Assembly: GCA_964036195.1 (NCBI GenBank)
Contig: OZ038459.1
Coordinates: forward strand, 20,271,206 to 20,335,205
Source: Sphaerolaimus hirsutus
Lineage: Eukaryota; Nematoda; Chromadorea; Monhysterida; Sphaerolaimidae
Direction of reading: 5' to 3'
Length of the DNA stretch: 64,000 bases
Shown here: positions 1 to 64,000 of the stretch, piece by piece
How the letters are laid out: every line of letters begins with the position of its first letter
Position numbering within the stretch: the first letter of the stretch is position 1
The notes under the pieces: generated by a model
Databases searched by the model: none
Seen by the model: the letters and a program-made list of their open reading frames with translations, nothing else
What the model was told of the DNA's origin: nothing
Translations under genes and position numbers: made by a program

Positions 1-1265
1 ATGGTGGTGATAATATTGCAGATAATGGATCAATGTTGTCACATAAAGTGAACAGTGGCCCCACGCACACCGAGTGTCAACAGGTTTACATTTCAATACA
101 GATTTCAGTTGACGGACCGCAATTTACAAGTGAACGTGTCGAAGAGGAATTAATATTGGTTCGTGCATTTGAACATCGTCACGCGACCCATCAAGTACAA
201 TCTAAATGGGAACCAGTCAACTCAGTTGACACCCGATGTCACCGTCAACTAGCAATTAATGGCAAATAAATCAAAGCAAAGTGAGAAATAGCTGAGCTAA
301 TCCCACACACTCTGAAAATTGACAAATTGTACACAAATGTCGTTTTAAATAATTAAAGGACACTTTCCCCCCACGACCCCTAAATATATCATCGGCAGCT
401 AATCGAAAACACTTTTTTTAATTTTAGGCTGTCCACTGACGAACGTCCCACGCATAAATATTTTACTAGAAATTCGATACAGTTGTCGCTAGTGTGCAAG
501 AGCCCCGATGTTAATTTTCGGGTAAAATAGATATTGGAAAAAGGAAACAATAATCACAAATAAACAATAGAATGAAACTTTAATACAAGTATTTTCGATG
601 ATAGTTGCTCAAAAGATAATAGACAAAAAAAGCAAGGCAAAGTACCAAACCACAAAACAAAGTCAAAACCCACCTAGATGCAGTAGAACTGCCGGGCGTC
701 TGTGCCATGACAATAAATCCACTGTCAATCAATCACTCAATCAGCAGAAAAAAGTTGGCAGCAAGTGCCCCAGCCCGGAGTGGTTCAGCTACATAATCTT
801 GGACTTTTTGTAGAGCGGAAATTTGGCGCCAAATTTTCTATTTTTAGTCGGGAAATATATAGAAAATAAAATTACTTTTTTTACATCCGGATTTAGGTCC
901 CCGTTATCCTGAGTAGCGCGAGTTTTTCTCACTTCAAACAGGGTCAATTTCAACATCAATTTGACGGTAATCCCGAAAAAATCTGGCTCCCATAAATACT
1001 TTTGTACACAAAATGAAACGGTAAACCGTCTGAAAACAAATAAAAAACACATTTTTCAGCGGCTATTTATCCCCAGCCAAGCGAGCTCCAAACATTATAC
1101 AAAACTGAAAAAAAAGAAAATGTTCAGCAGAGTTCCAGCGGGCGGCAGCGGCTTTCAATGTGAAGCGCGCGATCGAACACAGGGGAGGCATGTGAAAACG
1201 CGCCTTGCAGATCAGGGTTTGCAAAATCGAAAGTGCATAGAAGGCATGTTGACCGCGGCGCCATT
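1..1265. other. No gene seen; AT-rich, with a degenerate GTTGACA-type palindrome
   Basis: I see no exon with splice signals here. Positions about 50-255 carry scattered words of the GTTGACA palindromic family (ggccccac...gttgac...tcaactcagttgac), so this looks like an old, diverged copy. The open frames at about 600-1300 are AT-rich, lack splice sites and resemble nothing I know. Confidence 0.5.
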
Positions 1266-1484
1266 GAGCCCACACACGCTAGTTGACATCGCAAATTCGT
1301 GTCAACTCAATGTCAACTGAATGACACAAAAACAATTTTGAAAACGTCACAGTTAACATAAGCAATGAGAATTAAATGTCATTATAGAAAATTTACCCTG
1401 CTCTATCAGATGGGAAAGTTGAAATCGCACAATTCACTCAATATTAGTTGACACGAATTCAGTTGACATCCAGCGTGTGTGGCG
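1266..1484. mobile_element. GTTGACA-family MITE with 8-bp target duplication
   Basis: The left end reads GAGCCCACACACGCTAGTTG and the right end is its near reverse complement (gttgacatccagcgtgtgtg). The flank GCGCCATT occurs on both sides (1258-1265 and 1485-1492), an 8-bp target duplication. This is a short non-autonomous DNA transposon; nothing in it codes. Other copies lie at 1499, 9496, 9984, 16078, 16792, 19628, 31458 and 59257. Confidence 0.8.
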
Positions 1485-1498
1485 CCATTCAACACGAT

Positions 1499-1686
1499 GG
1501 CCCGCACACTAGTTGACACACGTGTGTCAACTCAGATTTCGGCTTCACTTGTCGCAGAGCTATCAATAAATGCACACGCGAAAATGTTGAAAAATAAATA
1601 TTACGGCAAGTGCATTGGAAGATTGTGAAGTCGAAATCTGAGTTGACACAGACCAGTTGACACACGTGTGTCAACTAGTGTGCAGG
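1499..1686. mobile_element. GTTGACA-family MITE, second copy 15 bp downstream
   Basis: Inverted repeat with ends cccgcacactagttgacaca and tgtgtcaactagtgtgcagg and a non-palindromic centre. Its subterminal part (gttgacacagaccagttgac) is the uninterrupted form of the site that carries a nested insertion in the copy at 59257. Confidence 0.75.
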
Positions 1687-2483
1687 TCGACAATTCTAAA
1701 AGCGTGACCCTTGTTTATTGATAAATATTTACATACCGTATTTACATGTGAGTTTAACGGACATCTAAAGAAAGACATGCCCAAAAATTTTATTCTCCGA
1801 GATGCTTTTTTTAAGCTGAACCGCTTCCCCACACCCACCCAACGCAAATTGAAAAAATAACGTGTTGGGTTGATCAAATTTAATCTTCACGTCGTTATTG
1901 AAATACCATGTATAAAAAAACAGAAAACACCAGTAAAACAGCAACAAAGCATCAAACCATTTGTAATTAGTATGATGAAATAGATATATTCTAAAAACGC
2001 CATAACACCAAAAAAAATCGAGAAGCAAATAAAAAATAGCTTACTTGCTCAATAATTAAAAAAACAGGGGCTGAGTGAATTGAACCATTATTTTCTGTGC
2101 AAAATACACATATCTGGAAAATTTAGAAATTACCTACTAAGCCCTTGGAATAAAGCATAGTTACCGACTAAGATCGACTAGATTAAATATTCGAATGACT
2201 ATTTTAATATTTCATAGGCACGCAAATCCGCAATTTGATCAAATACACATAACGATGCAGTCAATTTCGTAGCTATCCTTTTTCAAAAACAACTGCAAAA
2301 AGTTTTGTAGACTACCGTACTGCTCAGCTAAAATCGTACCGACGAACCCTCATTACGTGCCGTAGTACCTCGAATAAGTCCCCACGGATAAGTAGATGCT
2401 GCACACTATTTTACAACTAAAATTTCGAAAAGTCATAAATCCCTTTCTGAACGAAGTAACACGGCACCAAGTAGCGCAAAAAT
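1687..2483. other. No gene seen
   Basis: AT-rich sequence without convincing exons. Around 2352-2390 a short stretch (cctcgaataagtccccac) is a fragment of the CCTCGAATAA palindromic family. Confidence 0.45.
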
Positions 2484-5400
2484 TCACAAAACATCTACAA
2501 TCTCTTCCAACCCACCAAAACGATGATTATCCGCCCGTCCGCAATTTCTCTCAAAATGAGCATCCGCATTTTCGTTTGTCCAGGCGCGAAGCACACCGGC
2601 GCCAGCTTGTTCCCCTCCAGCATCATCGACCTCAATATGGGCATCAAGGTCGCCATCGGATTGGGTTTGAGTGCGGTCGCCATTTGGATAGCTGGTGTAG
2701 GCCAGTTGCATGGGTTGGGGCGGCGCGTCCGAACTTGGATGGAACATACTTTGGCCCGGCTCAAAAGGGTCGCCGACGCAAATGTCCGTGTTGAACGGCG
2801 TGGCGGGCATGGGCGCACCGGGGAATTCGACCCCAGATTCCTGTGTTTGATGGGGATTAGAAAAGTTTTTGTAATTTTTTTGGGTTTCGGTGCATTAACT
2901 TTGGTTTGGGCTCGCTCAACGTGTTAACGACTAACGGGTTATCAATTAACGGGATAGATAAACGGGCTGGGGAAAAAAGCCTCTTATTCTGGCAATATAA
3001 ATACATGCATTTGGCGTTTATGAAAATAATGACATTCCAAACGGGTCGGACTTATTTAGTATCGTAGGGGAATTAAGGATAAGAATAAAACCAACAAAAA
3101 AGTCGTCCAAAGTAAGCATGCGAGGCCAGAAAAAAGCCCTGTTAAATTCGAGCATTTCGTGTTGCAATGACGCGCCGCACTCAAGTCGCAGTTGCAGCCT
3201 GTGAAATCGGACTAATCAAAAATTAGTTAATTGGAATCGAAAATTAATCCCTTAAAGAAGTCAAAATTCCAGCTTGTAAACACATGAGTGAACGGATCAG
3301 GTGCCAGTTCCGCAAATTGAGAAGTGAAATGACAAAAGCGAAGTGAAATAGGAAAAGCGACGCGAATTGTGAAGTAAAATTGTAAAGTGAAGAGAAATAA
3401 GTTTTTATTTATATTTATTTTTTTTACTTCGCTTTTGCCAATTTACTTGCCATTATACCTAGCTTTTGCCATTTCATTTCTCACTTCTCAATTTGCGGAA
3501 ATGGCCCCAGGCGCTGAGGGCCATAAAATAGAATGCAGGGCGCTTTTTACGTCGGAGAGAATAAACATCGTCCGCAAACGCAATAAAAAAGCGGCAAAAT
3601 AGTTCCAAAAATTCTAACCCGGTAGAACTCGCCCATTTGGACCAAGATAATAACAAAAAAAAAAGTTCAAAAACTCCTCAAACTCAACCAAACAGACCTA
3701 TGCACCGCACACCTTCCCATGTGTCCCATAGTAACATCCAATGTCTGCGCGCCATGGTACCCATCCCCAGCGGCGCCGCTGTGGCGCCAGTCGGTGACGG
3801 TGGGCAAGCACAGCCGGTGCAGGGGCACGCCCGTGAGGCACTCGTCGTACAGCAGCGTTTGCGTGGGCGGCCGCGCGCACTGGGGGGGGGGGTTATTGGT
3901 GGGTTTTTGGTTGCGGTTTGATACGTGAACAGTTTGGTACCCATTTTTAGGAAAGAATTAGTTTGGTGAAAATTTCGGCGCTTGCGCACATTATTTGGCA
4001 AATCAGACGGTGTGATTTAAAAATTTTAGGCGCCGTACAGCTTTTTAAAGAACGATATTTATAAGAATACACATGCCAGCTCTGGTAGTGTCAAAGGAGA
4101 AAATCGAAAGCCACAATTTAAAAATCAAGAATGTAAAAGTCACGATCGAAGGTAGGATTGTAAAAGCGAATACATCACACAGTATAATTCCGCCAGTACA
4201 TATAAAAATCCAGACAAACCAAATCACCTTTATAAAAAGCACATCCGGTTCAAAATGCAGCGCAATAATGGCATCAAATGGAATGGTCACGGTCACATGA
4301 AACCTAAAGGCATTCCCAGACCCAGCAAAATGCCACATAGAACGGCATGCAAAGTGTCAAAAGGCATGTAAAATGTCCTGCCAAATGGAAAGTCATGTAA
4401 AACGTAATTTCCCATTTAACAGGGCATTTCACATGACCTTCAAGGACGTATCCAGGGGGGTCTGCAGCCCCCCCCCCCGTTCCCATAGGGTGAAACCCGA
4501 AAAACACAGGAAAATGCAAGTTTCGGTAGGATTTTGCTTGGTGTAATGCAAATTTTTTTTCCTATTTGCGCGCATTTTCCTACCAGACATTAGGAATGTC
4601 ACCATATTTCTCCCTGTATCTGCAACTCCTTCAAAATGTACTCAACCGTAGGGTTGGGACGATATATCGTATCGAATATCGGATATCGACTATTTTTCCA
4701 TATCGAATATCGAATATCGATATCGAAAATTTTTAAAAAATATCTAATATCGATATCGAATATCGACCATTTTTTCGATATTCTTTACTCCCTGGGCCTG
4801 ACTTCAAATAAGCCAGGAATGGCACTTTTAGAAGGCGATTTCGTAAGCAATTTTAACAAATTTTGCGTGCAAGCGAACACTTTGTTCTCACATGACATGT
4901 ATTTTTGTTTCAGAACTTGCGACAGCATCAAATCTTGTGCAAATGCTCTCTCAGATGTTCACATAAGAGTATATGTATGTTTAATAGCTACTTACACAAT
5001 GGAAACATCAATGGCACCATGGCATGGCACCTATAAATGGGGCTGGCACCTTTTCCTAACCACATCCGTCACATTTTTAAATCATTTTCTCATTTTGATC
5101 ATTGTGTGCCATTTAAATTTGTATCATCTACTTTTCAGTAGAGATAATCAGTTGGGCTTGTGATCAAATGGAAATGCAATATGCCAAATGAGATATGCCC
5201 TGCTATACCAAAAGCAAAATATCGAAATATCGATATCGAATATCGAGCATTTTTTAATATCGAATATCGATATCGAGGGTCAATATCGTATCGATATCGA
5301 ATATCGAGTTTCAGAAAAAAATATCGAATATCGATATCGAAAAGTCATATCGTCCCAACCCTACTCAACCGTGTGTTTTTTGTGTATTTCTATTAGGGAT

Positions 5401-8400
5401 GGCCGGTGTTTTTTTAACCGTCCTTTTTTAAAAACCAATGTTTAAAAAACAGGCATCGAAACCGTTGTTTCTTTTTTAAAAAACATCAGTCAAATTGTTT
5501 TGTACTATGCACTAGGTATTTTGCAATTTGTGTATTTAGGCCACCGCAATTCAGTCACCTATAGGTAAAAATTTAGGGGGGGGGGGCTGAGCCCCCCGTC
5601 CGCTAGGTTCCGTTAACAAGCAGCCCCCCCCCCGCTTCACAATCCTGGATACATCCCTGATGACCTTTGACACTTTACATGACATTTTCCATTTCCCACG
5701 GCATTTCCCAGGGCCCGGAAATGACACCTGGCCGTGACAGCCGATCGGACGCGGTCGCCCCGCTGCACTGCATGTGCACAGGCTCGCTGAAGTTCGGCCG
5801 CGCTGGCGGCGTCCTCGTGGTCGGCCTTGACCACGACCGGACCGAAGTCGCAGTCGAATTCGTAGACCGGATGGGTGTGTCAATGGGGATCTTTTTTCCG
5901 TTTTCCGGTAGAGTTTCAGTGTCATTTATGTATTACATACAGATTTGCACACTAGGTTGATTTTTTTGTTTGTTGTGTGTTGTTTGATAAATTTGTGACA
6001 TTTACAAAGTGCAGGGCTGGACCCAGGTGTCTAATTCCGCCAATTTTAGGTTGTGAATGGCAAATCAAGTGACAAACAAACTTGTGAATTTTAAGTGAAA
6101 TTGAAAATCATTGTCACTTATAATTTATGAGTTTGCTTGCCACTTACGTACCACCCATAAATTTACCTAACTTATATCCACTTTTCCTGTATACTCGCGG
6201 AATTGAACCCTGTCACTTTTCCGGAAACTTATTGTTTTCCCTTTCCGTTTTCCGATTTCCGTAAATTTCTTTCAGTTGACACACTAAAACCAGACTATTT
6301 AGGCCGTAGTAGACACAAACTTTATTCCGGGTTGCTTTCGATTGATAGCGGAAAGAGGGCACGTCGAGCTGCGTCGGGGGGGGGGGGATTTTTAATAATA
6401 AAATTGGATGATACTTGGTTTTAAATAAAATTTCGGTGACGTCGACAGGAACCCGAAATTTGAAACCCGACTCGGAACCGGAAATAGCTCACGAAAATAA
6501 GTCCAAAAAATCGGTGAATGAATACAAACTAGGTATGACTTCATTTTTTTTAATTATGCGAGCCCTCAAAATTGGTGAGGGAAGTGCATTGTTGCGCTTC
6601 GTGAAGCATTCACCGATCTGAAATCGACACTTCCGATAGAAGCAATCGAATTCTGTCCAAAAAATCTACATGACGTGGCTACAATTTAATTTACGTATAT
6701 CCTCGATTACTTCCACCGTGTAATTATTTTTGGCACACTTTTCAGAGGGGAAACTTTTAAAGGCGTGAAATCACCTACCAAATGTGGGGAATTATTCAAG
6801 TGAGGGGAACTAATCGAGTATTCACAGTATGTATCTCCAATCCAAAAATCCGCAAAACCCAAAACCTCACATGAAAAGCGCCGACGCTCACAGCCACAAT
6901 ATCCTGGCGCCGGGGTCGAAACAACTTCCTACCACTGTGGCGGCCTCTATGAAAGCGCTGGGTGCGCGGCGGGGGCGGGGCCACGCCCTCGGGGGAGCCC
7001 TTGGCGCCGGGGCCGGCCGCGCCGGGGGGTCGGCTGCCGCCCACCCCTGTGGTGGGGTTTGAGTGGGAAATGAGTAGGGTTCAAACGGGATCCCGATCCC
7101 GAAAAAAGCCAATCCCGATCCCGAAAGGTCAATCCCGATCCCGATCCGGAAATCTCAAAAAACCAATCCTGATCTCGATCCCGAAAAGCCAATACCGTTT
7201 GAACCCTAGAAATAAGTGTGTTTTTTGAGCGGATAGGTTTATTTTATTGGAAAATATCACGTTGTATAGGTGGTTGGTTGACGGAATTTGGCAATGTTTG
7301 TGCGGCTGGGGCAACTCCCAGACACTGCAACATGTCAAATCTCATGGGTAAGTTTCAAATGTGATGTAAGATGTCAATCAGTAAAAAAAAACTTCGACAT
7401 TTTACATGACTTTTGACATTTGCATAACATTTAACAAATTTGTATGACATTCGACAGTTTACTTCACACTTTCCAGGGTGTGGGAGGCCCCCCGCTGGAC
7501 GCTTGAATCTCCAGCATATACACATCACGCTTACACACATTTTAACTTATTATAGGTATTACAAATGAGGTATAATTCAATTCAAACTCACCATAAGTGT
7601 CATAAGCAGCCGGGCCGGAAAGGGCGGTGCCTTTGGCCACAAAAACGCAGCCGCCGGACGAGCGCCCAGCGCCGAAACCCGCGCCCACACTGTCGCCGTA
7701 CAGCCTGCAGCAGAAATAAGCCACATTCATTGAGTAGGGTGCGGAAAAAATTGACGGAAATTTTTTTTGGACTGACCGGAAAACGGAAATTGGAAAATGT
7801 TTGCACTTGTCGTGGAACGGAAAATGGGAAAAAAATTTGCATGTAAACGGCAAACAAAGGCCAGAAACGAAAAAATTTCCGGAATTTTTGCTGAAAACGG
7901 AAAACTTCAAAGAAATTTAGCTGGAAACAAAAAATTCGCTTAACTGAGATACCTGCATCCAGATTTACAAGTTTGACAGAAACGGAAAACAGAAATGGAA
8001 AACGGTGCGGGAAAACGAAAAATATGCCGAACCCCCCAGAAAATTGGCCGGAAAATGGAAAATGAGCTAAAAAACAACAACATAAAGATTGCTGGAAAAA
8101 ATCAATCGAGCCAGAAAACCGGGAAAAAAATTGTAGCCGGAAATAAGAATGAAAACAGAAAAATCTTGCATTTGGGAAACGGAACTGCAAAGCGGAAATT
8201 TTAACCCCTAGTTGCGGTATCCACTTCGCACCAAAAAGCGCACCGCACACTGCAAAGTGTAACGGGAAGTTCCGACGATTTTTGCATGGGTGGAATTCAA
8301 AGGCGGAATTTAAAAAAGAGGTGGAATTAAAAATCGTCCGAACCGACCCAAATATGTTTCGTAAATCAAATCGTCCGAACTGACTTTATAATTCTGCCCG

Positions 8401-10559
8401 GGCGGAAATTAAAACGTCCGGACCCGATCGTTACACTTTGCAGTGTGCGTTGCGCCAAAATGTCCCCAACAATCAATTTCCAATTGCAACCCCCAAAACA
8501 GTCCATCACTCACTCATCCAATTCGCTATCACTATCGCTCTGCTGCTCGTGGGCGTGGTCGTCCAGACCGCGCAGCACCTGGGGCACTACCAGACCCTGC
8601 AAAACACCCTGGAAAATGTCAAGCAAAGTGTCAAATGTCATGGAAAATGCCCTGCAAAATGGCAACCGAGTTGCCATTTCGCAGCAGGGCATTTTCCGTG
8701 ACTTTAGACACTTTGCATGACACTTGACACTTTACATGACACTTCACAGGGCCTGCAAGTGACACCTGGTCCTCCTTGAGGCGTTTGATGCGGTCCAGGG
8801 CCAGCTGGCTGCTCAGGCGTTGCTGCCGCCGCCGCGACTCCTCCTGCTCGAGTGCGGCAGATTTTGCCGCCGCTGCGTGTGAAGCTGCAGCCGCTGGCTC
8901 GTTGTTTTGCCCATTTTGAACGCGCGAGGGTGCAGTGTCACTGTTGGGGGGGGGGGGGGTCACATTGGGGTCACAGCAAAAAATGGGTGTGTGATGCGCG
9001 GTGAAGTGTCCTGAAGTGACTTCACGCAGACGCGCAATCTTGGCGTGAAGACACTTCACTGCATTCCAGATGCTTCACGGCACTTCACGAACCATGCAAA
9101 GTACGCTGCAAAGGTTCGTGAAGTGCACTTCACGAATTTCGGGCTTCGTTAAGCTAGGTGAAGTGAGTGGAAGACACTTCACCGAAAACTTCGTGAAGTG
9201 TGTGGAAGTGAGTGGAAGTGTCTTCTCAGAGCTCACTTCCACACACTTCACGAACCGATTTTTTTGCTGTGGGTGTGACTAGGGTTCTAACGGGACCAGT
9301 TTTCGGAACCAGTTCTTCGGGCCGGGACCGGGACCAGAAATTTTTCTTATCGGGACCTGAACTGGGGGAGCGTACCGGGAGGGACTGGCATTTTTTGATC
9401 GGGACCGGGACCGGTACCACCTCAGTCCCGGAATTTCGTCAACCCATCTACTGGGACCGCCGGCACTAAATATCAGGCCCAAACTACCATGTAATATTGG
9501 CCCCACACACGCTAGTTGACATCGACATCAAATGTCAACTGGTTCCCATCCCAATACAAAGCTTGCTGACGAGCCGACGAACGACGTTCAAATATAACCT
9601 TTGAATTGGGCTGGGAACCAGTTAACATTTGATGTCGATGTCAATTATAGCGTGTGTGGGGCCAATAGGTCTTATATAGGGCATTTGAAACGACAATTTA
9701 AAAAAAACGATGTTTATTCATATCATGACATTGAAAAAACAACGTTTTTTTCATCCCTTATCGGGACACCATAAAATTCCGGGAGCGGGGAGTCGTACCG
9801 GGACCGGGACCACTTATTTTGCCGAACCATCTACCGGGACCGTGGTCCCGTTTGAACCCTGGGGGTGACACAAGTTGTTAATAAATACAATTTTCTCTAC
9901 AGGCCACCATTATGACTGGTCGATGAAAGGCACCATTCCGGCGCTAGGTTCTGATGAGCAACCCCACACAATACCCACTTATGGGCCCACACACGCTAGT
10001 TGACTTCGACCCCAAATGTCAACTGGTGCCGATCCCGATTCAAAGCTTGCTGACGATCCGACGAATGACGTTTAAACGCAAGCTTTCAATTGGGACCGGA
10101 ACCAGTTGACATTTGGTGTGGATGTCAACTAGCGTGTGTGGGGCCTATGTACCAGACACTTTCAACAAACCAATTCGCTGAAACATTAGAAACACCCAGG
10201 TGTTTTCGCGGCCGGCCGCGCGCCCGTTTCAATGCAGTTACGGTCTTCACGGGCAAACTACAACCGTCGTATAACTTTTGATCGGATTTTGTTTTACCGC
10301 TGCTGGCGCACGTCAGAGGTTTGTAGGACGACTGTAAAAATAATTGATAAATTAGGGATTTTACTTGAATTAGTGTCGACGTGTTTTCACTTGGCGCAGT
10401 GCCAACCTTTCGTTTCCTCCTGACATTTTTCCCGGATGAAGACACAACGAATGAATGGCGCAGGAATGAATTCCTATTGTCTCTGTTCCCGTTTTCTGAG
10501 TTCGATGAAACATCTCCTTCTACAGCATCATAAACCGCTACCACGCGGCCACCGGACAT
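2484..10559 (-). CDS. Unrecognised multi-exon gene with an N-terminal AT-hook
   Basis: I do not recognise this gene. The start is ATG at 10559 (MSGGRVVAVYD...). Exons, on the minus strand: 10559-10365; 10331-10196 (or to 10153) after a 33-nt intron; possibly 9950-9901; 8940-8766; 8578-8514; 7704-7592; 7046-6871; about 5882-5728; 4303-4228; 3879 to about 3717; 2840-2516 (or to a stop at 2484). Phases agree at most of these joins. Exon 2 holds an AT-hook (ARGRPRKH), a minor-groove DNA-binding motif, so a nuclear role is inferred. Exon 8940-8766 is Ala-rich and then predicted coiled coil (ESRRRQQRLSSQLALDRIK). Exon 8578-8514 is acidic (QQSDSDSELD). Exon 7046-6871 is Pro/Gly-rich then basic. Exons 5882-4228 read DFGPVVVKADHED...VTVTIPFDAIIALHFEP. 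The last exon is acidic. Weak points: the 5882 exon has no AG acceptor in the right frame, and the 3' end is uncertain. Introns 8765-8579 and 5727-4304 are made of one transposon family. Confidence 0.6.
3299..3510. repeat. Palindromic repeat, tip GGTGCCAGTTCCGC
   Basis: Left arm ggtgccagttccgcaaattg and right arm caatttgcggaaatggcccc surround runs of aagcgaagtgaaat and its complement. It lies in the intron between the last two visible exons of the AT-hook gene. Relatives are at 25033-25765 and 61479-61670, with a fragment near 55130. Confidence 0.7.
4441..5659. mobile_element. hAT-like MITE, tip CAAGGACGTATCC, 8-bp duplication ATGACCTT
   Basis: ATGACCTT occurs at 4433-4440 and 5660-5667, directly flanking inverted ends CAAGGACGTATCCAGG and CCTGGATACATCCCTG. 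The arms carry G and C homopolymers typical of this family (copies at 14751 and 35784). It sits inside the introner element and itself contains the TATCGA element at 4649-5363. The 8-bp duplication and CAGGG-like end are typical of hAT transposons. Confidence 0.85.
4649..5363. mobile_element. hAT-like element with TATCGA-array arms, duplication CTCAACCG
   Basis: The ends TAGGGTTGGGACGATATATC and its complement are flanked by CTCAACCG at 4641-4648 and 5364-5371, an exact 8-bp duplication. Both arms are dense arrays of ATATCGA words; the middle (about 4800-5200) is non-repetitive and is a diverged relative of the centre of the copies at 24147 and 37285. Confidence 0.9.
5883..6870. other. No gene seen; repeat remnants
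   Basis: At 5871-5910 a GGGTGTGTCAATGGGGATC...ccgttttccgg end of the GGAAAACGG family abuts the exon that ends at 5728. Positions 5990-6160 hold gtgaatttta/aagtgaaatt words. Positions 6205-6270 have more ttttccgg words. I see no exon. Confidence 0.45.
7075..7208. mobile_element. hAT-like MITE with CCCGAT-array arms
   Basis: The element is TAGGGTTCAAACGGGATCCC ... CCGTTTGAACCCTA with arms of repeated cccgatcccgat. It is flanked by GAAATGAG (7067-7074) and GAAATAAG (7209-7216), an 8-bp duplication with one mismatch. It lies in an intron of the AT-hook gene. Related copies: 9280-9862, 40269-40419, 53908-54235. Confidence 0.8.
7384..7498. mobile_element. Fragment of the introner family
   Basis: Rows of catttacatgac/tttgacatttg ending ccagggtgtgggaggcccccc resemble the right half of the GTGCCAGTCCC family. 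The left half is not clear. It is inside the intron 7591-7047. Confidence 0.45.
7738..8214. mobile_element. GGAAAACGG-family element
   Basis: Starts TAGGGTGCGGAAAAAATTGACGG, ends cggaaattttaacccctag, and is filled with ggaaaacggaaaat words. It begins 33 bases outside the acceptor of the exon 7704-7592 and supplies much of the intron. Better-preserved copies at 33543 and 43498 have 8-bp duplications. Confidence 0.6.
8579..8765. mobile_element. Introner element that is exactly one intron
   Basis: On the minus strand the AT-hook gene reads GAC CAG|GTGTCACTTGCAGGCCCTG ... CAGGGTCTGGTAGTGCCCCAG|GTG CTG. The whole intron is one palindrome of the GTGCCAGTCCC family. CCAG stands at both ends, a 4-bp target duplication; the second copy serves as the AG acceptor and the first bases of the element as the GT donor. 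Deleting the element with one CCAG restores the frame (LKEDQ-VLRGLDD). Confidence 0.8.
8974..9269. mobile_element. CACTTCACGAAG-family palindromic element
   Basis: Ends CAGCAAAAAATGGGT and TTTTTTGCTG enclose arrays of gtgaagtg/cacttcac. The second copy is at 29209-29553 with the same tips. No coding content. Confidence 0.7.
9280..9862. mobile_element. CGGGACCGGGACC-array hAT-like element with nested MITE
   Basis: Begins TAGGGTTCTAACGGGACCAG and ends GGTCCCGTTTGAACCC; the flanks GGGTGTGAC and GGGGGTGAC are a slightly diverged duplication. The GTTGACA MITE at 9496-9665 is inserted in it, and aacgtttttt words lie near 9700. Confidence 0.7.
9496..9665. mobile_element. GTTGACA-family MITE nested in the element above
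   Basis: Inverted ends ttggccccacacacgctagt and actatagcgtgtgtggggcc style, with inner gacatcaaatgtcaactggt and its complement. About 170 bp, non-coding. Confidence 0.75.
9901..9950 (-). CDS. Candidate 50-nt exon of the AT-hook gene
   Basis: On the minus strand, between acceptor ttgctcatcag and donor GTAGAG, 50 nt read NLAPEWCLSSTSHNGG plus two bases. Phase 0 in and phase 2 out match a phase-0 donor in exon 2 and the one-base start of the exon at 8940. On the plus strand the same bases also follow a good acceptor (ttttctctacag) and read HHYDWSMKGTIPALG, so the strand is not settled. Confidence 0.3.
9984..10147. mobile_element. GTTGACA-family MITE
   Basis: Ends gggcccacacacgctagttg and caactagcgtgtgtggggcc with a palindromic body. 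It lies directly beyond the end of exon 2 of the AT-hook gene, so it forms much of that intron. Confidence 0.8.
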
Positions 10560-10618
10560 GACAACGAAATTTTCTTTTTTACTTTTTGAAAATAAATTTG
10601 AAATAAATATTTTATCAG

Positions 10619-10850
10619 GCAACAAGTAATTCACTCCGCCTTTTTGGGTTATGTGAAATCGGAGGCGGGTAGAGGGAAAATTAAGTGGATCGACTATACA
10701 CCAACGTTTAATGAAGTTAAACAGCACGAAATTCCTAGCATGATACATCCTGGCAACATGCCAACCGGTCTAGTGAACGTGGATTTGTTATCACACTGTC
10801 AAAAGCGTATTGACTATGTTTATTTGTATCTGACTGAGATGAATTTGGGA
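10619..10850 (+). CDS. Possible plus-strand exon, unrecognised
   Basis: After the acceptor-like ttttatcag at 10618 one frame stays open for about 300 nt and reads protein-like (HSAFLGYVKSEAGRGKIKW, later KRIDYVYLYLTEMNLG) up to a donor-like GTGATAAG at 10851. It would be divergent from the AT-hook gene, whose ATG is 60 nt away. No family recognised; a chance frame is quite possible. Confidence 0.25.
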
Positions 10851-10855
10851 GTGAT

Positions 10856-12307
10856 AAGTAGTGATGGAATGGCGTTGACAATTATTGTGTGGTGCGGCCC
10901 CAGCAAAAATGGTAGCAAAAGTTTTTGAAAACTGGCACAATTTTCTGAATATTGTTGTTAAGCACAATTTTTCTGATACCTTTCCATCACTTTGTATTCA
11001 CAGCATTATTTAGATCACAAAATGTAACGTTATCCAAAAAAACGTACATACATAGGGTTGGACAAAATGTTTTTAAGTTTGAAGTGTTGAAAAAAATTTT
11101 TTCAATGTGTGGGTTTGATGCTGTAGAGAATTTATGAGCGAATGAGTGAACTGAGTGATTTTTGAAAATCAACTTTTTATGGCAGTTTACTAAGCCCTTC
11201 GCTATTTTTTTGGGCAGACAAATGCACAATGGGGTTCATATCCAGCTAATGTACTTCCACATGCTTCTGAAGTGTGAAACATCCATCTCAATATATTATA
11301 ACTCTCTTTTAAGCATATGTGAGCACCCTGTGAATGCCCAAGTCAAATGTTGCCATATTGTGTGTAGGGACATTATAAAACGTTTGGCTGCAGTCTGCCA
11401 GAAAACGTTTTCACGTTTGAGCTTTTTTATAAAAAAAACTTTGAAAACACTTGTGCCAACCCTACATACATAAGCAAATACGTGTGGGATAATAAATAAC
11501 AGCAGAAATATACAACGACGGTTGCTGAAAACGTACAATCAAATTCCTGACATCCATGCAAAAGCATGATCTATGCATTTTTGCACTTGCATGGATGAAG
11601 ATCACTGAATAATCACAATTATTGCCATAAGCATAAGCTTCATGCAAAAGGCGGAACATAATTTTGCAGCACACAATTCTGTGAAACCTTTGGAAAAACA
11701 ACAAACAATAACATTTGACATTTAATTAAAACTCCCAACAGGAGTGCCGATGATAAATGAATAAGCCTGCGCACACTAGTTTTCGACTATAATTTCGATA
11801 ACTCATTAATCAGCTTTGAACGCATGTGAGTTTTCATAAATTAGGTGTCCGTCAACTAGTTGACGGAGATTAAACATCACACAGTCTAGAGAACTCAAAT
11901 GCGCTAAAGCTGATTTATATGTATTCGAAATTTGAGTTGAAAACTAGTGTGCCAATATAGCAATATCAGTCGAAAACAGCAAGCAACAAAAATAACTTAA
12001 TTGGCTGCATTTATAAGATAAATGAACAAAAAATTCCTGAAAGTTGCATAGACTTTCATAGAAAATTAAATGCCCTCATTTTTGAACCCGACTATTTTAT
12101 TGCGGTATACAATATGCATATAGGGGAATTCCACACTGTGTCAAGTGACAAGATAAATTTGACAAGAGAAGTTTGTCAAAATGACTAAAAAAAACTTCAT
12201 GGAAAACTGAGTTTATGAAATCACACATAAATCTCGTAAGGCTTTTTATCCCCTGACAAAGTGTGAAATTTGATAAATTGTTTTGATTGATAATTTGATT
12301 TCTCAAA
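10856..12307. other. Gene-poor stretch downstream of the TBC1D24-like gene
   Basis: It holds one palindromic MITE (11767-11955) and otherwise AT-rich sequence with no exon. A minus-strand AATAAA at 12101-12096 lies about 207 nt past the stop codon of the TBC1D24-like gene and is a candidate poly(A) signal. Confidence 0.45.
11767..11955. mobile_element. TAGTTTTCACACGAAATTTCG-family MITE
   Basis: Ends gcgcacactagttttcgact and agttgaaaactagtgtgcc, with inner aactcattaatcagctttga and its complement. Further copies at 16295, 31269 and 62869. Confidence 0.75.
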
Positions 12308-15300
12308 TCACTCTTCAGGTTCTAATTCTCCAGTTTCAGTAAAGCCATAAACAAAAAGTTGTTCAGTTTCGAAAATGGCACCCTCGCCGGCTAAAGGGGG
12401 ATTTTCGAATGTTTGACAGTGGGCCGTGGCAACTCTGGTCAAATCGTCCGCCACTGAGATGCCGTCGCCAGCGCTGAAAAAATGGTGACGTTTTTGTACG
12501 TTGGATATCGATGTGTTTCAGAAATGACGTTTTGAGCAGAAAAAATAATTGTTAATGGCGATCCCTGTGTGTCATGTGCATGTAAATAGGTAATATATTT
12601 TTTGTTAAAATTCTGGATCAATGAAGAATGTTGCTTTCAAAAATTATGCACCGTATTTACAGGTCCGGTGGCATCCCCAGGTGCCAGTCCCGAGCCCTGT
12701 AATTTCATGTGCCAACTGCCACGTAAAATGGCAAATTTTTTTTGTCAATTGTCATGTTCAATAATAAAACAGGTTGTAATTGACATTTTACATGATTTTG
12801 ACACTTGTATTTATACGTTACAGGGCTCGGGACCGGGGTTCAAGTAAGGGGAAGAGCGGTTGCCTGCCGGCGATCACCTAACTAAATACTTATCACGTTG
12901 AGAGCCGCATGTCGCAGGATATGTCAATTTTTCAGCCATCTATCTGGTTAAGAGCATCTATTCAGTAATCCTATTTACAGAGAACCCCCCCCCCAATAAA
13001 ACCACACTTAAAAGCTGAACCATACAAAGCAAAAAAAATCAACCGACCCCCCTCCAATTTTCATCCAATCATTGCCGGCGGCCTGAAACAACTCCTGGCC
13101 GTGCGTTGTTTTGACCACATTGTCGCTTCCGACCCAAGTGTATCTAATGGGCTTAGCGGTGGCATTCACGGGTGAAATTAGTCGGAATAAAAAACACTGC
13201 CCGTTGCCGAAATAGGTGGTTTTTTGTCGGTGTCTTTGAATGCGTTCCGACCAAGCGACTGAGCAGTAGGCGCCGAATAACTGTGAAGGGGGGGGGGGTG
13301 AAATGTCAATATTTGGAACTTTACTTGGAAACTTGACATGATGTATTGTGACATAGTATTGAATCAGAATACAGAATCGGATTTGTTTTTGGGATTTTCA
13401 GTCCCGATCACGATCCCTCAATCCCAACAACGAAATCCCAACATTACTATTTCGATCCCGAAATTTTCAACCCCCAGTCCCGATCCCGAATTTTTTTACA
13501 TAATCCCGATCACAGAAGAAATTGCCAACTTTACTAAATCACGTTTTGCACTGACGCGACGCCTTTTGCACTGAGAAGTGTGAACAGAAACCTACAGTGT
13601 CAAATTTATGCCACATTTCTGGCATACAGTTGTGTTTTTGACCATTTTTATTTCACACATTGATGAAAAACCTGTAATATCAGAATTCAAAATCCCCCAG
13701 CCAAACGCAATCTCCCTACTCACATATCCATTGGAAGTTCGCCAAATCCACAGCGTAGGTTCATACCTCTGCACTCGCTGCCACAACTGCGTAAAACTGG
13801 TGCCGTGCTCGTCGAGCGAAAACAACAGCACCGGTTCCAACAAAGTGACGGGCGCCGGCAACCAAGACTGCACCGTGAGTGCCTGGAATTTTCTATTTTT
13901 ATTTTTCGGAAGAGTTTTTAAAAAGTTTTTTTTCCACCTCCCCAAAGCGACCACATCCCTTGCACCGCATCCACACATCCACCCAAAACACATCCCTCAA
14001 TCAACCTACAAAATGAACCCACAGAGGCGCGTGAGAGCCACACGGACACACTTCGACTAGCCAGCCAGCAGCCCAGCAGCCTCCAGCCAGCGCGCCCGCA
14101 CCCGGTACATGCAGCTGTAGGGCGCCCGCCCTACACTGCCCTACACACACTGTCGATTACACGGTGGTTCGCCTGTCGGGTCGAGTGACGGGCAAAACAG
14201 AGATTAGAGATAGCGTGGATGTTAGGGCTCGGAATTGACCCGACAAAACGAAGGCCCTAACACGCCCCATGCGGGAAAGGGGTTCCCATCGTTGTGGTGG
14301 GCCAGTGTCCAGACTGTTTTGAAGCCACATTTGGCTACACGCCAGGTCGAATTTACAGCCACAGCTACGAAATACGACTGGCACTGGACATGTCATGGCG
14401 CTATAATGGCGCCAGAATTGCGCCATTACGGGTTCCTATTGACAGTTAACAGCTTGTATAGATATTGCAGAGATAATTTTCAGGGTGGGACTGGGGGTTT
14501 CATATGGCACTTTTAAGGTGTAGAGGGCAAAAACGGTTGATTTAATGAAAATAGTTGGAAATAGGTGAAAATGTTTGAAAGTGAAAATTGCCAAAAAGAA
14601 AACAAAAATAAGGACTTACAAGCTAAAAAGTGTGCAAGTGCACAAAAAACAGCCGTAGCGTTTCGGTGTGCCCCATCAGCCCATTCAAGCTAGCACTCGA
14701 CCCAATAACCACCATGTAAAACAACCTAATCCACACAACCTAATCCACCCCAGGGACGTAGCCAGGATATTTGAGCGGGGGGGGCGGATTGTATACGGAG
14801 CCCGGCGAACGGGGGGGGGCGGCGCCCCCCCCCCTAAAATTTTACCCCTGTTGTAGGGGATTGACGCCATGGCGATGGCGCCACGCCATGGCGTCACTGG
14901 CGTTGGCATTGGCGCCAAAACAGCAGTATACGCCTGTATTTTACAGGCATATACAGCGACATGGACAGAAATTGAGTCCATTTTCACTGGCTTTTAGGCC
15001 GCGGAGACTGGTCAGCCAAAAAAATCTGTTGTGAAGGGAGAATGCGCGCTTGCGCGCAAAAATTTTTCAAACTGTCGACAAAAGCGTCGTCTGAAAGTGC
15101 CATTTCTGGCACATTTTTTGGTCCGGCCCGGGAAGGGGGGGGGCGGCCGCCCCCCCCGCCCCCCCCCCCCCCTGGCTACGTCCTTGATCCACCCCCAACC
15201 CCCCTCGCAGCCCCACCACAATCCAACTCGTTCACCATGAGCTTCATCGTGGTGCTGCTGATCCTGGTCGTGCTCGGCGTGGGCGGCTACTTCGGCTACG

Positions 15301-18300
15301 ACTACTACCAGAAGAACATGGCCCATGGCGGGGGTGCCCACCAGTAAATGTGTTGGTGAGCGGGGGTGACAGTGTGTGGTTGATTGATGGGTGAATGATG
15401 GTTGTGAAGTAACCCCCTTGAATAACACCCCCCCCCCCGTTATATGAGCGTGGACAGAATTATCCCCCACTGATGGAAGAATATTGCATCTCCTTTAAAA
15501 AAACAATCGAAGCCAGACAAAGCAAAAGATGCAATCGAATGTGCACTACCAATGCAGACAAGACATGTATCTTGAAATAAATTGAATCAAATAACCCCCC
15601 CCCCCCAAAAAAAAAAGATAACAATTCTGCAGGGGAATTATTCTAGAAAATTCTAGTAATTCTCAAATTTCTACTGCCCACACAGAGTGAAAGGAAGTCA
15701 AGAGTTATGCGGCGGTCCGGCGGCGCTTTGATCTTGTGATAAGTGTTATTTCGCGGCGCCATGCCCCCGATCTGATCACGATTTCTTATCCACTAATGAT
15801 CACTCATTTCGAGAATGAAACTGTGCCGGACAAAAGATGATTCGTTGGCAACACGCCAGAGAAATGTAAAAAGCGAAGAGCTGACGGTAGCAAAAGTTGG
15901 AAGCAAATCGCTGAACAAGCGCACCGAATACGATAAAGCTGGAGCCAATTCTCCTAGCCGCGATAGAAACGATTTTAATCTACAATCGACAACAATTACT
16001 TGCCGCTTATAACAAGACAAGCCGCTAAAATTGTTCCATGCAATTCTAAAGCTTGAAGACCCCACGTGCCATTGGGCCCACACACGCTAGTTGACATCGG
16101 CATAAAATGTCAACTGGTGCCGGTCCCTATTCAAAGCTTGCTAACGAGCCGACGAATAACGTTCAAACACAAGCTTGGGAACGGAACCAGTTGACATTTG
16201 ATGTCGATGTCAACTAGCGTGTGTGGGGCCATTAACAGCGACATGAAAATGCTGCGCAGCAACGGTGCGGTGAGGCGGCTTCAAATATCCCAAGTGCCTG
16301 CGCATAGTTTTCACACGACATTTCGAAAAGTCACAAATCAGCTTAGAACGAATTTGAGTTTTCTACAATGAGGTAGCCGTCAAGTACAGTTGACTGAAAT
16401 TAAAAATGACTTGTTGTGGAAATCTCAAACACGTTGAAAGCTCAAAATTTCGTGTGAAACCTAGTGTGCGCAGAGCCAAAGTAACACATCCACACGAAGA
16501 AAATCATCCATCACTCACCATGGCCGCGTCCACGCCCCTCAATTCGCCCAACAATTCCACCAAGCCCGCATTCAGCGACATCGACGCCTTTGCCAAATTG
16601 TAACTGGACACTTTTTGGCCCCGTTCCAAATCGTCGTTCAGACGTCGCTCCAATTCGCTCGCCTGTTGCGCCTTGTGAATCGACGACATTTTTAGATTGC
16701 GAATCGAGAAGGCCAGCTGCGAGCGATATTTTTAAATGGTAAAGTATAAAAAATGAGACAAAAATATTGATTTTGGCCGCCCGCCGTATTGAACTCACAC
16801 ACGCTAGTTGACATCGCAAATTCGTGTCAACTAAAAACACCACTTTTTTAAAAAGCATCACACTTAAGAGAAACAATAAAAATCAAAATGTCACGATATA
16901 AAATTAACTATGCTCACATCACATGATTAGCCAAACTTTAGTTGACACGAATTTTGATGTCAACTATTTAGTGCGTGTAACCCATTACCCAAAAACCAAA
17001 CAGGTAGCCAACCTTCATAAACTTATCCGGCGTCACCGTAATAGTTCTACAATGCAATCTGATATCCTCGGAAACCTCTTCAATACTCAATTTCCCGCGC
17101 GATTTCAAACTTCCATCGGACTTTCTCCGGCGATGCCACGAGTGTAGGGCCGCCAGGGCGGAACGAAAGAGTACCTTTTGACCTTCGAACAGGAAACAGT
17201 CGATTACGCGCACCTGCGTAAAAATAAGTGTGTAAATTTAATTGTGATTAAATAATTGTTGAGTATTGAGAGGGGAGGGAAGGAATGACCTATTTTACGC
17301 GGATTTTTGAACGGGAACGCATATTTTTCAATTGCCGCGTGAAGTGCAATAAAAAACATTATTGAATATTCGAACTGGTTCTTGAAATAATTGTATTTCA
17401 CTTTACATGATGGTCGCCCAGTCTGACAAGTAGTTAAACGTTTCCATGCACAATTGATAACAATGGAAATTCAGAGGGCCTTTTTCCTAGCGAAAAAAAC
17501 ACTATCGGCTGGCTAGCGAGAAATGTCCAGTTAATTGAGAATTTAACAGTGAAACGAAATACAAATAGGCATAAAGTGACAAAACCGAAATGTAAAAAAG
17601 AATGAAATGTTCTTAAATCAGTCAGGAAAAATACCCTTTTTTACAGACAGGTATTGCTTTCCGTGAAGGCTGCCAAAGTTTCTTTATTTACTCAGCACTT
17701 ATTATTGACTTACTCGTGGGTTGGACTGTTCTGTTGGCGATATATTATCGTCCGACGACATTTCAGTGGTTTCACTTTGATCCGAAATGATAGCGAAGCG
17801 TCGTTTTTTCCCAGATTTGGGCATAAAGTTGAATGGAAAAACTAAAGTATTCAAATGCTGGGGTGAATTCAAATTGCGCGCCAAAAAATAACTTGCTATA
17901 CAGGGTCAATTTCGAAATTGCGCAATAATTAAATTTCTTATTTCTTCTAATGAGAATAATTGCAGTGCCTAAGCAATAATAACGGCAAAAGCACGCTGTA
18001 AGCTAGCTATGCGCGATAGACACAAAAACGAGTCGATCTAAAGTGCCAATAAAGCAGAGTTGCGAAGGTGTATTTACACTTACCCGAAATACCCGGGTAA
18101 ATGGGTATTTATATTTACCCTTACACTTACACTTTCATAAAATACCCGTACACTTTGTTTACACTTTCCTGGGCAAAATACCCGGATACAGAAAGTGTAT
18201 TTTTTTAATTTCAGATGGCCCTGTTTGAAGCATTTGAGGAGGCATAAAACTAAGTCATGTACAAAAAATAACTGCACAGTGCACACATGCAGTTATGCAT

Positions 18301-21300
18301 TGAATGTAGAAAATATAGCAAATGTACAAACGTGCACCAGCTCCAACCTTTGATCAGTACTCATGGTATTCTACAGTTTCATCATACTTTGTAAAAAAGA
18401 CAAGATCAATTTCACCTGCTGGACACTGGCTTTTGCACTGACATTATTGCTGTATGTCCATTCTTGTATTTAAACAGTGTGTATCACATAGCTTAATCAG
18501 TAAAATATCAACACTGAAAACGTGCCATTATTACGCAACTTCATACCACTAAATTTGTTACAGTCTGAAATGTTTCATACGGCTGTTCATACAGCAGTAA
18601 AATGTGAACTAATGCATGAAAATGATAAATAAATTGATCTAAAGGTGAAAACAGTGGTGTTTTCTTATGCTCAACAGTGAGAGCTCTTTCTAAAAATTTT
18701 TTTACACTTACACTTTTTTTACACTTTCCTAGGTATTTTAAAAATACCTTACACTTACAGTATCCATACTCAAAATTTGGAAAGTGTATCTACGCTTACA
18801 CTTACACTTTCCAAAAATACCGGTATTTTAACAACTCTGCAATAAAGTACCAAAAAAGTTTTTGAATCGACATAAATTTACCAACCGTGTGCTCAAATGG
18901 CAGATCCGAAAACAGCCACGCCTTCCACTCGGCAAAAACGTCAATTAATTCGCTGTCGTCACTGTGACGGGTCACTTTTCGCAGATATTTGAAAGAATCC
19001 ATCTGTAAATTGAAGAAAATAACGAATTTGAAATAAAACAAGAACAACAACAACAAATTAGCGCAAAAGTATCCGAAAGTTCGATAATATAAATAAGTAT
19101 TTTGACTCCCGGGAAAGGGGGGGGGGGGGTTGGAAGTTACCCCCCCCAAATCGTCCAGCTATATCTACCACGAATGAAGGCAATTTTGTTGGTTACTATC
19201 CCCTGAACCCCGCCATCCAAATCTGCCAGCTATCTAGCATCCGGAGCGATTTTTTGGCCAGCGAGTCAATCAAGCCGAGTATCCAAAAACCCCAAAACCC
19301 TCAAAATTCCCAACCTTATATTTCTTGGCCAGCTTCCAAATTGTACGTCTACTCGCAGTGACAGCGATATCAGTCTGCAATAGGAAGGCGGCCCTGCGTT
19401 CGAGCAGTTGCAGCACGCAGCAGTAGGCCGATTCCTCGTCCATGTAGTGCAGCAGCGCCGCCGCCAGCGGGTATAGGATCTGAATTTGGGTGATTTTTCT
19501 AAATTTGAAAAAAATGTTTGATAATTTTTGGGTGATTTTAAGGTGTATAAAAACTATTAGTGGTAATTTGATTTGATTTTCAGGCTCAGGGTTCGTGTCC
19601 ATGTCGCTGATCATGATACTGATCAATGGGCCCACACACTAGTTGACATTGCAAATTCCTGTCAACTTAATGCCAACTAAAAACCACAACTACCTCAAAA
19701 GCATCACAGTTAACAGGTGAGCATTGCGTCAGGAAATAAAAATAGCTATGCTCTATCACAGGGAAGTTGAAATAACACGATTAGTTAAAATTTAGTTAAG
19801 TTTACCCAGTTGACACGAATTTTGATGTCAACTGGTGCCTGCCCATTGAAATGATCCGTAGGAAACTTAACAACCCTCAAGCAAAATAAACTTTTCGTCA
19901 CTCTATCAAACTTATCAAACAACCTACCCGTAATAAAAAAGAAAGAAAAAACCCGGAACCCGACCCGAACCGGAATGCATGTGAAATCGGGTCGGACGTG
20001 TTCCACGACGGCTAGCACCCTGCGCAGCGCCTTGCGACCGTCGGTGGTCAGCTTGTAGTCGGTGACGATGGCGCCGCTGGACACCGAGCAGGCGGGCGGC
20101 CGCAGTTGACATTCGAGCAGACCTAAGATTTTTTTGGATATTTGGATGGAAAATATGGTAGTGAGAATATTGTGTGGAAATTTTATGAATTTCTTCAATT
20201 AAATACAGCGCTAAATATAACATTTCCGTTGCAAGAAAGGATCGGGCATGTTTGAATTGTCATGACAAATTTTGAACCATATGCTGAGCATGGGCAGCTG
20301 TTGACCTAGATAAAGTTAGTACTTGTTAAATTTCAACTGAGACAACCAACAAAATAGGAGATCCATCAATAGTGGTATACTCCGCTTACTTTACACCTTG
20401 CACGCGTGGTTCCAGCTGGAAGTGTGCCAACGATGGTTAACGCGTGCGAGTTTTATTAAAAGATGACAAAATTGATTGTTGTTATAGTGTTATTCATTAA
20501 CATATACACATCGATGAATTTTTTTCATCTTTTTACGGAAATCACATGATTTAATGATCATTGGCACGCTTCCAACACGAGACAAATCAGTGCGAGGGCA
20601 GAGTATCATGTACGCCGAGTATACATAGTGATGTAAAAGCTCCATGGCGCTAGCGTCAAAGCAAAAGTGCCATGGCGCTTTTGGCGCTTGGCGCATTTTG
20701 CTGTGGCGCTATTGGTGTTTAGCAGTTGGTGGTTAGAACAGCGCCATGACGCATTTGGCGCTTCGCGCCACTGTTGGCGCTTTGTACATCAGATGTTTGC
20801 GAAAAAACTACATTCCCTCGAAAAATACCCCCACACGAACCGGCAGATTGCAATCTAGCCAAAGTCTCTCTGAAAACCGCCGTGCGACCAGTGTGATCTC
20901 GATCATTGCACAATTCCCGCCACAATTCCGACCGAATTCGGTGGGTAGACGGCCAGTCGTTTGAGCGGAGAAACTTTTTTACCTGCGAATGTCGGGTTAT
21001 GGTAGTTGGATTACGGTAGTTTTAGGTGGTTTTGGTTTTGAATATGCAGTGGATAGGTTGATACAAATTTGTTCATCGGAGCTGCAGGCAATTTGCGTGT
21101 TTCAGGTGTCATAAATAAAAAAATTGTGTGGATACCGGTATAAATAATAAAAAATACATATTTCTATCGATTATACATAAATCAGAGTGGAAATCTCACC
21201 GCCAATTTCGCTCTGGATAAAAATTTCCCACTTGTCACAAAATGGCCAATTTTTTCGCTTCGAATGGCGAAAAACTTCTCGGCGCCATATAAACAATCGA

Positions 21301-21406
21301 CAGATTGACTAAAACCGCTACTCCCACTGGATGTGGAGGGAAACGGCGATCTCAAATCATCCAGAGACATGGAAATGGAACTTAGCGCCGGCGGTCGGGA
21401 ACTCAT
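12308..21406 (-). CDS. TBC1D24: TBC1D24/Skywalker-like TBC-TLDc protein, complete
   Basis: A Rab-GAP-fold (TBC) plus TLDc protein; TBC1D24 and fly Skywalker act in endosomal and synaptic-vesicle traffic. Ten minus-strand exons join in phase: 21406-21200, 20982-20829, 20122-19971, 19479-19315, 19002-18886, 17213-17013, 16716-16519, 13867-13724, 13280-13048, 12473-12308. They total 1737 nt or 578 residues (human TBC1D24 is 559). All introns are GT-AG. The start is ATG 21406 (MSSRPPALSS); residues 1-60 are Ser-rich. TBC, about 70-330: NDWPSTHRIRSELWREL, AALLHYMDEESAYCC, FAEWKAWLFSDLPFEH, VIDCFLFEGQKVLFRSALA. The classical IxxDxxR arginine-finger motif is not visible, as in known TBC1D24 proteins. 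TLDc, about 398-575: SWLPAPVTLLEPVLLFS, LFGAYCSVAWSER, YFGNGQCFLFRL, KIGGG, TAHCQTFENPPLAGEG, ending FTETGELEPEE. The frame is intact although its introns carry several MITEs. One donor (GTCGGT at 13047) is weak but required by phase. Orthology is by remembered similarity. Confidence 0.93.
12681..12838. mobile_element. Introner-family element inside a TBC1D24-like intron
   Basis: Begins ccag|gtgccagtcccgagccc and ends cagggctcgggaccgggg, with gtcaattgtcatg words between. It occupies only part of the intron 13047-12474, so here it is a passenger and does not supply both splice sites. Confidence 0.65.
14751..15186. mobile_element. hAT-like MITE, tip CAGGGACGTAGCC, duplication ATCCACCC
   Basis: ATCCACCC occurs at 14743-14750 and 15187-15194, exactly flanking CAGGGACGTAGCCAGG and CCTGGCTACGTCCTTG. 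The arms contain runs of G or C, a short gcgccatggcg palindrome and gcgcgcttgcgcgc. It lies in the intron between the exons at 16519 and 13867. Confidence 0.9.
16078..16233. mobile_element. GTTGACA-family MITE
   Basis: Ends gggcccacacacgctagttg and caactagcgtgtgtggggcc. GCCATT stands outside both ends, a partial duplication. It lies in the TBC1D24-like intron, 60 bp from a MITE of the TAGTTTTCAC family. Confidence 0.8.
16295..16476. mobile_element. TAGTTTTCAC-family MITE
   Basis: Ends ctgcgcatagttttcacacg and cgtgtgaaacctagtgtgcg, with inner gaaaagtcacaaatcagctt and its diverged complement. It ends about 43 bases past the donor of the exon 16716-16519 and forms the start of that intron. Confidence 0.75.
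16792..16985. mobile_element. GTTGACA-family MITE filling most of a 296-nt intron
   Basis: Ends aactcacacacgctagttga and caactatttagtgcgtgtaa. It lies between the exons ending at 17013 and beginning at 16716, taking up two thirds of that intron. Confidence 0.75.
18055..18839. mobile_element. hAT-like element with TTACACTTACAC arms, duplication CAATAAAG
   Basis: CAATAAAG at 18047-18054 and 18840-18847 exactly flanks CAGAGTTGCGAAGG and ACAACTCTG. The arms are rows of tttacacttacactttcc with gggtatttt; the 500-bp centre is unique sequence. An inverted, diverged copy is at 28340-29128. It lies between the exons ending at 18886 and starting at 17213. Confidence 0.92.
19117..19250. repeat. GGGGTTACCCCC / CCAGCTATCTA repeat
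   Basis: A G-run followed by ttggaagttacccccccaaatcg and ccagctatct words. The same arrangement is at 36230-36350 and 45325-45510. It is probably the end of another palindromic element; I cannot define its borders. Confidence 0.45.
19628..19846. mobile_element. GTTGACA-family MITE
   Basis: Starts caatgggcccacacactagt and ends gatgtcaactggtgcctgcc, with inner gcaaattcctgtcaact and its complement. It lies in the intron between the exons ending at 19971 and beginning at 19479. Confidence 0.7.
20636..20795. repeat. GCGCC-array palindrome (short copy)
   Basis: Begins tagtgatgtaaaagctccat and ends ggcgctttgtacatca with gcgccatggcgcttttggcg words between. It is a small member of the family that bounds the 3.35-kb element at 23858-27209. 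It lies in the intron between exons 2 and 3 of the TBC1D24-like gene. Confidence 0.65.
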
Positions 21407-22968
21407 TTTCGAACTCAAAACTAATAGTCAACTGAATATTAAATCGTTTTTCTTTTGATGTCCAGCCGGACAAACACAGCCGCGTCTCATATGACCGTGA
21501 GAAAATGAGAAAACACGTCGGAAAGTTATCGCCACCGGTTTTATAGTGCGGTTTAGTGGCTCGCCAGCCCACTCAGTTTGCACTGGAAATTATGTATTGC
21601 TCTTATCGAAAAGTGGCTTAGTTCCGCCGCTTGGAGTTTGTTTGCACTAGCAATAAATGGACGCAGACTTGAATAGTGATGGGAATTTTTTTTACGTTCA
21701 AGCGCCAATTTATAAGAGAGGTGTTGAAAAATGAGACAAGATAAGTAGAACGAGAGTAAAAGTACTTTCGGTACTTACTGAGACCATCGGTAAACATTAC
21801 GGTAAATTTTCATATTTACCGGTGATTACCGGTACCGTAAGTCCAACAAAGCTAGTGTTGAGTGGCTGGACAAGTGCTAAATAAAACAAAACATTTCCAG
21901 GTGACATGACAACGCAACTGTTAAATTTATCAGGTGTCATGACAACGCAACTGTCAGGTAAATACAGCATTTCCTCGGTACACCCCCAGGGGGTATATTA
22001 TTTCGCCAGAAAATTATGAAGGGGGTTTATTCGAGGGGTAGAAGACGCGTGCATCGATGTAAAAAACGCAGAACAGTTGACAACCACAGTTGACAATCAA
22101 AAATAGGATTCTTGACATGAAACAAAACAAAGCAATTAATTTTGGTAAAGTGCGTTGGTTCCAGCGCTATCGCGTTATCAATTTTTATCGCTCAGTATGA
22201 AAACAAATTCTAATTGGATTGGCATTACTAAATGTAAGAAGTTTAAGAGCAGTTTATTTGTATAGGAAATGACTGCGCCAGAGATTATTTACACCACGCG
22301 CACACTTATAAAAGTTTTCCCTTCACACCTACTCATATTTTTTAAAACAGGGGGGTTAAGCCGGTTTCGGGGTGTTGTGGGTTTCCAAAAACAGCTTTTT
22401 AAAGTGAGAAGTGCGCAAAGTGTATAAAGTTGTGTTTTTATTATTTATAATGATAAGAAAACAGAAGCCAATCCCAGCTGAAACCACAAAAAAAGAAAAC
22501 AGAAGCCAATCCCAGCTGAAACCACAAAGTTCTTATCTATGTGAGAAATTTCCCCATTTTATTTGTGTTTTTTTCCGCTGTTATTTTTCGATTTTTATTC
22601 CAAGACCGTTAATTTTCAGCTAAAATTGCCAATAGCGAACCCTGGAAAATAAAAATAGGTAAAAGTAGAATGTTTGGCTTCCCTACACCATATCTACTCA
22701 CTTGACAAGGTGCCAGGTTGTGCCATCGTTTTCACATATTTACACAGTGATAACACTGGAAAAAGAACAGATGACCTACTGTGACTTGCTAAAACTGGAA
22801 ACCGCAAAAATAAAAGAGGATGCCTTGAAAAATTATCAATTGTTTGGCAACGTAAAATGGGCGAATAAACACTGGACATCAAACACCCCTGGACATTTGA
22901 GTGTGAGACGTTTGCATAAAACATCCCTGGACATCTGTACACATGGGCTGAATTTAAAGAACCCAAGG
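21407..22968. other. Upstream region of the TBC1D24-like gene; no exon seen
   Basis: This should hold the 5' UTR and promoter of the minus-strand gene; I see no reliable TATA or initiator. It contains a direct duplication of ggtgtcatgacaacgcaactg-like sequence near 21900-21955, a CCTCGAATAA-type fragment near 21970, and a perfect tandem repeat of agaagccaatcccagctgaa near 22463-22530. Confidence 0.45.
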
Positions 22969-23142
22969 GCAGTCCCAAGCCCTGTAAAGTGTGAAGTAAA
23001 GTGTCAAATGTAAAGTCAAATGCAAAGTAAAGTGTCAATCGAAACAAAAAAGAAAAGATTTTATTACTGAACTTTGCATGACAATTGACAGTTTACTTTG
23101 CATTTGACTTTACATTTGACACTTTACAGGGCTTGGGACTGC
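22969..23142. mobile_element. Introner-family element (about 170 bp)
   Basis: Near-perfect palindrome: gcagtcccaagccctgtaaa on the left, tttacagggcttgggactgc on the right, with tcaaatgtaaagtcaaatgc arrays. There is no exon around it, so this is an intergenic copy and useful as a family consensus. Confidence 0.8.
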
Positions 23143-23857
23143 CACCATGTCTCCCATTTGCCAGTTTCTGGACAGTGCCCAACTGTTGCCGATACTCCAT
23201 TGGCATCACGATGGCTGCAACTGTTATGCATGCAACCGCATAGCCGGCATCACAATTTTAGTGGCACCACTTCACGAGCAATCAATGCACAGTGGGTATT
23301 TCCCCCTGATAACTCCCATGTTACGCATTACATTTGCACTATGGTACAGAAAACACAGGTCCAGTGCACTATCATCCTGAGTACCCATGGGGTTAGTGCC
23401 CTATTGCATTCTCCCATTTTGATATTTGCCTGTAAGCCTTGCTGTGCTGCTGACAAGTTAAAACACAGATAATTTCAGATTTGCAATGGAAATATCACAG
23501 AAGCCCACTGAAACCAGACACCAAACATTTGTACTTGATAAATGACAGTTTTTATGTGTTCATCCAGAAGTTCATCAAAATGTCAGGTGTAAACATTTGC
23601 CAAACCCTGGCAAACATGTGAAAAACACCACTCTTGGAACAACAACTCAGCATTGACATCAATTGAGTGAGTGCTGCGAAATACCCACATTGGTGCAGAC
23701 TTATCAGATGCATGTGCTAGGATGTCCAGGGAGTTTTATGTCAACTGCACACGCGTAAATGTCCAGCAGGAGTGTTGAATCTCATGATTTAGAAGTGTCA
23801 TGATTGAGACAAGTGCGAAGCACCGGGAGGCTCTAGTGCTCAAACTTGGTTCAGGGG
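23143..23857. other. No gene seen
   Basis: Non-repetitive sequence with no exon I can support. Short open frames exist but lack splice sites and family features. Confidence 0.4.
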
Positions 23858-24146
23858 TAGTGATGTAAAAGCGCCATGGCGCTGGCGTCTGGCGCTAGCG
23901 CCAAAGCAAAAAGCGCCATGGCGCTTTTGGCGCTTGGCGCTAAAATGCTCTGGCGCCATTGGCGCTTGGCGCCATGCTTCCGAAAGGCGCCATGGCGCTT
24001 TTGGCGCTTGGCGCTATTTTCCGGTGGCGCCAGTGGCGCTTGGCGCTAGCATTTGAAAAAGCGCCAAAAAATGGCCAGAGAATGAAAAATTTGCGCTGCG
24101 GTAACTGACTGCGAATTGCGTATGCTCGACGGCCAATACATTTTAT

Positions 24147-24982
24147 TAGGGTTCAAACGATATATCGTATCGAATATCGAATATCGGATATCGACCATTT
24201 TTTAATATCGAATATCGAATATCGATATCGAAAATTTTGAAAAAATATCGAATATCGAATATCGATATCGAAAATTTTGAAAAAATATCGAATATCGATA
24301 TCGAATATCGACCATATTTTCGATATATCGAACCTGTATAATGTCCTTAATTAAGTTATTATTTTTGTTTTGAGATATTTGTGATCAATTTGATTTGCTT
24401 ATAGTATCTAAGTTGATGGGTAAAAGTACAGTATTTAATGTCATCTTTGTTGGAGTGCTTACTCCACATTTCTTGTATTTGGCTTGGCCACATACCTACT
24501 GAACTACCTACCTCAAATTTGAAGCCAGAAAATGCTGATATGCTGCTTTTTTGCAACATGCCCTTAATCAATTGTAATATCTACCAATTTTTGTTTGTCT
24601 GATACAATTTGATTCGTCATGTTTTTTCTTCGATTTTCTCATTCTGACCATTGTAAACCTTGTTAAAATCAATTGTACTTTTCAGTAAAGAGATAATCAA
24701 CCATGTTTGCAACCATATGAAAATACAATATGCTGCTTGAAATATGCCTTGCTATACCAAAAGGTAAATATCGAATATCGAAAATATCTAAATATCGATA
24801 TCGAATATCGACCATTTTTTAGTATCGAATATCGAATATCGATATTGAGGGTCCATATCGTATCGAATATCGATATCGAAATTTTTGAAAAAATATCGAA
24901 TATCGAATATCGATATCGAAAATTTTGAATAAATATCGAATATCGAATATCGATATCGAAAAGTGATATCGTTTGAACCCTA
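24147..24982. mobile_element. hAT-like TATCGA element, duplication CATTTTAT
   Basis: CATTTTAT at 24139-24146 and 24983-24990 exactly flanks TAGGGTTCAAACGATATATC and its complement. The arms are ATATCGA arrays. The 400-bp centre is about 95% identical to that at 37285 and holds a minus-strand open frame (24571-24359, KHSNKDDIKYCTFTHQ) shared by both copies; I do not recognise it. Confidence 0.92.
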
Positions 24983-25032
24983 CATTTTATGGCTATTTTT
25001 TTCTTATGAATGAAATGTGCATCATACTACAG

Positions 25033-25765
25033 GGGCCAGTTCTGCAAGTAGACAAGTTAAGAGTTAAAAGTTAAGAGTTGAGTAAAATGACAAATGGCAA
25101 GTTAAGAGTAAAGTTAAAGTTTAAGCGCAAAATTAAAGTTTAAGAGCAAAATTAAAGTTTAAGAGAAAAGTTAAAGTTTAAGAGTTGAGTTCAAAGTTGA
25201 GTTAAATGTTAAGAGTTGAGTTAAAGGTTAAAAGTTGAGTCAAAAGTTTAGTTAAATGTTAAGAGTTGAGTTAAAGGTTAAAGGTGAGTTAAAAGTTGAT
25301 TTAAAAGACAAATGGGTCATTCGTTGCAGAAGCGCGATACGCTGATCTTCGATCATATTTTGTCCCGGCACGGCCATTTTGAAACAACGTTCCGCGATTT
25401 TTTCTTTTTTTAGCGATAATTTTTTTGGATACGTTATTTTCAAATGTCGTGCATACAACATTGGCAGCATGCAGCGAACAGCCGTATCAATACCAATTTC
25501 ACATTTTTATTTTTTATATTTTTTACCATCATTTTCCACTTGTCTCTTAACTATCAACTCTTAACTCAACTCTTAACTCAACTTTTCACTCTTAACTCAA
25601 CTTTTAACCTTTAACTCAACTCTTAACATTTAACTCAACTTTTCACTCAACTCTTAAATTTGAACTTTTCTCTTAAACTTTAACTTTACTCTTAACTCGC
25701 CATTAGTCCTTTTACTCAACTCTTAACTTTTAACTCTTAACTTGTCCACTTGCGGAACCGGCACC
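25033..25765. mobile_element. TTAAGAGTTGAG-array palindromic element with captured sequence
   Basis: Tips gggccagttctgcaagtaga and tccacttgcggaaccggcac match the 3299 and 61479 elements. The arms are gttaagagttgagttaaa and complement arrays over 250 bp each. The core (25300-25500) is unique and on the minus strand reads RHLKITYPKKLSLKKEKIAERC, probably a captured gene fragment I cannot name. Confidence 0.7.
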
Positions 25766-25955
25766 AGGTAGGCTACCTACCGTAGGTATTTTGTACACGC
25801 CATATCAACCCTATTTTGGACTGATGACAGCAAAAAAAAAGAAGGCAAATGACAAGTTAAAAAACAAATGTGCATTAACGATGAATTATTTCTCATTTGA
25901 TGGTTCACCTATAGTTTTTCAGAAATGAAATTGTAGATTCTGTTACAAAATAAAA

Positions 25956-26221
25956 TACCGTATTTCCTCGAATTACCCCCGGGGGGTTTATTTTTTCAGA
26001 GTGAGAATTTTGAGAGAAAAACGTGAAAAATGCAACAATAACCACCATTTATAAGTTTTTACAGCCTTATATAAGGATGTAGATGGTATAAACGATGTTC
26101 TAACGTAACACAGTAAGTGTTTTGAACGTCTGTCATGCATTTCCCGGACCACAAATTCATAGTGCCCATTTTGAGGTCGGGTATTTCGAGGGGGGGGGGG
26201 GTATTTCGAGGAAATACGGTA
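25956..26221. mobile_element. TACCGTATTTCCTCGAATAA-family MITE
   Basis: Ends taccgtatttcctcgaatta and tttcgaggaaatacggtaa with G/C runs just inside, typical of a family present at least nine times here (30617, 32690, 36807, 49872, 51205, 55514, 59611 and fragments). Confidence 0.75.
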
Positions 26222-26624
26222 AGTAACCCCCAGTATCAAATGGAAGTAAAAATGTAAGACGGTGTGTTTGCATGCCAAAAATTAGCAAAACACCCAGTTG
26301 ATGGACACAGAAACTATGAGGTTTTTTAAATATCTGAGTTAACCCTGTTTAAGGACAAATTCGGATCTAAAAATATTGGTTGAAGAATAAGGGACCACTC
26401 TGACAGGAGGGCAGGTAAAACGATAAATCACAACTGGCAAGTAAATTCATGTGTTTAGCCAAGTGGTAAGTAAACTCGACAAGTACTTTCAGTAAAAAAC
26501 TTACTTATCACTTGACCCACTACTTCAAACCCCTATTACCACTTCTAAATTTTCTTACAGCCTATAACTTTTCTTCCCCCCTGTGACGTATCGTTTTACT
26601 TGTCACCTGTCAGAATTGTCACGA

Positions 26625-26860
26625 GATGCCATTCCCAATCCTTTAAAATGTCATGCAAAGTCTTAAAAGTAATGTGAAATGCCCTGTAATATGTGAAACA
26701 TATTGAAATTTGACATTCTACAGGGTCTTTCAAATGACATTTGACATTTTACAGAGTATTTTACATGACATTTGATATTTTACAGGGTTTTTACAAAACT
26801 TTTGGCATTTTACAGGTAATTTGACACTTAACAGAGTTTTACATGGTCTGGGAGTGTCCC
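26625..26860. mobile_element. Introner-family element inside the composite
   Basis: Starts gatgccattcccaatccttt and ends catggtctgggagtgtcccc; the body is tgtaaaatgtca/tgacattttaca words. No surrounding exon. Confidence 0.6.
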
Positions 26861-27764
26861 CAGGTGGAATTTCTACCTTTAGTGTTAAGTAAGAAAGCTT
26901 TTTGGCTTTCATTTGACTATTATTACGTTCTGGGAGATGATAGAAGTCATATAAGGTGATGAAACTGATAGGTGAACAGTGCCTGCATCATAAAAGGAAA
27001 ATATTTTGGCGCTGGCGCCATTGGCACTTGGCGCCATAGCCTCCTGGCGCCATTGGCGCTTGGCGCCGCGGTCTGGAAAAGCGCCATGGCGCTTTCGGCG
27101 CTTGGCGCTATTTTGTCGTGGCGGCATTGGCGCTTGGCGCTGGACTTTGAAAAGCGCCATGGCGCTTTTGGCGCTTGGCGCTAAAATCCTGGCGCTTTTT
27201 ACATCACTATTCAGGGGTGTAGTATGTGAGGTTTTGGCATAGAGCGGTTTTTTACAAAACAAACAAACAAACAAACAGGGTTGTTGAAAAACGTTGTTTT
27301 TCCATCCCTAATGTTTACCAATATAAATGCGTGCCATGTAAATATGCTCTGACTGGTATCAAATTAACACAAGTTATAGTCGAGTCATGCGTTGATGGAA
27401 AGGGTTGGTTGTAAATCTGTCATAAAAATTCCCCTTGAATAGCGCCCCCACACAAAAATTTTAAAGAAAAAGAACATTTGTTCGGGGAAACTAATCCAGA
27501 ACATAATGCAGATTACTATAGTTGACTCCAGCGACATTACACCTTACAATGAAATCTACCGTATCCCATCAGAATAAAAGAACAAACACAATTTTGAATT
27601 TCATTATATTTATCAAACTGCTCCTACTTGGGTGAATTTGGTGCAGTTTTTGAGTGACCTTACTCATCAAAATATGGTAAATATTATTCATTGTAAGCCG
27701 GTGTTTCTTTCCACTTTAACTCCCATCCCAACCCCAAAAGCCACAAAAGCCCCCAACACCTCAC

Positions 27765-30700
27765 CTGAGTCTTCTTGCCAGTATTCAATTTGTACCTCAG
27801 TTCGCTCAGAGTGCCAAAGGCCACGTCGCCGGCGGGCGGCTCGACGCACAGCTCGGCGTGCTCGCTGAACTTGTCGCCGGGGCGCACCTGCTGCGGGGTT
27901 TTGAGGGGGCTGAATTAAAATTGATGTTTTGGATTTTGATTAGAATTAGAACTGGAATTAGAACTGGAACTGGTATTGTATAAATCTATATATCGAGGAA
28001 TATACTCTCGACTGTAAGACCTCCCACAGTATCGTTTAAATTAGCTACTTTGTAAATGAATAAATACAGGAAACATCTATGTACCTGTTTACATTAAGAT
28101 TTATGCATTATGTAAAGCACTTTTTACTTATTGTTCTGACAAACCCGCTTAAGTTCACCACTTTTTTAATTTTACTTTTTCTAGCAATTTACATTTTGAG
28201 CTTTTTTCACCTACCTATACGTTAATACGGAATACTTTGATGAATTTTACACCTGTTGAGCTACGCCTCATTCGAATTTTTTTTGCGCGGTTAAACATCA
28301 TTTGAAATTTGCTGAACAGCTTAAATAAACGGTCTTCACCAGAGTTGTTAAAATACGGGTATTTTTAGAAAGTGTAAGTGTAAGCGTAAATACACTTCCA
28401 AATTTGAGTATGGATACCAAAAGTGTAAGGTATTTTAAAAATACCTAGGAAAGTGTAAAAAAAAGTGTAAGTGTAAAAATTGTTTCAGAAGCAGCTCCCA
28501 CTGTTGAGCATTAGAAAACACCACTGTTTTCACCTTTAGATCATTTAGATTTATTTGTCATTTGCATGCATTTTCTCATATTTGACTGCCTTTTATGAAT
28601 CATTTCAGACTGTAACAAATACTGTAGTGGTATGAAGTTCCCTAATAATGGCACTTTTTCAGTGTTGATATTTTACTGATTAAGCAATGTGATACACACT
28701 GTTTAAATGCAAGAATGGACTAGCAGCAAATGTCAATGCAAAAGCCAGTTGATCTTGTGTCCAGCTGGTGAATTTCCATTGATCTTATCCTTTTTACAAA
28801 AGTATGATGAAACTGTAGAATACCATGAGTACTGATCAAAGGTTGGAGATCAAAGGCTAGTTTGTACATTTGCCATATTTTCTAGATTCAATGCATAACT
28901 GCATGTGTGCACTGTGCAGTGATTTTTTGTACATGACCCTATTTTATGCTTTCTCAGAAGCATAAAACAGGGCCATCTGAAAGAAAAAAACACACTTTCT
29001 GTACCCGGGTATTTTGCTCAGGATAGTGTAAAAAAAGTGTATGGGTATTTTATGAAAAAGTAAGTGTAAGTGTAAATATAAATACCCATTTACCCGGGTA
29101 TTTTGGGTAGTACACTTTTGCGACTCTGGTCTTTACATCGTCAAAATTCGGAATGAAAACGATTTTTAGAATGAAAACGATTTTAGAACTTTTTCCACAA
29201 CACTAGCACAGCAAAAAATGGGTTCGTGAAGTGTGTGGAAGCGCGCTCTGTGAAGACACTTCCACTCACTTCCACACACTTCACGAAGTTTTCGTTGAAG
29301 TGTCTTCCACTCACTTCACCTAGCTTCACAAAGCGTGTAATTTCGTGAAGCGCGCTTCCCGACGTTGACACACTGAAGTCACTTCACAAACATTGTGCAG
29401 CATGGTGACACATGTGTCTGTGATGTGAAGTGCCTTCACAGCAAATTTCGTGAAGTGCCGGGAAGCGCCACAAGCTTCGTGAAGCGTCGGGAAGTGTCAG
29501 CGTGAAGACACTTCAAGACGCTTCACGACGCATCACACACCCATTTTCTGCTGTGAGGGTGTCAACAAAAACTTTTTGGCGGAAAATTGAAACGGAAACG
29601 GAAAAATTTTGGTACTTGCCGGAAAACGGAAACGGAAATGGAAAATTTTTGGCACTTGTCGGAAAACGGAAAACGAAAAAATGAAAGGCCGGAAAACGGA
29701 AACGGAAAAGGAAAAATTTGCTGAAAGTATGCCGGAAACGGAAAAAATTTGCTGAAATTTTGCTGGAAACAGATAAAAATTTGCTGAAATTTATCCGGAA
29801 ATAAAAAAATTTGCAGAAATCTCGCTAGAAATAGGAAAAATTCACATAATTGAGAACCTGCATGCATGCTTACCAGTTTGGCTGCAACAGAAAACATCAA
29901 ATTGAGCTAGAAAGTGGAAAAAAAGTTTGAAAAACAGACAATTGAACCAGAAAATGGAAAAAAGCCGGAAAAACTGAAAATTTAGCCGGAAAACGGAAAA
30001 TAAGCCAGAAAACGGAACAAAAAATTTAGCAGCCGGAAAACGGAAACGGAAACGGAAAAAAATTTGTCTGCGGAAAACGGAAAGTTGACACCCTACACAA
30101 CACCATCAAATGTAACAGAGTACACGAACTTCCGTGACTTTCGAGCCTCCGGCCAGCGGAGATTCCGCAGCCATGCGGACAGCAATTTCAGATAGACTTT
30201 GCAATTTTCACAGCTCAAATAAATAAATAGAGCAATAAACTTCAATTTCTTTCATCAAAATTCAAAGACCTCAAGACTTCGATTTAATTCCGCCGCACTA
30301 TTAAATGTATAAAAGCGCAGTGTGCTTTCAAGCTTAGGCGCCGCTGGTGCGGCCATGTGAATGAAATGCACGGCAGCTAGCTGGGCGGCGGGCCGGATCA
30401 ATAAAGGCCGCAGCCACACAGCACACTCGCAGTACCTAAACTACACTCGAGTACACAGTGCAGTGAGTACAGGTATTTATGTATCTATGTATTCACGTAT
30501 TTATGTACTTATTTAGTGTCTTCACCCGTTTGTCTAGGTCTAGGACGACTGCATATTTGTGCAAAAGCAGGTGCGCAAAATCAAAACTTGACAATAAAAT
30601 CTGTGACGCAAAAATATACCGTAAATGCTCGAATAAGTTCCCCGGGGAGTTATTTTTTCGTCAGAATTTTTTGAGGGGGGCTTATTCGAGAGGGGGGTTA

Positions 30701-31867
30701 ATTGAGGGGATGAGTAATTTTCCTCGCAAGGCACATTGCATGTATGAACGGGGTGAATTCATGCATGAATCCATTTTTATGCAATGGAATCAATGGTGGT
30801 GAACATCAGCTGCAAAAGAATACATTCATTTTAATGTACACAAACATTACAGCGTGTTTGGTACGTCGTTCCTACCCATTAAGCAGGGGGACTTAATCGA
30901 GGGGGGGGAATATTTTTTCATCAGTCAGCTAACAGGGGGGGTGTATTCGAGGGGGGGGGGGGGCTTTTTCGAGGATTTACGGTACCTGGCTTGCTGACAG
31001 AATTGTGGAAATGCTGTCAACAGGTTAATATTTAGATTTTTCACAGCAAATTCAATACATTAACAGGAAAACCATGCAAACTGTACAGATTTACATAGAA
31101 AATTGGCATACAATTAGTCATCGAAATAAAACACGTAAATGAGTCCGCGCGCACAATATCCCAAACAATTCCCCGTTGCAATCAATCGAAGGGTGGCCAT
31201 AAAAACCTCACACAACCTATACATTTACTGACGTTTTAACAAAAAAAAGCGACACCTTTAAATTGCTACAATGTGCCTGCGCACACTAGTTTTCACACGA
31301 AATTTCGAAAACTCACAAATCAGCATAGAACGCATTTGAGTTTTCAACAATGAGGTTGGCCGAAAAATAAAAATGGCTCATTGTGGCGAACTCAAACACG
31401 TTCATAGCTCATTTATGAGTTTTCGAAATTTCCTGTGAAAACTAGTGCGTGCATGGCCAATGGGTCATAGTTGACATCAAAATTCGTGTCAACTAAATTT
31501 AGTCAACTTTCAATTTGTCCAGTTATTTCAATTTTCCTATGAGACAGAGCATAGTTAATTTTATATGGTGACACTTAATTTTGTTTTTGTTATTTAGTTG
31601 ACATTCAGTTGACACGAATTAGCGATGTCAACTAATGTGGGCCCATCGGCAAGCCGCACACGAGATCAACTAGGAAAGTAAAAACAGAAACGCACCTTCA
31701 GAATAATCGAATCCTGTCTGATAAATTGTCCATGACCAAAATCTTCACTATCACTTTCGAGTATTTGATCATCGATAATTTTTGATCTCCACGCCAAATC
31801 TTCTTCACTACTTTCCAATATAATCGTGGCAACGGATTCCTTCGGGAAATGCACTGCCGATGTTTTT
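27765..31867 (-). CDS. Two phase-compatible exons of an unrecognised gene (perhaps the doublecortin gene's 3' part)
   Basis: Exon 31867-31696 follows acceptor ttttcgctctcag and ends at donor AAG|GTGCGT; it reads FPKESVATIILESSEEDL and ESDSEDFGHGQFIRQ. Exon 27887-27765 follows ccccgcagcag and ends CAG|GTGAGG; it reads PGDKFSEHAELCVEPP and LSELRYKLNTGKKTQ. The join is phase 0 to phase 0. Both are minus-strand, as are the exons upstream at 39.9 and 42.2 kb, so they may belong to one transcript. The phase-0 end at 39832 and the one-base start at 31867 do not fit directly, so at least one exon is missing. No stop codon is seen. Confidence 0.55.
27888..28339. other. Intron-like sequence, nothing recognised
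   Basis: AT-rich sequence between the exon at 27887 and the element at 28340. There is a short gaactggaattag repeat near 27945-27975. Confidence 0.4.
28340..29128. mobile_element. hAT-like TTACACTTACAC element, inverted relative of 18055-18839
   Basis: Ends CAGAGTTGTTAAAATAC and TTTGCGACTCTG are flanked by GTCTTCAC (28332-28339) and GTCTTTAC (29129-29136), an 8-bp duplication with one mismatch. The unique centre matches the complement of the 18055 copy (for example the cataaaacagggccatctga stretch), with scattered substitutions and small indels. Confidence 0.9.
29209..29553. mobile_element. CACTTCACGAAG-family palindromic element
   Basis: Begins cagcaaaaaatgggttcgtg and ends cacccattttctgctg; interior gtgaagtgtgtggaagtg and complement arrays. 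Same family as 8974-9269. Confidence 0.7.
29556..30094. mobile_element. GGAAAACGG-family element
   Basis: Starts gagggtgtcaacaaaaac, ends cggaaagttgacaccctaca, and is filled with ggaaaacggaaacgg words. It directly abuts the CACTTCACG element, probably a tandem or targeted insertion. Confidence 0.7.
30095..30616. other. No gene seen
   Basis: Unique AT-rich sequence; no exon supported. Confidence 0.4.
30617..30984. mobile_element. CCTCGAATAA-family MITE
   Basis: Ends taccgtaaatgctcgaataa and ttcgaggatttacggta; CCCCGGGGAGTTATTTTTTC lies just inside the left end and long G runs inside the right. Confidence 0.75.
31269..31457. mobile_element. TAGTTTTCAC-family MITE
   Basis: Ends cctgcgcacactagttttca and tgaaaactagtgcgtgcatg. 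It touches the GTTGACA MITE that follows; the same two families are also neighbours at 16078-16476. Confidence 0.75.
31458..31646. mobile_element. GTTGACA-family MITE
   Basis: Ends caatgggtcatagttgacat and gatgtcaactaatgtgggcc with inner aattcgtgtcaacta and its complement. It lies in the intron just 3' of the exon 31867-31696. Confidence 0.75.
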
Positions 31868-32689
31868 CTGAGAGCGAAAAAGTTATGATTCTGTGCAGTT
31901 TGGCATGGTGCCAAAATGCGGGAAATTCGAATTATGTGGAAACGAATGAAAAGTATTTGAGGTTTTTAAACGGAACTGAATGTATGTACACCAGAAAAAG
32001 CATACATGTTTGGGGATGTGGCATGTGAGTGACAATGTCCTACACTCCGACACTGCAGTTGACAACAAAAAGTTTCAAAATCATTAAATCAGTTATGGAC
32101 GCATTTCTGTTTGCCGGAATAGAATCTGTCAACTAATCCAGAATGATACATTGTGGTCAACTCAAATGTGTTCAAGACAAATTAATCGGTTTTGGAAATC
32201 TTGGTTATCAATTACCGTGTACGTAGGAGCAATGAAAATTTCTTCAATGGCGAGCCCTGTAAAACACGAAAAACACACTTATGCCTGCAATTGATTTAAA
32301 GTTAAAATCTCTGTGTTTTGTTATCGCCGAAATTCAATAGGATAAATAAAACTTGCAGTGTGCGGGGCACCAAAGAACGAACTTTCGCGTGGCAAGTCAA
32401 AGTGTCATGATATCGGTGGAAAGTGATTACAAATGACACGCATGTAATACCTATTATTACAACGTTTGGTATTTATCGACAGATATCGATTTCAGATATT
32501 TATCAGTAGTGATACGTGACTGCATCACATCACAGTCACATTGCAATTTTCAGCACAAGAGAAAGAGTAAATACAATGTCGCTGTCTGTATATTTTATCG
32601 ACAAACTAAGCAAATCAGTCCGAATTCAAAAAATACCGAGATTATTTACGAGAACACAGTCTCATTAAAACCTCCAAATAAAAGTAAAC

Positions 32690-32980
32690 TTCCGTATTAA
32701 CTCGAATTATACCCATGGGGAATTTTTATTTCGTCTTTCAAGTGGAGAAATGATAATTTCATCAAAATTTTCAAGCATGTTTCTATCAATTCATTTCATC
32801 AAATATTTTTATTATCAACAATAACAAGCCATTTTCGTCCAAATCGGACACAACAAATTTTTCATATGCCTAAACTTATGGTTCATCGGCATCAGCGGGC
32901 GGGGGGCGGGGGTTATTCAAGTACAAGAATTGTTTTTCATCACTCGTCTAACAGGGGGATTTATTCAAGCAAATACGGTA
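32690..32980. mobile_element. CCTCGAATAA-family MITE
   Basis: Begins ttccgtattaactcgaatta and ends ttattcaagcaaatacggta, with the usual G-rich inner border. Confidence 0.7.
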
Positions 32981-33542
32981 AGTAGGTGCCTGGAAATACG
33001 AGTGGGTTGTAGGGTTGGCCGATGTTTTTTAAAACGTTTTTTTAATAAAAAAACGTTGTTTTTTAAAATAAAAACATGACGTCCGAAATGTTGTTTTTTT
33101 TAAACATCGGCCGAAATTTTTAGTACTAAACACTAGGTATTTTGCAATTTTTTTGCACGCAAGCGCGCAATTTCACACACAAATTGACATTGGTGGTTGT
33201 TTTCATTGGTTTTGTGGCATTTTTAGTATCAAAGTATCCATTTCTATGTGCTACCATGGGTTAATAAGCCGTCATATGTTGCTGAAGTATAAAATATTGA
33301 GGTAATGTGCTTCCATGTACCTCCACAGTGTGTAACTTCACTCACAAACTAACAACCTCCTTTTATAACCTTGTTTCATCACTATTCTGTGCCAAACTTT
33401 ACCTGAAGTCACAAACATTCGACTATAAGGCGATATACGAACGATATGTCGATGAAAAATGGATATTTTTGACACAAATCACCACTTATAATGCTATCCC
33501 ATGGCTCCACAGCCATTATATGGTCATATATAACATCACAGA

Positions 33543-35302
33543 TAGGGTGTCAAATTTCCGTTTCCGTTTTCCGTTTCCGCCTTTCCGCAGGAAAATTTTT
33601 TACCTTTCCGTTTTCCGGCAGCTGAAAAAATTTTACCTTTCCGTTTTCCGGCAGCCGAAAAATTTTTACCTTTCCGTTTTCCGTTTTCCGGCAGCTGAAA
33701 ATTTTTTACCTTTCCGTTTCCGTTTTTCTGGCCCATTTTTCTGTTTTCCGGCTGAAAAATTTTTACCTTTCCGTTTCCGTTTTACCAGGCCATTTTTCCA
33801 TTTTCTGGCTTGATTTTCAGTTTTTGGGCATTTTTCCATTGTTTTTCCAATCTGTATTTATCTTCAATTGGCTCATCCAATTGTGTTGTTTTTGTCTCTT
33901 GGAGCAGCATTGACAAATGGGATTTCAGGGTCAGTGAAACAGGTGCTGTGAACCCAATTGGGTCATATGCTGACACCAATAATTTATTCAAGTTTTGTCT
34001 GGTTGGTGTTGTGATGCTGTCAATTTGCAATTTTGGTGTTGATATTGTAATATAGTTCTAAAGCTTCAACTTCATTCGTGACACTCATGATGAAGTTATC
34101 GACGTAAATGTTGTTTATTATCATCGCCAACTGGTTTCATTCCCCTTCATTTTCTTCATATTCATTCATGTTGTTTATTGTCACATTTAAATGGTATTTT
34201 ATGACTGCTCCCAAAATTGCTGGGCTGCAGACAAGTCCAAACAGTACGCGTTTAAAACAAAGTACTATTAAGTTATGTTCAGTTACTGGTTTTGAGGCAT
34301 CTTCCAGGAAAATCGTGTGTAGTCTCTAGCTTGGTCATGCAATCCTATTTGCAAAAATGCCTTTTCAATATCGGCAATTAATGCTAGATTGCCTGCCCTG
34401 AACCTCAGGAGTAGGCCCAGTGCTAATGGTGTTGTAATTGGTCATCTAAAAAGGCACTCGTTGAAACTGGGCTTACCTGCCGACCCATCGTACACGATTC
34501 TGCATGATGTCGATTTGCCCGGCGTGATTACTGGCTGGTGTGGCAGGTAATGAATCCCCTTGTTGTCTGTTTTGTCATCACAGATCCCTTCTCTAGTTGG
34601 TCATCCAAAACTTTCCGGTATTGTTTGAATTAGTTTGGATCTTTGTTGAATCTTCTTATCAGTGATTTAAACCGCACCAAGGCTTCTGCTTTTCCCGTGG
34701 GCAGGTCACTGATACTCTCTTTATACGGCCAGTCAATATAGTATTGTTTGTTGTTGTTGTTGAATTTTATGCTATTTATTATCATCTCCTCTGCAATGTT
34801 GTCATCAATTGCATAGGGGTCATCAGTGATTCCCACTGCTTCTAGACTGTGAAATTGTCGTAGTGTTTCCTTTCTTATGGCCACTATGGCTACTTTTTGA
34901 TGATTTTTTCTTGGTTCAGTTAAGCTTGAACTACAAGTGAAGTTACAGGCATGATCCATAGTTGCAGAATGTACAGCTACCACAAACAAAGCCAAACAGG
35001 CAAACCTGCATGCAGGTTTTCCTTCTGCAAATTTGTCTATTACCATGCTAATTTCACTTTATTTTTTTCCGTTTCCGTGAAAATTTTGCTTTCCGTTTTC
35101 CGTTTTCCGGCATTTCATTTTTCAGTTTTCCATTTTCCGGCCGACAATTTTTTTTTACCTTTCCGTTTTCCGTTTTCCGCTGAGTGAAATTTTTTTACCT
35201 TTCCGTTTTCCGGCAGAAATTTTTTTTTTACCTTTCCGTTTTCCGTAAAGTGAAAAAATTTTACCTTTCCGTTTTCCGTAAAAAAAATTTTTTGACACCA
35301 CA
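33543..35302. mobile_element. GGAAAACGG hAT-like element, duplication ATCACAGA, carrying a retroelement fragment
   Basis: ATCACAGA at 33535-33542 and 35303-35310 exactly flanks TAGGGTGTCAAATTTCCG and the right tip TTTTGACACC. The arms (33545-33830 and 35060-35300) are ttttccgttttccgg arrays. The 1.2 kb between them is BEL/Pao reverse-transcriptase sequence, so the element has captured foreign DNA between its arms. Confidence 0.88.
33790..35046 (-). mobile_element. Decayed BEL/Pao retrotransposon pol fragment
   Basis: The minus strand encodes pieces of Pao-type reverse transcriptase in changing frames. There is a linker with FHSLEAVGITDDP, WPYKESISDLP and ALVRFKSLIRRFNKDP (35046-34630), then HYLPHQPVI near 34545, ALIADIEKAFLQ near 34370, YVDNFIMSV near 34095, and SAYDPIGFTAPVSL (about 33990-33930). 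Frameshifts and stops separate them, and protease, RNase H, integrase and LTRs are absent. It is non-functional. Confidence 0.85.
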
Positions 35303-35783
35303 ATCACAGAGTATTGCCACTGTCTGATATACCTATATATGTTGACACAAGGTCATATCTGGGAGCTTTTAAAAAAAAACGTTTTTTATTAAAAAAAAGT
35401 TGTTGTTTTTTAACAAAACGTGTTTAAAAAAACAACAACGTTTTTTTAATAAAAAAAACATCGAGTTAAAAAAAACGTTTTTTTTCCAACCCTAGTGGGT
35501 GGTGTAAAAAAGAATAGCACCGGTCGTTTTCGTAGATTTACACCTCTGCAGGGGTTCAGATGGATAGCAAATCGCCCCTCCACAAAAAAAAATCTATGGA
35601 AAAACTCACTTGTAAGCCCTGCGTCGCTCATGGCCAGCATTACTCAAAATCGACTTTTTCTGACTGTACAGGGGCACTCGTCTGGCGGGAGGCTGGCCCT
35701 GAAAATGGGGTTAAAATCAATGGGATTCAGTGACAAAACATGCACAACCAGAGCAGGGGTAGGAAAGGGGGGGGTGGGGGGGG

Positions 35784-36229
35784 CAGGGACGTATCCAGAA
35801 TTTTTGAGCGGGGGGCTGCTTGTTTACGGGGGCCGGCGAACGGGGGGGGGGGGCTCAGCCCCCCCCCCCCTAAAACTTTTCCCCTATATGGGGATAGAAA
35901 GGCGTTTTGGCGCTAGCGCCATACAAAGGCGCCACGCCATGGCGCTAATGGCGTTGGCGCCAGCGCCAGAAACCGCTTTATATGTATGTAAATATGCATA
36001 CATATACAGCGAAATTCGCAAAAATGTGTTCATTTCCAAGGATTTTGGTTTACAGGGACTGATCCGCTGAAAATACAATACATGGGTAAGAAATTGCGCG
36101 CTTGCGCGCAAAATTTTTAGCAACATCGAAAATATACAGGAAAAGTTGCATTTTGCGGGACTTTTTAAGTCTCACACCGAGAAGGGGGGGGCTGCAGCCC
36201 CCCCCGCTCCCCCCCTGGATACGTCCTTG
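35784..36229. mobile_element. hAT-like MITE, tip CAGGGACGTATCC
   Basis: Ends CAGGGACGTATCCAGAATTT and CCTGGATACGTCCTTG are flanked by TGGGGGGG on both sides. Internal gcgctagcgccat and gcgcgcttgcgcgc match the copy at 14751. Confidence 0.8.
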
Positions 36230-36806
36230 TGGGGGGGGGGGTTACCCTCCCCAAACCGCCCAGCTATCTATCTATCCCGGAGGCAAAATTTTGGGCTACT
36301 ATCCCCTAACCCCCCCCCCCAAATCGGCCAGCTATCTACCTATCTGGAGCGATTTTTGAGAAACACGACCCCAAATTTCACTCAAAATCGCTATTTTTCG
36401 TACCTTTTATGCATTTTCACCTCCAAAATCACTAGTTCATGCGTTTTACTGCCTATTTTCAGCTTATTTTAGTAGTGTATGTGCTTATATACCCATTTTT
36501 GACCTACTTTTAGCGATTTTTCTCCCTTTTCTCCCTTCTATGCCTATATATTGGATCCTCAGAAAATTTTTCAGCTATCTATCCCTATCCCACCCCACCC
36601 ACCCCCGTACTAAACCCCTGCGTCCAACTGTTTTTTTTTCTGAAAAAACTACGATTTTTCAAAAGTTTCTGTATTTTTCAGAATGACAAATTTCGAAAAA
36701 TTATAAATCAAAATTTGTTGAGGGGAATTAATTACTTCCGCGCCAGAATCGAAAATATTTCAAACCACAGGCACAGGACACGCATCAAATCTTCTATTTC
36801 AAACAT
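36230..36806. repeat. GGGGTTACCCTCCCC / CAGCTATCTATC repeat and unique sequence
   Basis: Positions 36230-36355 repeat ggttaccctccccaaaccgcccagctatctatc; the same words recur at 36575-36605. Nothing codes. Confidence 0.45.
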
Positions 36807-36832
36807 ATACACTAAATCCTCGAATAAGACAC

Positions 36833-37282
36833 CTGGGGCCAGATTTAATTCTCCCTACAGATTTGTAGGGTAGGGCGTACGCCCGATAGATTTTTTTAAA
36901 GTTCAGCTGCATTGACGCACATGCACCGAGAGCAAGGCGGTTTGTAAAATATACGAAACCATCCCTTAAGGTCGCCGATATTGCAATATGACGTATATCA
37001 CTTCGATTTTGGCACGGAAATCATGATTTCGTCATTTCTTGGCCGCCGGCCAATAAAATAAAAAGCGAATTGGCAGACGGCCAAGAAATGACAGAATAGT
37101 GATTTCCGGGCCAAAATTGAAGCGATATACATCATATTGCAATATCGGTGACCTTAAGGGATGGTTTCATATATATTACAAACCGCCTTGCTCTCTGTGC
37201 TCGATGTGGCTGAACTTTAAAAAATCTATCGGGCATACGCCCTACCCTACAAATCTGTAGGGAGAATTAAATCTGGCCCCAG
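36833..37282. repeat. 450-bp perfect-ended palindrome
   Basis: Left arm begins CTGGGGCCAGATTTAATTCT; right arm ends with its exact complement. Most of both arms match base for base (cgatattgcaatatgacgta and its complement inside), with a short centre near 37057. It is a foldback element with no coding sequence. Confidence 0.85.
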
Positions 37283-37284
37283 GG

Positions 37285-38173
37285 TAGGGTTCAAACGATA
37301 TATCGTATCGAATATCGGATATCGACCATTTTTTAATATTGAATATTGAATATCAATATCGAAAATTTTGAAAAAAATATCGAATATCGATATTGAAAAT
37401 TTTGAAAAAAACATCGAATATTGATATCGAAAATTTTGAAAAAATATCGAATATCGATATCGAATATCGATATCGAATATCGACCATATTTTCGATATAT
37501 CGAACCTGTATAATGTCCTTGATTAAGTTATTATTTTTGTTTTGAGATATTTGTGATTAATTTGATTTGCTTATAGTATCTAAGTTGATGAGTAAAAGTA
37601 AAGTATTTAATGTCATCTTTGTTGGAGTGCTTACTCCACATTTCTTGTATTTGGTTTGGCCACATACCTACTGAACTACCTAGCTCAAATTTGAAGCCAG
37701 AAAATGCTGATATGCTGCTTTTTTGCAACATGCCCTTAAACAATTGGGTTATAAAAGTATGAATTGTAATATCTACCAATTTTTGTTTGTCTGATACAAT
37801 TTGATTCGTCATGTTTTTTCTTCGATTTTATCATTCTGACCATTGTAAACCTTGTTAAAATCAATTGTACTTTTCAGTAAAGAGATAATCAACCATGTTT
37901 GCAACCATATGAAAATACAATTTGCTGCTTGAAATCTGCCTTGCTATACCAAAAGCTAAATATCAAATATCGAAAATATCGAAATATCGATATTGAATAT
38001 CGACCATTTTTTAGTATCGAATATCGAATATCGATATCGAGGGTCCATATTGTATCAAATATCGATATCGAAAATTTTGAAGAAATATCGAATATCGAAT
38101 ATCGATATCGAAAATTTTGAAAAATATCAAATATCGAACATCAATATCGAAAAGTGATATCGTTTGAACCCTA
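37285..38173. mobile_element. hAT-like TATCGA element, duplication CCCCAGGG
   Basis: CCCCAGGG at 37277-37284 and 38174-38181 exactly flanks TAGGGTTCAAACGATATATC and its complement. The centre is almost identical to that of 24147-24982, with the same minus-strand open frame (37812-37531). Confidence 0.92.
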
Positions 38174-38348
38174 CCCCAGGGGAGTTATTTTTTAGTCAGA
38201 CGTTTTTGAGGGGGGGGGGGTATTTGAGGGGGGACATATTTTTACCTCAGAAAACCTAGACTTAAGTCATTGTATGGAAGCAGACTGTCAACTCATGTGA
38301 TTCAGGTATTTAACTGTCCAACAATGAAAAGATGTGTATACACTGCAT

Positions 38349-39479
38349 AAACCCCTGTTTACCTCGGTCCGTACCTTAACGATATTTTTATAAAATGTTT
38401 TGTCACGCCCCCCACTTAACTTTACAGCGAATTTCATCCCATACAAAAGTTAGCCAAAAGAGTTTTCTAAAAGGCCATTGGGCCATCCCCCATTGTATTT
38501 AACGCCATGTGGGCTGTGTAAATGGCCCACACATTTTTATACAAAAATGCAGTGTTCACTTTGCTCCATACGCGTTTGTTTATAACTTATATTCTGTCTT
38601 TCAAGGCCAGAAATCAGCCTGAAAGACAGAACAAAGTCCTGGCAACGTGCCAAATGCAATTTCAATGGCTCCTTTACATGTAGAAATGAGATATCAATTT
38701 TTTTAATTTGTATTGTTTTGTACTGCTGATCATGATCATCCATGATTGTGATCTTTTTATCTGCTGATGCTTCATCTGTTCCCACTGAAAATGCTTCCAT
38801 CTGAAAGAGACATCTCTATGCATTTTGTTAAAACCTACTTTGCTTAAATACACCCACCAACACATCAGAATTTGAGGGGTGAAATTTAAATAACCTCATC
38901 AAATTTTCCTTACTACTGATTTTCTTCCCTGAATGAAATGTAGAAGGTTTTTTGAATTTCACCATTAGAACTCTAATGTGTCAGATGCTGAACTTTAAAC
39001 AGACTAGGTTTTTAAAAAATGCCTCAGGATTTCTCATTCAGACAGAATCATTTTCAGTGGGAACAGATGTAGCATGAGCAGATAAAAAGATCAATCACAG
39101 CTGATCATTATCTGCAGTACAAAACAATACAAATTTTAAATTTTTATATCTCATTTCTACCTGTAAATGAGCCGTTGAAATTGCATTTGGCACTTTGCCA
39201 GGACTTTGTTCTGTCTTTTAGGCTGATTTCTGGCCTTGAAAGACAGAATCTAAGTATATAAACAAACGTGTATGCAGCAAGGTGATCACTGCATTTTTGT
39301 ACAAAAAAATGTGTGGGCCATTTACACAGCCCACATGGCGTTACAATGGGGGGTGGCCCAATGGCCTTTTAGAGAACTCTTGAGCTAACTTTTGTATGCG
39401 ATGAAATTCGCTGTAAAGTTAAGTGGGGGCGTGACAAAACATTTTGTGAAGGTACGGACCGAGGTAAACCGGGGTTTAG
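38349..39479. repeat. 1.13-kb long inverted repeat
   Basis: The left arm starts aaacccctgtttacctcggt and the right arm ends accgaggtaaaccggggttt; about 500 bp of arm follow each, with a centre of roughly 100 bp near 38930. Arms share catgtgggctgtgtaaatgg and its complement, and the gaaagacagaa stretch. A transcript would fold into a long hairpin. Confidence 0.85.
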
Positions 39480-39831
39480 GTATTTGCTGTCGCTGTGGTA
39501 GGCTAATATTGTTTTGTATTTTGGTATTGTATCCGTTTCATCCAAAGGAGGAGTTTTGCAAGAGGAGGGGGTTATTCGAGGGGGGGGTTTCCTCACCTCG
39601 AAAACAGGGAGAAGTTATTCAAGGGGGGAGTTTTTCGAGGGGGGTCTTATTCGGGGATTTGCGATAAACACCTTCCCGGTCAGATCCGGCACCCGTACAT
39701 TCGTAGATAAATCAAAAATAGGGTTACAGACGCCACCGCGAAGGTGTTGATTCACTTCTTGATTCTAACGATCTGTCATCACACACACAGACCGCGTAAA
39801 AACCGCTCCACACAATCCCAATCCCACGCAC

Positions 39832-42262
39832 CTCAAACTCCATAGCCACCAGCTCATTTCCATTATCATCCGCACCCCCACTGGCAGTGGGGCTGACGCT
39901 GGCCGCCGGGCTGTCCATGTCCCTGTTCGTGTCCAGCGTCGTGCTCGACCTCGCGCTGTATTGGTAGCTGGAGCTAAAGTGTCGCTGACGCCGCTGAATA
40001 CGAATGCACGCCCAAGAGAGACAGGTGAGTCTGGGGGGTGGGGGGGGATTTTTGGGGGTGGATTGGGTTTTTGATTGAGTCAGTAGTTTGGTAAGGCGGC
40101 TTGAAGTTGGAAGCTTTGATGATGTAAAATTATTTCAAATACGCAGAGACGCACCGCGGACTGAAATTTTGAGTTATGCGTTCGAGTTTGAGTTAGGAGT
40201 GAATCTTGGTGCGCCTGTTTAATCACCATAAAATATGATTTTTGAAGAAATTAGTTCCGCCTCTGCGTAGGGTTCAATTCAAACGAGATTGACTTTTTGG
40301 GGTCGGGATTGGTTTTTGAGTTTTCGGAATCGGGTTCGGGATTGGGGTTTCCAGGTCGAGTATGGAAAATCTTGAAAAGTTTCGGTATTCGAGATTGCGA
40401 TCAGGATCCCGTTTGAACCCTAGTTCCGTGTTCAAAAACGTACGAACGCTAACTCAAAATTTTGCTGCGTTGTATTTATGCCAAACTAGGGGGTGCTCTT
40501 TAAACTGTTAGCTAGTCGATTCGATGTGTGGATATTTGTAGGTAAACCGAGCGTTTAGAGTTCGAATTTGCACTCCCTAATGCGAAAATGCCGCGTAAAT
40601 ACGTTACCTTTTCTGGGCCGGTCAAAACAAGACATGCAAAAAATGACAATGAATTTGAGCTAAAACGCAGCTACAGTTAGCACGGCCCGGCGCTGTGCAC
40701 ACAGACACTATCAGTATGATCACATTTTGTGCCAGTAATCATCATGTCATTTTTCTGCATGTACGCTGCCTGAACCGAAATTAGTGAGGCAGCTAATTAG
40801 GTAGTCTAATTAGTTAACGCGGGATATCGTAAACGGTTATTTTTGCCGTGAAAAGTCAAAATAATACCAAACATGCATTTGTGTGTGAAATGGCACGGCC
40901 GCAGAAAATTGTTTTGAAAAATAGGTACACATCCGAAAAGTGGAATCCAAATAATGTGAAAAATGCTGTTCAAAGTACTTTTTTATCAACGTATTTCGTA
41001 TAAAAATTGGTAACATTTTTATTGAAAACTTTTTAGAAACCTCGTGCTATCAGGCCCCCAGGCCTCCAGGCCTCTACACTCGGCGGACTTGATACTTTGC
41101 ACTCGCAGCTATTTATATCTCACGTTGAAAGCATGCCAATGATGATTAAAAAATGCGATTTTTGTCAAACGCATTGTTGTGAATAAATAGGGAAACATAA
41201 ATACCAACGTTCCACCATCAATGAATTTTTCAACTTTTGATGAAAATTCATTGATGGTGGAACGTTGGAATTTATGTTACCTTATTTATTCACAACAATG
41301 CGTCTTATAATTTTTTTAATACAAAAATCGCATTATTTAATCGCATCGTTGGCACGCTTCCAGCGTGAACCACGCATGCAAGGTGTGACACATCAAAGTC
41401 ACATCAAAACAGCTGTTGCTATCTAAGCACTCAGATGCAAATTAAATTAAACGTGAAAGTGTGAGCACACACATTCCCACTTATTTTGGAATCATACAGT
41501 ATCTATATAAATACTATGGAAGCTGACAATGTTTGAAAAGGTTGTTACCGGACACAATGTAACTAAAACCTGTGAACTGTAACCCGACAGTGTGACAAAG
41601 TACTCATATTTAGACCCGGGGACATTTTCACACTTTGTTAATTGACAGGTCAACAATTCAAAGTTCGAACTTTCTAGTATTTATCAGGTTATGTCAAGTT
41701 GTCGGGTAGTGTTTTGAATATTTGTGTTCAAAATATAACATGGTATTGGTAGTGTAATGGTGCGCTGTAAAGTTCCTTAGCTGAACAAATTTCTTTATTT
41801 AAAACGAAGTACGTATAGTCTAGTGACTGAGCACTTTGCAGTGAACTCTACCATATCCCGTCTGAAAAAATAACGAAATAAATTTCTGTCATCAGATGGG
41901 TACACTTTGTAGCATAACTTCCAACGTGACTTGACTCATCAAAATATGTTTACATCATGTGTAAAGCGTGACGTCCGCTCAGCTTAGTAACATTTTACGA
42001 TCCCGTCCCCAGCACACATCACGAACCCCTTTTTCGCCCAAAACACTTCCACACACAGACACAATTTAAAAAAATCACAAAAGCGACGTCAAACTCGAAC
42101 CCAGCTGACCTGCGGCGGTGACGCGCGCGCGCCGACGACTTTCCGCGTCGGCGGCACTTGCGTTTGTGCCGCCGCGGCACAAACGCTGTTGTCAGCTCGG
42201 GTCTGGGGCTCGTTTGCGTCGGCGCGTCGCCATCGAACCAGAGTAAACGGGCGTCGTGCATA
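39832..42262 (-). CDS. Two exons, phase 0, probably continuing the doublecortin gene
   Basis: Exon 42262-42110 (acceptor ccccccccaag, donor CAG|GTCAGC) reads YARRPFTLVRWRRADANEP...VGARASPPQ. Exon 39993-39832 (acceptor cgtattcag, donor GAG|GTGCGT) reads RRQRHFSSSYQYSARSS...ASGGADDNGNELVAMEFE. Both have phase-0 borders and match the phase-0 end of the exon at 47172. Low-complexity, Ser/Arg/Asp-rich, likely disordered. For 42262-42110 another frame (MHDARLLWFDGDAP) is also open; I prefer the frame that joins in phase. A plus-strand GTGAGT at 40024 is taken as coincidence. Confidence 0.55.
40269..40419. mobile_element. TAGGGTTCAA...CCCGAT-type element
   Basis: Ends TAGGGTTCAATTCAAACGAG and CCCGTTTGAACCCTA, with ggggtcgggatt and complement words. 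I see no clear target duplication. Confidence 0.6.
41110..41395. repeat. Palindrome around gttccaccatcaatgaat
   Basis: Arms gcatgccaatgatgattaaa and tttaatcgcatcgttggcac, converging on ccaacgttccaccatcaatg and its complement at 41208-41270. A relative lacking the centre lies at 20400-20590 (the gtgccaacgatggttaa and gatcattggcacgcttcca stretches). Confidence 0.7.
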
Positions 42263-43497
42263 CTTGGGGGGGGGGGTTGGGGGGGTTGAGGGAGGGGGTT
42301 AAGTGGGTGCGTTCCGAATAGGGGAGGGATTTTGTAAGGCGCACCACACAATGAAATTTTGAGTTACGCGTACGAATGTTTTTCGGGACGCGGAAGCGGG
42401 ATTAGTATCTTCAAAAATTTTGAATGCAAAACAGACAAAAATTTTCTAAAGTCCCAGCCTTCATCAAGCAATGCGCATGTGGGTGTAACTTTTTACCCTA
42501 TTCGTTTTTCCTTTCCGTCTTCCACTTGGTAGACTTCTTACTTCTTAGTTCAGAATCCAAAAAAACGTTCCAACGCACGAATCAAAATTCCAGTGTGGTC
42601 ACCTACCATGCTGAATATTTAGAATGCTTTCCCTTTCGCGCGCGCGCGATTAGTCAAACTTTATAACGACAAGACCGTAGCTGTGAGGGTGAAACAATTA
42701 GTTGGCCCAGTGCCAAATCTTCCCAAGTAAAGGATGGGGAGCCCTCCCCCCATCAATAAGAATCAAGAACAGTTTTTCAAAAAACTCCCTGCGACTTATC
42801 GAGTAAAATGTGTATGCACGGCACATTGAAAATTCTGTCAATTTTGCACAGCATTCTGTTGCGCAGCGACCGAACTGGCACAATGCCAACATAGAAAAGA
42901 ATAAATACATACAACACGTCGACCCCTTCAAAAATCAAAGTCACTTCAAAACTAACACGAGAAGGTCGATAACATGCGGAAATCACAGGTTATAAAGCTG
43001 CAATATCAAGACTATGACTGATCAGATCCGGAAATTAGGACCATCCATTAATTGCGAAATATTGTAGTCGATTATACTTTTTCTTCGGTAATTTATGCGC
43101 GAAAATACTGAACTTGGCAGCCGGCCAAACATTTCGAAATATAAACAAAAAGGCTAAAAATAGGTATATAACCTGTATACAGACGAAAATAGTGATAATG
43201 AAGGTGAAAAATGTCAAAATTTTAGTTAGCGAGGAGAAGAATTTAGCGATTTTAAGGGTTTACTCTTTTTCTTACAACACGCAACCAGTAACTTGGACGT
43301 GGGCCGAGTTCACATATGACCCGTTTGAAAATGACGTCGCTGCGACACACTCGTTTTCCTGACAAAAATTTTCGTTTTTTTTTGTGGAATGCTGGGTAAA
43401 ATGGAAATTGCAAAAATAGGTCCCGCGCGGTTTGTGAAATGCGGAATCGTTGCTTTGAAAATGATTTTGAAGTTATCCTGGTGAGCAGAGGAATGGT

Positions 43498-44117
43498 TAG
43501 GGTGTCAAATTTCCGTTTTCCGTTTTCCGCAGGCATTTTTCCCCCGTTTTCCGTTCCGTTTTCCAGCTGCTGAAATTTTTTTCCATTTTCCGTCCTGTTT
43601 TCCGGCTACTTTTTTTCCGTTTCTGTTTTTCCAGCTCTTTTTCCGTTTCCGGCTAAATATTCAGTTTTTCCACCTTTTTTCCCTTTCCGCCTCAATTTCC
43701 AGTTTTTCTGCCATTTTTCCATTTTCTGCCGCAATTTTCCATTTTTCTGCCTCATTATACCTTTTTCTGGCTCAACTTTCTGTTCCAGCCAAACTGGTAA
43801 ACGTTCATGTAGATTGCCAATTATGTAAAAAAATTCTGTTTCCAGCAAAATCTCTGCAAATTTTTTCCACTTCTGGCAAAATTTCAGCAAATTTTATCCA
43901 TTTTCCGGCAAAATTTCAGCAAATTTTTCTGTTTCCATGCAAATTTCATTTTTCCGTTTCCGTTTTTCCGGCCCCTTTTTCGGTTTTCCGGCTGCTGAAA
44001 TTTTTTTTCCGTTTCTGTTTCCATTTTCCGCCAAGTGCAAAATTTTTTTCCGTTTTCCGGCCACTGAAAAAATTTTTCCGTTTCCGTTTTCCATAAAAAA
44101 ATTTTTTTGACACCCTA
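43498..44117. mobile_element. GGAAAACGG hAT-like element, duplication GGAATGGT
   Basis: GGAATGGT at 43490-43497 and 44118-44125 exactly flanks TAGGGTGTCAAATTTCCGTT and TTTTTTTGACACCCTA. The body is ttttccgttttccgg arrays with a degenerate centre. This is the cleanest copy of the family. Confidence 0.92.
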
Positions 44118-45355
44118 GGAATGGTGCGGTTGCGGTTAGGAGGCGGTGGATTGGCCATTTGAATGCCATTGCGGAATGGCTACTTTACACTTGTGCCATT
44201 TTTGATGTTTTTCCGTCATTCGCCACTTTTTTGATTGTTGTTTTATGTCACCTATCATCTGCCATCACATAAAACCATATTATGGTGCATCTGTTAGATA
44301 TGAAATTTTCTAGTGCTCGAACTTTGTAGGCAAGTTTTTACAGAAAGCTGTCAACTGTGTAGTGAGATTTTTGACCTAGAAAATGTCACTGTTATTGTGT
44401 TAAACTTGACTTTGATATCTGAATAAATTTAATAATAAAAACTTTAGTGCACTCAGCATTTGTCAATAACACTCCATCCAAAAAAGCAAGAATCGATAAG
44501 CAATGTTAAAGCACAGAATAGGTTAAAATAATAGAGCATCAGATAAATGTATAGGTATCTTTAGATCAGGCACAATAGTCAATCTCTTATCACAAATCCA
44601 CCAGGAATATTGTAATCGATATCCTTGAATTTTTCAGTCACAGGTATAAACAAGTACACACCCCTGTGATGGAGTTCCTCTGAATCAGTCACAATATGAC
44701 CTGTTTCTATCTCAGCCAGCCTGTGAGTTGATGAGGAGAAAGTATGGGTTTGGAATGGGTCACCTCTCAGCTTTAATCATTGCCAACATGCACACTAGTT
44801 GACAACTGAAACTTTCAATGCTGGTAAATCTGTACAATAAGAACACATTTGGGTTTGCCAGTATCCGGGTTCTGTCAACTATGTTTGTCAGAGATGTCAG
44901 AGAATGGATCAAATTTATTTTGTATTAAAAATAGTAGTTTTCTTTTTGTGGAAGTGCATACATAAGTATCCTGCTCACACATTATCAACTAAGACATAAG
45001 TAGTTTTAAACGCATACTTTGTGGTCTGCTGAGTATTTACACAACAGTGTTCATGTCACAATCTGCGAGTACCCTTCTCCAAATAGAAACAGACACCATC
45101 TGGCAACAACTGCAACTACCAAAACAAATTTTTAGAAACTAATCCAGCCCCATGAACAAACCTTCCATATCTGTCAAAATGTGAACTGACATCTGAGATG
45201 ACATCTGGTAGGGGTCTCTTTATATTAACCTTGAATGGTGTGAATTTGTCCTCCTCCCCATTTAGAAAACAACTGGAAAATCAATTTAAATTGAGTTGCA
45301 AAATATGTCAATGCATGGGTCTCCACTGGGGGGTTGGGGGAGGTTACCCCCCCCC

Positions 45356-45386
<31 letters not shown>

Positions 45387-47171
45387 CACCCACCCACCCA
45401 GCTGTCTATCTATCCCGGAGGCCACTCAGCTAACTATGTATTCCGGAGGCAAAATATTGGGCTACTACCCCCTGACCCCCCCCCCCCCACCAATCCCTCA
45501 GCAACCTAGATTTTCACCTCCAAAATCATTAGTTGTTGTTCCTATTTTACTATTTTTCTGCTATTTTTAATACTATATGCTCTTGTATACCCATTTTGAG
45601 CTATTTTACACCTACTTAGCGATTTTTCTCCTTTTCTTCCTTCTACACCCCAAAAAACCCAAAATATCAAACCCTGCAACCCCTCCCCCCAAATCTTTTC
45701 CAGCTATATTTATATCTATCTTGGAGGCCACTCAGCTATCTATCCAACCCCCTGGACGGTTGGAGACCCCCGTGTCAATGCACCTAGAACTGCACAAACC
45801 CGATGATTATATTTTTCTCAGCTCCCTTTTTCACTGGCAATGAGTGACTTCTCCTTTCTCGCCGACTGCCCATTGGTGATGACTGCCTATCATAATCTGT
45901 TGGAGATTTTTTCCCATCATAAAGTGGCGTGGCAGTTCTTTGCCTGTGTTTTTTCCTGGCCCTGTTATACTCTGATTGGTCCTGGGGGTCAGAAAGTTGC
46001 TTTGACTTGTGACTGTGCTTTGAATTTGAGCCAGTGCCGCGTGAGGCGTGTTTTCTGAAGTTGTCCTTTTCTCCACTGTTGACCCTGTGATGATTGTTTG
46101 TTGACTTGAGACATCTGAATGACTAAGGCTCCCTGCTCAACTAAACCCGGTGTTCATCTACACCCCCGTGCAGCTGGCAAGCACACTTGGGTGACTGCAG
46201 CAGCGCACGATAGCAGCTGGCTGGCTGCAGCAGTGGCAAATGGTTGATATCAAAGTCATGTGGGCGGCTGGTCAGCTCATCCCGTCAAAAAAATTATCCA
46301 TGTTTTTTGATCCTTCACAGGCCCTTCACAGACCCTTCACAAGGGGAGGGTCAAAAAATCATGGCTCAAATTCCTATGATGGGATGAGCCAACCAGCTGC
46401 CCACGTGACGTGATGTGACCAACAGTCGTCAGCATAGCACACGCACAGGTTGAAGTGCACCACTGCAAAGTTGCACAATGCACATCGTGTAGATGAGCAC
46501 TGGGGCTAGGTGAGCACTGGGTTTAGATGAGCACCGGCACAGAGTCCTATGACACAGGGTAATTTATGTATTTTTAGCGATTTTCCCTACTTTACTGCTG
46601 TCTACACCTTGAAAAAGCCTATATACCTATTACTATTCTGCACAGTAGTGGATTTGAAAACCATTTCACAAGAGGATACCTACATTCCAATTGTGAAAAA
46701 GTTATCTATCAGCGAAATGACACGCATTAGCTGACCTTCTGCTTGAATAATGAGCGCTTGGCACACTGCCAGACTTTATTCTTGGCCTGTGGTATCCTTC
46801 AACGTCGGGCAAAGCGCTTGAATTGTTCCTATCATGATTTGAAGCCTGAGAGGGGTACATACGTTTGTTTTGCTCTGGAGAAAGTAGAGGTATTTATTCA
46901 CTGCCCTCTCAATGAACGAGTGAGTTGAAAATCTACTGACGTATGTAAAAATATCAATTGCAAATGTGTAATATTTTATGTTCTTGTTCTGCCAAAACCA
47001 CGTCACTACGGTTTTCAATGATTTCCGGGGTCATTAAATTTCATAAGACAAATTCTCGGACAGCACATCCGATTCAAATTGGCTGCCAGAAAAATCTGCT
47101 AGGCCGTCAAGCAAACTATAATTATTTAAACTCTGATTTGTGCGTCTATCATTACACATCCCCAAACCTAC
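44118..47171. other. Gene-free stretch within the presumed doublecortin gene intron
   Basis: It holds unique AT-rich sequence, a GTTGACA-like fragment near 44790-44890, a GGGGTTACCCCC/A-run repeat (45325-45510), and an open minus-strand frame at 46076-45831 (NTGKELPRHFMMGKNLQQ) without splice sites that I cannot identify. No exon is supported. Confidence 0.4.
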
Positions 47172-50100
47172 CCGGAGTCCATCAATTCTGCTTCCACTGG
47201 CCGATCTAGTACTGGCTGTCCGAATAGATCTTTTGACCCGGATTCGATCGCCGGTCACATTTGATGTGCTCAATAAAACTGTCGAGTCGTCGTGGATAAG
47301 TGTGCGCTCTGATTTGACGCTCGAGCGACGATATTGGTGTCTGTCGTTGTCTTTGTTTTTGTCTTTGTCTTTGCGTTTGTCTTTGTATTTGTCTAGGGAG
47401 GAGGTGGAGTCATTGCGACGATACCCGCCGTTTCTGTATGGCCAGGATGTGTTTCAAATGTGAAAAAAATAAATTACAGTATCATTTGTAAGTGCCCTAT
47501 TTACTAGTGATGTAAAGGCACCGAGCCACCGGTCGGACCGGTGCTGGACACCAAAGGGCAGAAATGTTAAAAGTACTGAAAATTTTTTAAAAGTAAACAT
47601 AAACGTAAAGTATTTTTATTTTACTCACAGATGAGTACAGAAAACGTAAAGTATTTTATTTTAAATTTTACACTACGTAAGAGGTGAGTAAAATACTTTT
47701 TTCCAGAGAAAATGTAAAAATGAGTATTTTTTCCATGGAAAATGTAAAAACGTGTATTTTTCTCACAGAAAACGTAATAGTGGATAAATTTCTCACAAAA
47801 ATAATGTAAAAATGTGTGTTTTTCTCTTGATAAGTATTTCTTAGGAAAATGTCCTATGTTCGTCACTTTCTGGCTGGCAAAATGATATTTTATGTCCCCT
47901 TAAAATACGTTTTCTGTACTCGCGTACTTTCAAGATGGGCCAAAGGGCACCTGCCCAGCACCGGTGCTTGTGCGGTTCCATTGCAATTTTCAGAGGTGCC
48001 CTAGGTGCCATTTTTTCCTGGTAGCCAGGGTAGCTGGTGCCTTATCTAGGTGATTGCAGGGTGCCGGTGCGGCGCGGTACCATATTTCCCGGTGTCTTTA
48101 ACATCACTGCAGTATTCACCTGATAGGGCTGTCGCTGTGCAACGAGTTGCCGAATTTTGCCTGCCCATTGCGGCCATCTGCGACAGTAAAAAATTGCACC
48201 ATTTTAGCATATGAAAGCGGCCGCAACGTAAATAAAAACTTCAATTTTTTTCGTATTTACAGCACAAAAAATTCAAAACAATTCAAACGAAAACTCACCC
48301 TTTCTACTCAAAGGCAGCGGCCTCGGTGAGTAGCTTCTGCTATCGAAGCCCAATACAGCCAATCTCTGCTTGTCGCTCTTGTAATGGCCGTACTTGGCCT
48401 TGAGCAGGTGGCCGGTGCCCACGGCGAGCAGACGCGGGTCGTTGGTGCCCTCCAATTCGGGCAGGGAGCACACCCTTGGGGGGGGGGGGGTTGGAAGTTG
48501 GGTTTTTTTTGAGGGGGGGGGGGATATTTTCAGAGTTGTTATAAGTTCTGATCTTTTTCAAAAGTACGCGTACTGCCGTACCGGTACCGGTAAATACTTT
48601 CATTTTTACCCGGTAGCCAGGCCTCCTACGCACAAATGACCGGCGCGCACAAACGCCTGGCACGCACAAAATGAAAGTCCGGTACGCACAAACGCCCGGT
48701 AAGCACAAAACTGTAGCTTTGTGCGTGCCGCACATTGTGCGTGCCAGTCGTTTGTGCGCGCCGGTCATTTGTGCGGGCGGGGCTTGTATTCTGGCTGGCT
48801 TGGCGCATTATCCCCCCCCCCCCGCAGCACAACGAGACCACAAGATGGCGCCAACTGGCTGCACGCTTCCAACGTGAGACATAAATGAGTGCGAGGGCAG
48901 AGTATCATGTCCGCCGAGTATAAATAACATTGCCACGAATCTCACGAGTTTTTAGTGCATGTTGGGTGCATTCACGTGTAAGTGCGGTGCACATACACGT
49001 GTCGCGGCGGGGGGGGGGGGGGGTGGCGTGTAAGACAAAATTTTGAAATTTTGTTTCCCCAACCCCCTAATTAAGCGATTATTACGCCGGCAGTTTGCGG
49101 CTGGCAATTAAAATAATTGCGGCCAGCGCCAAATTCCCCCAAATGCCATGACGCCAGAGTTTTAATACTTTAATTACCCTGGTTTAATTACCCTTTAAGT
49201 ACCCAAACTGCCGGCGTAATAATCGCTTAATTAGGGGGTTGGGGAAACTAATTTCACTCTCGTTGGAAGCGTGCAGCCAGTTGGCGCCAACTTGTGGTCT
49301 CGTTGTGCTGCGGGGGGGGGGGATAATGCGCCAAGCCAGCCAGAATACAAGCCCCGCCCGCACAAATGACCGGCGCGCACAAACGACTGGCACGCACAAT
49401 GTGCGGCACGCACAAAGCTACAGTTTTGTGCTTACCGGGCGTTTGTGCGTACCGGACTTTCATTTTGTGCGTGCCAGGCGTTTGTGCGCGCCGGGCGTTT
49501 GTGCTTACAGGTGCGGGGCCGTCTGATTTGCACGCTGCACATTGCAGATGAGCTAGCTATCCAATCTGGAATGAATTGAAATTTTTCCAATGCATTTTCT
49601 CAGAGTTTTGAGCTATTTATATTCATTTCAAACCTGGATGCCAAAATCCACAAAACATTAGGCATGGATGGCAAAGCACGGCTACTATTTAAATACTTGA
49701 ACAGCATCTGGTTACTTGAAGATCTTAACAGCAAACAAAACATGATGATTATTCATTTTATAGATTTTGGATATGTAAACGAAACGAAAAACGCTTTGAA
49801 AAATACAATTACCGTATTTCCTTGAATTCACCTTCCTCGGCTTACATCATATTTACCTTCCTCGGCTTACATACCGTATATCCTCGAATGAGACCCCAGG
49901 GTAGTTATTTTTTCGTCAGAGTTTTTGAGGGGGGAGTTATTCAAGGGGGAGGAGTTATTCAAGGGAGGGAGGGATTTTTTCCTCAGAAACTTGGACTTAA
50001 TTCATTGTATTAACGCATTCTGTCAACTCATGTAATCCAGCTATTTAAATGTACAAAACAACAAAGAGGTGCTTACATGTTATATGTCTGCTGTTATTGC

Positions 50101-53012
50101 CATATATTAATATTTTTTTTGTCTTTGCATCGATCATTTTTGTAAACTTTGTAGCATATTTTTCACCCCGAGGGGGAGTTATTCATGAGGGGGGAGTTAT
50201 TCGAGGGAGGGAGTTATTCGAGGGGGGGGGGTTTATTCAAGGATATACGGTACTTTCATATGATTATGTTATGTACATTACATGAATATGTTATGTACAT
50301 TATGTAGTATATTATGTACTTAATGTCAATTTACCTAATCGAAGCTACACACTGCCTGATTTGTGTAGCAATTCCAGTTGAACTATAGATATTGGAATTT
50401 TGTTTGGTTGCTTAAATATCATTACCATTAATGTTAAAGCTGATTTTTTATTATGTTTGCAACGAAATAATGAAGCTCCTGGGGGTAATGAGGGCAGCAC
50501 ACCCCCTGGAAAAAGGCGTTTAATTTTTGTGACGTTTTTCTAAAATAACTTTTCGAATTTCGAAATTTCTAATTTAGAGTAAATACTCACGGTATGTGCG
50601 ATATATTCACCGATGTTTTGACACGGGACTAGGACCACCACCATGTTTTAAATTTATAAAAAAACCCGTCACACGCACATGGTAGAAGGCAGAGAGGAAG
50701 TGCTGGCTATTATCGAGGAAGCGTTGATTCAGCCCCGGGTGGTAAATGTCGTGGCCGAACGCGGCGAAGAGACACGCGAGCTTGTCGAGCGGCTGGAGCA
50801 GCGGGCCAACGCGTCGCTCGCGCAGCAAACAGTGCATCGCGTGCGCCACGTCCGCCGCGTGCACGGCCGTGTGGTACGCGTTCAGCCGGCCGTAGCCGAT
50901 CTCCATCAGACCTGCGTCGAGGTTGCCGCTTGAACACGCTTTTCCAATGCAGTTTCAAGCTTCAAGTTCAAGTTGCAGCCAACCCAAGCACAGCCTGAGC
51001 CTGGTGGGGTCGAGTCTGAACGCCCTGAGCAGGTCGTGTGCGTGCAGCACGCTCTCGCCGATGGTCACCAGTGGGTGGCCCGACGACAGCCGCTCGATGC
51101 TGAAGATGTTCATGCGCCAGCTCGGCAACAACCTCAGCATGCACTGCGTGCGAGCAAGTAGTTTAGCTCAATTGCCATGGTCGTAACGACATTACAGGAA
51201 GGTGGATACCGGAGGTTTATATTTTCAAATACCCCCAAGCGGGTTTTTTCAGGGTGCAAATTTTCAGGGTATTTTCGAGGGGGTAATTTTTGCCTCAGCT
51301 CAAAAATACCTGGGGGTATTTCGGAGGGGGGGTAATTCAAGGGGAGGGTATTTCGAGAAGATACGGTAAATAATTACCTTGAGTGATGACGCCGGCGGCG
51401 CCTCGACCAGCGCGTTATATGCGCGGCCCATGTTCCTGGTTCTGCGCAATCTGAGGCAGCGCTGCGTGCGGTCCGTAGCGAAACGTCTGCACGGCGCGCT
51501 GCGGCTGCGTCTCGTGTTTAGGCTCGCTCGGTAGTCGAACGAAGTGGCATGATTAGGCGCAAGACGTTTAGCGCCGCTGTTGACGGGGCCGGCCGAACAG
51601 AAGGACTGGGCGCCGCCCGCCCGCTGGTGCCGCGCCCACGACATGCGGTTCTCGATTGCAACCGACGACGACGCGGACGACACGCCTGCGATCGGTGGGA
51701 TTTGGCCCGTGTCGGTGCCGAAAACAATCAAAATTGCCATGCTTGGATGAAGGAAATTGTGCACAGAGCCACTTCCAGACAGTGTAAAATGCCCTGTAAG
51801 ATTTTCACCGATTTAACATAATTTAAATGTCATGGAACGTGTCCAAAGTCTGGTGAAATGCCAGGCAAATTGTCAAATTTTCTTTTAGTTTTTAGCATTT
51901 TTCATGACATAACATGACTTCCGACACTTAGCAAATATGACAACTTGACATTTTACAGTTCCTGTTAGTGATCCCAGAACAGACCGAATGAGAGTTTATG
52001 CAGGAGCGGCGGCCAGCTGGGGTGGGCGATGACGGCGCTGTCGCTGGTGCGGTGCTTGCCGTGGTGGTTGCTCGACGAGGACGGCGACCGCGACGACCAT
52101 CGACTGCTGTGCAGCAGCCGCGCCGAGCNNNNNNNNNNNNNNNNNNNNNNNNNNNNNNNNNNNNNNNNNNNNNNNNNNNNNNNNNNNNNNNNNNNNNNNN
52201 NNNNNNNNNNNNNNNNNNNNNNNNNNNNNNNNNNNNNNNNNNNNNNNNNNNNNNNNNNNNNNNNNNNNNNNNNNNNNNNNNNNNNNNNNNNNNNNNNNNN
52301 NNNNNNNNNNNNNNNNNNNNNNNNNNNNCGGGCAGGGAGCATACTCTTTGGGGGGGGGGGGGTTGGGAGTTGGGTTTTGAGGGGCATACTTTCAGAGTTG
52401 TTATTTATAAGTTCTCATCTTTTTCTAAAGTAAATACACGTACTGCCTACTGGTAAATACTTTTATCTTTAGCCATGCTCAAAAATACCTGGGAAAATAC
52501 TTTTTTGCCCAGTACTTGGTTAATGTTGTGTCAAAGTGTTTTTCCAAGTATTTTTGAGTAAACCGTGTCTTTTTTGTCACGGGGGGGGGGGTGCTTAAGG
52601 CAAGTGACACTAGCTCGAGACAATTTATGTTTTGTACGCATGAGTATTTACCCAGTGCACAGTATTTCAGAGTAAACCCACTATCAATTCTAGATATTTT
52701 GATATTTGAGGGAGGACTCATTAGATAACAATTAGAAACTCATTAGATAATCGGTATCCAAAAATACATTTCACTGAACTTTGCTCACTTCGTAATGCCA
52801 TTTATGTCGTACAGCGCCCGGCATTTTCCACCCGCCAATTTGGGACACAAAAGAGCGATTTGTTTGAGTAGGTCTTCCCATGTTTTTATCTGTCTACTGT
52901 CGTAACGAAATACGGCCGGTCGAATTTCTGGGAAGCCATTCGTGAAGATTAGAAAATCTTTTTGCACCGATTTGTGTATAGCGACGTAGTTACTGGATGC
53001 TCGTAGTGCCAT
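47172..53012 (-). CDS. Doublecortin (DCX) domain protein, 5' exons
   Basis: DCX domains bind microtubules. Exon 1, 53012-52789, starts at ATG 53012 and reads VQKDFLIFTNGFPEIRP, KTWEDLLKQIALLCPKL, GGKCRALYDINGITK, the first two thirds of a DCX domain. Its donor (AA|GTGAGC, phase 2) fits the acceptor at 48474: aa|g gives Lys, then VCSLPELEGTNDPRLLAVG, the usual DCX end (V-SL-EL...YVA-G). Exon 48474-48299 continues LLKAKYGHYKSDKQRLAVL. Exon 47433-47172 reads RRNDSTSSLDKYKDKR, a Lys-Asp repeat (KDKDKNKDND), then VTGDRIRVKRSIRTAS, donor CGG|GTAGGT. Phases between the last two exons do not match, so a small exon is probably missing. A second copy of the exon-2 acceptor region stands beside the gap at 52329-52345. 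PDE7-like exons lie inside intron 1 on the same strand. No kinase domain is seen; DCX family membership is fairly sure, the ortholog is not. Confidence 0.75.
47506..48108. mobile_element. TAGTGATGTAAAGGCACC-family element
   Basis: Ends tagtgatgtaaaggcaccga and cggtgtctttaacatcact resemble the ends of the GCGCC composite at 23858. The arms have ggtgccggtgcgg words; the centre (47570-47930) is an array of gtaaaatacttttt/aaaacgtaaag. No clear 8-bp duplication. Confidence 0.65.
48625..49510. repeat. 890-bp long inverted repeat with CGCACAAA arms
   Basis: Left arm runs cctacgcacaaatgaccggc to ggctgcacgcttccaacgtg; the right arm is its complement (49250-49510). Inside is a second palindrome, 49053-49248, gtttccccaaccccctaatt and complement. 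It lies in intron 1 of the doublecortin gene. No coding content, although several frames are open. Confidence 0.85.
49872..50252. mobile_element. CCTCGAATAA-family MITE
   Basis: Ends taccgtatatcctcgaatga and ttcaaggatatacggta; accccagggtagttattttt inside the left end. A diverged second start (accgtatttccttgaattca) precedes it at 49812. Confidence 0.75.
50591..50628 (-). CDS. Possible 38-nt exon following the PDE7-like exons
   Basis: Minus strand: acceptor gtggtcctag, then SRVKTSVNISHI plus two bases, then a strong donor GTGAGTATT. It would follow the exon ending at 50679 after a 50-nt intron, in phase. The TSV triplet matches the NTSV that follows in PDE7, but the rest does not, so this is tentative. 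Confidence 0.3.
50679..51685 (-). CDS. PDE7-like cyclic nucleotide phosphodiesterase, N-terminal part of the catalytic domain
   Basis: cAMP phosphodiesterases of the PDE7 class hydrolyse cAMP with a two-metal HD site. Minus-strand exons: about 51685-51378, 51143-50984 and 50911-50679, joined in phase by GT-AG introns of 234 and 72 nt. The first is basic (RRTRNMGRAYNALVEAP). The second reads CMLRLLPSWRMNIFSIERL and GHPLVTIGESVLHAHDLL, matching PDE7 CMLEKVGNWNFDIF. The third reads LNAYHTAVHAADVAHAMHC, LLQPLDKLACLFAA and GHDIYHPGLNQRFL, matching PDE7 NPYHNAVHAADV and HDLDHPGVNQPFL. The second Asp of HDxDHPG, conserved in PDEs, is Tyr here. The remaining about 200 catalytic residues are not found in the next 10 kb on this strand. 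The exons sit inside intron 1 of the doublecortin gene and beside a gap, so a truncated copy or a scaffolding error is possible. Confidence 0.85.
51205..51368. mobile_element. CCTCGAATAA-family MITE in a PDE7-like intron
   Basis: Left tataccggaggtttatatttt-like end, inner ggtatttcgaggggg and right tatttcgagaagatacggta. It forms most of the 234-nt intron 51377-51144. Confidence 0.65.
51768..51974. mobile_element. Introner-family element, duplication CAGA
   Basis: CAGA at 51764-51767 and 51975-51978 flanks gccacttccagacagtgtaa and tgttagtgatc ends; the body is tgtaaaatgccctg and complement words. It lies between the PDE7-like exon and the Ser/His-rich frame next to the gap. On the gene strand it begins GATCACT, so a GT donor is not supplied here. 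Confidence 0.65.
51979..52128 (-). CDS. Possible Ser/His-rich exon cut by the assembly gap
   Basis: The minus-strand frame from the gap edge reads RLLHSSRWSSRSPSSSSNHH and then WPPLLHKLSFGLFW before the introner element. GC-rich and protein-like, but cut at 52128; all three frames are fairly open, so the frame and gene are uncertain. It may be a 5' exon of the PDE7-like gene. Confidence 0.35.
52129..52328. other. Assembly gap, exactly 200 N
   Basis: A run of 200 Ns, a conventional scaffold-gap size. The sequence to its right (52329-52480) is about 80% identical to 48459-48610, so the gap lies at a duplication or misjoin. Confidence 0.99.
52329..52345 (-). pseudogene. Second copy of DCX exon 2, cut by the gap
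   Basis: The minus strand reads an acceptor ccaaag followed by a GTA TGC TCC CTG CCC, that is VCSLP, matching the start of the exon at 48474 with the same phase, then runs into Ns. The adjoining intron bases (ggggggttgggagttgggtt) also match. It is either a duplicated exon or the other haplotype. Confidence 0.7.
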
Positions 53013-53907
53013 GATTTTTAAGGTGATATGGAATTATTAGATAAAGCATGCTTCGATATTCCACTTTCGCAGTTTTTGCATGGTTTGAAATTAACGGGTA
53101 GATTTACATGTCGACAAAATGTCCTGTATTGAGGTGTGTATTAATAATTACATACCTAAATACATACCTAGCACGGGTTTATTATCACTTTTCACTGTCT
53201 ATAACATCAGTACAATAAGCATAAAAACGTGAATATTAATAGCATTAATAGGGAAGCATTGACATATGTATGTATCTGTTTACTTGTAAATGGGTATACA
53301 CGAAAATCCACTGTGAGTTCTGCAAAGAATTACAATCAAAATAATCATGTACCGAAATACCAGGCAAAACAAACAAATTTTGAATCAATGCTCTAAAAAT
53401 GGCATCCCGATTCCTCGAAAAACGACTCACTTTAAGTTATTTCTGAACTTTCAGACCGACCACCGAAATGCTTCTCAGTTTCGTCCCTGGAACCATATAC
53501 AAATCTGCAACTTTTACAATCAAGTGATCAATTTCATACACATCTTGTCGCTTCTCGTCGGGTATTTATTCTCATAAAAAACCTTTGTGCACTGGCAAAT
53601 GAAGTCCCAAAACTCTTATAAACATGTTTGTCAACTTAATCTAAAATTTGTCGCTTGACATCACTTGAAATTGGCCCCTTGCCAATGCAAATGGACACAC
53701 ATAGGATGCGCTTCCATGGCTACCAAATGGATACAATATGGGCATGTCGAATAAACCTTGAGTGTCCGTTATGGTACGACTTGGGCGGCTCCCACAATTT
53801 AGTGGTATATTAACGCCATATTTATGGTTTCTTCGGACTTGTGAATGGCGTAGTAGGGTTCGAACTCGACTCGACTCATGAGAAAAATCGAGTTTCAAGT
53901 CATAGGT

Positions 53908-54235
53908 AGGGTTCAAACCGGATCCCGATCGATCCTAATCCCGAATCCCATTAATTTCCAAGATACAGCGGTCCCGACACCGACCGAAGCCCCAATCTGA
54001 TCACGATCTCGATCCCAAAGTCCCACTCCCGATCCCGCAGCTCCAAGCCCCAATACCGATGCCGATCCCGAAACATCAATCTCTATCCCTATCCAGACAA
54101 AAAACATATACTGGTTCCGATTCCGCGACCCCAATCCCGATCCCATCCCGTGACCCCAATCCTGATGCGGATGTCAATCCCGAAAATTCAAAGTGCCAAT
54201 CCCGTTTTCAAAACTCAATCCCGTTTGGAACCCTA
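53908..54235. mobile_element. CCCGATCCCGAT-array hAT-like element
   Basis: Ends TAGGGTTCAAACCGGATCCC and CCCGTTTGGAACCCTA enclose gatcccgatcccaa arrays. No clear duplication. Confidence 0.7.
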
Positions 54236-54580
54236 CCCTGATGAGGCACAGACAGTGCTTCAATTCGCACAGGGCATAGCGCCATTCCATTGTTTGCGGT
54301 GGAGCCAGGAGTTGGCTTGGCGCCAAGCAATGACTTTTTATTACAAAGCAGAGTTATGGTGCTGTCATTGGCGCCAGTACCGGAAATACGGTATCATTAT
54401 CATGGCCTTTTTTCCAACACCATCGACAACTTGCGGTTTCACCTAATACTATAATGCGTTTTATGATTTTGAGATGCGCGTTTTATTGTCTTTTTTGTGT
54501 CGGTAATGCAGTGTGCAGCGTTTGAATGGCATGGCATCAAAGATTGATTAGCTACTTCATGCATATTTATCTTGCTTTTT

Positions 54581-55364
54581 ATAAACACCTTCCCGGTCAA
54601 GTTCACCACCCAATTTTTTATTTCACTTCGGATGTAATATCTTCGTTCATATCATGGGGGTGTTATAAAGCTGAAACTTTGAATATATACAGTTGTAACA
54701 CCCCCCCTACTCTGCTTCAATGGGGGGAGGTGAGGCGACTCACTGCTGAGTGGGTTGCCCTATACGCAACAATTTTTTTCGGCTTTTTTGGTGTCCCAAA
54801 CAAGTTAACCACCCACTTGATTAGCTACACTTCGAGGGTCGTGTGTGTCTCCAGCTGTGAGGCTGGTATAAAGCTGAAATTTGGGGGATGTCTTTTTAAC
54901 AACCCCCCTTACAATACATCAGTGGGGCGGCCTGCCAGCGAAATACGGTAGGTATTTCTGTACTATCGATTCTCTGTTTACTCTAATTGTCACTCGCACT
55001 ATGGGGTAAACAACATAGAATTTACAAATACATTTACTAATTACATTTACTAGAAAGACGGGTATACTCGACTCGAGTACTACTGAGTAAATACGTTCAC
55101 ATTTTCTCTGAAAAGGGTACCAGGTGCCAGTCTCGCAAGTGGAGAAGTGACAGCACAAATGGGAAAAGCGACAAAAAATGTTTGCATATAGGGCAACCCA
55201 CCCTGTAGCGAGTCGCCGCACCTTCCCCCATTGTTACGCAGTAGCGGGGTGTTAAGACTATATACCCACCAAATATTAGCTTAATATGACACCCATAGCC
55301 AGAGATATTGCATCTGAAGTGAAATAAAAAAATGGGTGGTGAAATTGTCCGGGAAGGTGTTTAT
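54581..55364. repeat. 780-bp long inverted repeat
   Basis: Left arm ataaacaccttcccggtcaa, right arm ttgtccgggaaggtgtttat, both continuing through tcaccacccaattttttatt and its complement and gagtgggttgccctata/tatagggcaacccaccct. The left side also contains a partial tandem of the arm. Confidence 0.75.
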
Positions 55365-57905
55365 GTTTAGTGGGTGGAGAGTGGGAGAAGATATTACTGG
55401 CCTCAAAATATCTAATTTATGTTGTTCAAATGAAGTGGCCACAAATGTTGTGGTTGATAGTAATATAATCGAGTTGATAAAAGTCCATAACATTCTGAAA
55501 CTGCACTTGTCTATACCGTATTCTCTAGAAATACCCTTGAATCAACCCCCTAGAAATACCCCCAGGTGTTTTTAGCTGCGGGAAAAATAAACCCCCCTCA
55601 AAATACCCCCGTCTGGAATTATGTACATTATGTATGCAATATACATGATGTATATATTGGTGACTGTTTGCATCGCAGCTACACATACTATGAACAAATA
55701 CTTTGTGTAGCGATGGACGTTGATATGTGCAAATATATGTCATGAATCCGTATTCTGCTGTTTTTTGACTATACGGATCCAGAGAAGTATGCCATGCACT
55801 GCTTTTCCCTATCATACCACTTTATCACCTGCCTGTCTCTGGTGTGCACTGCACAGGGCCCGGAGGTCCAAATGATGCCATTAAGTTTAAGGGAATGTGT
55901 CCAAAGACCATTTTTTGCAGAGCGTGCAGTGATCCACTTGGGGATCATGCTGCCCTGTTTCCCGCGGCACGCACAGCGCTTACACTTAGCACAAGCAGCG
56001 CAATGAAAAGCAATTGTTAATTGGCAACTAAAAGAGTACAGTTAGTATAAATACTCAGGAGGGTCCAAGTTGGTTGAGAAGAGAATTTATTTTTTGGGCG
56101 ATGGAAATACGCTAGAGCAGCAGAGTTGAAGCAATCAAATTTCAAAGTCCAAGTGACATGAAAAAACAACAATTAGCCACTTATAAGGTGTAGGTAAATA
56201 CCATAATTGAAATGAATAAAAAGACTAAAAATACAATATCATAAAAGGCACGTAATCACTGAATCAGGTGATCAAATCATAAAAGGAAAAGCACATAATT
56301 AATTGAAAGGCACAGGTAGTGAAAGCAAACACTTAACGTAATTATCATAGGTAAAAGTGTGGTAACTGATAGACACATCAAAAACATCAAACATTAGCTT
56401 CATACAACATGGGCTTAATTTAAGAAATAATAAATGTACAAAAACAGGTAAATACTTCCATAACTACCTACAACTTCCTACTAAACTAATACAACCTAAC
56501 ATACATACCAAAGCAGCGCAATGCATATTTACACATAAGGGGAGCAAATGAAATAGAATCAATTAAATGTAAAATCAGGAAAGTTGTATGAAATCAACCT
56601 GAATGATAATTAAGCAATTAAAATACAAGCTCACAATTGTCTATAATAAATATTCTACTAATTGTTAATGCTTAAGCTCATGAAAGTCAAAAATCAGCAC
56701 AAAATAATATTTACAGAATTTCTACATGTCACATGAAAGCTTTTAACGGGGGGGGGGGGGGGTTGTATTCAAGGATTACGGTAGCTAGTGGAATGCTCGT
56801 GAGCGCAGGTGCTTATCACCTTCAATGCCGCGACACATTATTGTGACTATCTGGCCAGCTCGCGCCCGTGAGAAAGGTTTCAGCCCACTGGCCTCGCTAT
56901 TCTGAGCGTGATGGAATAATTATGCTGGGGCGGTGGAAAATGTATTTTTTTGGACTGCGACTTGTCACTTCTCAGGGCGTGATCAGGAGCTGTTTCTACT
57001 ACCCATCGATACTAGATGACACTGCCGACAATCTAGTCAACGTGGGGAGAAACTCCGAACAGTTTATAGTTTTTGATAAGTTTCAGTAAAATTCATTGTT
57101 CCTGGCTTCCTGGTCGCCACCTACCTATCAGTCACAGTCTCCGCCTATGCCCAAAGATAAGTAAAGGTGGAATGTGCATTTGGCCGCCCAGAGAGTCACA
57201 ACACTGTGCCGACAACTTCAATAGTGCCCGCAGACCGTGCCGCGGCATTCTTATTAGAAATGTGAAATTCCCCTCTCACCTTGTGACACGTGGAATGTGG
57301 CTTGTGTGAGAACTGATAATGACTTAACTAATCTTAATTTAAGGGAACACATCGGGAAAATTAATTAAGTGGAAACAAAAAACGTGCAGAGCACTACAAC
57401 TGCGAAAACATGGTAAACTCGGTCTGCCAGTGTAGCGGGGTCAATCTTGTTGTGCAGTGCTCTATCGGAAGCCATCGATAGTCGATTACTCGAGCCATAA
57501 TCCCTCCCTCGAGCTCGAGTACAAAAAAACGTATCTATTTAACTACTCTGGTAAACAACCTGTATCGCGTTGCGATGTTATTGTTTTGTGCATTCAATCA
57601 AGTGTTCACGGCAACGTACACATGCGAATGTTTTCTGATATCAATAGAGCAGGGTTTTTTGTGGAATTGGATTAATTTGAAATCAAGCATGAACTGAACA
57701 AACAGATCGAAGCTGGTTTCTCTCGATTATATTTCGATCTTGTGGCGATACATTTTCTCGGTATACTGTCCACGGGCCTGGGTTTTAGAATACCTAGGTA
57801 AACATTTTTAGCAGCTGAAAAAGAAATGAAGATGTTTGATGAAACACCGACTTTTTTCATTTCCATTAACGTGTTCCATGATCCATCACTTTATCTCAAA
57901 GAAAT
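55365..57905. other. No gene seen
   Basis: It contains a CCTCGAATAA-family end at 55514-55612, a lone right end at 56742-56785 and AT-rich sequence. At 55900-56000 one plus-strand frame reads CRACSDPLGDHAALFP, reminiscent of cysteine/histidine motifs in retrotransposon proteins, but it is too short to call. Confidence 0.4.
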
Positions 57906-58061
57906 ATGATCACGAAGCCATACTTAACTGAAACTCAGGCTCAGAGACCAAACTGTGGGCTGTATGGCTGTATTAACCACGCGCAAAATAACTATGGTAT
58001 GTTGACGTTTTCTGTTCCACATGAAAAAAATATTAATCCACTAAATCACAACGTCTGTTAA
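57906..58061 (+). CDS. Possible THAP-type zinc-finger start exon
   Basis: ATG at 57906 opens a 51-residue frame with NCGLYGCINHAQNNYGMLTF followed by SVPHE. This matches the start of THAP fingers (C-x4-C with YGC-N, then xSFHxFP). A good donor, TATG|GTATGTTGA, lies at 57997, so the exon may end there. The remaining THAP ligands are not seen. It could be a transposase or host-gene fragment. Confidence 0.35.
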   Translation: MITKPYLTETQAQRPNCGLYGCINHAQNNYGMLTFSVPHEKNINPLNHNVC

Positions 58062-58435
58062 TATTTTTTATTTTTGTTGCATTTGGCACAATTCCAGTAC
58101 TTTGTGTACCTTCTATTGGAGACAGCGCTTCTATTCATTTCATGGCCCAAAAAAAGTTGAAAAAGTGAACCTTCTATTGGAGACATCCTTCTATTGGAGA
58201 CATCCTTCTATTGGAGACCTGCCCTTCTATTAGAAGAAATATGGTGAACGCTTTTCCATATATAGCAATATGATTGGTACATTCACTTACTTCATATTTC
58301 CTATTTTAATGGAGCTTTTTCATGGTTCAATTTTTGCATATTTGTTAATATATCTACATTGGGGTTGATTCGTTATACATTGGGGTTCATCCATAACACA
58401 TGACACTATGAGGGGTGGTTCAACATAGGAGCTGG

Positions 58436-58638
58436 TGGCAATCCTAAGCTCTGTAAAGTGTAAAGTTGAGTGTCAAATGTAAAGTCAAATGCAAAGTGAA
58501 GTGTCAATTGTCCTGCACAGTTCAGTAATAAAATCTTTTCTTTTTTGTTTTAAGTAACACTTTACTTTGCATTTGACTTTACATTTGACTTTACATTTGA
58601 CATTTTACTTTACACTTTACAGGGCTTGGGACCGCCCC
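58436..58638. mobile_element. Introner-family element, duplication CTGG
   Basis: CTGG at 58432-58435 and 58639-58642 (complement of CCAG) flanks tggcaatcctaagctctgta and tttacagggcttgggaccgc. The arms are gtcaaatgtaaagtcaaatg arrays. Confidence 0.8.
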
Positions 58639-59111
58639 CTGGTTGACACATTCCACATAGCCGGGGTTAACTCCTGCGTCCCGTGCCCAACTGTGCCGTC
58701 GTGTAAAAATTATCTTTATAAACTTTACTGCTGCCCAAAAGAAAAATTTATAATATTTATATCGCGCTGGCCGCTATGTGATGATTGGTGACATACACAA
58801 TATGAATAAATGAGAATGGAACAGACGTTTTTAAGCAGTTTACATTACCGTGGGTGCGTAAAACTTAACTATGCCATTAACTTTTTCAATAAAAGACACC
58901 GCTCGATGCGATCTCACGGAAAATAAATTGATCGATTTAAATGGGGAAAGTGTCAGTTTACAGCGTATTAAGATGATCATTAAGCCCATCGATTTTTATA
59001 GTAGGTACTTAAATACACACGACTGCTACAAATCAAATATCGTTTGTTTAGAATAGAAGTAATCGCTGTGTTAAAGTATTTACCAACAAAACAAAAAAAA
59101 TATTTCCCAAA

Positions 59112-60814
59112 ATGATTTACTTTTTACTTGCATTTTCCGTGGTATGGTTCTCTCGAGGATTTTGCCAGGATCTGGACCCCGCTGCGGTGGCAGAAACGAT
59201 ACATGCAAATCCAGATGAATGTCAGTTGTCTGGAAAAAGATAGCGCCATTGACGGCCCACACACTAGTTGACACATGTGTGTCAACTGATCTGTGTCAAC
59301 TCCAATTTCGCCTGCACGTGTCGCAGGGAGATCTTCCATCCAATGTACTTGCGGAAAAAATTTGGTGTTCATTTGGAGATCCCTCTGCGACACGAGAAGC
59401 GGAAATCTGAGTTGACACAGACCAGGTGGCAGTCCCAAGCCCTGTAAAGTGTAAAGTAAAGTTAACGTGTAACCTTATACTTTACAGGGCTTGGGACTGC
59501 CCCCAGTTGACACACATATGTCAACTAGTGTGTGGGCCGCCAATGAACCATTCGCAAATATAAATTGGGGTGTACAGCGTAACGTGCTACGCCGCACCTC
59601 CATAACTAACAGAATATCCTCGAATTATCCCCAGGTGAGTAATTATCCCGTGAGGTTTTGCAGGCGGAGCTATTCAAGGGGGGGGGGGATATTTTTCAAG
59701 GGAGGGCTCTTATTCAACAATATTCGGTATGGTATGTACCTCATACAGGCCCCCTGCCCGAGGGCCACTACGCGTCCGACTGCGGCGACAAGTTCGCCCC
59801 GCCCGTGGACTGCTTGCTGCCCGACGAAACTTGCGTGTGGTTCGTGGATGAGTCGAGTATGCCGCCGTTGCCGCTGCAGATCTGCCATCCGTGTTAGATT
59901 TGGGGATTGGGTGAGGTTTTTGGACAAGTGTTATGATGAGAGGGTTGTGTTTCTGGTGGTGATCCCGAGCCTTGTAAAGTGTAAAGTCAAGTGTAAAATG
60001 TCATGTAAAATCACAATGAAAACGAAATAGAAGATTTTATTACTAAAAGTTGCAATTGACAATTGACAGTATGCAGTTTGCATGACAAATTTGTATGCCA
60101 TCTGTCAGGACATTTGACACTTTATACTTAACAGTGCTTGGGACTGGCACCTGTATTCACAGGTATGCTGCGTAACTTGTAAAAAGTCACACCTATTCAA
60201 CCACTTAAATTCAGTGGAGCCCTCGTGCATCGACTTAATCACCGGCACTGGCAGTGAAACTGACGGCGACACAGACGCAGAAGGCACAGCAACCGACCTG
60301 CCAGCAGTCACGGATGATGGCAGCGGTGCCAATGGCAATGACACCATGTGCCACTCCCAGACCCTGTAAAATGAACTGTAAAATGTCAAGTGTCAAGCAA
60401 AGTGTCTAAAGTCATGTAAAATGCCCTGGAAAATGGCAAAAAAGTTTGCCATTTTGCAGGGCATTTTACATGACTTTTGACACTTTGCATGACATTTACA
60501 TTTAACAGGGCATTTTCCAGGGTCTGGGACTGCCCCATGTCAGAAACTGAGGACAGTGGTCCCAAAGATTGGCACACCCATTGTTGCAAGTGGGCTGACA
60601 GTGGCGAGTGTGAAAAGAACCCAGTTTTCATGTTGCCAGTGTGCCAGAAAACATGTGGAAGTCAAGGGTGCACTGGTAAGGGGGTCCAGATTTTGTGGCG
60701 TAGAGTTTTGGTGTAGAATACACTCTAATAATATTGACACCCCAAAAAATTCCAGTGGAAAAGCTGAAGGGAGAAGGATGTGCTATGAAGTTGACGAAGG
60801 ATCACTGTAAATGA
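59112..60814 (+). CDS. Secreted cysteine-rich protein with a ShKT domain
   Basis: Five exons join in phase: 59112-59220, 59749-59890, 60135-60347, 60521-60675, 60756-60814; 678 nt, 225 residues. The ATG at 59112 begins a signal peptide (MIYFLLAFSVVWFSRGFCQ). Exon 2 is cysteine-rich (ASDCGDKFAPPVDCLLPDE). Exon 3 reads VCCVTCKKS and then an acidic Thr/Asp/Gly linker. Exons 4-5 hold a ShKT domain: HCCKWADSGECEKNP, VFMLPVCQKTCGSQGC, with the WA-x2-GEC-x2-NP-x2-M core; the first of the usual six cysteines is not in its normal place. It ends KLTKDHCK. ShKT domains occur in many secreted enzymes and matrix proteins of invertebrates and do not by themselves mean a toxin. Introns 2 and 3 are introner elements; their acceptors are taken at the inner CAG of the tip, which adds AWDW and VWDC to the protein. 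A poly(A) signal candidate AATAAA is at 61369. Confidence 0.8.
59257..59541. mobile_element. GTTGACA-family MITE carrying a nested introner copy
   Basis: Ends gcggcccacacactagttga-like (attgacggcccacacactag) and ctagtgtgtgggccgccaat; it lies in intron 1 of the ShKT gene. The introner copy at 59426-59502 interrupts its right arm. Confidence 0.8.
59426..59502. mobile_element. 77-bp introner copy nested in a MITE, duplication CCAG
   Basis: CCAG at 59422-59425 and 59503-59506 flanks GTGGCAGTCCCAAGCCC ... GGGCTTGGGACTGCC. The intact MITE at 1499-1686 has gacacagaccagttgacaca at the same place, so the empty site is known and the 4-bp duplication is certain. Inserted after CCAG, the element again begins GT and ends at ...CCAG. 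Confidence 0.9.
59611..59729. mobile_element. CCTCGAATAA-family MITE in ShKT intron 1
   Basis: Left agaatatcctcgaattatcc and right ttattcaacaatattcggta ends with inner G runs. It lies 20 bases before the exon 2 acceptor. Confidence 0.65.
59954..60150. mobile_element. Introner element spanning ShKT intron 2 and its acceptor
   Basis: Left ggtgatcccgagccttgtaa, right cttaacagtgcttgggactggcacc-type tip. The phase-correct acceptor (taacag at 60134) is inside the right tip, so the last 16 bases of the element become coding. An alternative acceptor, ttcacag at 60162, gives the wrong phase. Confidence 0.65.
60348..60534. mobile_element. Introner element equal to ShKT intron 3, duplication CCAT
   Basis: CCAT at 60344-60347 and 60535-60538 flanks GTGCCACTCCCAGACCCTG and CAGGGTCTGGGACTGCC. 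Removing the element and one CCAT leaves the frame GAC ACC ATG TCA GAA open. As spliced, GT is the first base pair of the element, and the nearest AG in phase is ttttccag at 60520, leaving 14 bases of the tip plus CCAT in the exon. The 187-bp body is a palindrome of tgtaaaatg words. Confidence 0.82.
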
Positions 60815-62577
60815 TTTGTTGTGGTTGACAAAAAGAATTTTACTTCCTTCGCGGCTTGCATTTGCAATTAGAAAGTGTAGTAGTGGCCTTTGATTCTTGT
60901 TTTGTTTCTAATTGAAATGCTTGTCCCTTAGAACAGTGTAAATCGGTTTTCTTAGAATCTGCACAATTTTATGTCACAATGTTAATGAAGTTATGGACCC
61001 TGGAACCTGTTGTATTCATTTTATTTATTCAACCTATTTATTGTGTTTTGTTAATACCCCGAATAACCAGGTATTCAGAGGGTAGACGTAGACACGTTTT
61101 CGCAACTATGTTTTTAACAACTATACCTACCTATAATCATAATTGGCTGGGGGATGCAGCAAGGGAGAGTTATGTAATTTTATGGATACCTTTTCTCATT
61201 TTGTTTAATGTTCATCCGTAGATGCTGTCAACTTGTTTAGTTGTAGCGTAATGTTGTTAATTTGGAATCAATTTCCAGTTCAAAATCACAAAAAATACAG
61301 ATGGAACGTAAATCACCACGATAAACATCGGCGTAATAAGTTTCTGATGGTGAAAAAACCAAACATGCAATAAAATATTTATGAAACCACTAAACGGTAA
61401 ACAACACTGGCACAGCATTTGTAATTTGAACCTCATTTATCGTTTTTGTCAGAATATCATTTATCTGACGGCTCACCTGGTGCCAGTTCCGCCAAATGAG
61501 AAGTGAGAAGTGAAATGGCAAGTGAATTGGAAAAAGCGAAGCAAAAAAATCAAAGACATCAAAAGCTTTTGCCAATTTCCTTCTCAATTCACTTGCCGTT
61601 TCACTTCGCATTTGCGCTTTTACTTCGCCTTTGCCATTTCACTTCTCACTTCTCATTTGGCGGAACTGGCCGCTGTTAACGATAGTAGACGTTCTGAAAA
61701 AAGTTGAATTTTTTTTGAATATTTAAAAAATACTTTTAGAATTTCGAGTTACTGAAAGATCGAAAGGAATTTTACTGATAGCTGAAATTGATAGCTTTTA
61801 CTGAAAGCTCAAAAGCACTGACGCCGTGTGAACGCGTCTTAATTGCTTTTAATGGTGGAAAAAAACTTCGAAAACTAAAACATCTATTTTTTTCTCTCGA
61901 ATTTTTGTTTGCCATCGCCACAGGCTGCACAACGGCGCTGAAATAATGGGGGATGGGCCGGCCGTAAAGTAGAGGGTGCTACTTTAGTTTTGTACCTAGG
62001 AAAACGTAAAAATGAGTATAGGTGAAAGCGAGAGTCGTCGCTATCCCTACCCATCGCGAATTCTATAATTTCCAATGTTATTTTACGCTATTTTTCAGCC
62101 GTTTATATTCGTGTGAGTGATTTTTTGCTTTTTATGCACTCAAAAATGTTCTCAATCACGTTTTCTGTACCCGCGTGTTTTCAAAGTACGCGATTAAGTG
62201 AGTACCGGTATTTTTCCGGGAGGAAACGTAAACGTATTTACGCAGCACTCGAGTATACGTATTTATCGAGTAAACGTAAATACGTTTGTACAACTATGCC
62301 TTACGGCCGGATTTACTTTACGGCCGGGTTTACTTTACGGCCGAGTTCTCGCCGAAAAAATGTTGTTGACAGTTTTACGGTTGTTGCACGTGATGATAAC
62401 TTTCTATAGGTAAATATCGCCTCGCCTCTGTACTATAGGACAATTTTGATTTTGACACATCATTTCATTTGAGCCAAAAGGTGAATAATACGTGAGAATT
62501 AATTGCAATCTCTGAAGTAAATACTCCTGAGTTCTGAAATCCGAGAGTTAATACGGTACATAGGTACTCATTACAAA
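60815..62577. other. 3' flank of the ShKT gene; no further gene seen
   Basis: It holds the candidate AATAAA at 61369, the GGTGCCAGTTCCGC palindrome (61479-61670) and, at 61985-62280, gtaaacgtaaatacg/cgtatttacg words like those in 47570-47930. The open frame at 60979-61221 is hydrophobic and AT-rich and lacks family features. Confidence 0.45.
61479..61670. repeat. Palindromic repeat, tip GGTGCCAGTTCCGCC
   Basis: Left ggtgccagttccgccaaatg and right catttggcggaactggc with gtgaagtgaaatggcaag words and complement; same family as 3299-3510. Confidence 0.75.
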
Positions 62578-62784
62578 ATGCCACAGGAAGTTCCAGAGAG
62601 AAAACGGGATTTGGTGAGTGACTATTGTTTGCATAAGTTTGTTTATTAAAACCTAATTATTATTATCAAAAGGTCGTGTTTAACTCAGGCCGACGACACC
62701 GATAAAAATACGGTGAAGAAAGCAACTTTTGACATCCTGCACGATATCGGTTTTCTGTGCGAAACGTGTCAAGCTAATAAATAG
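62578..62784 (+). CDS. Possible small two-exon protein, 43 residues
   Basis: Exon 62578-62613 starts with ATG and encodes MPQEVPERKRDL before a strong donor GTGAGTGAC. Exon 62689-62784 follows tttaactcag and reads ADDTDKNTVKKATFDILHD then IGFLCETCQANK and a stop. The 75-nt intron is GT-AG and in phase. Both parts are hydrophilic with a short amphipathic helix. No family assigned; expression evidence would decide. Confidence 0.4.
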
Positions 62785-62868
62785 CAATGATGCAACCGGA
62801 AATGGGTAAGCTTTAAAGTGGTTTTGCTTTCTAAGTTCTGAAAGTTTGTTTACTAAATACAATATTGT

Positions 62869-63113
62869 GCCTACACACACTAGTTTTCACCGTGACTTCG
62901 TGTGAAAACTGAATTTTTTTCAAATGTAAATGAATGAACACGGTTGAACGATTTTAGTTAAATTTAATTTGAATTTAAATTAATGAACGTTAGACTTTGA
63001 AAATTTGAAAACTAAAGCACATATAGCATATAAAAAGAGTAGGCTGGATGTCGCCATGTGGCCATTTCAGTTTTCACATCGGTCACGGTGAAAACTAGTG
63101 TGTGTAGGGCCAT
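62869..63113. mobile_element. TAGTTTTCAC-family MITE
   Basis: Ends cctacacacactagttttca and tgaaaactagtgtgtgtagg form a perfect inverted repeat; the interior is AT-rich and unique. Confidence 0.8.
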
Positions 63114-63630
63114 TCCTTCAAATAAAATGGCATAACTCCAATAGAAGAGCACCTCCAATAGAACGGCAGGTGAAGAAGTTGATGGGAAAAATAAAAAGGC
63201 ACATCAGATGAAATACGTATTTTGTCACAACTCCATGTTGGTAGCGCTGCTGAGACCAGTTTCAAAATAATGCTCTATCATTTTTAACAAGTTTCTTTTC
63301 GCTAACCATCTTAAAAGTACCATCATAAAATCTAATTTACGCTAACAATCATAAAATATCGAGTATCGAGCACTCCTCAATGTCGGATATGGATACCAGA
63401 AATTTTCAAAACATTTAATACCGAATTACGAAATATAGATTATTGAAATCCTAAAAAATGTCATCCAAACCGTAGCACCCACTTACAATGGGACGGATGT
63501 CCATGTCGCCCCTTTAAGTTTTTGGCTCGACGGTAAACAGAGGGTAATTTTTTTTAACTTTAGACTTAACTTACAAATTTGACAAACACTAATGAGCAAA
63601 AAGTGAGTTCTGTAACACTTTCAGCCATAT

Positions 63631-63808
63631 TACCGTATTTATTCTAATAGAACAGCATATATCCAATAGAAGCCACCTCCAATAGAACGGCATGTTTTGG
63701 CATGTTTTTGCGCTCACGAAAACAATAGAATGGCAACCTTCATTTGAACGGCAGGTAAAAAGTCGACCTAAAGTAGAACAGCGCTCTTCTATTAGACGAA
63801 ATACGGTA
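63631..63808. mobile_element. TACCGTATTT...TCTATTGGA-family MITE
   Basis: Ends taccgtatttattctaatag and ctattagacgaaatacggta with ccaatagaacggcatg words inside. Its tip resembles the CCTCGAATAA family but the body differs. Fragments at 58100-58240 and 63125-63165. Confidence 0.7.
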
Positions 63809-64000
63809 ACACGATCTACTATGTACGCTATCTGGGTAGGTAAATCTAAAGTCTTAACGATCCACGAAGCTCCAAAAAATCGCAACCCCTGCAGACCCCT
63901 AAAAGGCACAAACGTCCCACAGCAAGGTAAAAGAGTAGACTCTCCAGCCAAATTTTGGCTGCAACCATTGAACAAAACCACAGTCTCAAACGACGGCGCC
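63809..64000. other. Window edge, nothing assigned
   Basis: A minus-strand frame (LAGESTLLPCCGTFVPFRG) is open to the edge but lacks splice sites and known motifs. Confidence 0.3.

What the first reader, a model, noticed from the sequence alone, without database searches (positions are those of the whole stretch)
8579..8765. A transposon that is exactly an intron
The sequence shows the AT-hook gene intron is one palindromic element from GT to AG. CCAG is duplicated at its ends; the duplicated CAG is the acceptor and the element's own first bases are the donor. Removing element plus one CCAG restores the frame. Introner elements that create introns this way are known from some algae and a few animals; this family (tip GTGCCAGTCCCAAGCCCTG) I do not recognise.
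Basis: partly seen in the sequence, partly recalled or inferred. Interest (0 to 1): 0.95.

Follow-up and report, generated by a model that had tools for sequence, protein, structure and literature searches.

The report
Jumping DNA that becomes an intron
In this animal genome a small mobile DNA element, present in thousands of copies, drops into genes in such a way that the cell can apparently cut it out of the RNA again, so each such insertion makes a new intron; some copies imply a rule-breaking splice end.

Summary
Window 8765-8579 (minus) is a palindromic nonautonomous transposon of 184 bp plus one copy of a 3-bp target duplication, CAG (not CCAG), beginning GT and ending AG, in the tail of an AT-hook gene. 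The genome (348 Mb) holds 1,950 exact CAG|tip and 1,823 exact CTG|tip matches. The CWG target, a GGG tip at the far end and an animal host fit NuwaI (PIF/Harbinger-type) MITEs; the transposase was not tested. In four conserved genes, leaving out element plus one TSD restores an uninterrupted protein: carnitine octanoyltransferase and acid lipase (CAG copies), cytoplasmic arginyl-tRNA synthetase and OSCP1 (CTG copies). In all four the sense strand is the one on which the element begins GT. So this is an introner family: the element gives the 5' splice site, the duplicated target the 3' end. Surprise: CTG copies would need GT-TG introns; an element-borne TTTACAG, usually 19 nt upstream, may recruit U2AF. 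No RNA was seen. For the window copy two stronger internal AGs are also frame-neutral, so 'exactly an intron' is likely but unproven there.

The parts
8582..8765 (-). the element itself (184 bp), tips GTGTCACTTGCAGGCCCTG and (other end, reverse complement) GGGCACTACCAGACCCTG
8766..8768 (-). upstream copy of the target duplication CAG (end of exon; followed by GTG = proposed 5' splice site)
8579..8581 (-). downstream copy of the target duplication CAG = proposed 3' splice site
8597..8616 (-). internal alternative 3' splice sites: TTTTCCAG (8609-8616, ends 27 nt before the element end) and TTTTGCAG (8597-8604, 15 nt before); both would keep the frame here (30 or 18 nt added)
   Evidence: positions read
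8766..8940 (-). upstream exon, from poly-C tract + AACAG to ...RIKRLKEDQ
   Evidence: acceptor by eye
8510..8578 (-). last coding piece VLRGLDDHAHEQQSDSDSELDE and stop
10128..10559 (-). upstream coding region of the same gene with AT-hook-like RGRPRK (Pfam AT_hook only E 9.1, below its cut-off); exon ends, and that it belongs to the same gene, not settled
60348..60535 (+). closest relative in the window (85% identical over 181 nt), TSD CAT; an open frame with a ShK domain starts 5 nt after its end
59426..59503 (+). short family copy, CAG|GTGGCAG...CCCC|CAG
59956..60150 (-). family copy, CAG both sides, GTG at both tips
58435..58638 (-). family copy read from the GGG end (CAG|GGGGCGG...CAC|CAG); on the plus strand CTG|GTG
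22967..23145 (-). family copy, flanks ATG / TTG
12681..12837 (+). family copy, CAG on the left only
7309..7494 (-). diverged family copy, CAG both sides (left end set next to the CAG)
26626..26860 (+). diverged family copy, flanks GAG / CAG
51767..51974 (+). diverged family copy, CAG both sides (left end set next to the CAG)
5660..5727 (-). truncated copy, CAG|GTGTCATTTCCGGGCCCTG
4309..4440 (+). truncated copy

Best explanation
It is an introner: a nonautonomous DNA transposon (MITE) that makes spliceosomal introns by inserting into exons. Step 1 (shown for copies): insertion at CWG, often within CCWGG, duplicates 3 bp. Step 2 (sequence shows it): one tip begins GTG where the far tip, and the usual NuwaI tip, have GGG, so on one strand the site reads C(A/T)G|GTG, a 5' splice site. 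Step 3 (inferred from conserved proteins, no RNA): the intron runs from that GT to the end of the downstream target copy, so the mRNA loses the element plus one CAG (or CTG) and the protein is unchanged. Step 4 (inferred): the element's own pyrimidines and TTTACAG, usually 19 nt before the exon, perhaps with the hairpin, define the 3' end; exon joining occurs at the TSD. The copy at 8765-8579 is an older, diverged member inside the last coding part of an AT-hook gene.
For: TSD sharp at offset 0 in 9 of 11 window copies (7 of 9 without two whose ends I set by the CAG). 1,950 exact CAG|tip matches, reversed-pattern control 0. Exact removal restores conserved proteins across the junction: carnitine octanoyltransferase L083 (E 2.9e-14), lysosomal acid lipase L085 (2.5e-10), arginyl-tRNA synthetase L001 (1.9e-25), OSCP1 L110 (Pfam 4.4e-17). 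GT strand: 6 of 91 segments with a Pfam match at E<=1e-3; other strand: 0 of 76, and 0 of 10 for CTG copies. The nearest internal AG would leave 19 nt and break the frame in 65 of 70 CAG copies (the triplet there is CAG in 63).
Against: No transcript was available. Joined ORF length does not differ between strands over the 70 CAG copies (median 104 vs 105.5, Wilcoxon p 0.95; n>=150 aa 12 vs 16), so most copies are probably not in coding exons. A recalled human codon model favours the GT strand only weakly (p 0.007). The orientation argument is thin if only matches shown to cross the junction count (4 to 0, p 0.125); GDT1 at E 0.0038 stands on the other strand. The exact acceptor scores low (window copy: -0.7, 84th percentile of window AGs) against 4.1 (98th) for the internal AG at -27 (matrix recalled). 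CTG copies lack AG. CAG copies are only slightly commoner than CTG copies (1,950 vs 1,823, p 0.04). The gene around the window copy has no known relative.
Confidence: 0.8

Rival explanations
1. The window copy is spliced, but at an internal AG (TTTTCCAG at -27 or TTTTGCAG at -15), so the mRNA keeps 30 or 18 nt of transposon and TSD (10 or 6 codons); the element carries both splice sites.
For: Both internal AGs score higher than the TSD CAG and both keep the frame in this copy, which is one base shorter at its right tip than most.
Against: In 65 of 70 CAG copies the nearest internal AG would leave 19 nt and shift the frame, while L083 reads through only with exact removal. In the lipase copy L085 internal AGs are frame-neutral too, but the aligned relatives leave no room for such extra residues.
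Confidence: 0.2
2. Insertions in coding exons are young, gene-breaking alleles that are not removed at all; the frame is kept simply because they are recent.
For: Exact tips were searched for, which selects young copies; CAG and CTG classes are nearly equal in number. Second intact gene copies were not excluded (search unanswered).
Against: Coding cases supported by Pfam lie on the GT strand (8 to 0, or 8 to 1 if GDT1 at E 0.0038 is counted; p 0.008 or 0.04; 4 to 0 if only shown crossings count). One interrupts arginyl-tRNA synthetase. The window copy is only 85% identical to its nearest window relative, so not young.
Confidence: 0.09
3. The elements are removed precisely from DNA (somatic excision), not from RNA.
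For: Removal seems exact whatever the TSD is (CAG, CTG), as for transposase-like excision.
Against: DNA excision would not care which end faces 5'; the GT-first orientation is the one seen in the supported exons.
Confidence: 0.05
4. The element landed inside, or at the edge of, an intron that was already there.
For: Other palindromic repeats lie in the upstream intron of this gene (8970-9262, 9270-9860, read by eye).
Against: TSD and proposed intron edges coincide to the base, and the same holds in other, unrelated genes with homology running across the junction.
Confidence: 0.05

Closest known systems
Introners (survey of Gozashti et al. 2022, PMC9860276; abstract, the Results and Discussion section and passages read)
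   Same: Repeated introns that begin and end at a DNA-transposon insertion, with TIR and TSD, co-opting a splice site from the duplicated target. Fig. 2C of that paper (Chrysochromulina: 4-bp TSD, element carries the 5' splice site, co-opts the 3' one) works the same way.
   Different: 3-bp CWG TSD; an animal (that survey found introners in only two animal groups, copepods being named); TSDs without AG occur in conserved exons.
NuwaI transposons of the PHIS (PIF/Harbinger) superfamily (Han et al. 2015, PMC4482050; abstract, part 1 of the text, NuwaI section and passages read)
   Same: CWG target duplication, TIR usually beginning GGG, families found in animals only.
   Different: One tip begins GTG; transposase not sought; no intron function was noted in the passages read.
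TG 3' splice sites in human introns (Szafranski et al. 2007, PMC2374985; passages read)
   Same: 3' end TG with an AG nearby; their TG-AG pairs lie within 28 nt, here an AG is usually 19 nt upstream (the passages I saw do not say which side theirs is on).
   Different: There TG was never the only 3' site of an intron; here it would be the only frame-keeping one found in OSCP1.
Non-canonical introns of Fritillaria (Soo et al. 2026, PMC13326754; abstract and passages read)
   Same: An animal genome in which introns can end without AG.
   Different: [quoted passage not shown] here ordinary GT-AG introns seem to flank some of the same exons (by eye, e.g. L115).

Membership tests
Introner | Several introns in different genes share sequence out to both splice boundaries | tested here: met
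   By protein homology, not RNA: L083, L085, L001, L110
Introner | Insertion leaves TIR and TSD | tested here: met
   (found in a subset of introner families only)
Introner | Removed from transcripts by the spliceosome | not testable with these tools
   no RNA data
Introner | Site empty in a relative | not testable with these tools
   the tool states that this genome has no relatives held
NuwaI (PHIS) | 5'-CWG-3' target duplication | tested here: met
   9 of 11 window copies identical, 8 CAG; genome 1,950 CAG and 1,823 CTG next to the tip; other triplets were not counted genome-wide
NuwaI (PHIS) | TIR beginning GGG | tested here: inconclusive
   far tip GGG in 76 of 102, GTG in 14; the near tip was GTG by the way of sampling
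NuwaI (PHIS) | DDE transposase and Myb/SANT partner in an autonomous copy | not tested
   this search was never sent; the genome tool answered 3 of my requests and was busy for the rest
U2-type intron | GT at the 5' end, AG at the 3' end | tested here: inconclusive
   met for CAG copies; 3' AG not met for CTG copies in ArgRS and OSCP1 if removal is exact

The most novel reading that the evidence does not exclude
In this animal the spliceosome takes the end of the duplicated target as 3' splice site whether it reads CAG or CTG, so one transposon family makes GT-AG and GT-TG introns side by side, even in arginyl-tRNA synthetase and even within one gene (OSCP1 holds one CAG and one CTG copy about 0.8 kb apart). 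The element-borne TTTACAG would do the U2AF step and a separate rule, perhaps distance or the hairpin, would set the second step. TG would then serve as a regular, sole 3' splice site.
Probability: 0.45. Interest if true: 0.93.

Novelty: new variant of a known kind. Interest (0 to 1): 0.86.

Why it matters
Introners are a leading candidate source of new introns, but were found in only two animal groups in a wide survey. Here a family with thousands of copies shows the design plainly: target CWG plus a GT-tipped element equals an intron, and the GT tip is one base away from the GGG tip usual in NuwaI. CTG copies in conserved exons pose a direct test of how strictly the second splicing step needs AG. 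Because insertions are many and alike, 3' end choice, orientation selection and fitness cost could be measured in one genome with ordinary RNA-seq.

Tried and rejected
Rejected: TSD = CCAG (several copies differ at the first base, such as ACAG/CCAG; only the last 3 bp agree). Rejected as proof: restored frame, ORF length. I first thought that the internal AG was the general acceptor, because the window copies E (8582-8765) and M (60348-60535) both leave 18 nt; the wider sample leaves 19 nt in 65 of 70, 18 in 3, 20 in 2, so I dropped that as the family rule. I first took CTG copies as a negative control expected to be absent from exons; they are not.

Led nowhere: protein search with the AT-hook model, viral contigs, literature search for the tip letters (0 papers), PDB search with the PLC-like join (0), Rfam and tRNA scans. 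'Introner' with 'Harbinger' gave 1 paper (listing only). No paper describing this family was found in searches; Huff et al. 2016 is not held.

Not done: a second copy of ArgRS was not excluded (request unanswered), nor of OSCP1; the species was not identified; no autonomous partner was sought. Choice of samples: the ten GT-strand CTG joins were picked by eye as coding-looking, the ten other-strand ones mainly by length, so those two calls are not a fair contrast. 20 of 90 CAG loci and 14 of 34 CTG loci without a matching right tip and TSD were dropped.
Full report
WHAT IS THERE. The window is animal DNA: a PDE7-like exon, a Pao retrotransposon peptidase and an ETS domain (the ETS match lies just under its cut-off). 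It lies in a 348,482,957-base genome of 762 contigs. On the minus strand at 8765 an element starts GTGTCACTTGCAGGCCCTG and ends ...CAGGGTCTGGTAGTGCCC at 8582, flanked on both sides by CAG. It is nearly one hairpin. Upstream is an exon that begins after a poly-C tract and AACAG and ends ...RIKRLKEDQ; downstream is VLRGLDDHAHEQQSDSDSELDE and a stop. Leaving out element and one CAG gives a phase-0 join.

THE FAMILY IN THE WINDOW. A BLAST with six copies found 17 places; two of these are relatives with other tips (3301-3507 and 61480-61672) and three lie in A/T-rich tandem repeats near 25 kb. 9 of 11 two-ended copies, the two relatives included, show the same 3-mer on both sides at offset 0, and at offsets -6 to +6 otherwise 0 or 1. 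Eight are CAG, one CAT. In two diverged copies (D and I) I had placed the left end next to the CAG, so 7 of 9 is the stricter count. The duplication is therefore CAG, 3 bp. In 6 of the 11 one tip reads GTG and the other GGG; one has GTG at both tips, four have diverged tips.

THE FAMILY IN THE GENOME. CAG followed by the tip GTGSCASTCCCARRCCCTG occurs 1,950 times, control 0; CTG followed by the same tip 1,823 times, control 0. Other triplets were not counted. I fetched 90 of the 100 listed CAG places, all at the start of contig 1; 70 have a matching right tip followed by CAG, 20 were dropped. Of the 100 listed CTG places I fetched 34. A scan of everything fetched plus the window gave 102 GT-tipped two-ended copies with identical TSD: 69 CAG, 30 CTG, 2 CAT, 1 ATG. 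These proportions reflect the sampling, and elements with GTG at both tips (14 of 102) can be counted from both strands. The wider target is CCWGG: C before in 48 of 69 and 19 of 30, G after in 33 of 69 and 20 of 30; the 200 nt around the site are 51.8% G+C against 41.2% at the outer end of 98 of the loci.

ARE COPIES INTRONS? Most copies are probably not in exons: joined ORFs are no longer on the GT strand than on the other, and a recalled human codon table separates the strands only weakly (p 0.007). But several copies sit in conserved genes. CAG copies: L083 joins ...GNFTLST to SFLGYSS and aligns to carnitine octanoyltransferase with no gap at the junction (E 2.9e-14; Pfam 2.1e-15, residues 4-76); L085 joins ...QNAPRP to VVFMQHGLL, as in lysosomal acid lipase (E 2.5e-10, one-residue gap a few residues upstream; Pfam 1.3e-12, residues 5-42). 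Over 91 of 116 GT-strand segments Pfam gave Oscp1 (3.3e-19), Carn_acyltransf (2e-16), Abhydro_lipase (1.3e-12), Cation_ATPase_C (1.5e-10), Neur_chan_memb (2.9e-5) and two overlapping C2H2 finger families (5e-4, 8.7e-4), each in one member, and TUDOR, DUF4715 and VWD weakly. For the channel and the finger the domain lies beside the junction, not across it; for Oscp1 and the ATPase one search gives no coordinates. Over 76 of 96 other-strand segments there was one match, GDT1 at 0.0038, which I take for an exon near the element. By eye, from memory and without a supporting search, L021 looks like SMYD4, L074 like SIRT6, L092 like phospholipase C (C2 match only 0.027), L087 like GPATCH1.

THE SURPRISE. 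I took CTG copies as a control. They too lie in conserved exons. L001...IVKSDGGYTYDTSDL joins AAVRHRVLDDG and aligns without any gap to cytoplasmic arginine-tRNA ligase (E 1.9e-25; Pfam 2.1e-20, residues 7-86), in an open joined frame of 280 aa. L110...TSMDKLYDL joins MTMACKYQF of OSCP1 (Pfam 4.4e-17, residues 7-48); the same gene holds a CAG copy about 0.8 kb away (L028). Six more CTG copies (L127, L115, L103, L131, L132, L030) look coding to me by eye but had no Pfam match. Ten other-strand joins of CTG copies had none either; the two sets were chosen differently, so this is no fair contrast. In CTG copies the exact 3' end is TG. I listed GT-AG pairs near each junction that keep the frame without a stop: none for L110; ten for L001, the two best adding 81 or 99 nt, others changing -6 or +21 net; 3 to 25, mostly with low scores, for the six judged by eye (within -45 to +70 of the tip and -90 to +48 of the end; scores from a recalled matrix).

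HOW IT MOST LIKELY WORKS. Shown: insertion at CWG with duplication; GT-first tip; conserved reading across the join. Inferred: RNA splicing, because the Pfam-supported exons have the GT-first orientation (8 to 0, p 0.008; 8 to 1 if GDT1 is counted, p 0.04), which DNA excision would not require. Counting only matches shown to cross the junction it is 4 to 0, which alone is not significant (p 0.125). Inferred: the element's TTTACAG, 19 nt before the TSD end in most copies (65 of 70; 93 of 102), serves early recognition, and joining takes place at the TSD. Human TG sites depend on an AG within 28 nt and were never the sole 3' site (PMC2374985, passages); the spacing here fits, the exclusiveness would be new.

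THE WINDOW COPY. It is 85% identical to its nearest window relative, so not new; GT and CAG are intact. Its right tip is one base short, so internal AGs at -27 (98th percentile of window AGs) and -15 (88th) are frame-neutral, as is the TSD CAG (84th). The donor CAG|GTGTCA stands at the 89th percentile of window GTs. I think the TSD is used, by analogy; an internal site would add 10 or 6 residues. Its relative M at 60348-60535 has TSD CAT and lies next to a ShK-domain frame (Pfam 4.3e-6); there CAT gives no AG and internal AGs are frame-neutral.

WHAT IS KNOWN. Introners with TIR and TSD are established (PMC9860276, abstract and Results read); one type carries the 5' site and borrows the 3' site. 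Animals were rare: two groups, copepods named. NuwaI has CWG duplications, GGG tips and an animal-only range (PMC4482050). I found no report of this family in the searches named under Tried and rejected, but the species is unknown to me and most subscription papers are not held, so it may be among introners already counted elsewhere.

Noticed in passing
window 3301-3507 and 61480-61672: A second palindromic family, tip GTGCCAGTTCCGC, with the same 3-bp CAG duplication; possibly a second potential introner family.
   Followed up: partly
window 60151-60698: A gene with a ShK domain (Pfam 4.3e-6) beside family copy M, whose TSD is CAT.
   Followed up: partly
L029/L032, L030/L031, L053/L054, L094/L096: Pairs of loci on contig 1 show nearly the same joined flanks at the element, so the insertion looks older than the duplication.
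   Followed up: no
L021 and L104: One SMYD4-like gene (by eye) holds a CAG copy in an exon and a CTG copy shortly after the next piece of coding sequence.
   Followed up: no
window 10332-10364 (minus): A possible 33-nt intron (GTAAAA...TTTTTACAG) inside the AT-hook gene; it is in frame and stop-free, so it may also be exon.
   Followed up: no
window 8970-9262 and 9270-9860: Two other palindromic repeats lie inside the upstream intron of the AT-hook gene (seen by eye).
   Followed up: no
genome G000 as a whole: CAG copies exceed CTG copies slightly (1,950 to 1,823, p 0.04), as if some CTG insertions had been lost.
   Followed up: partly
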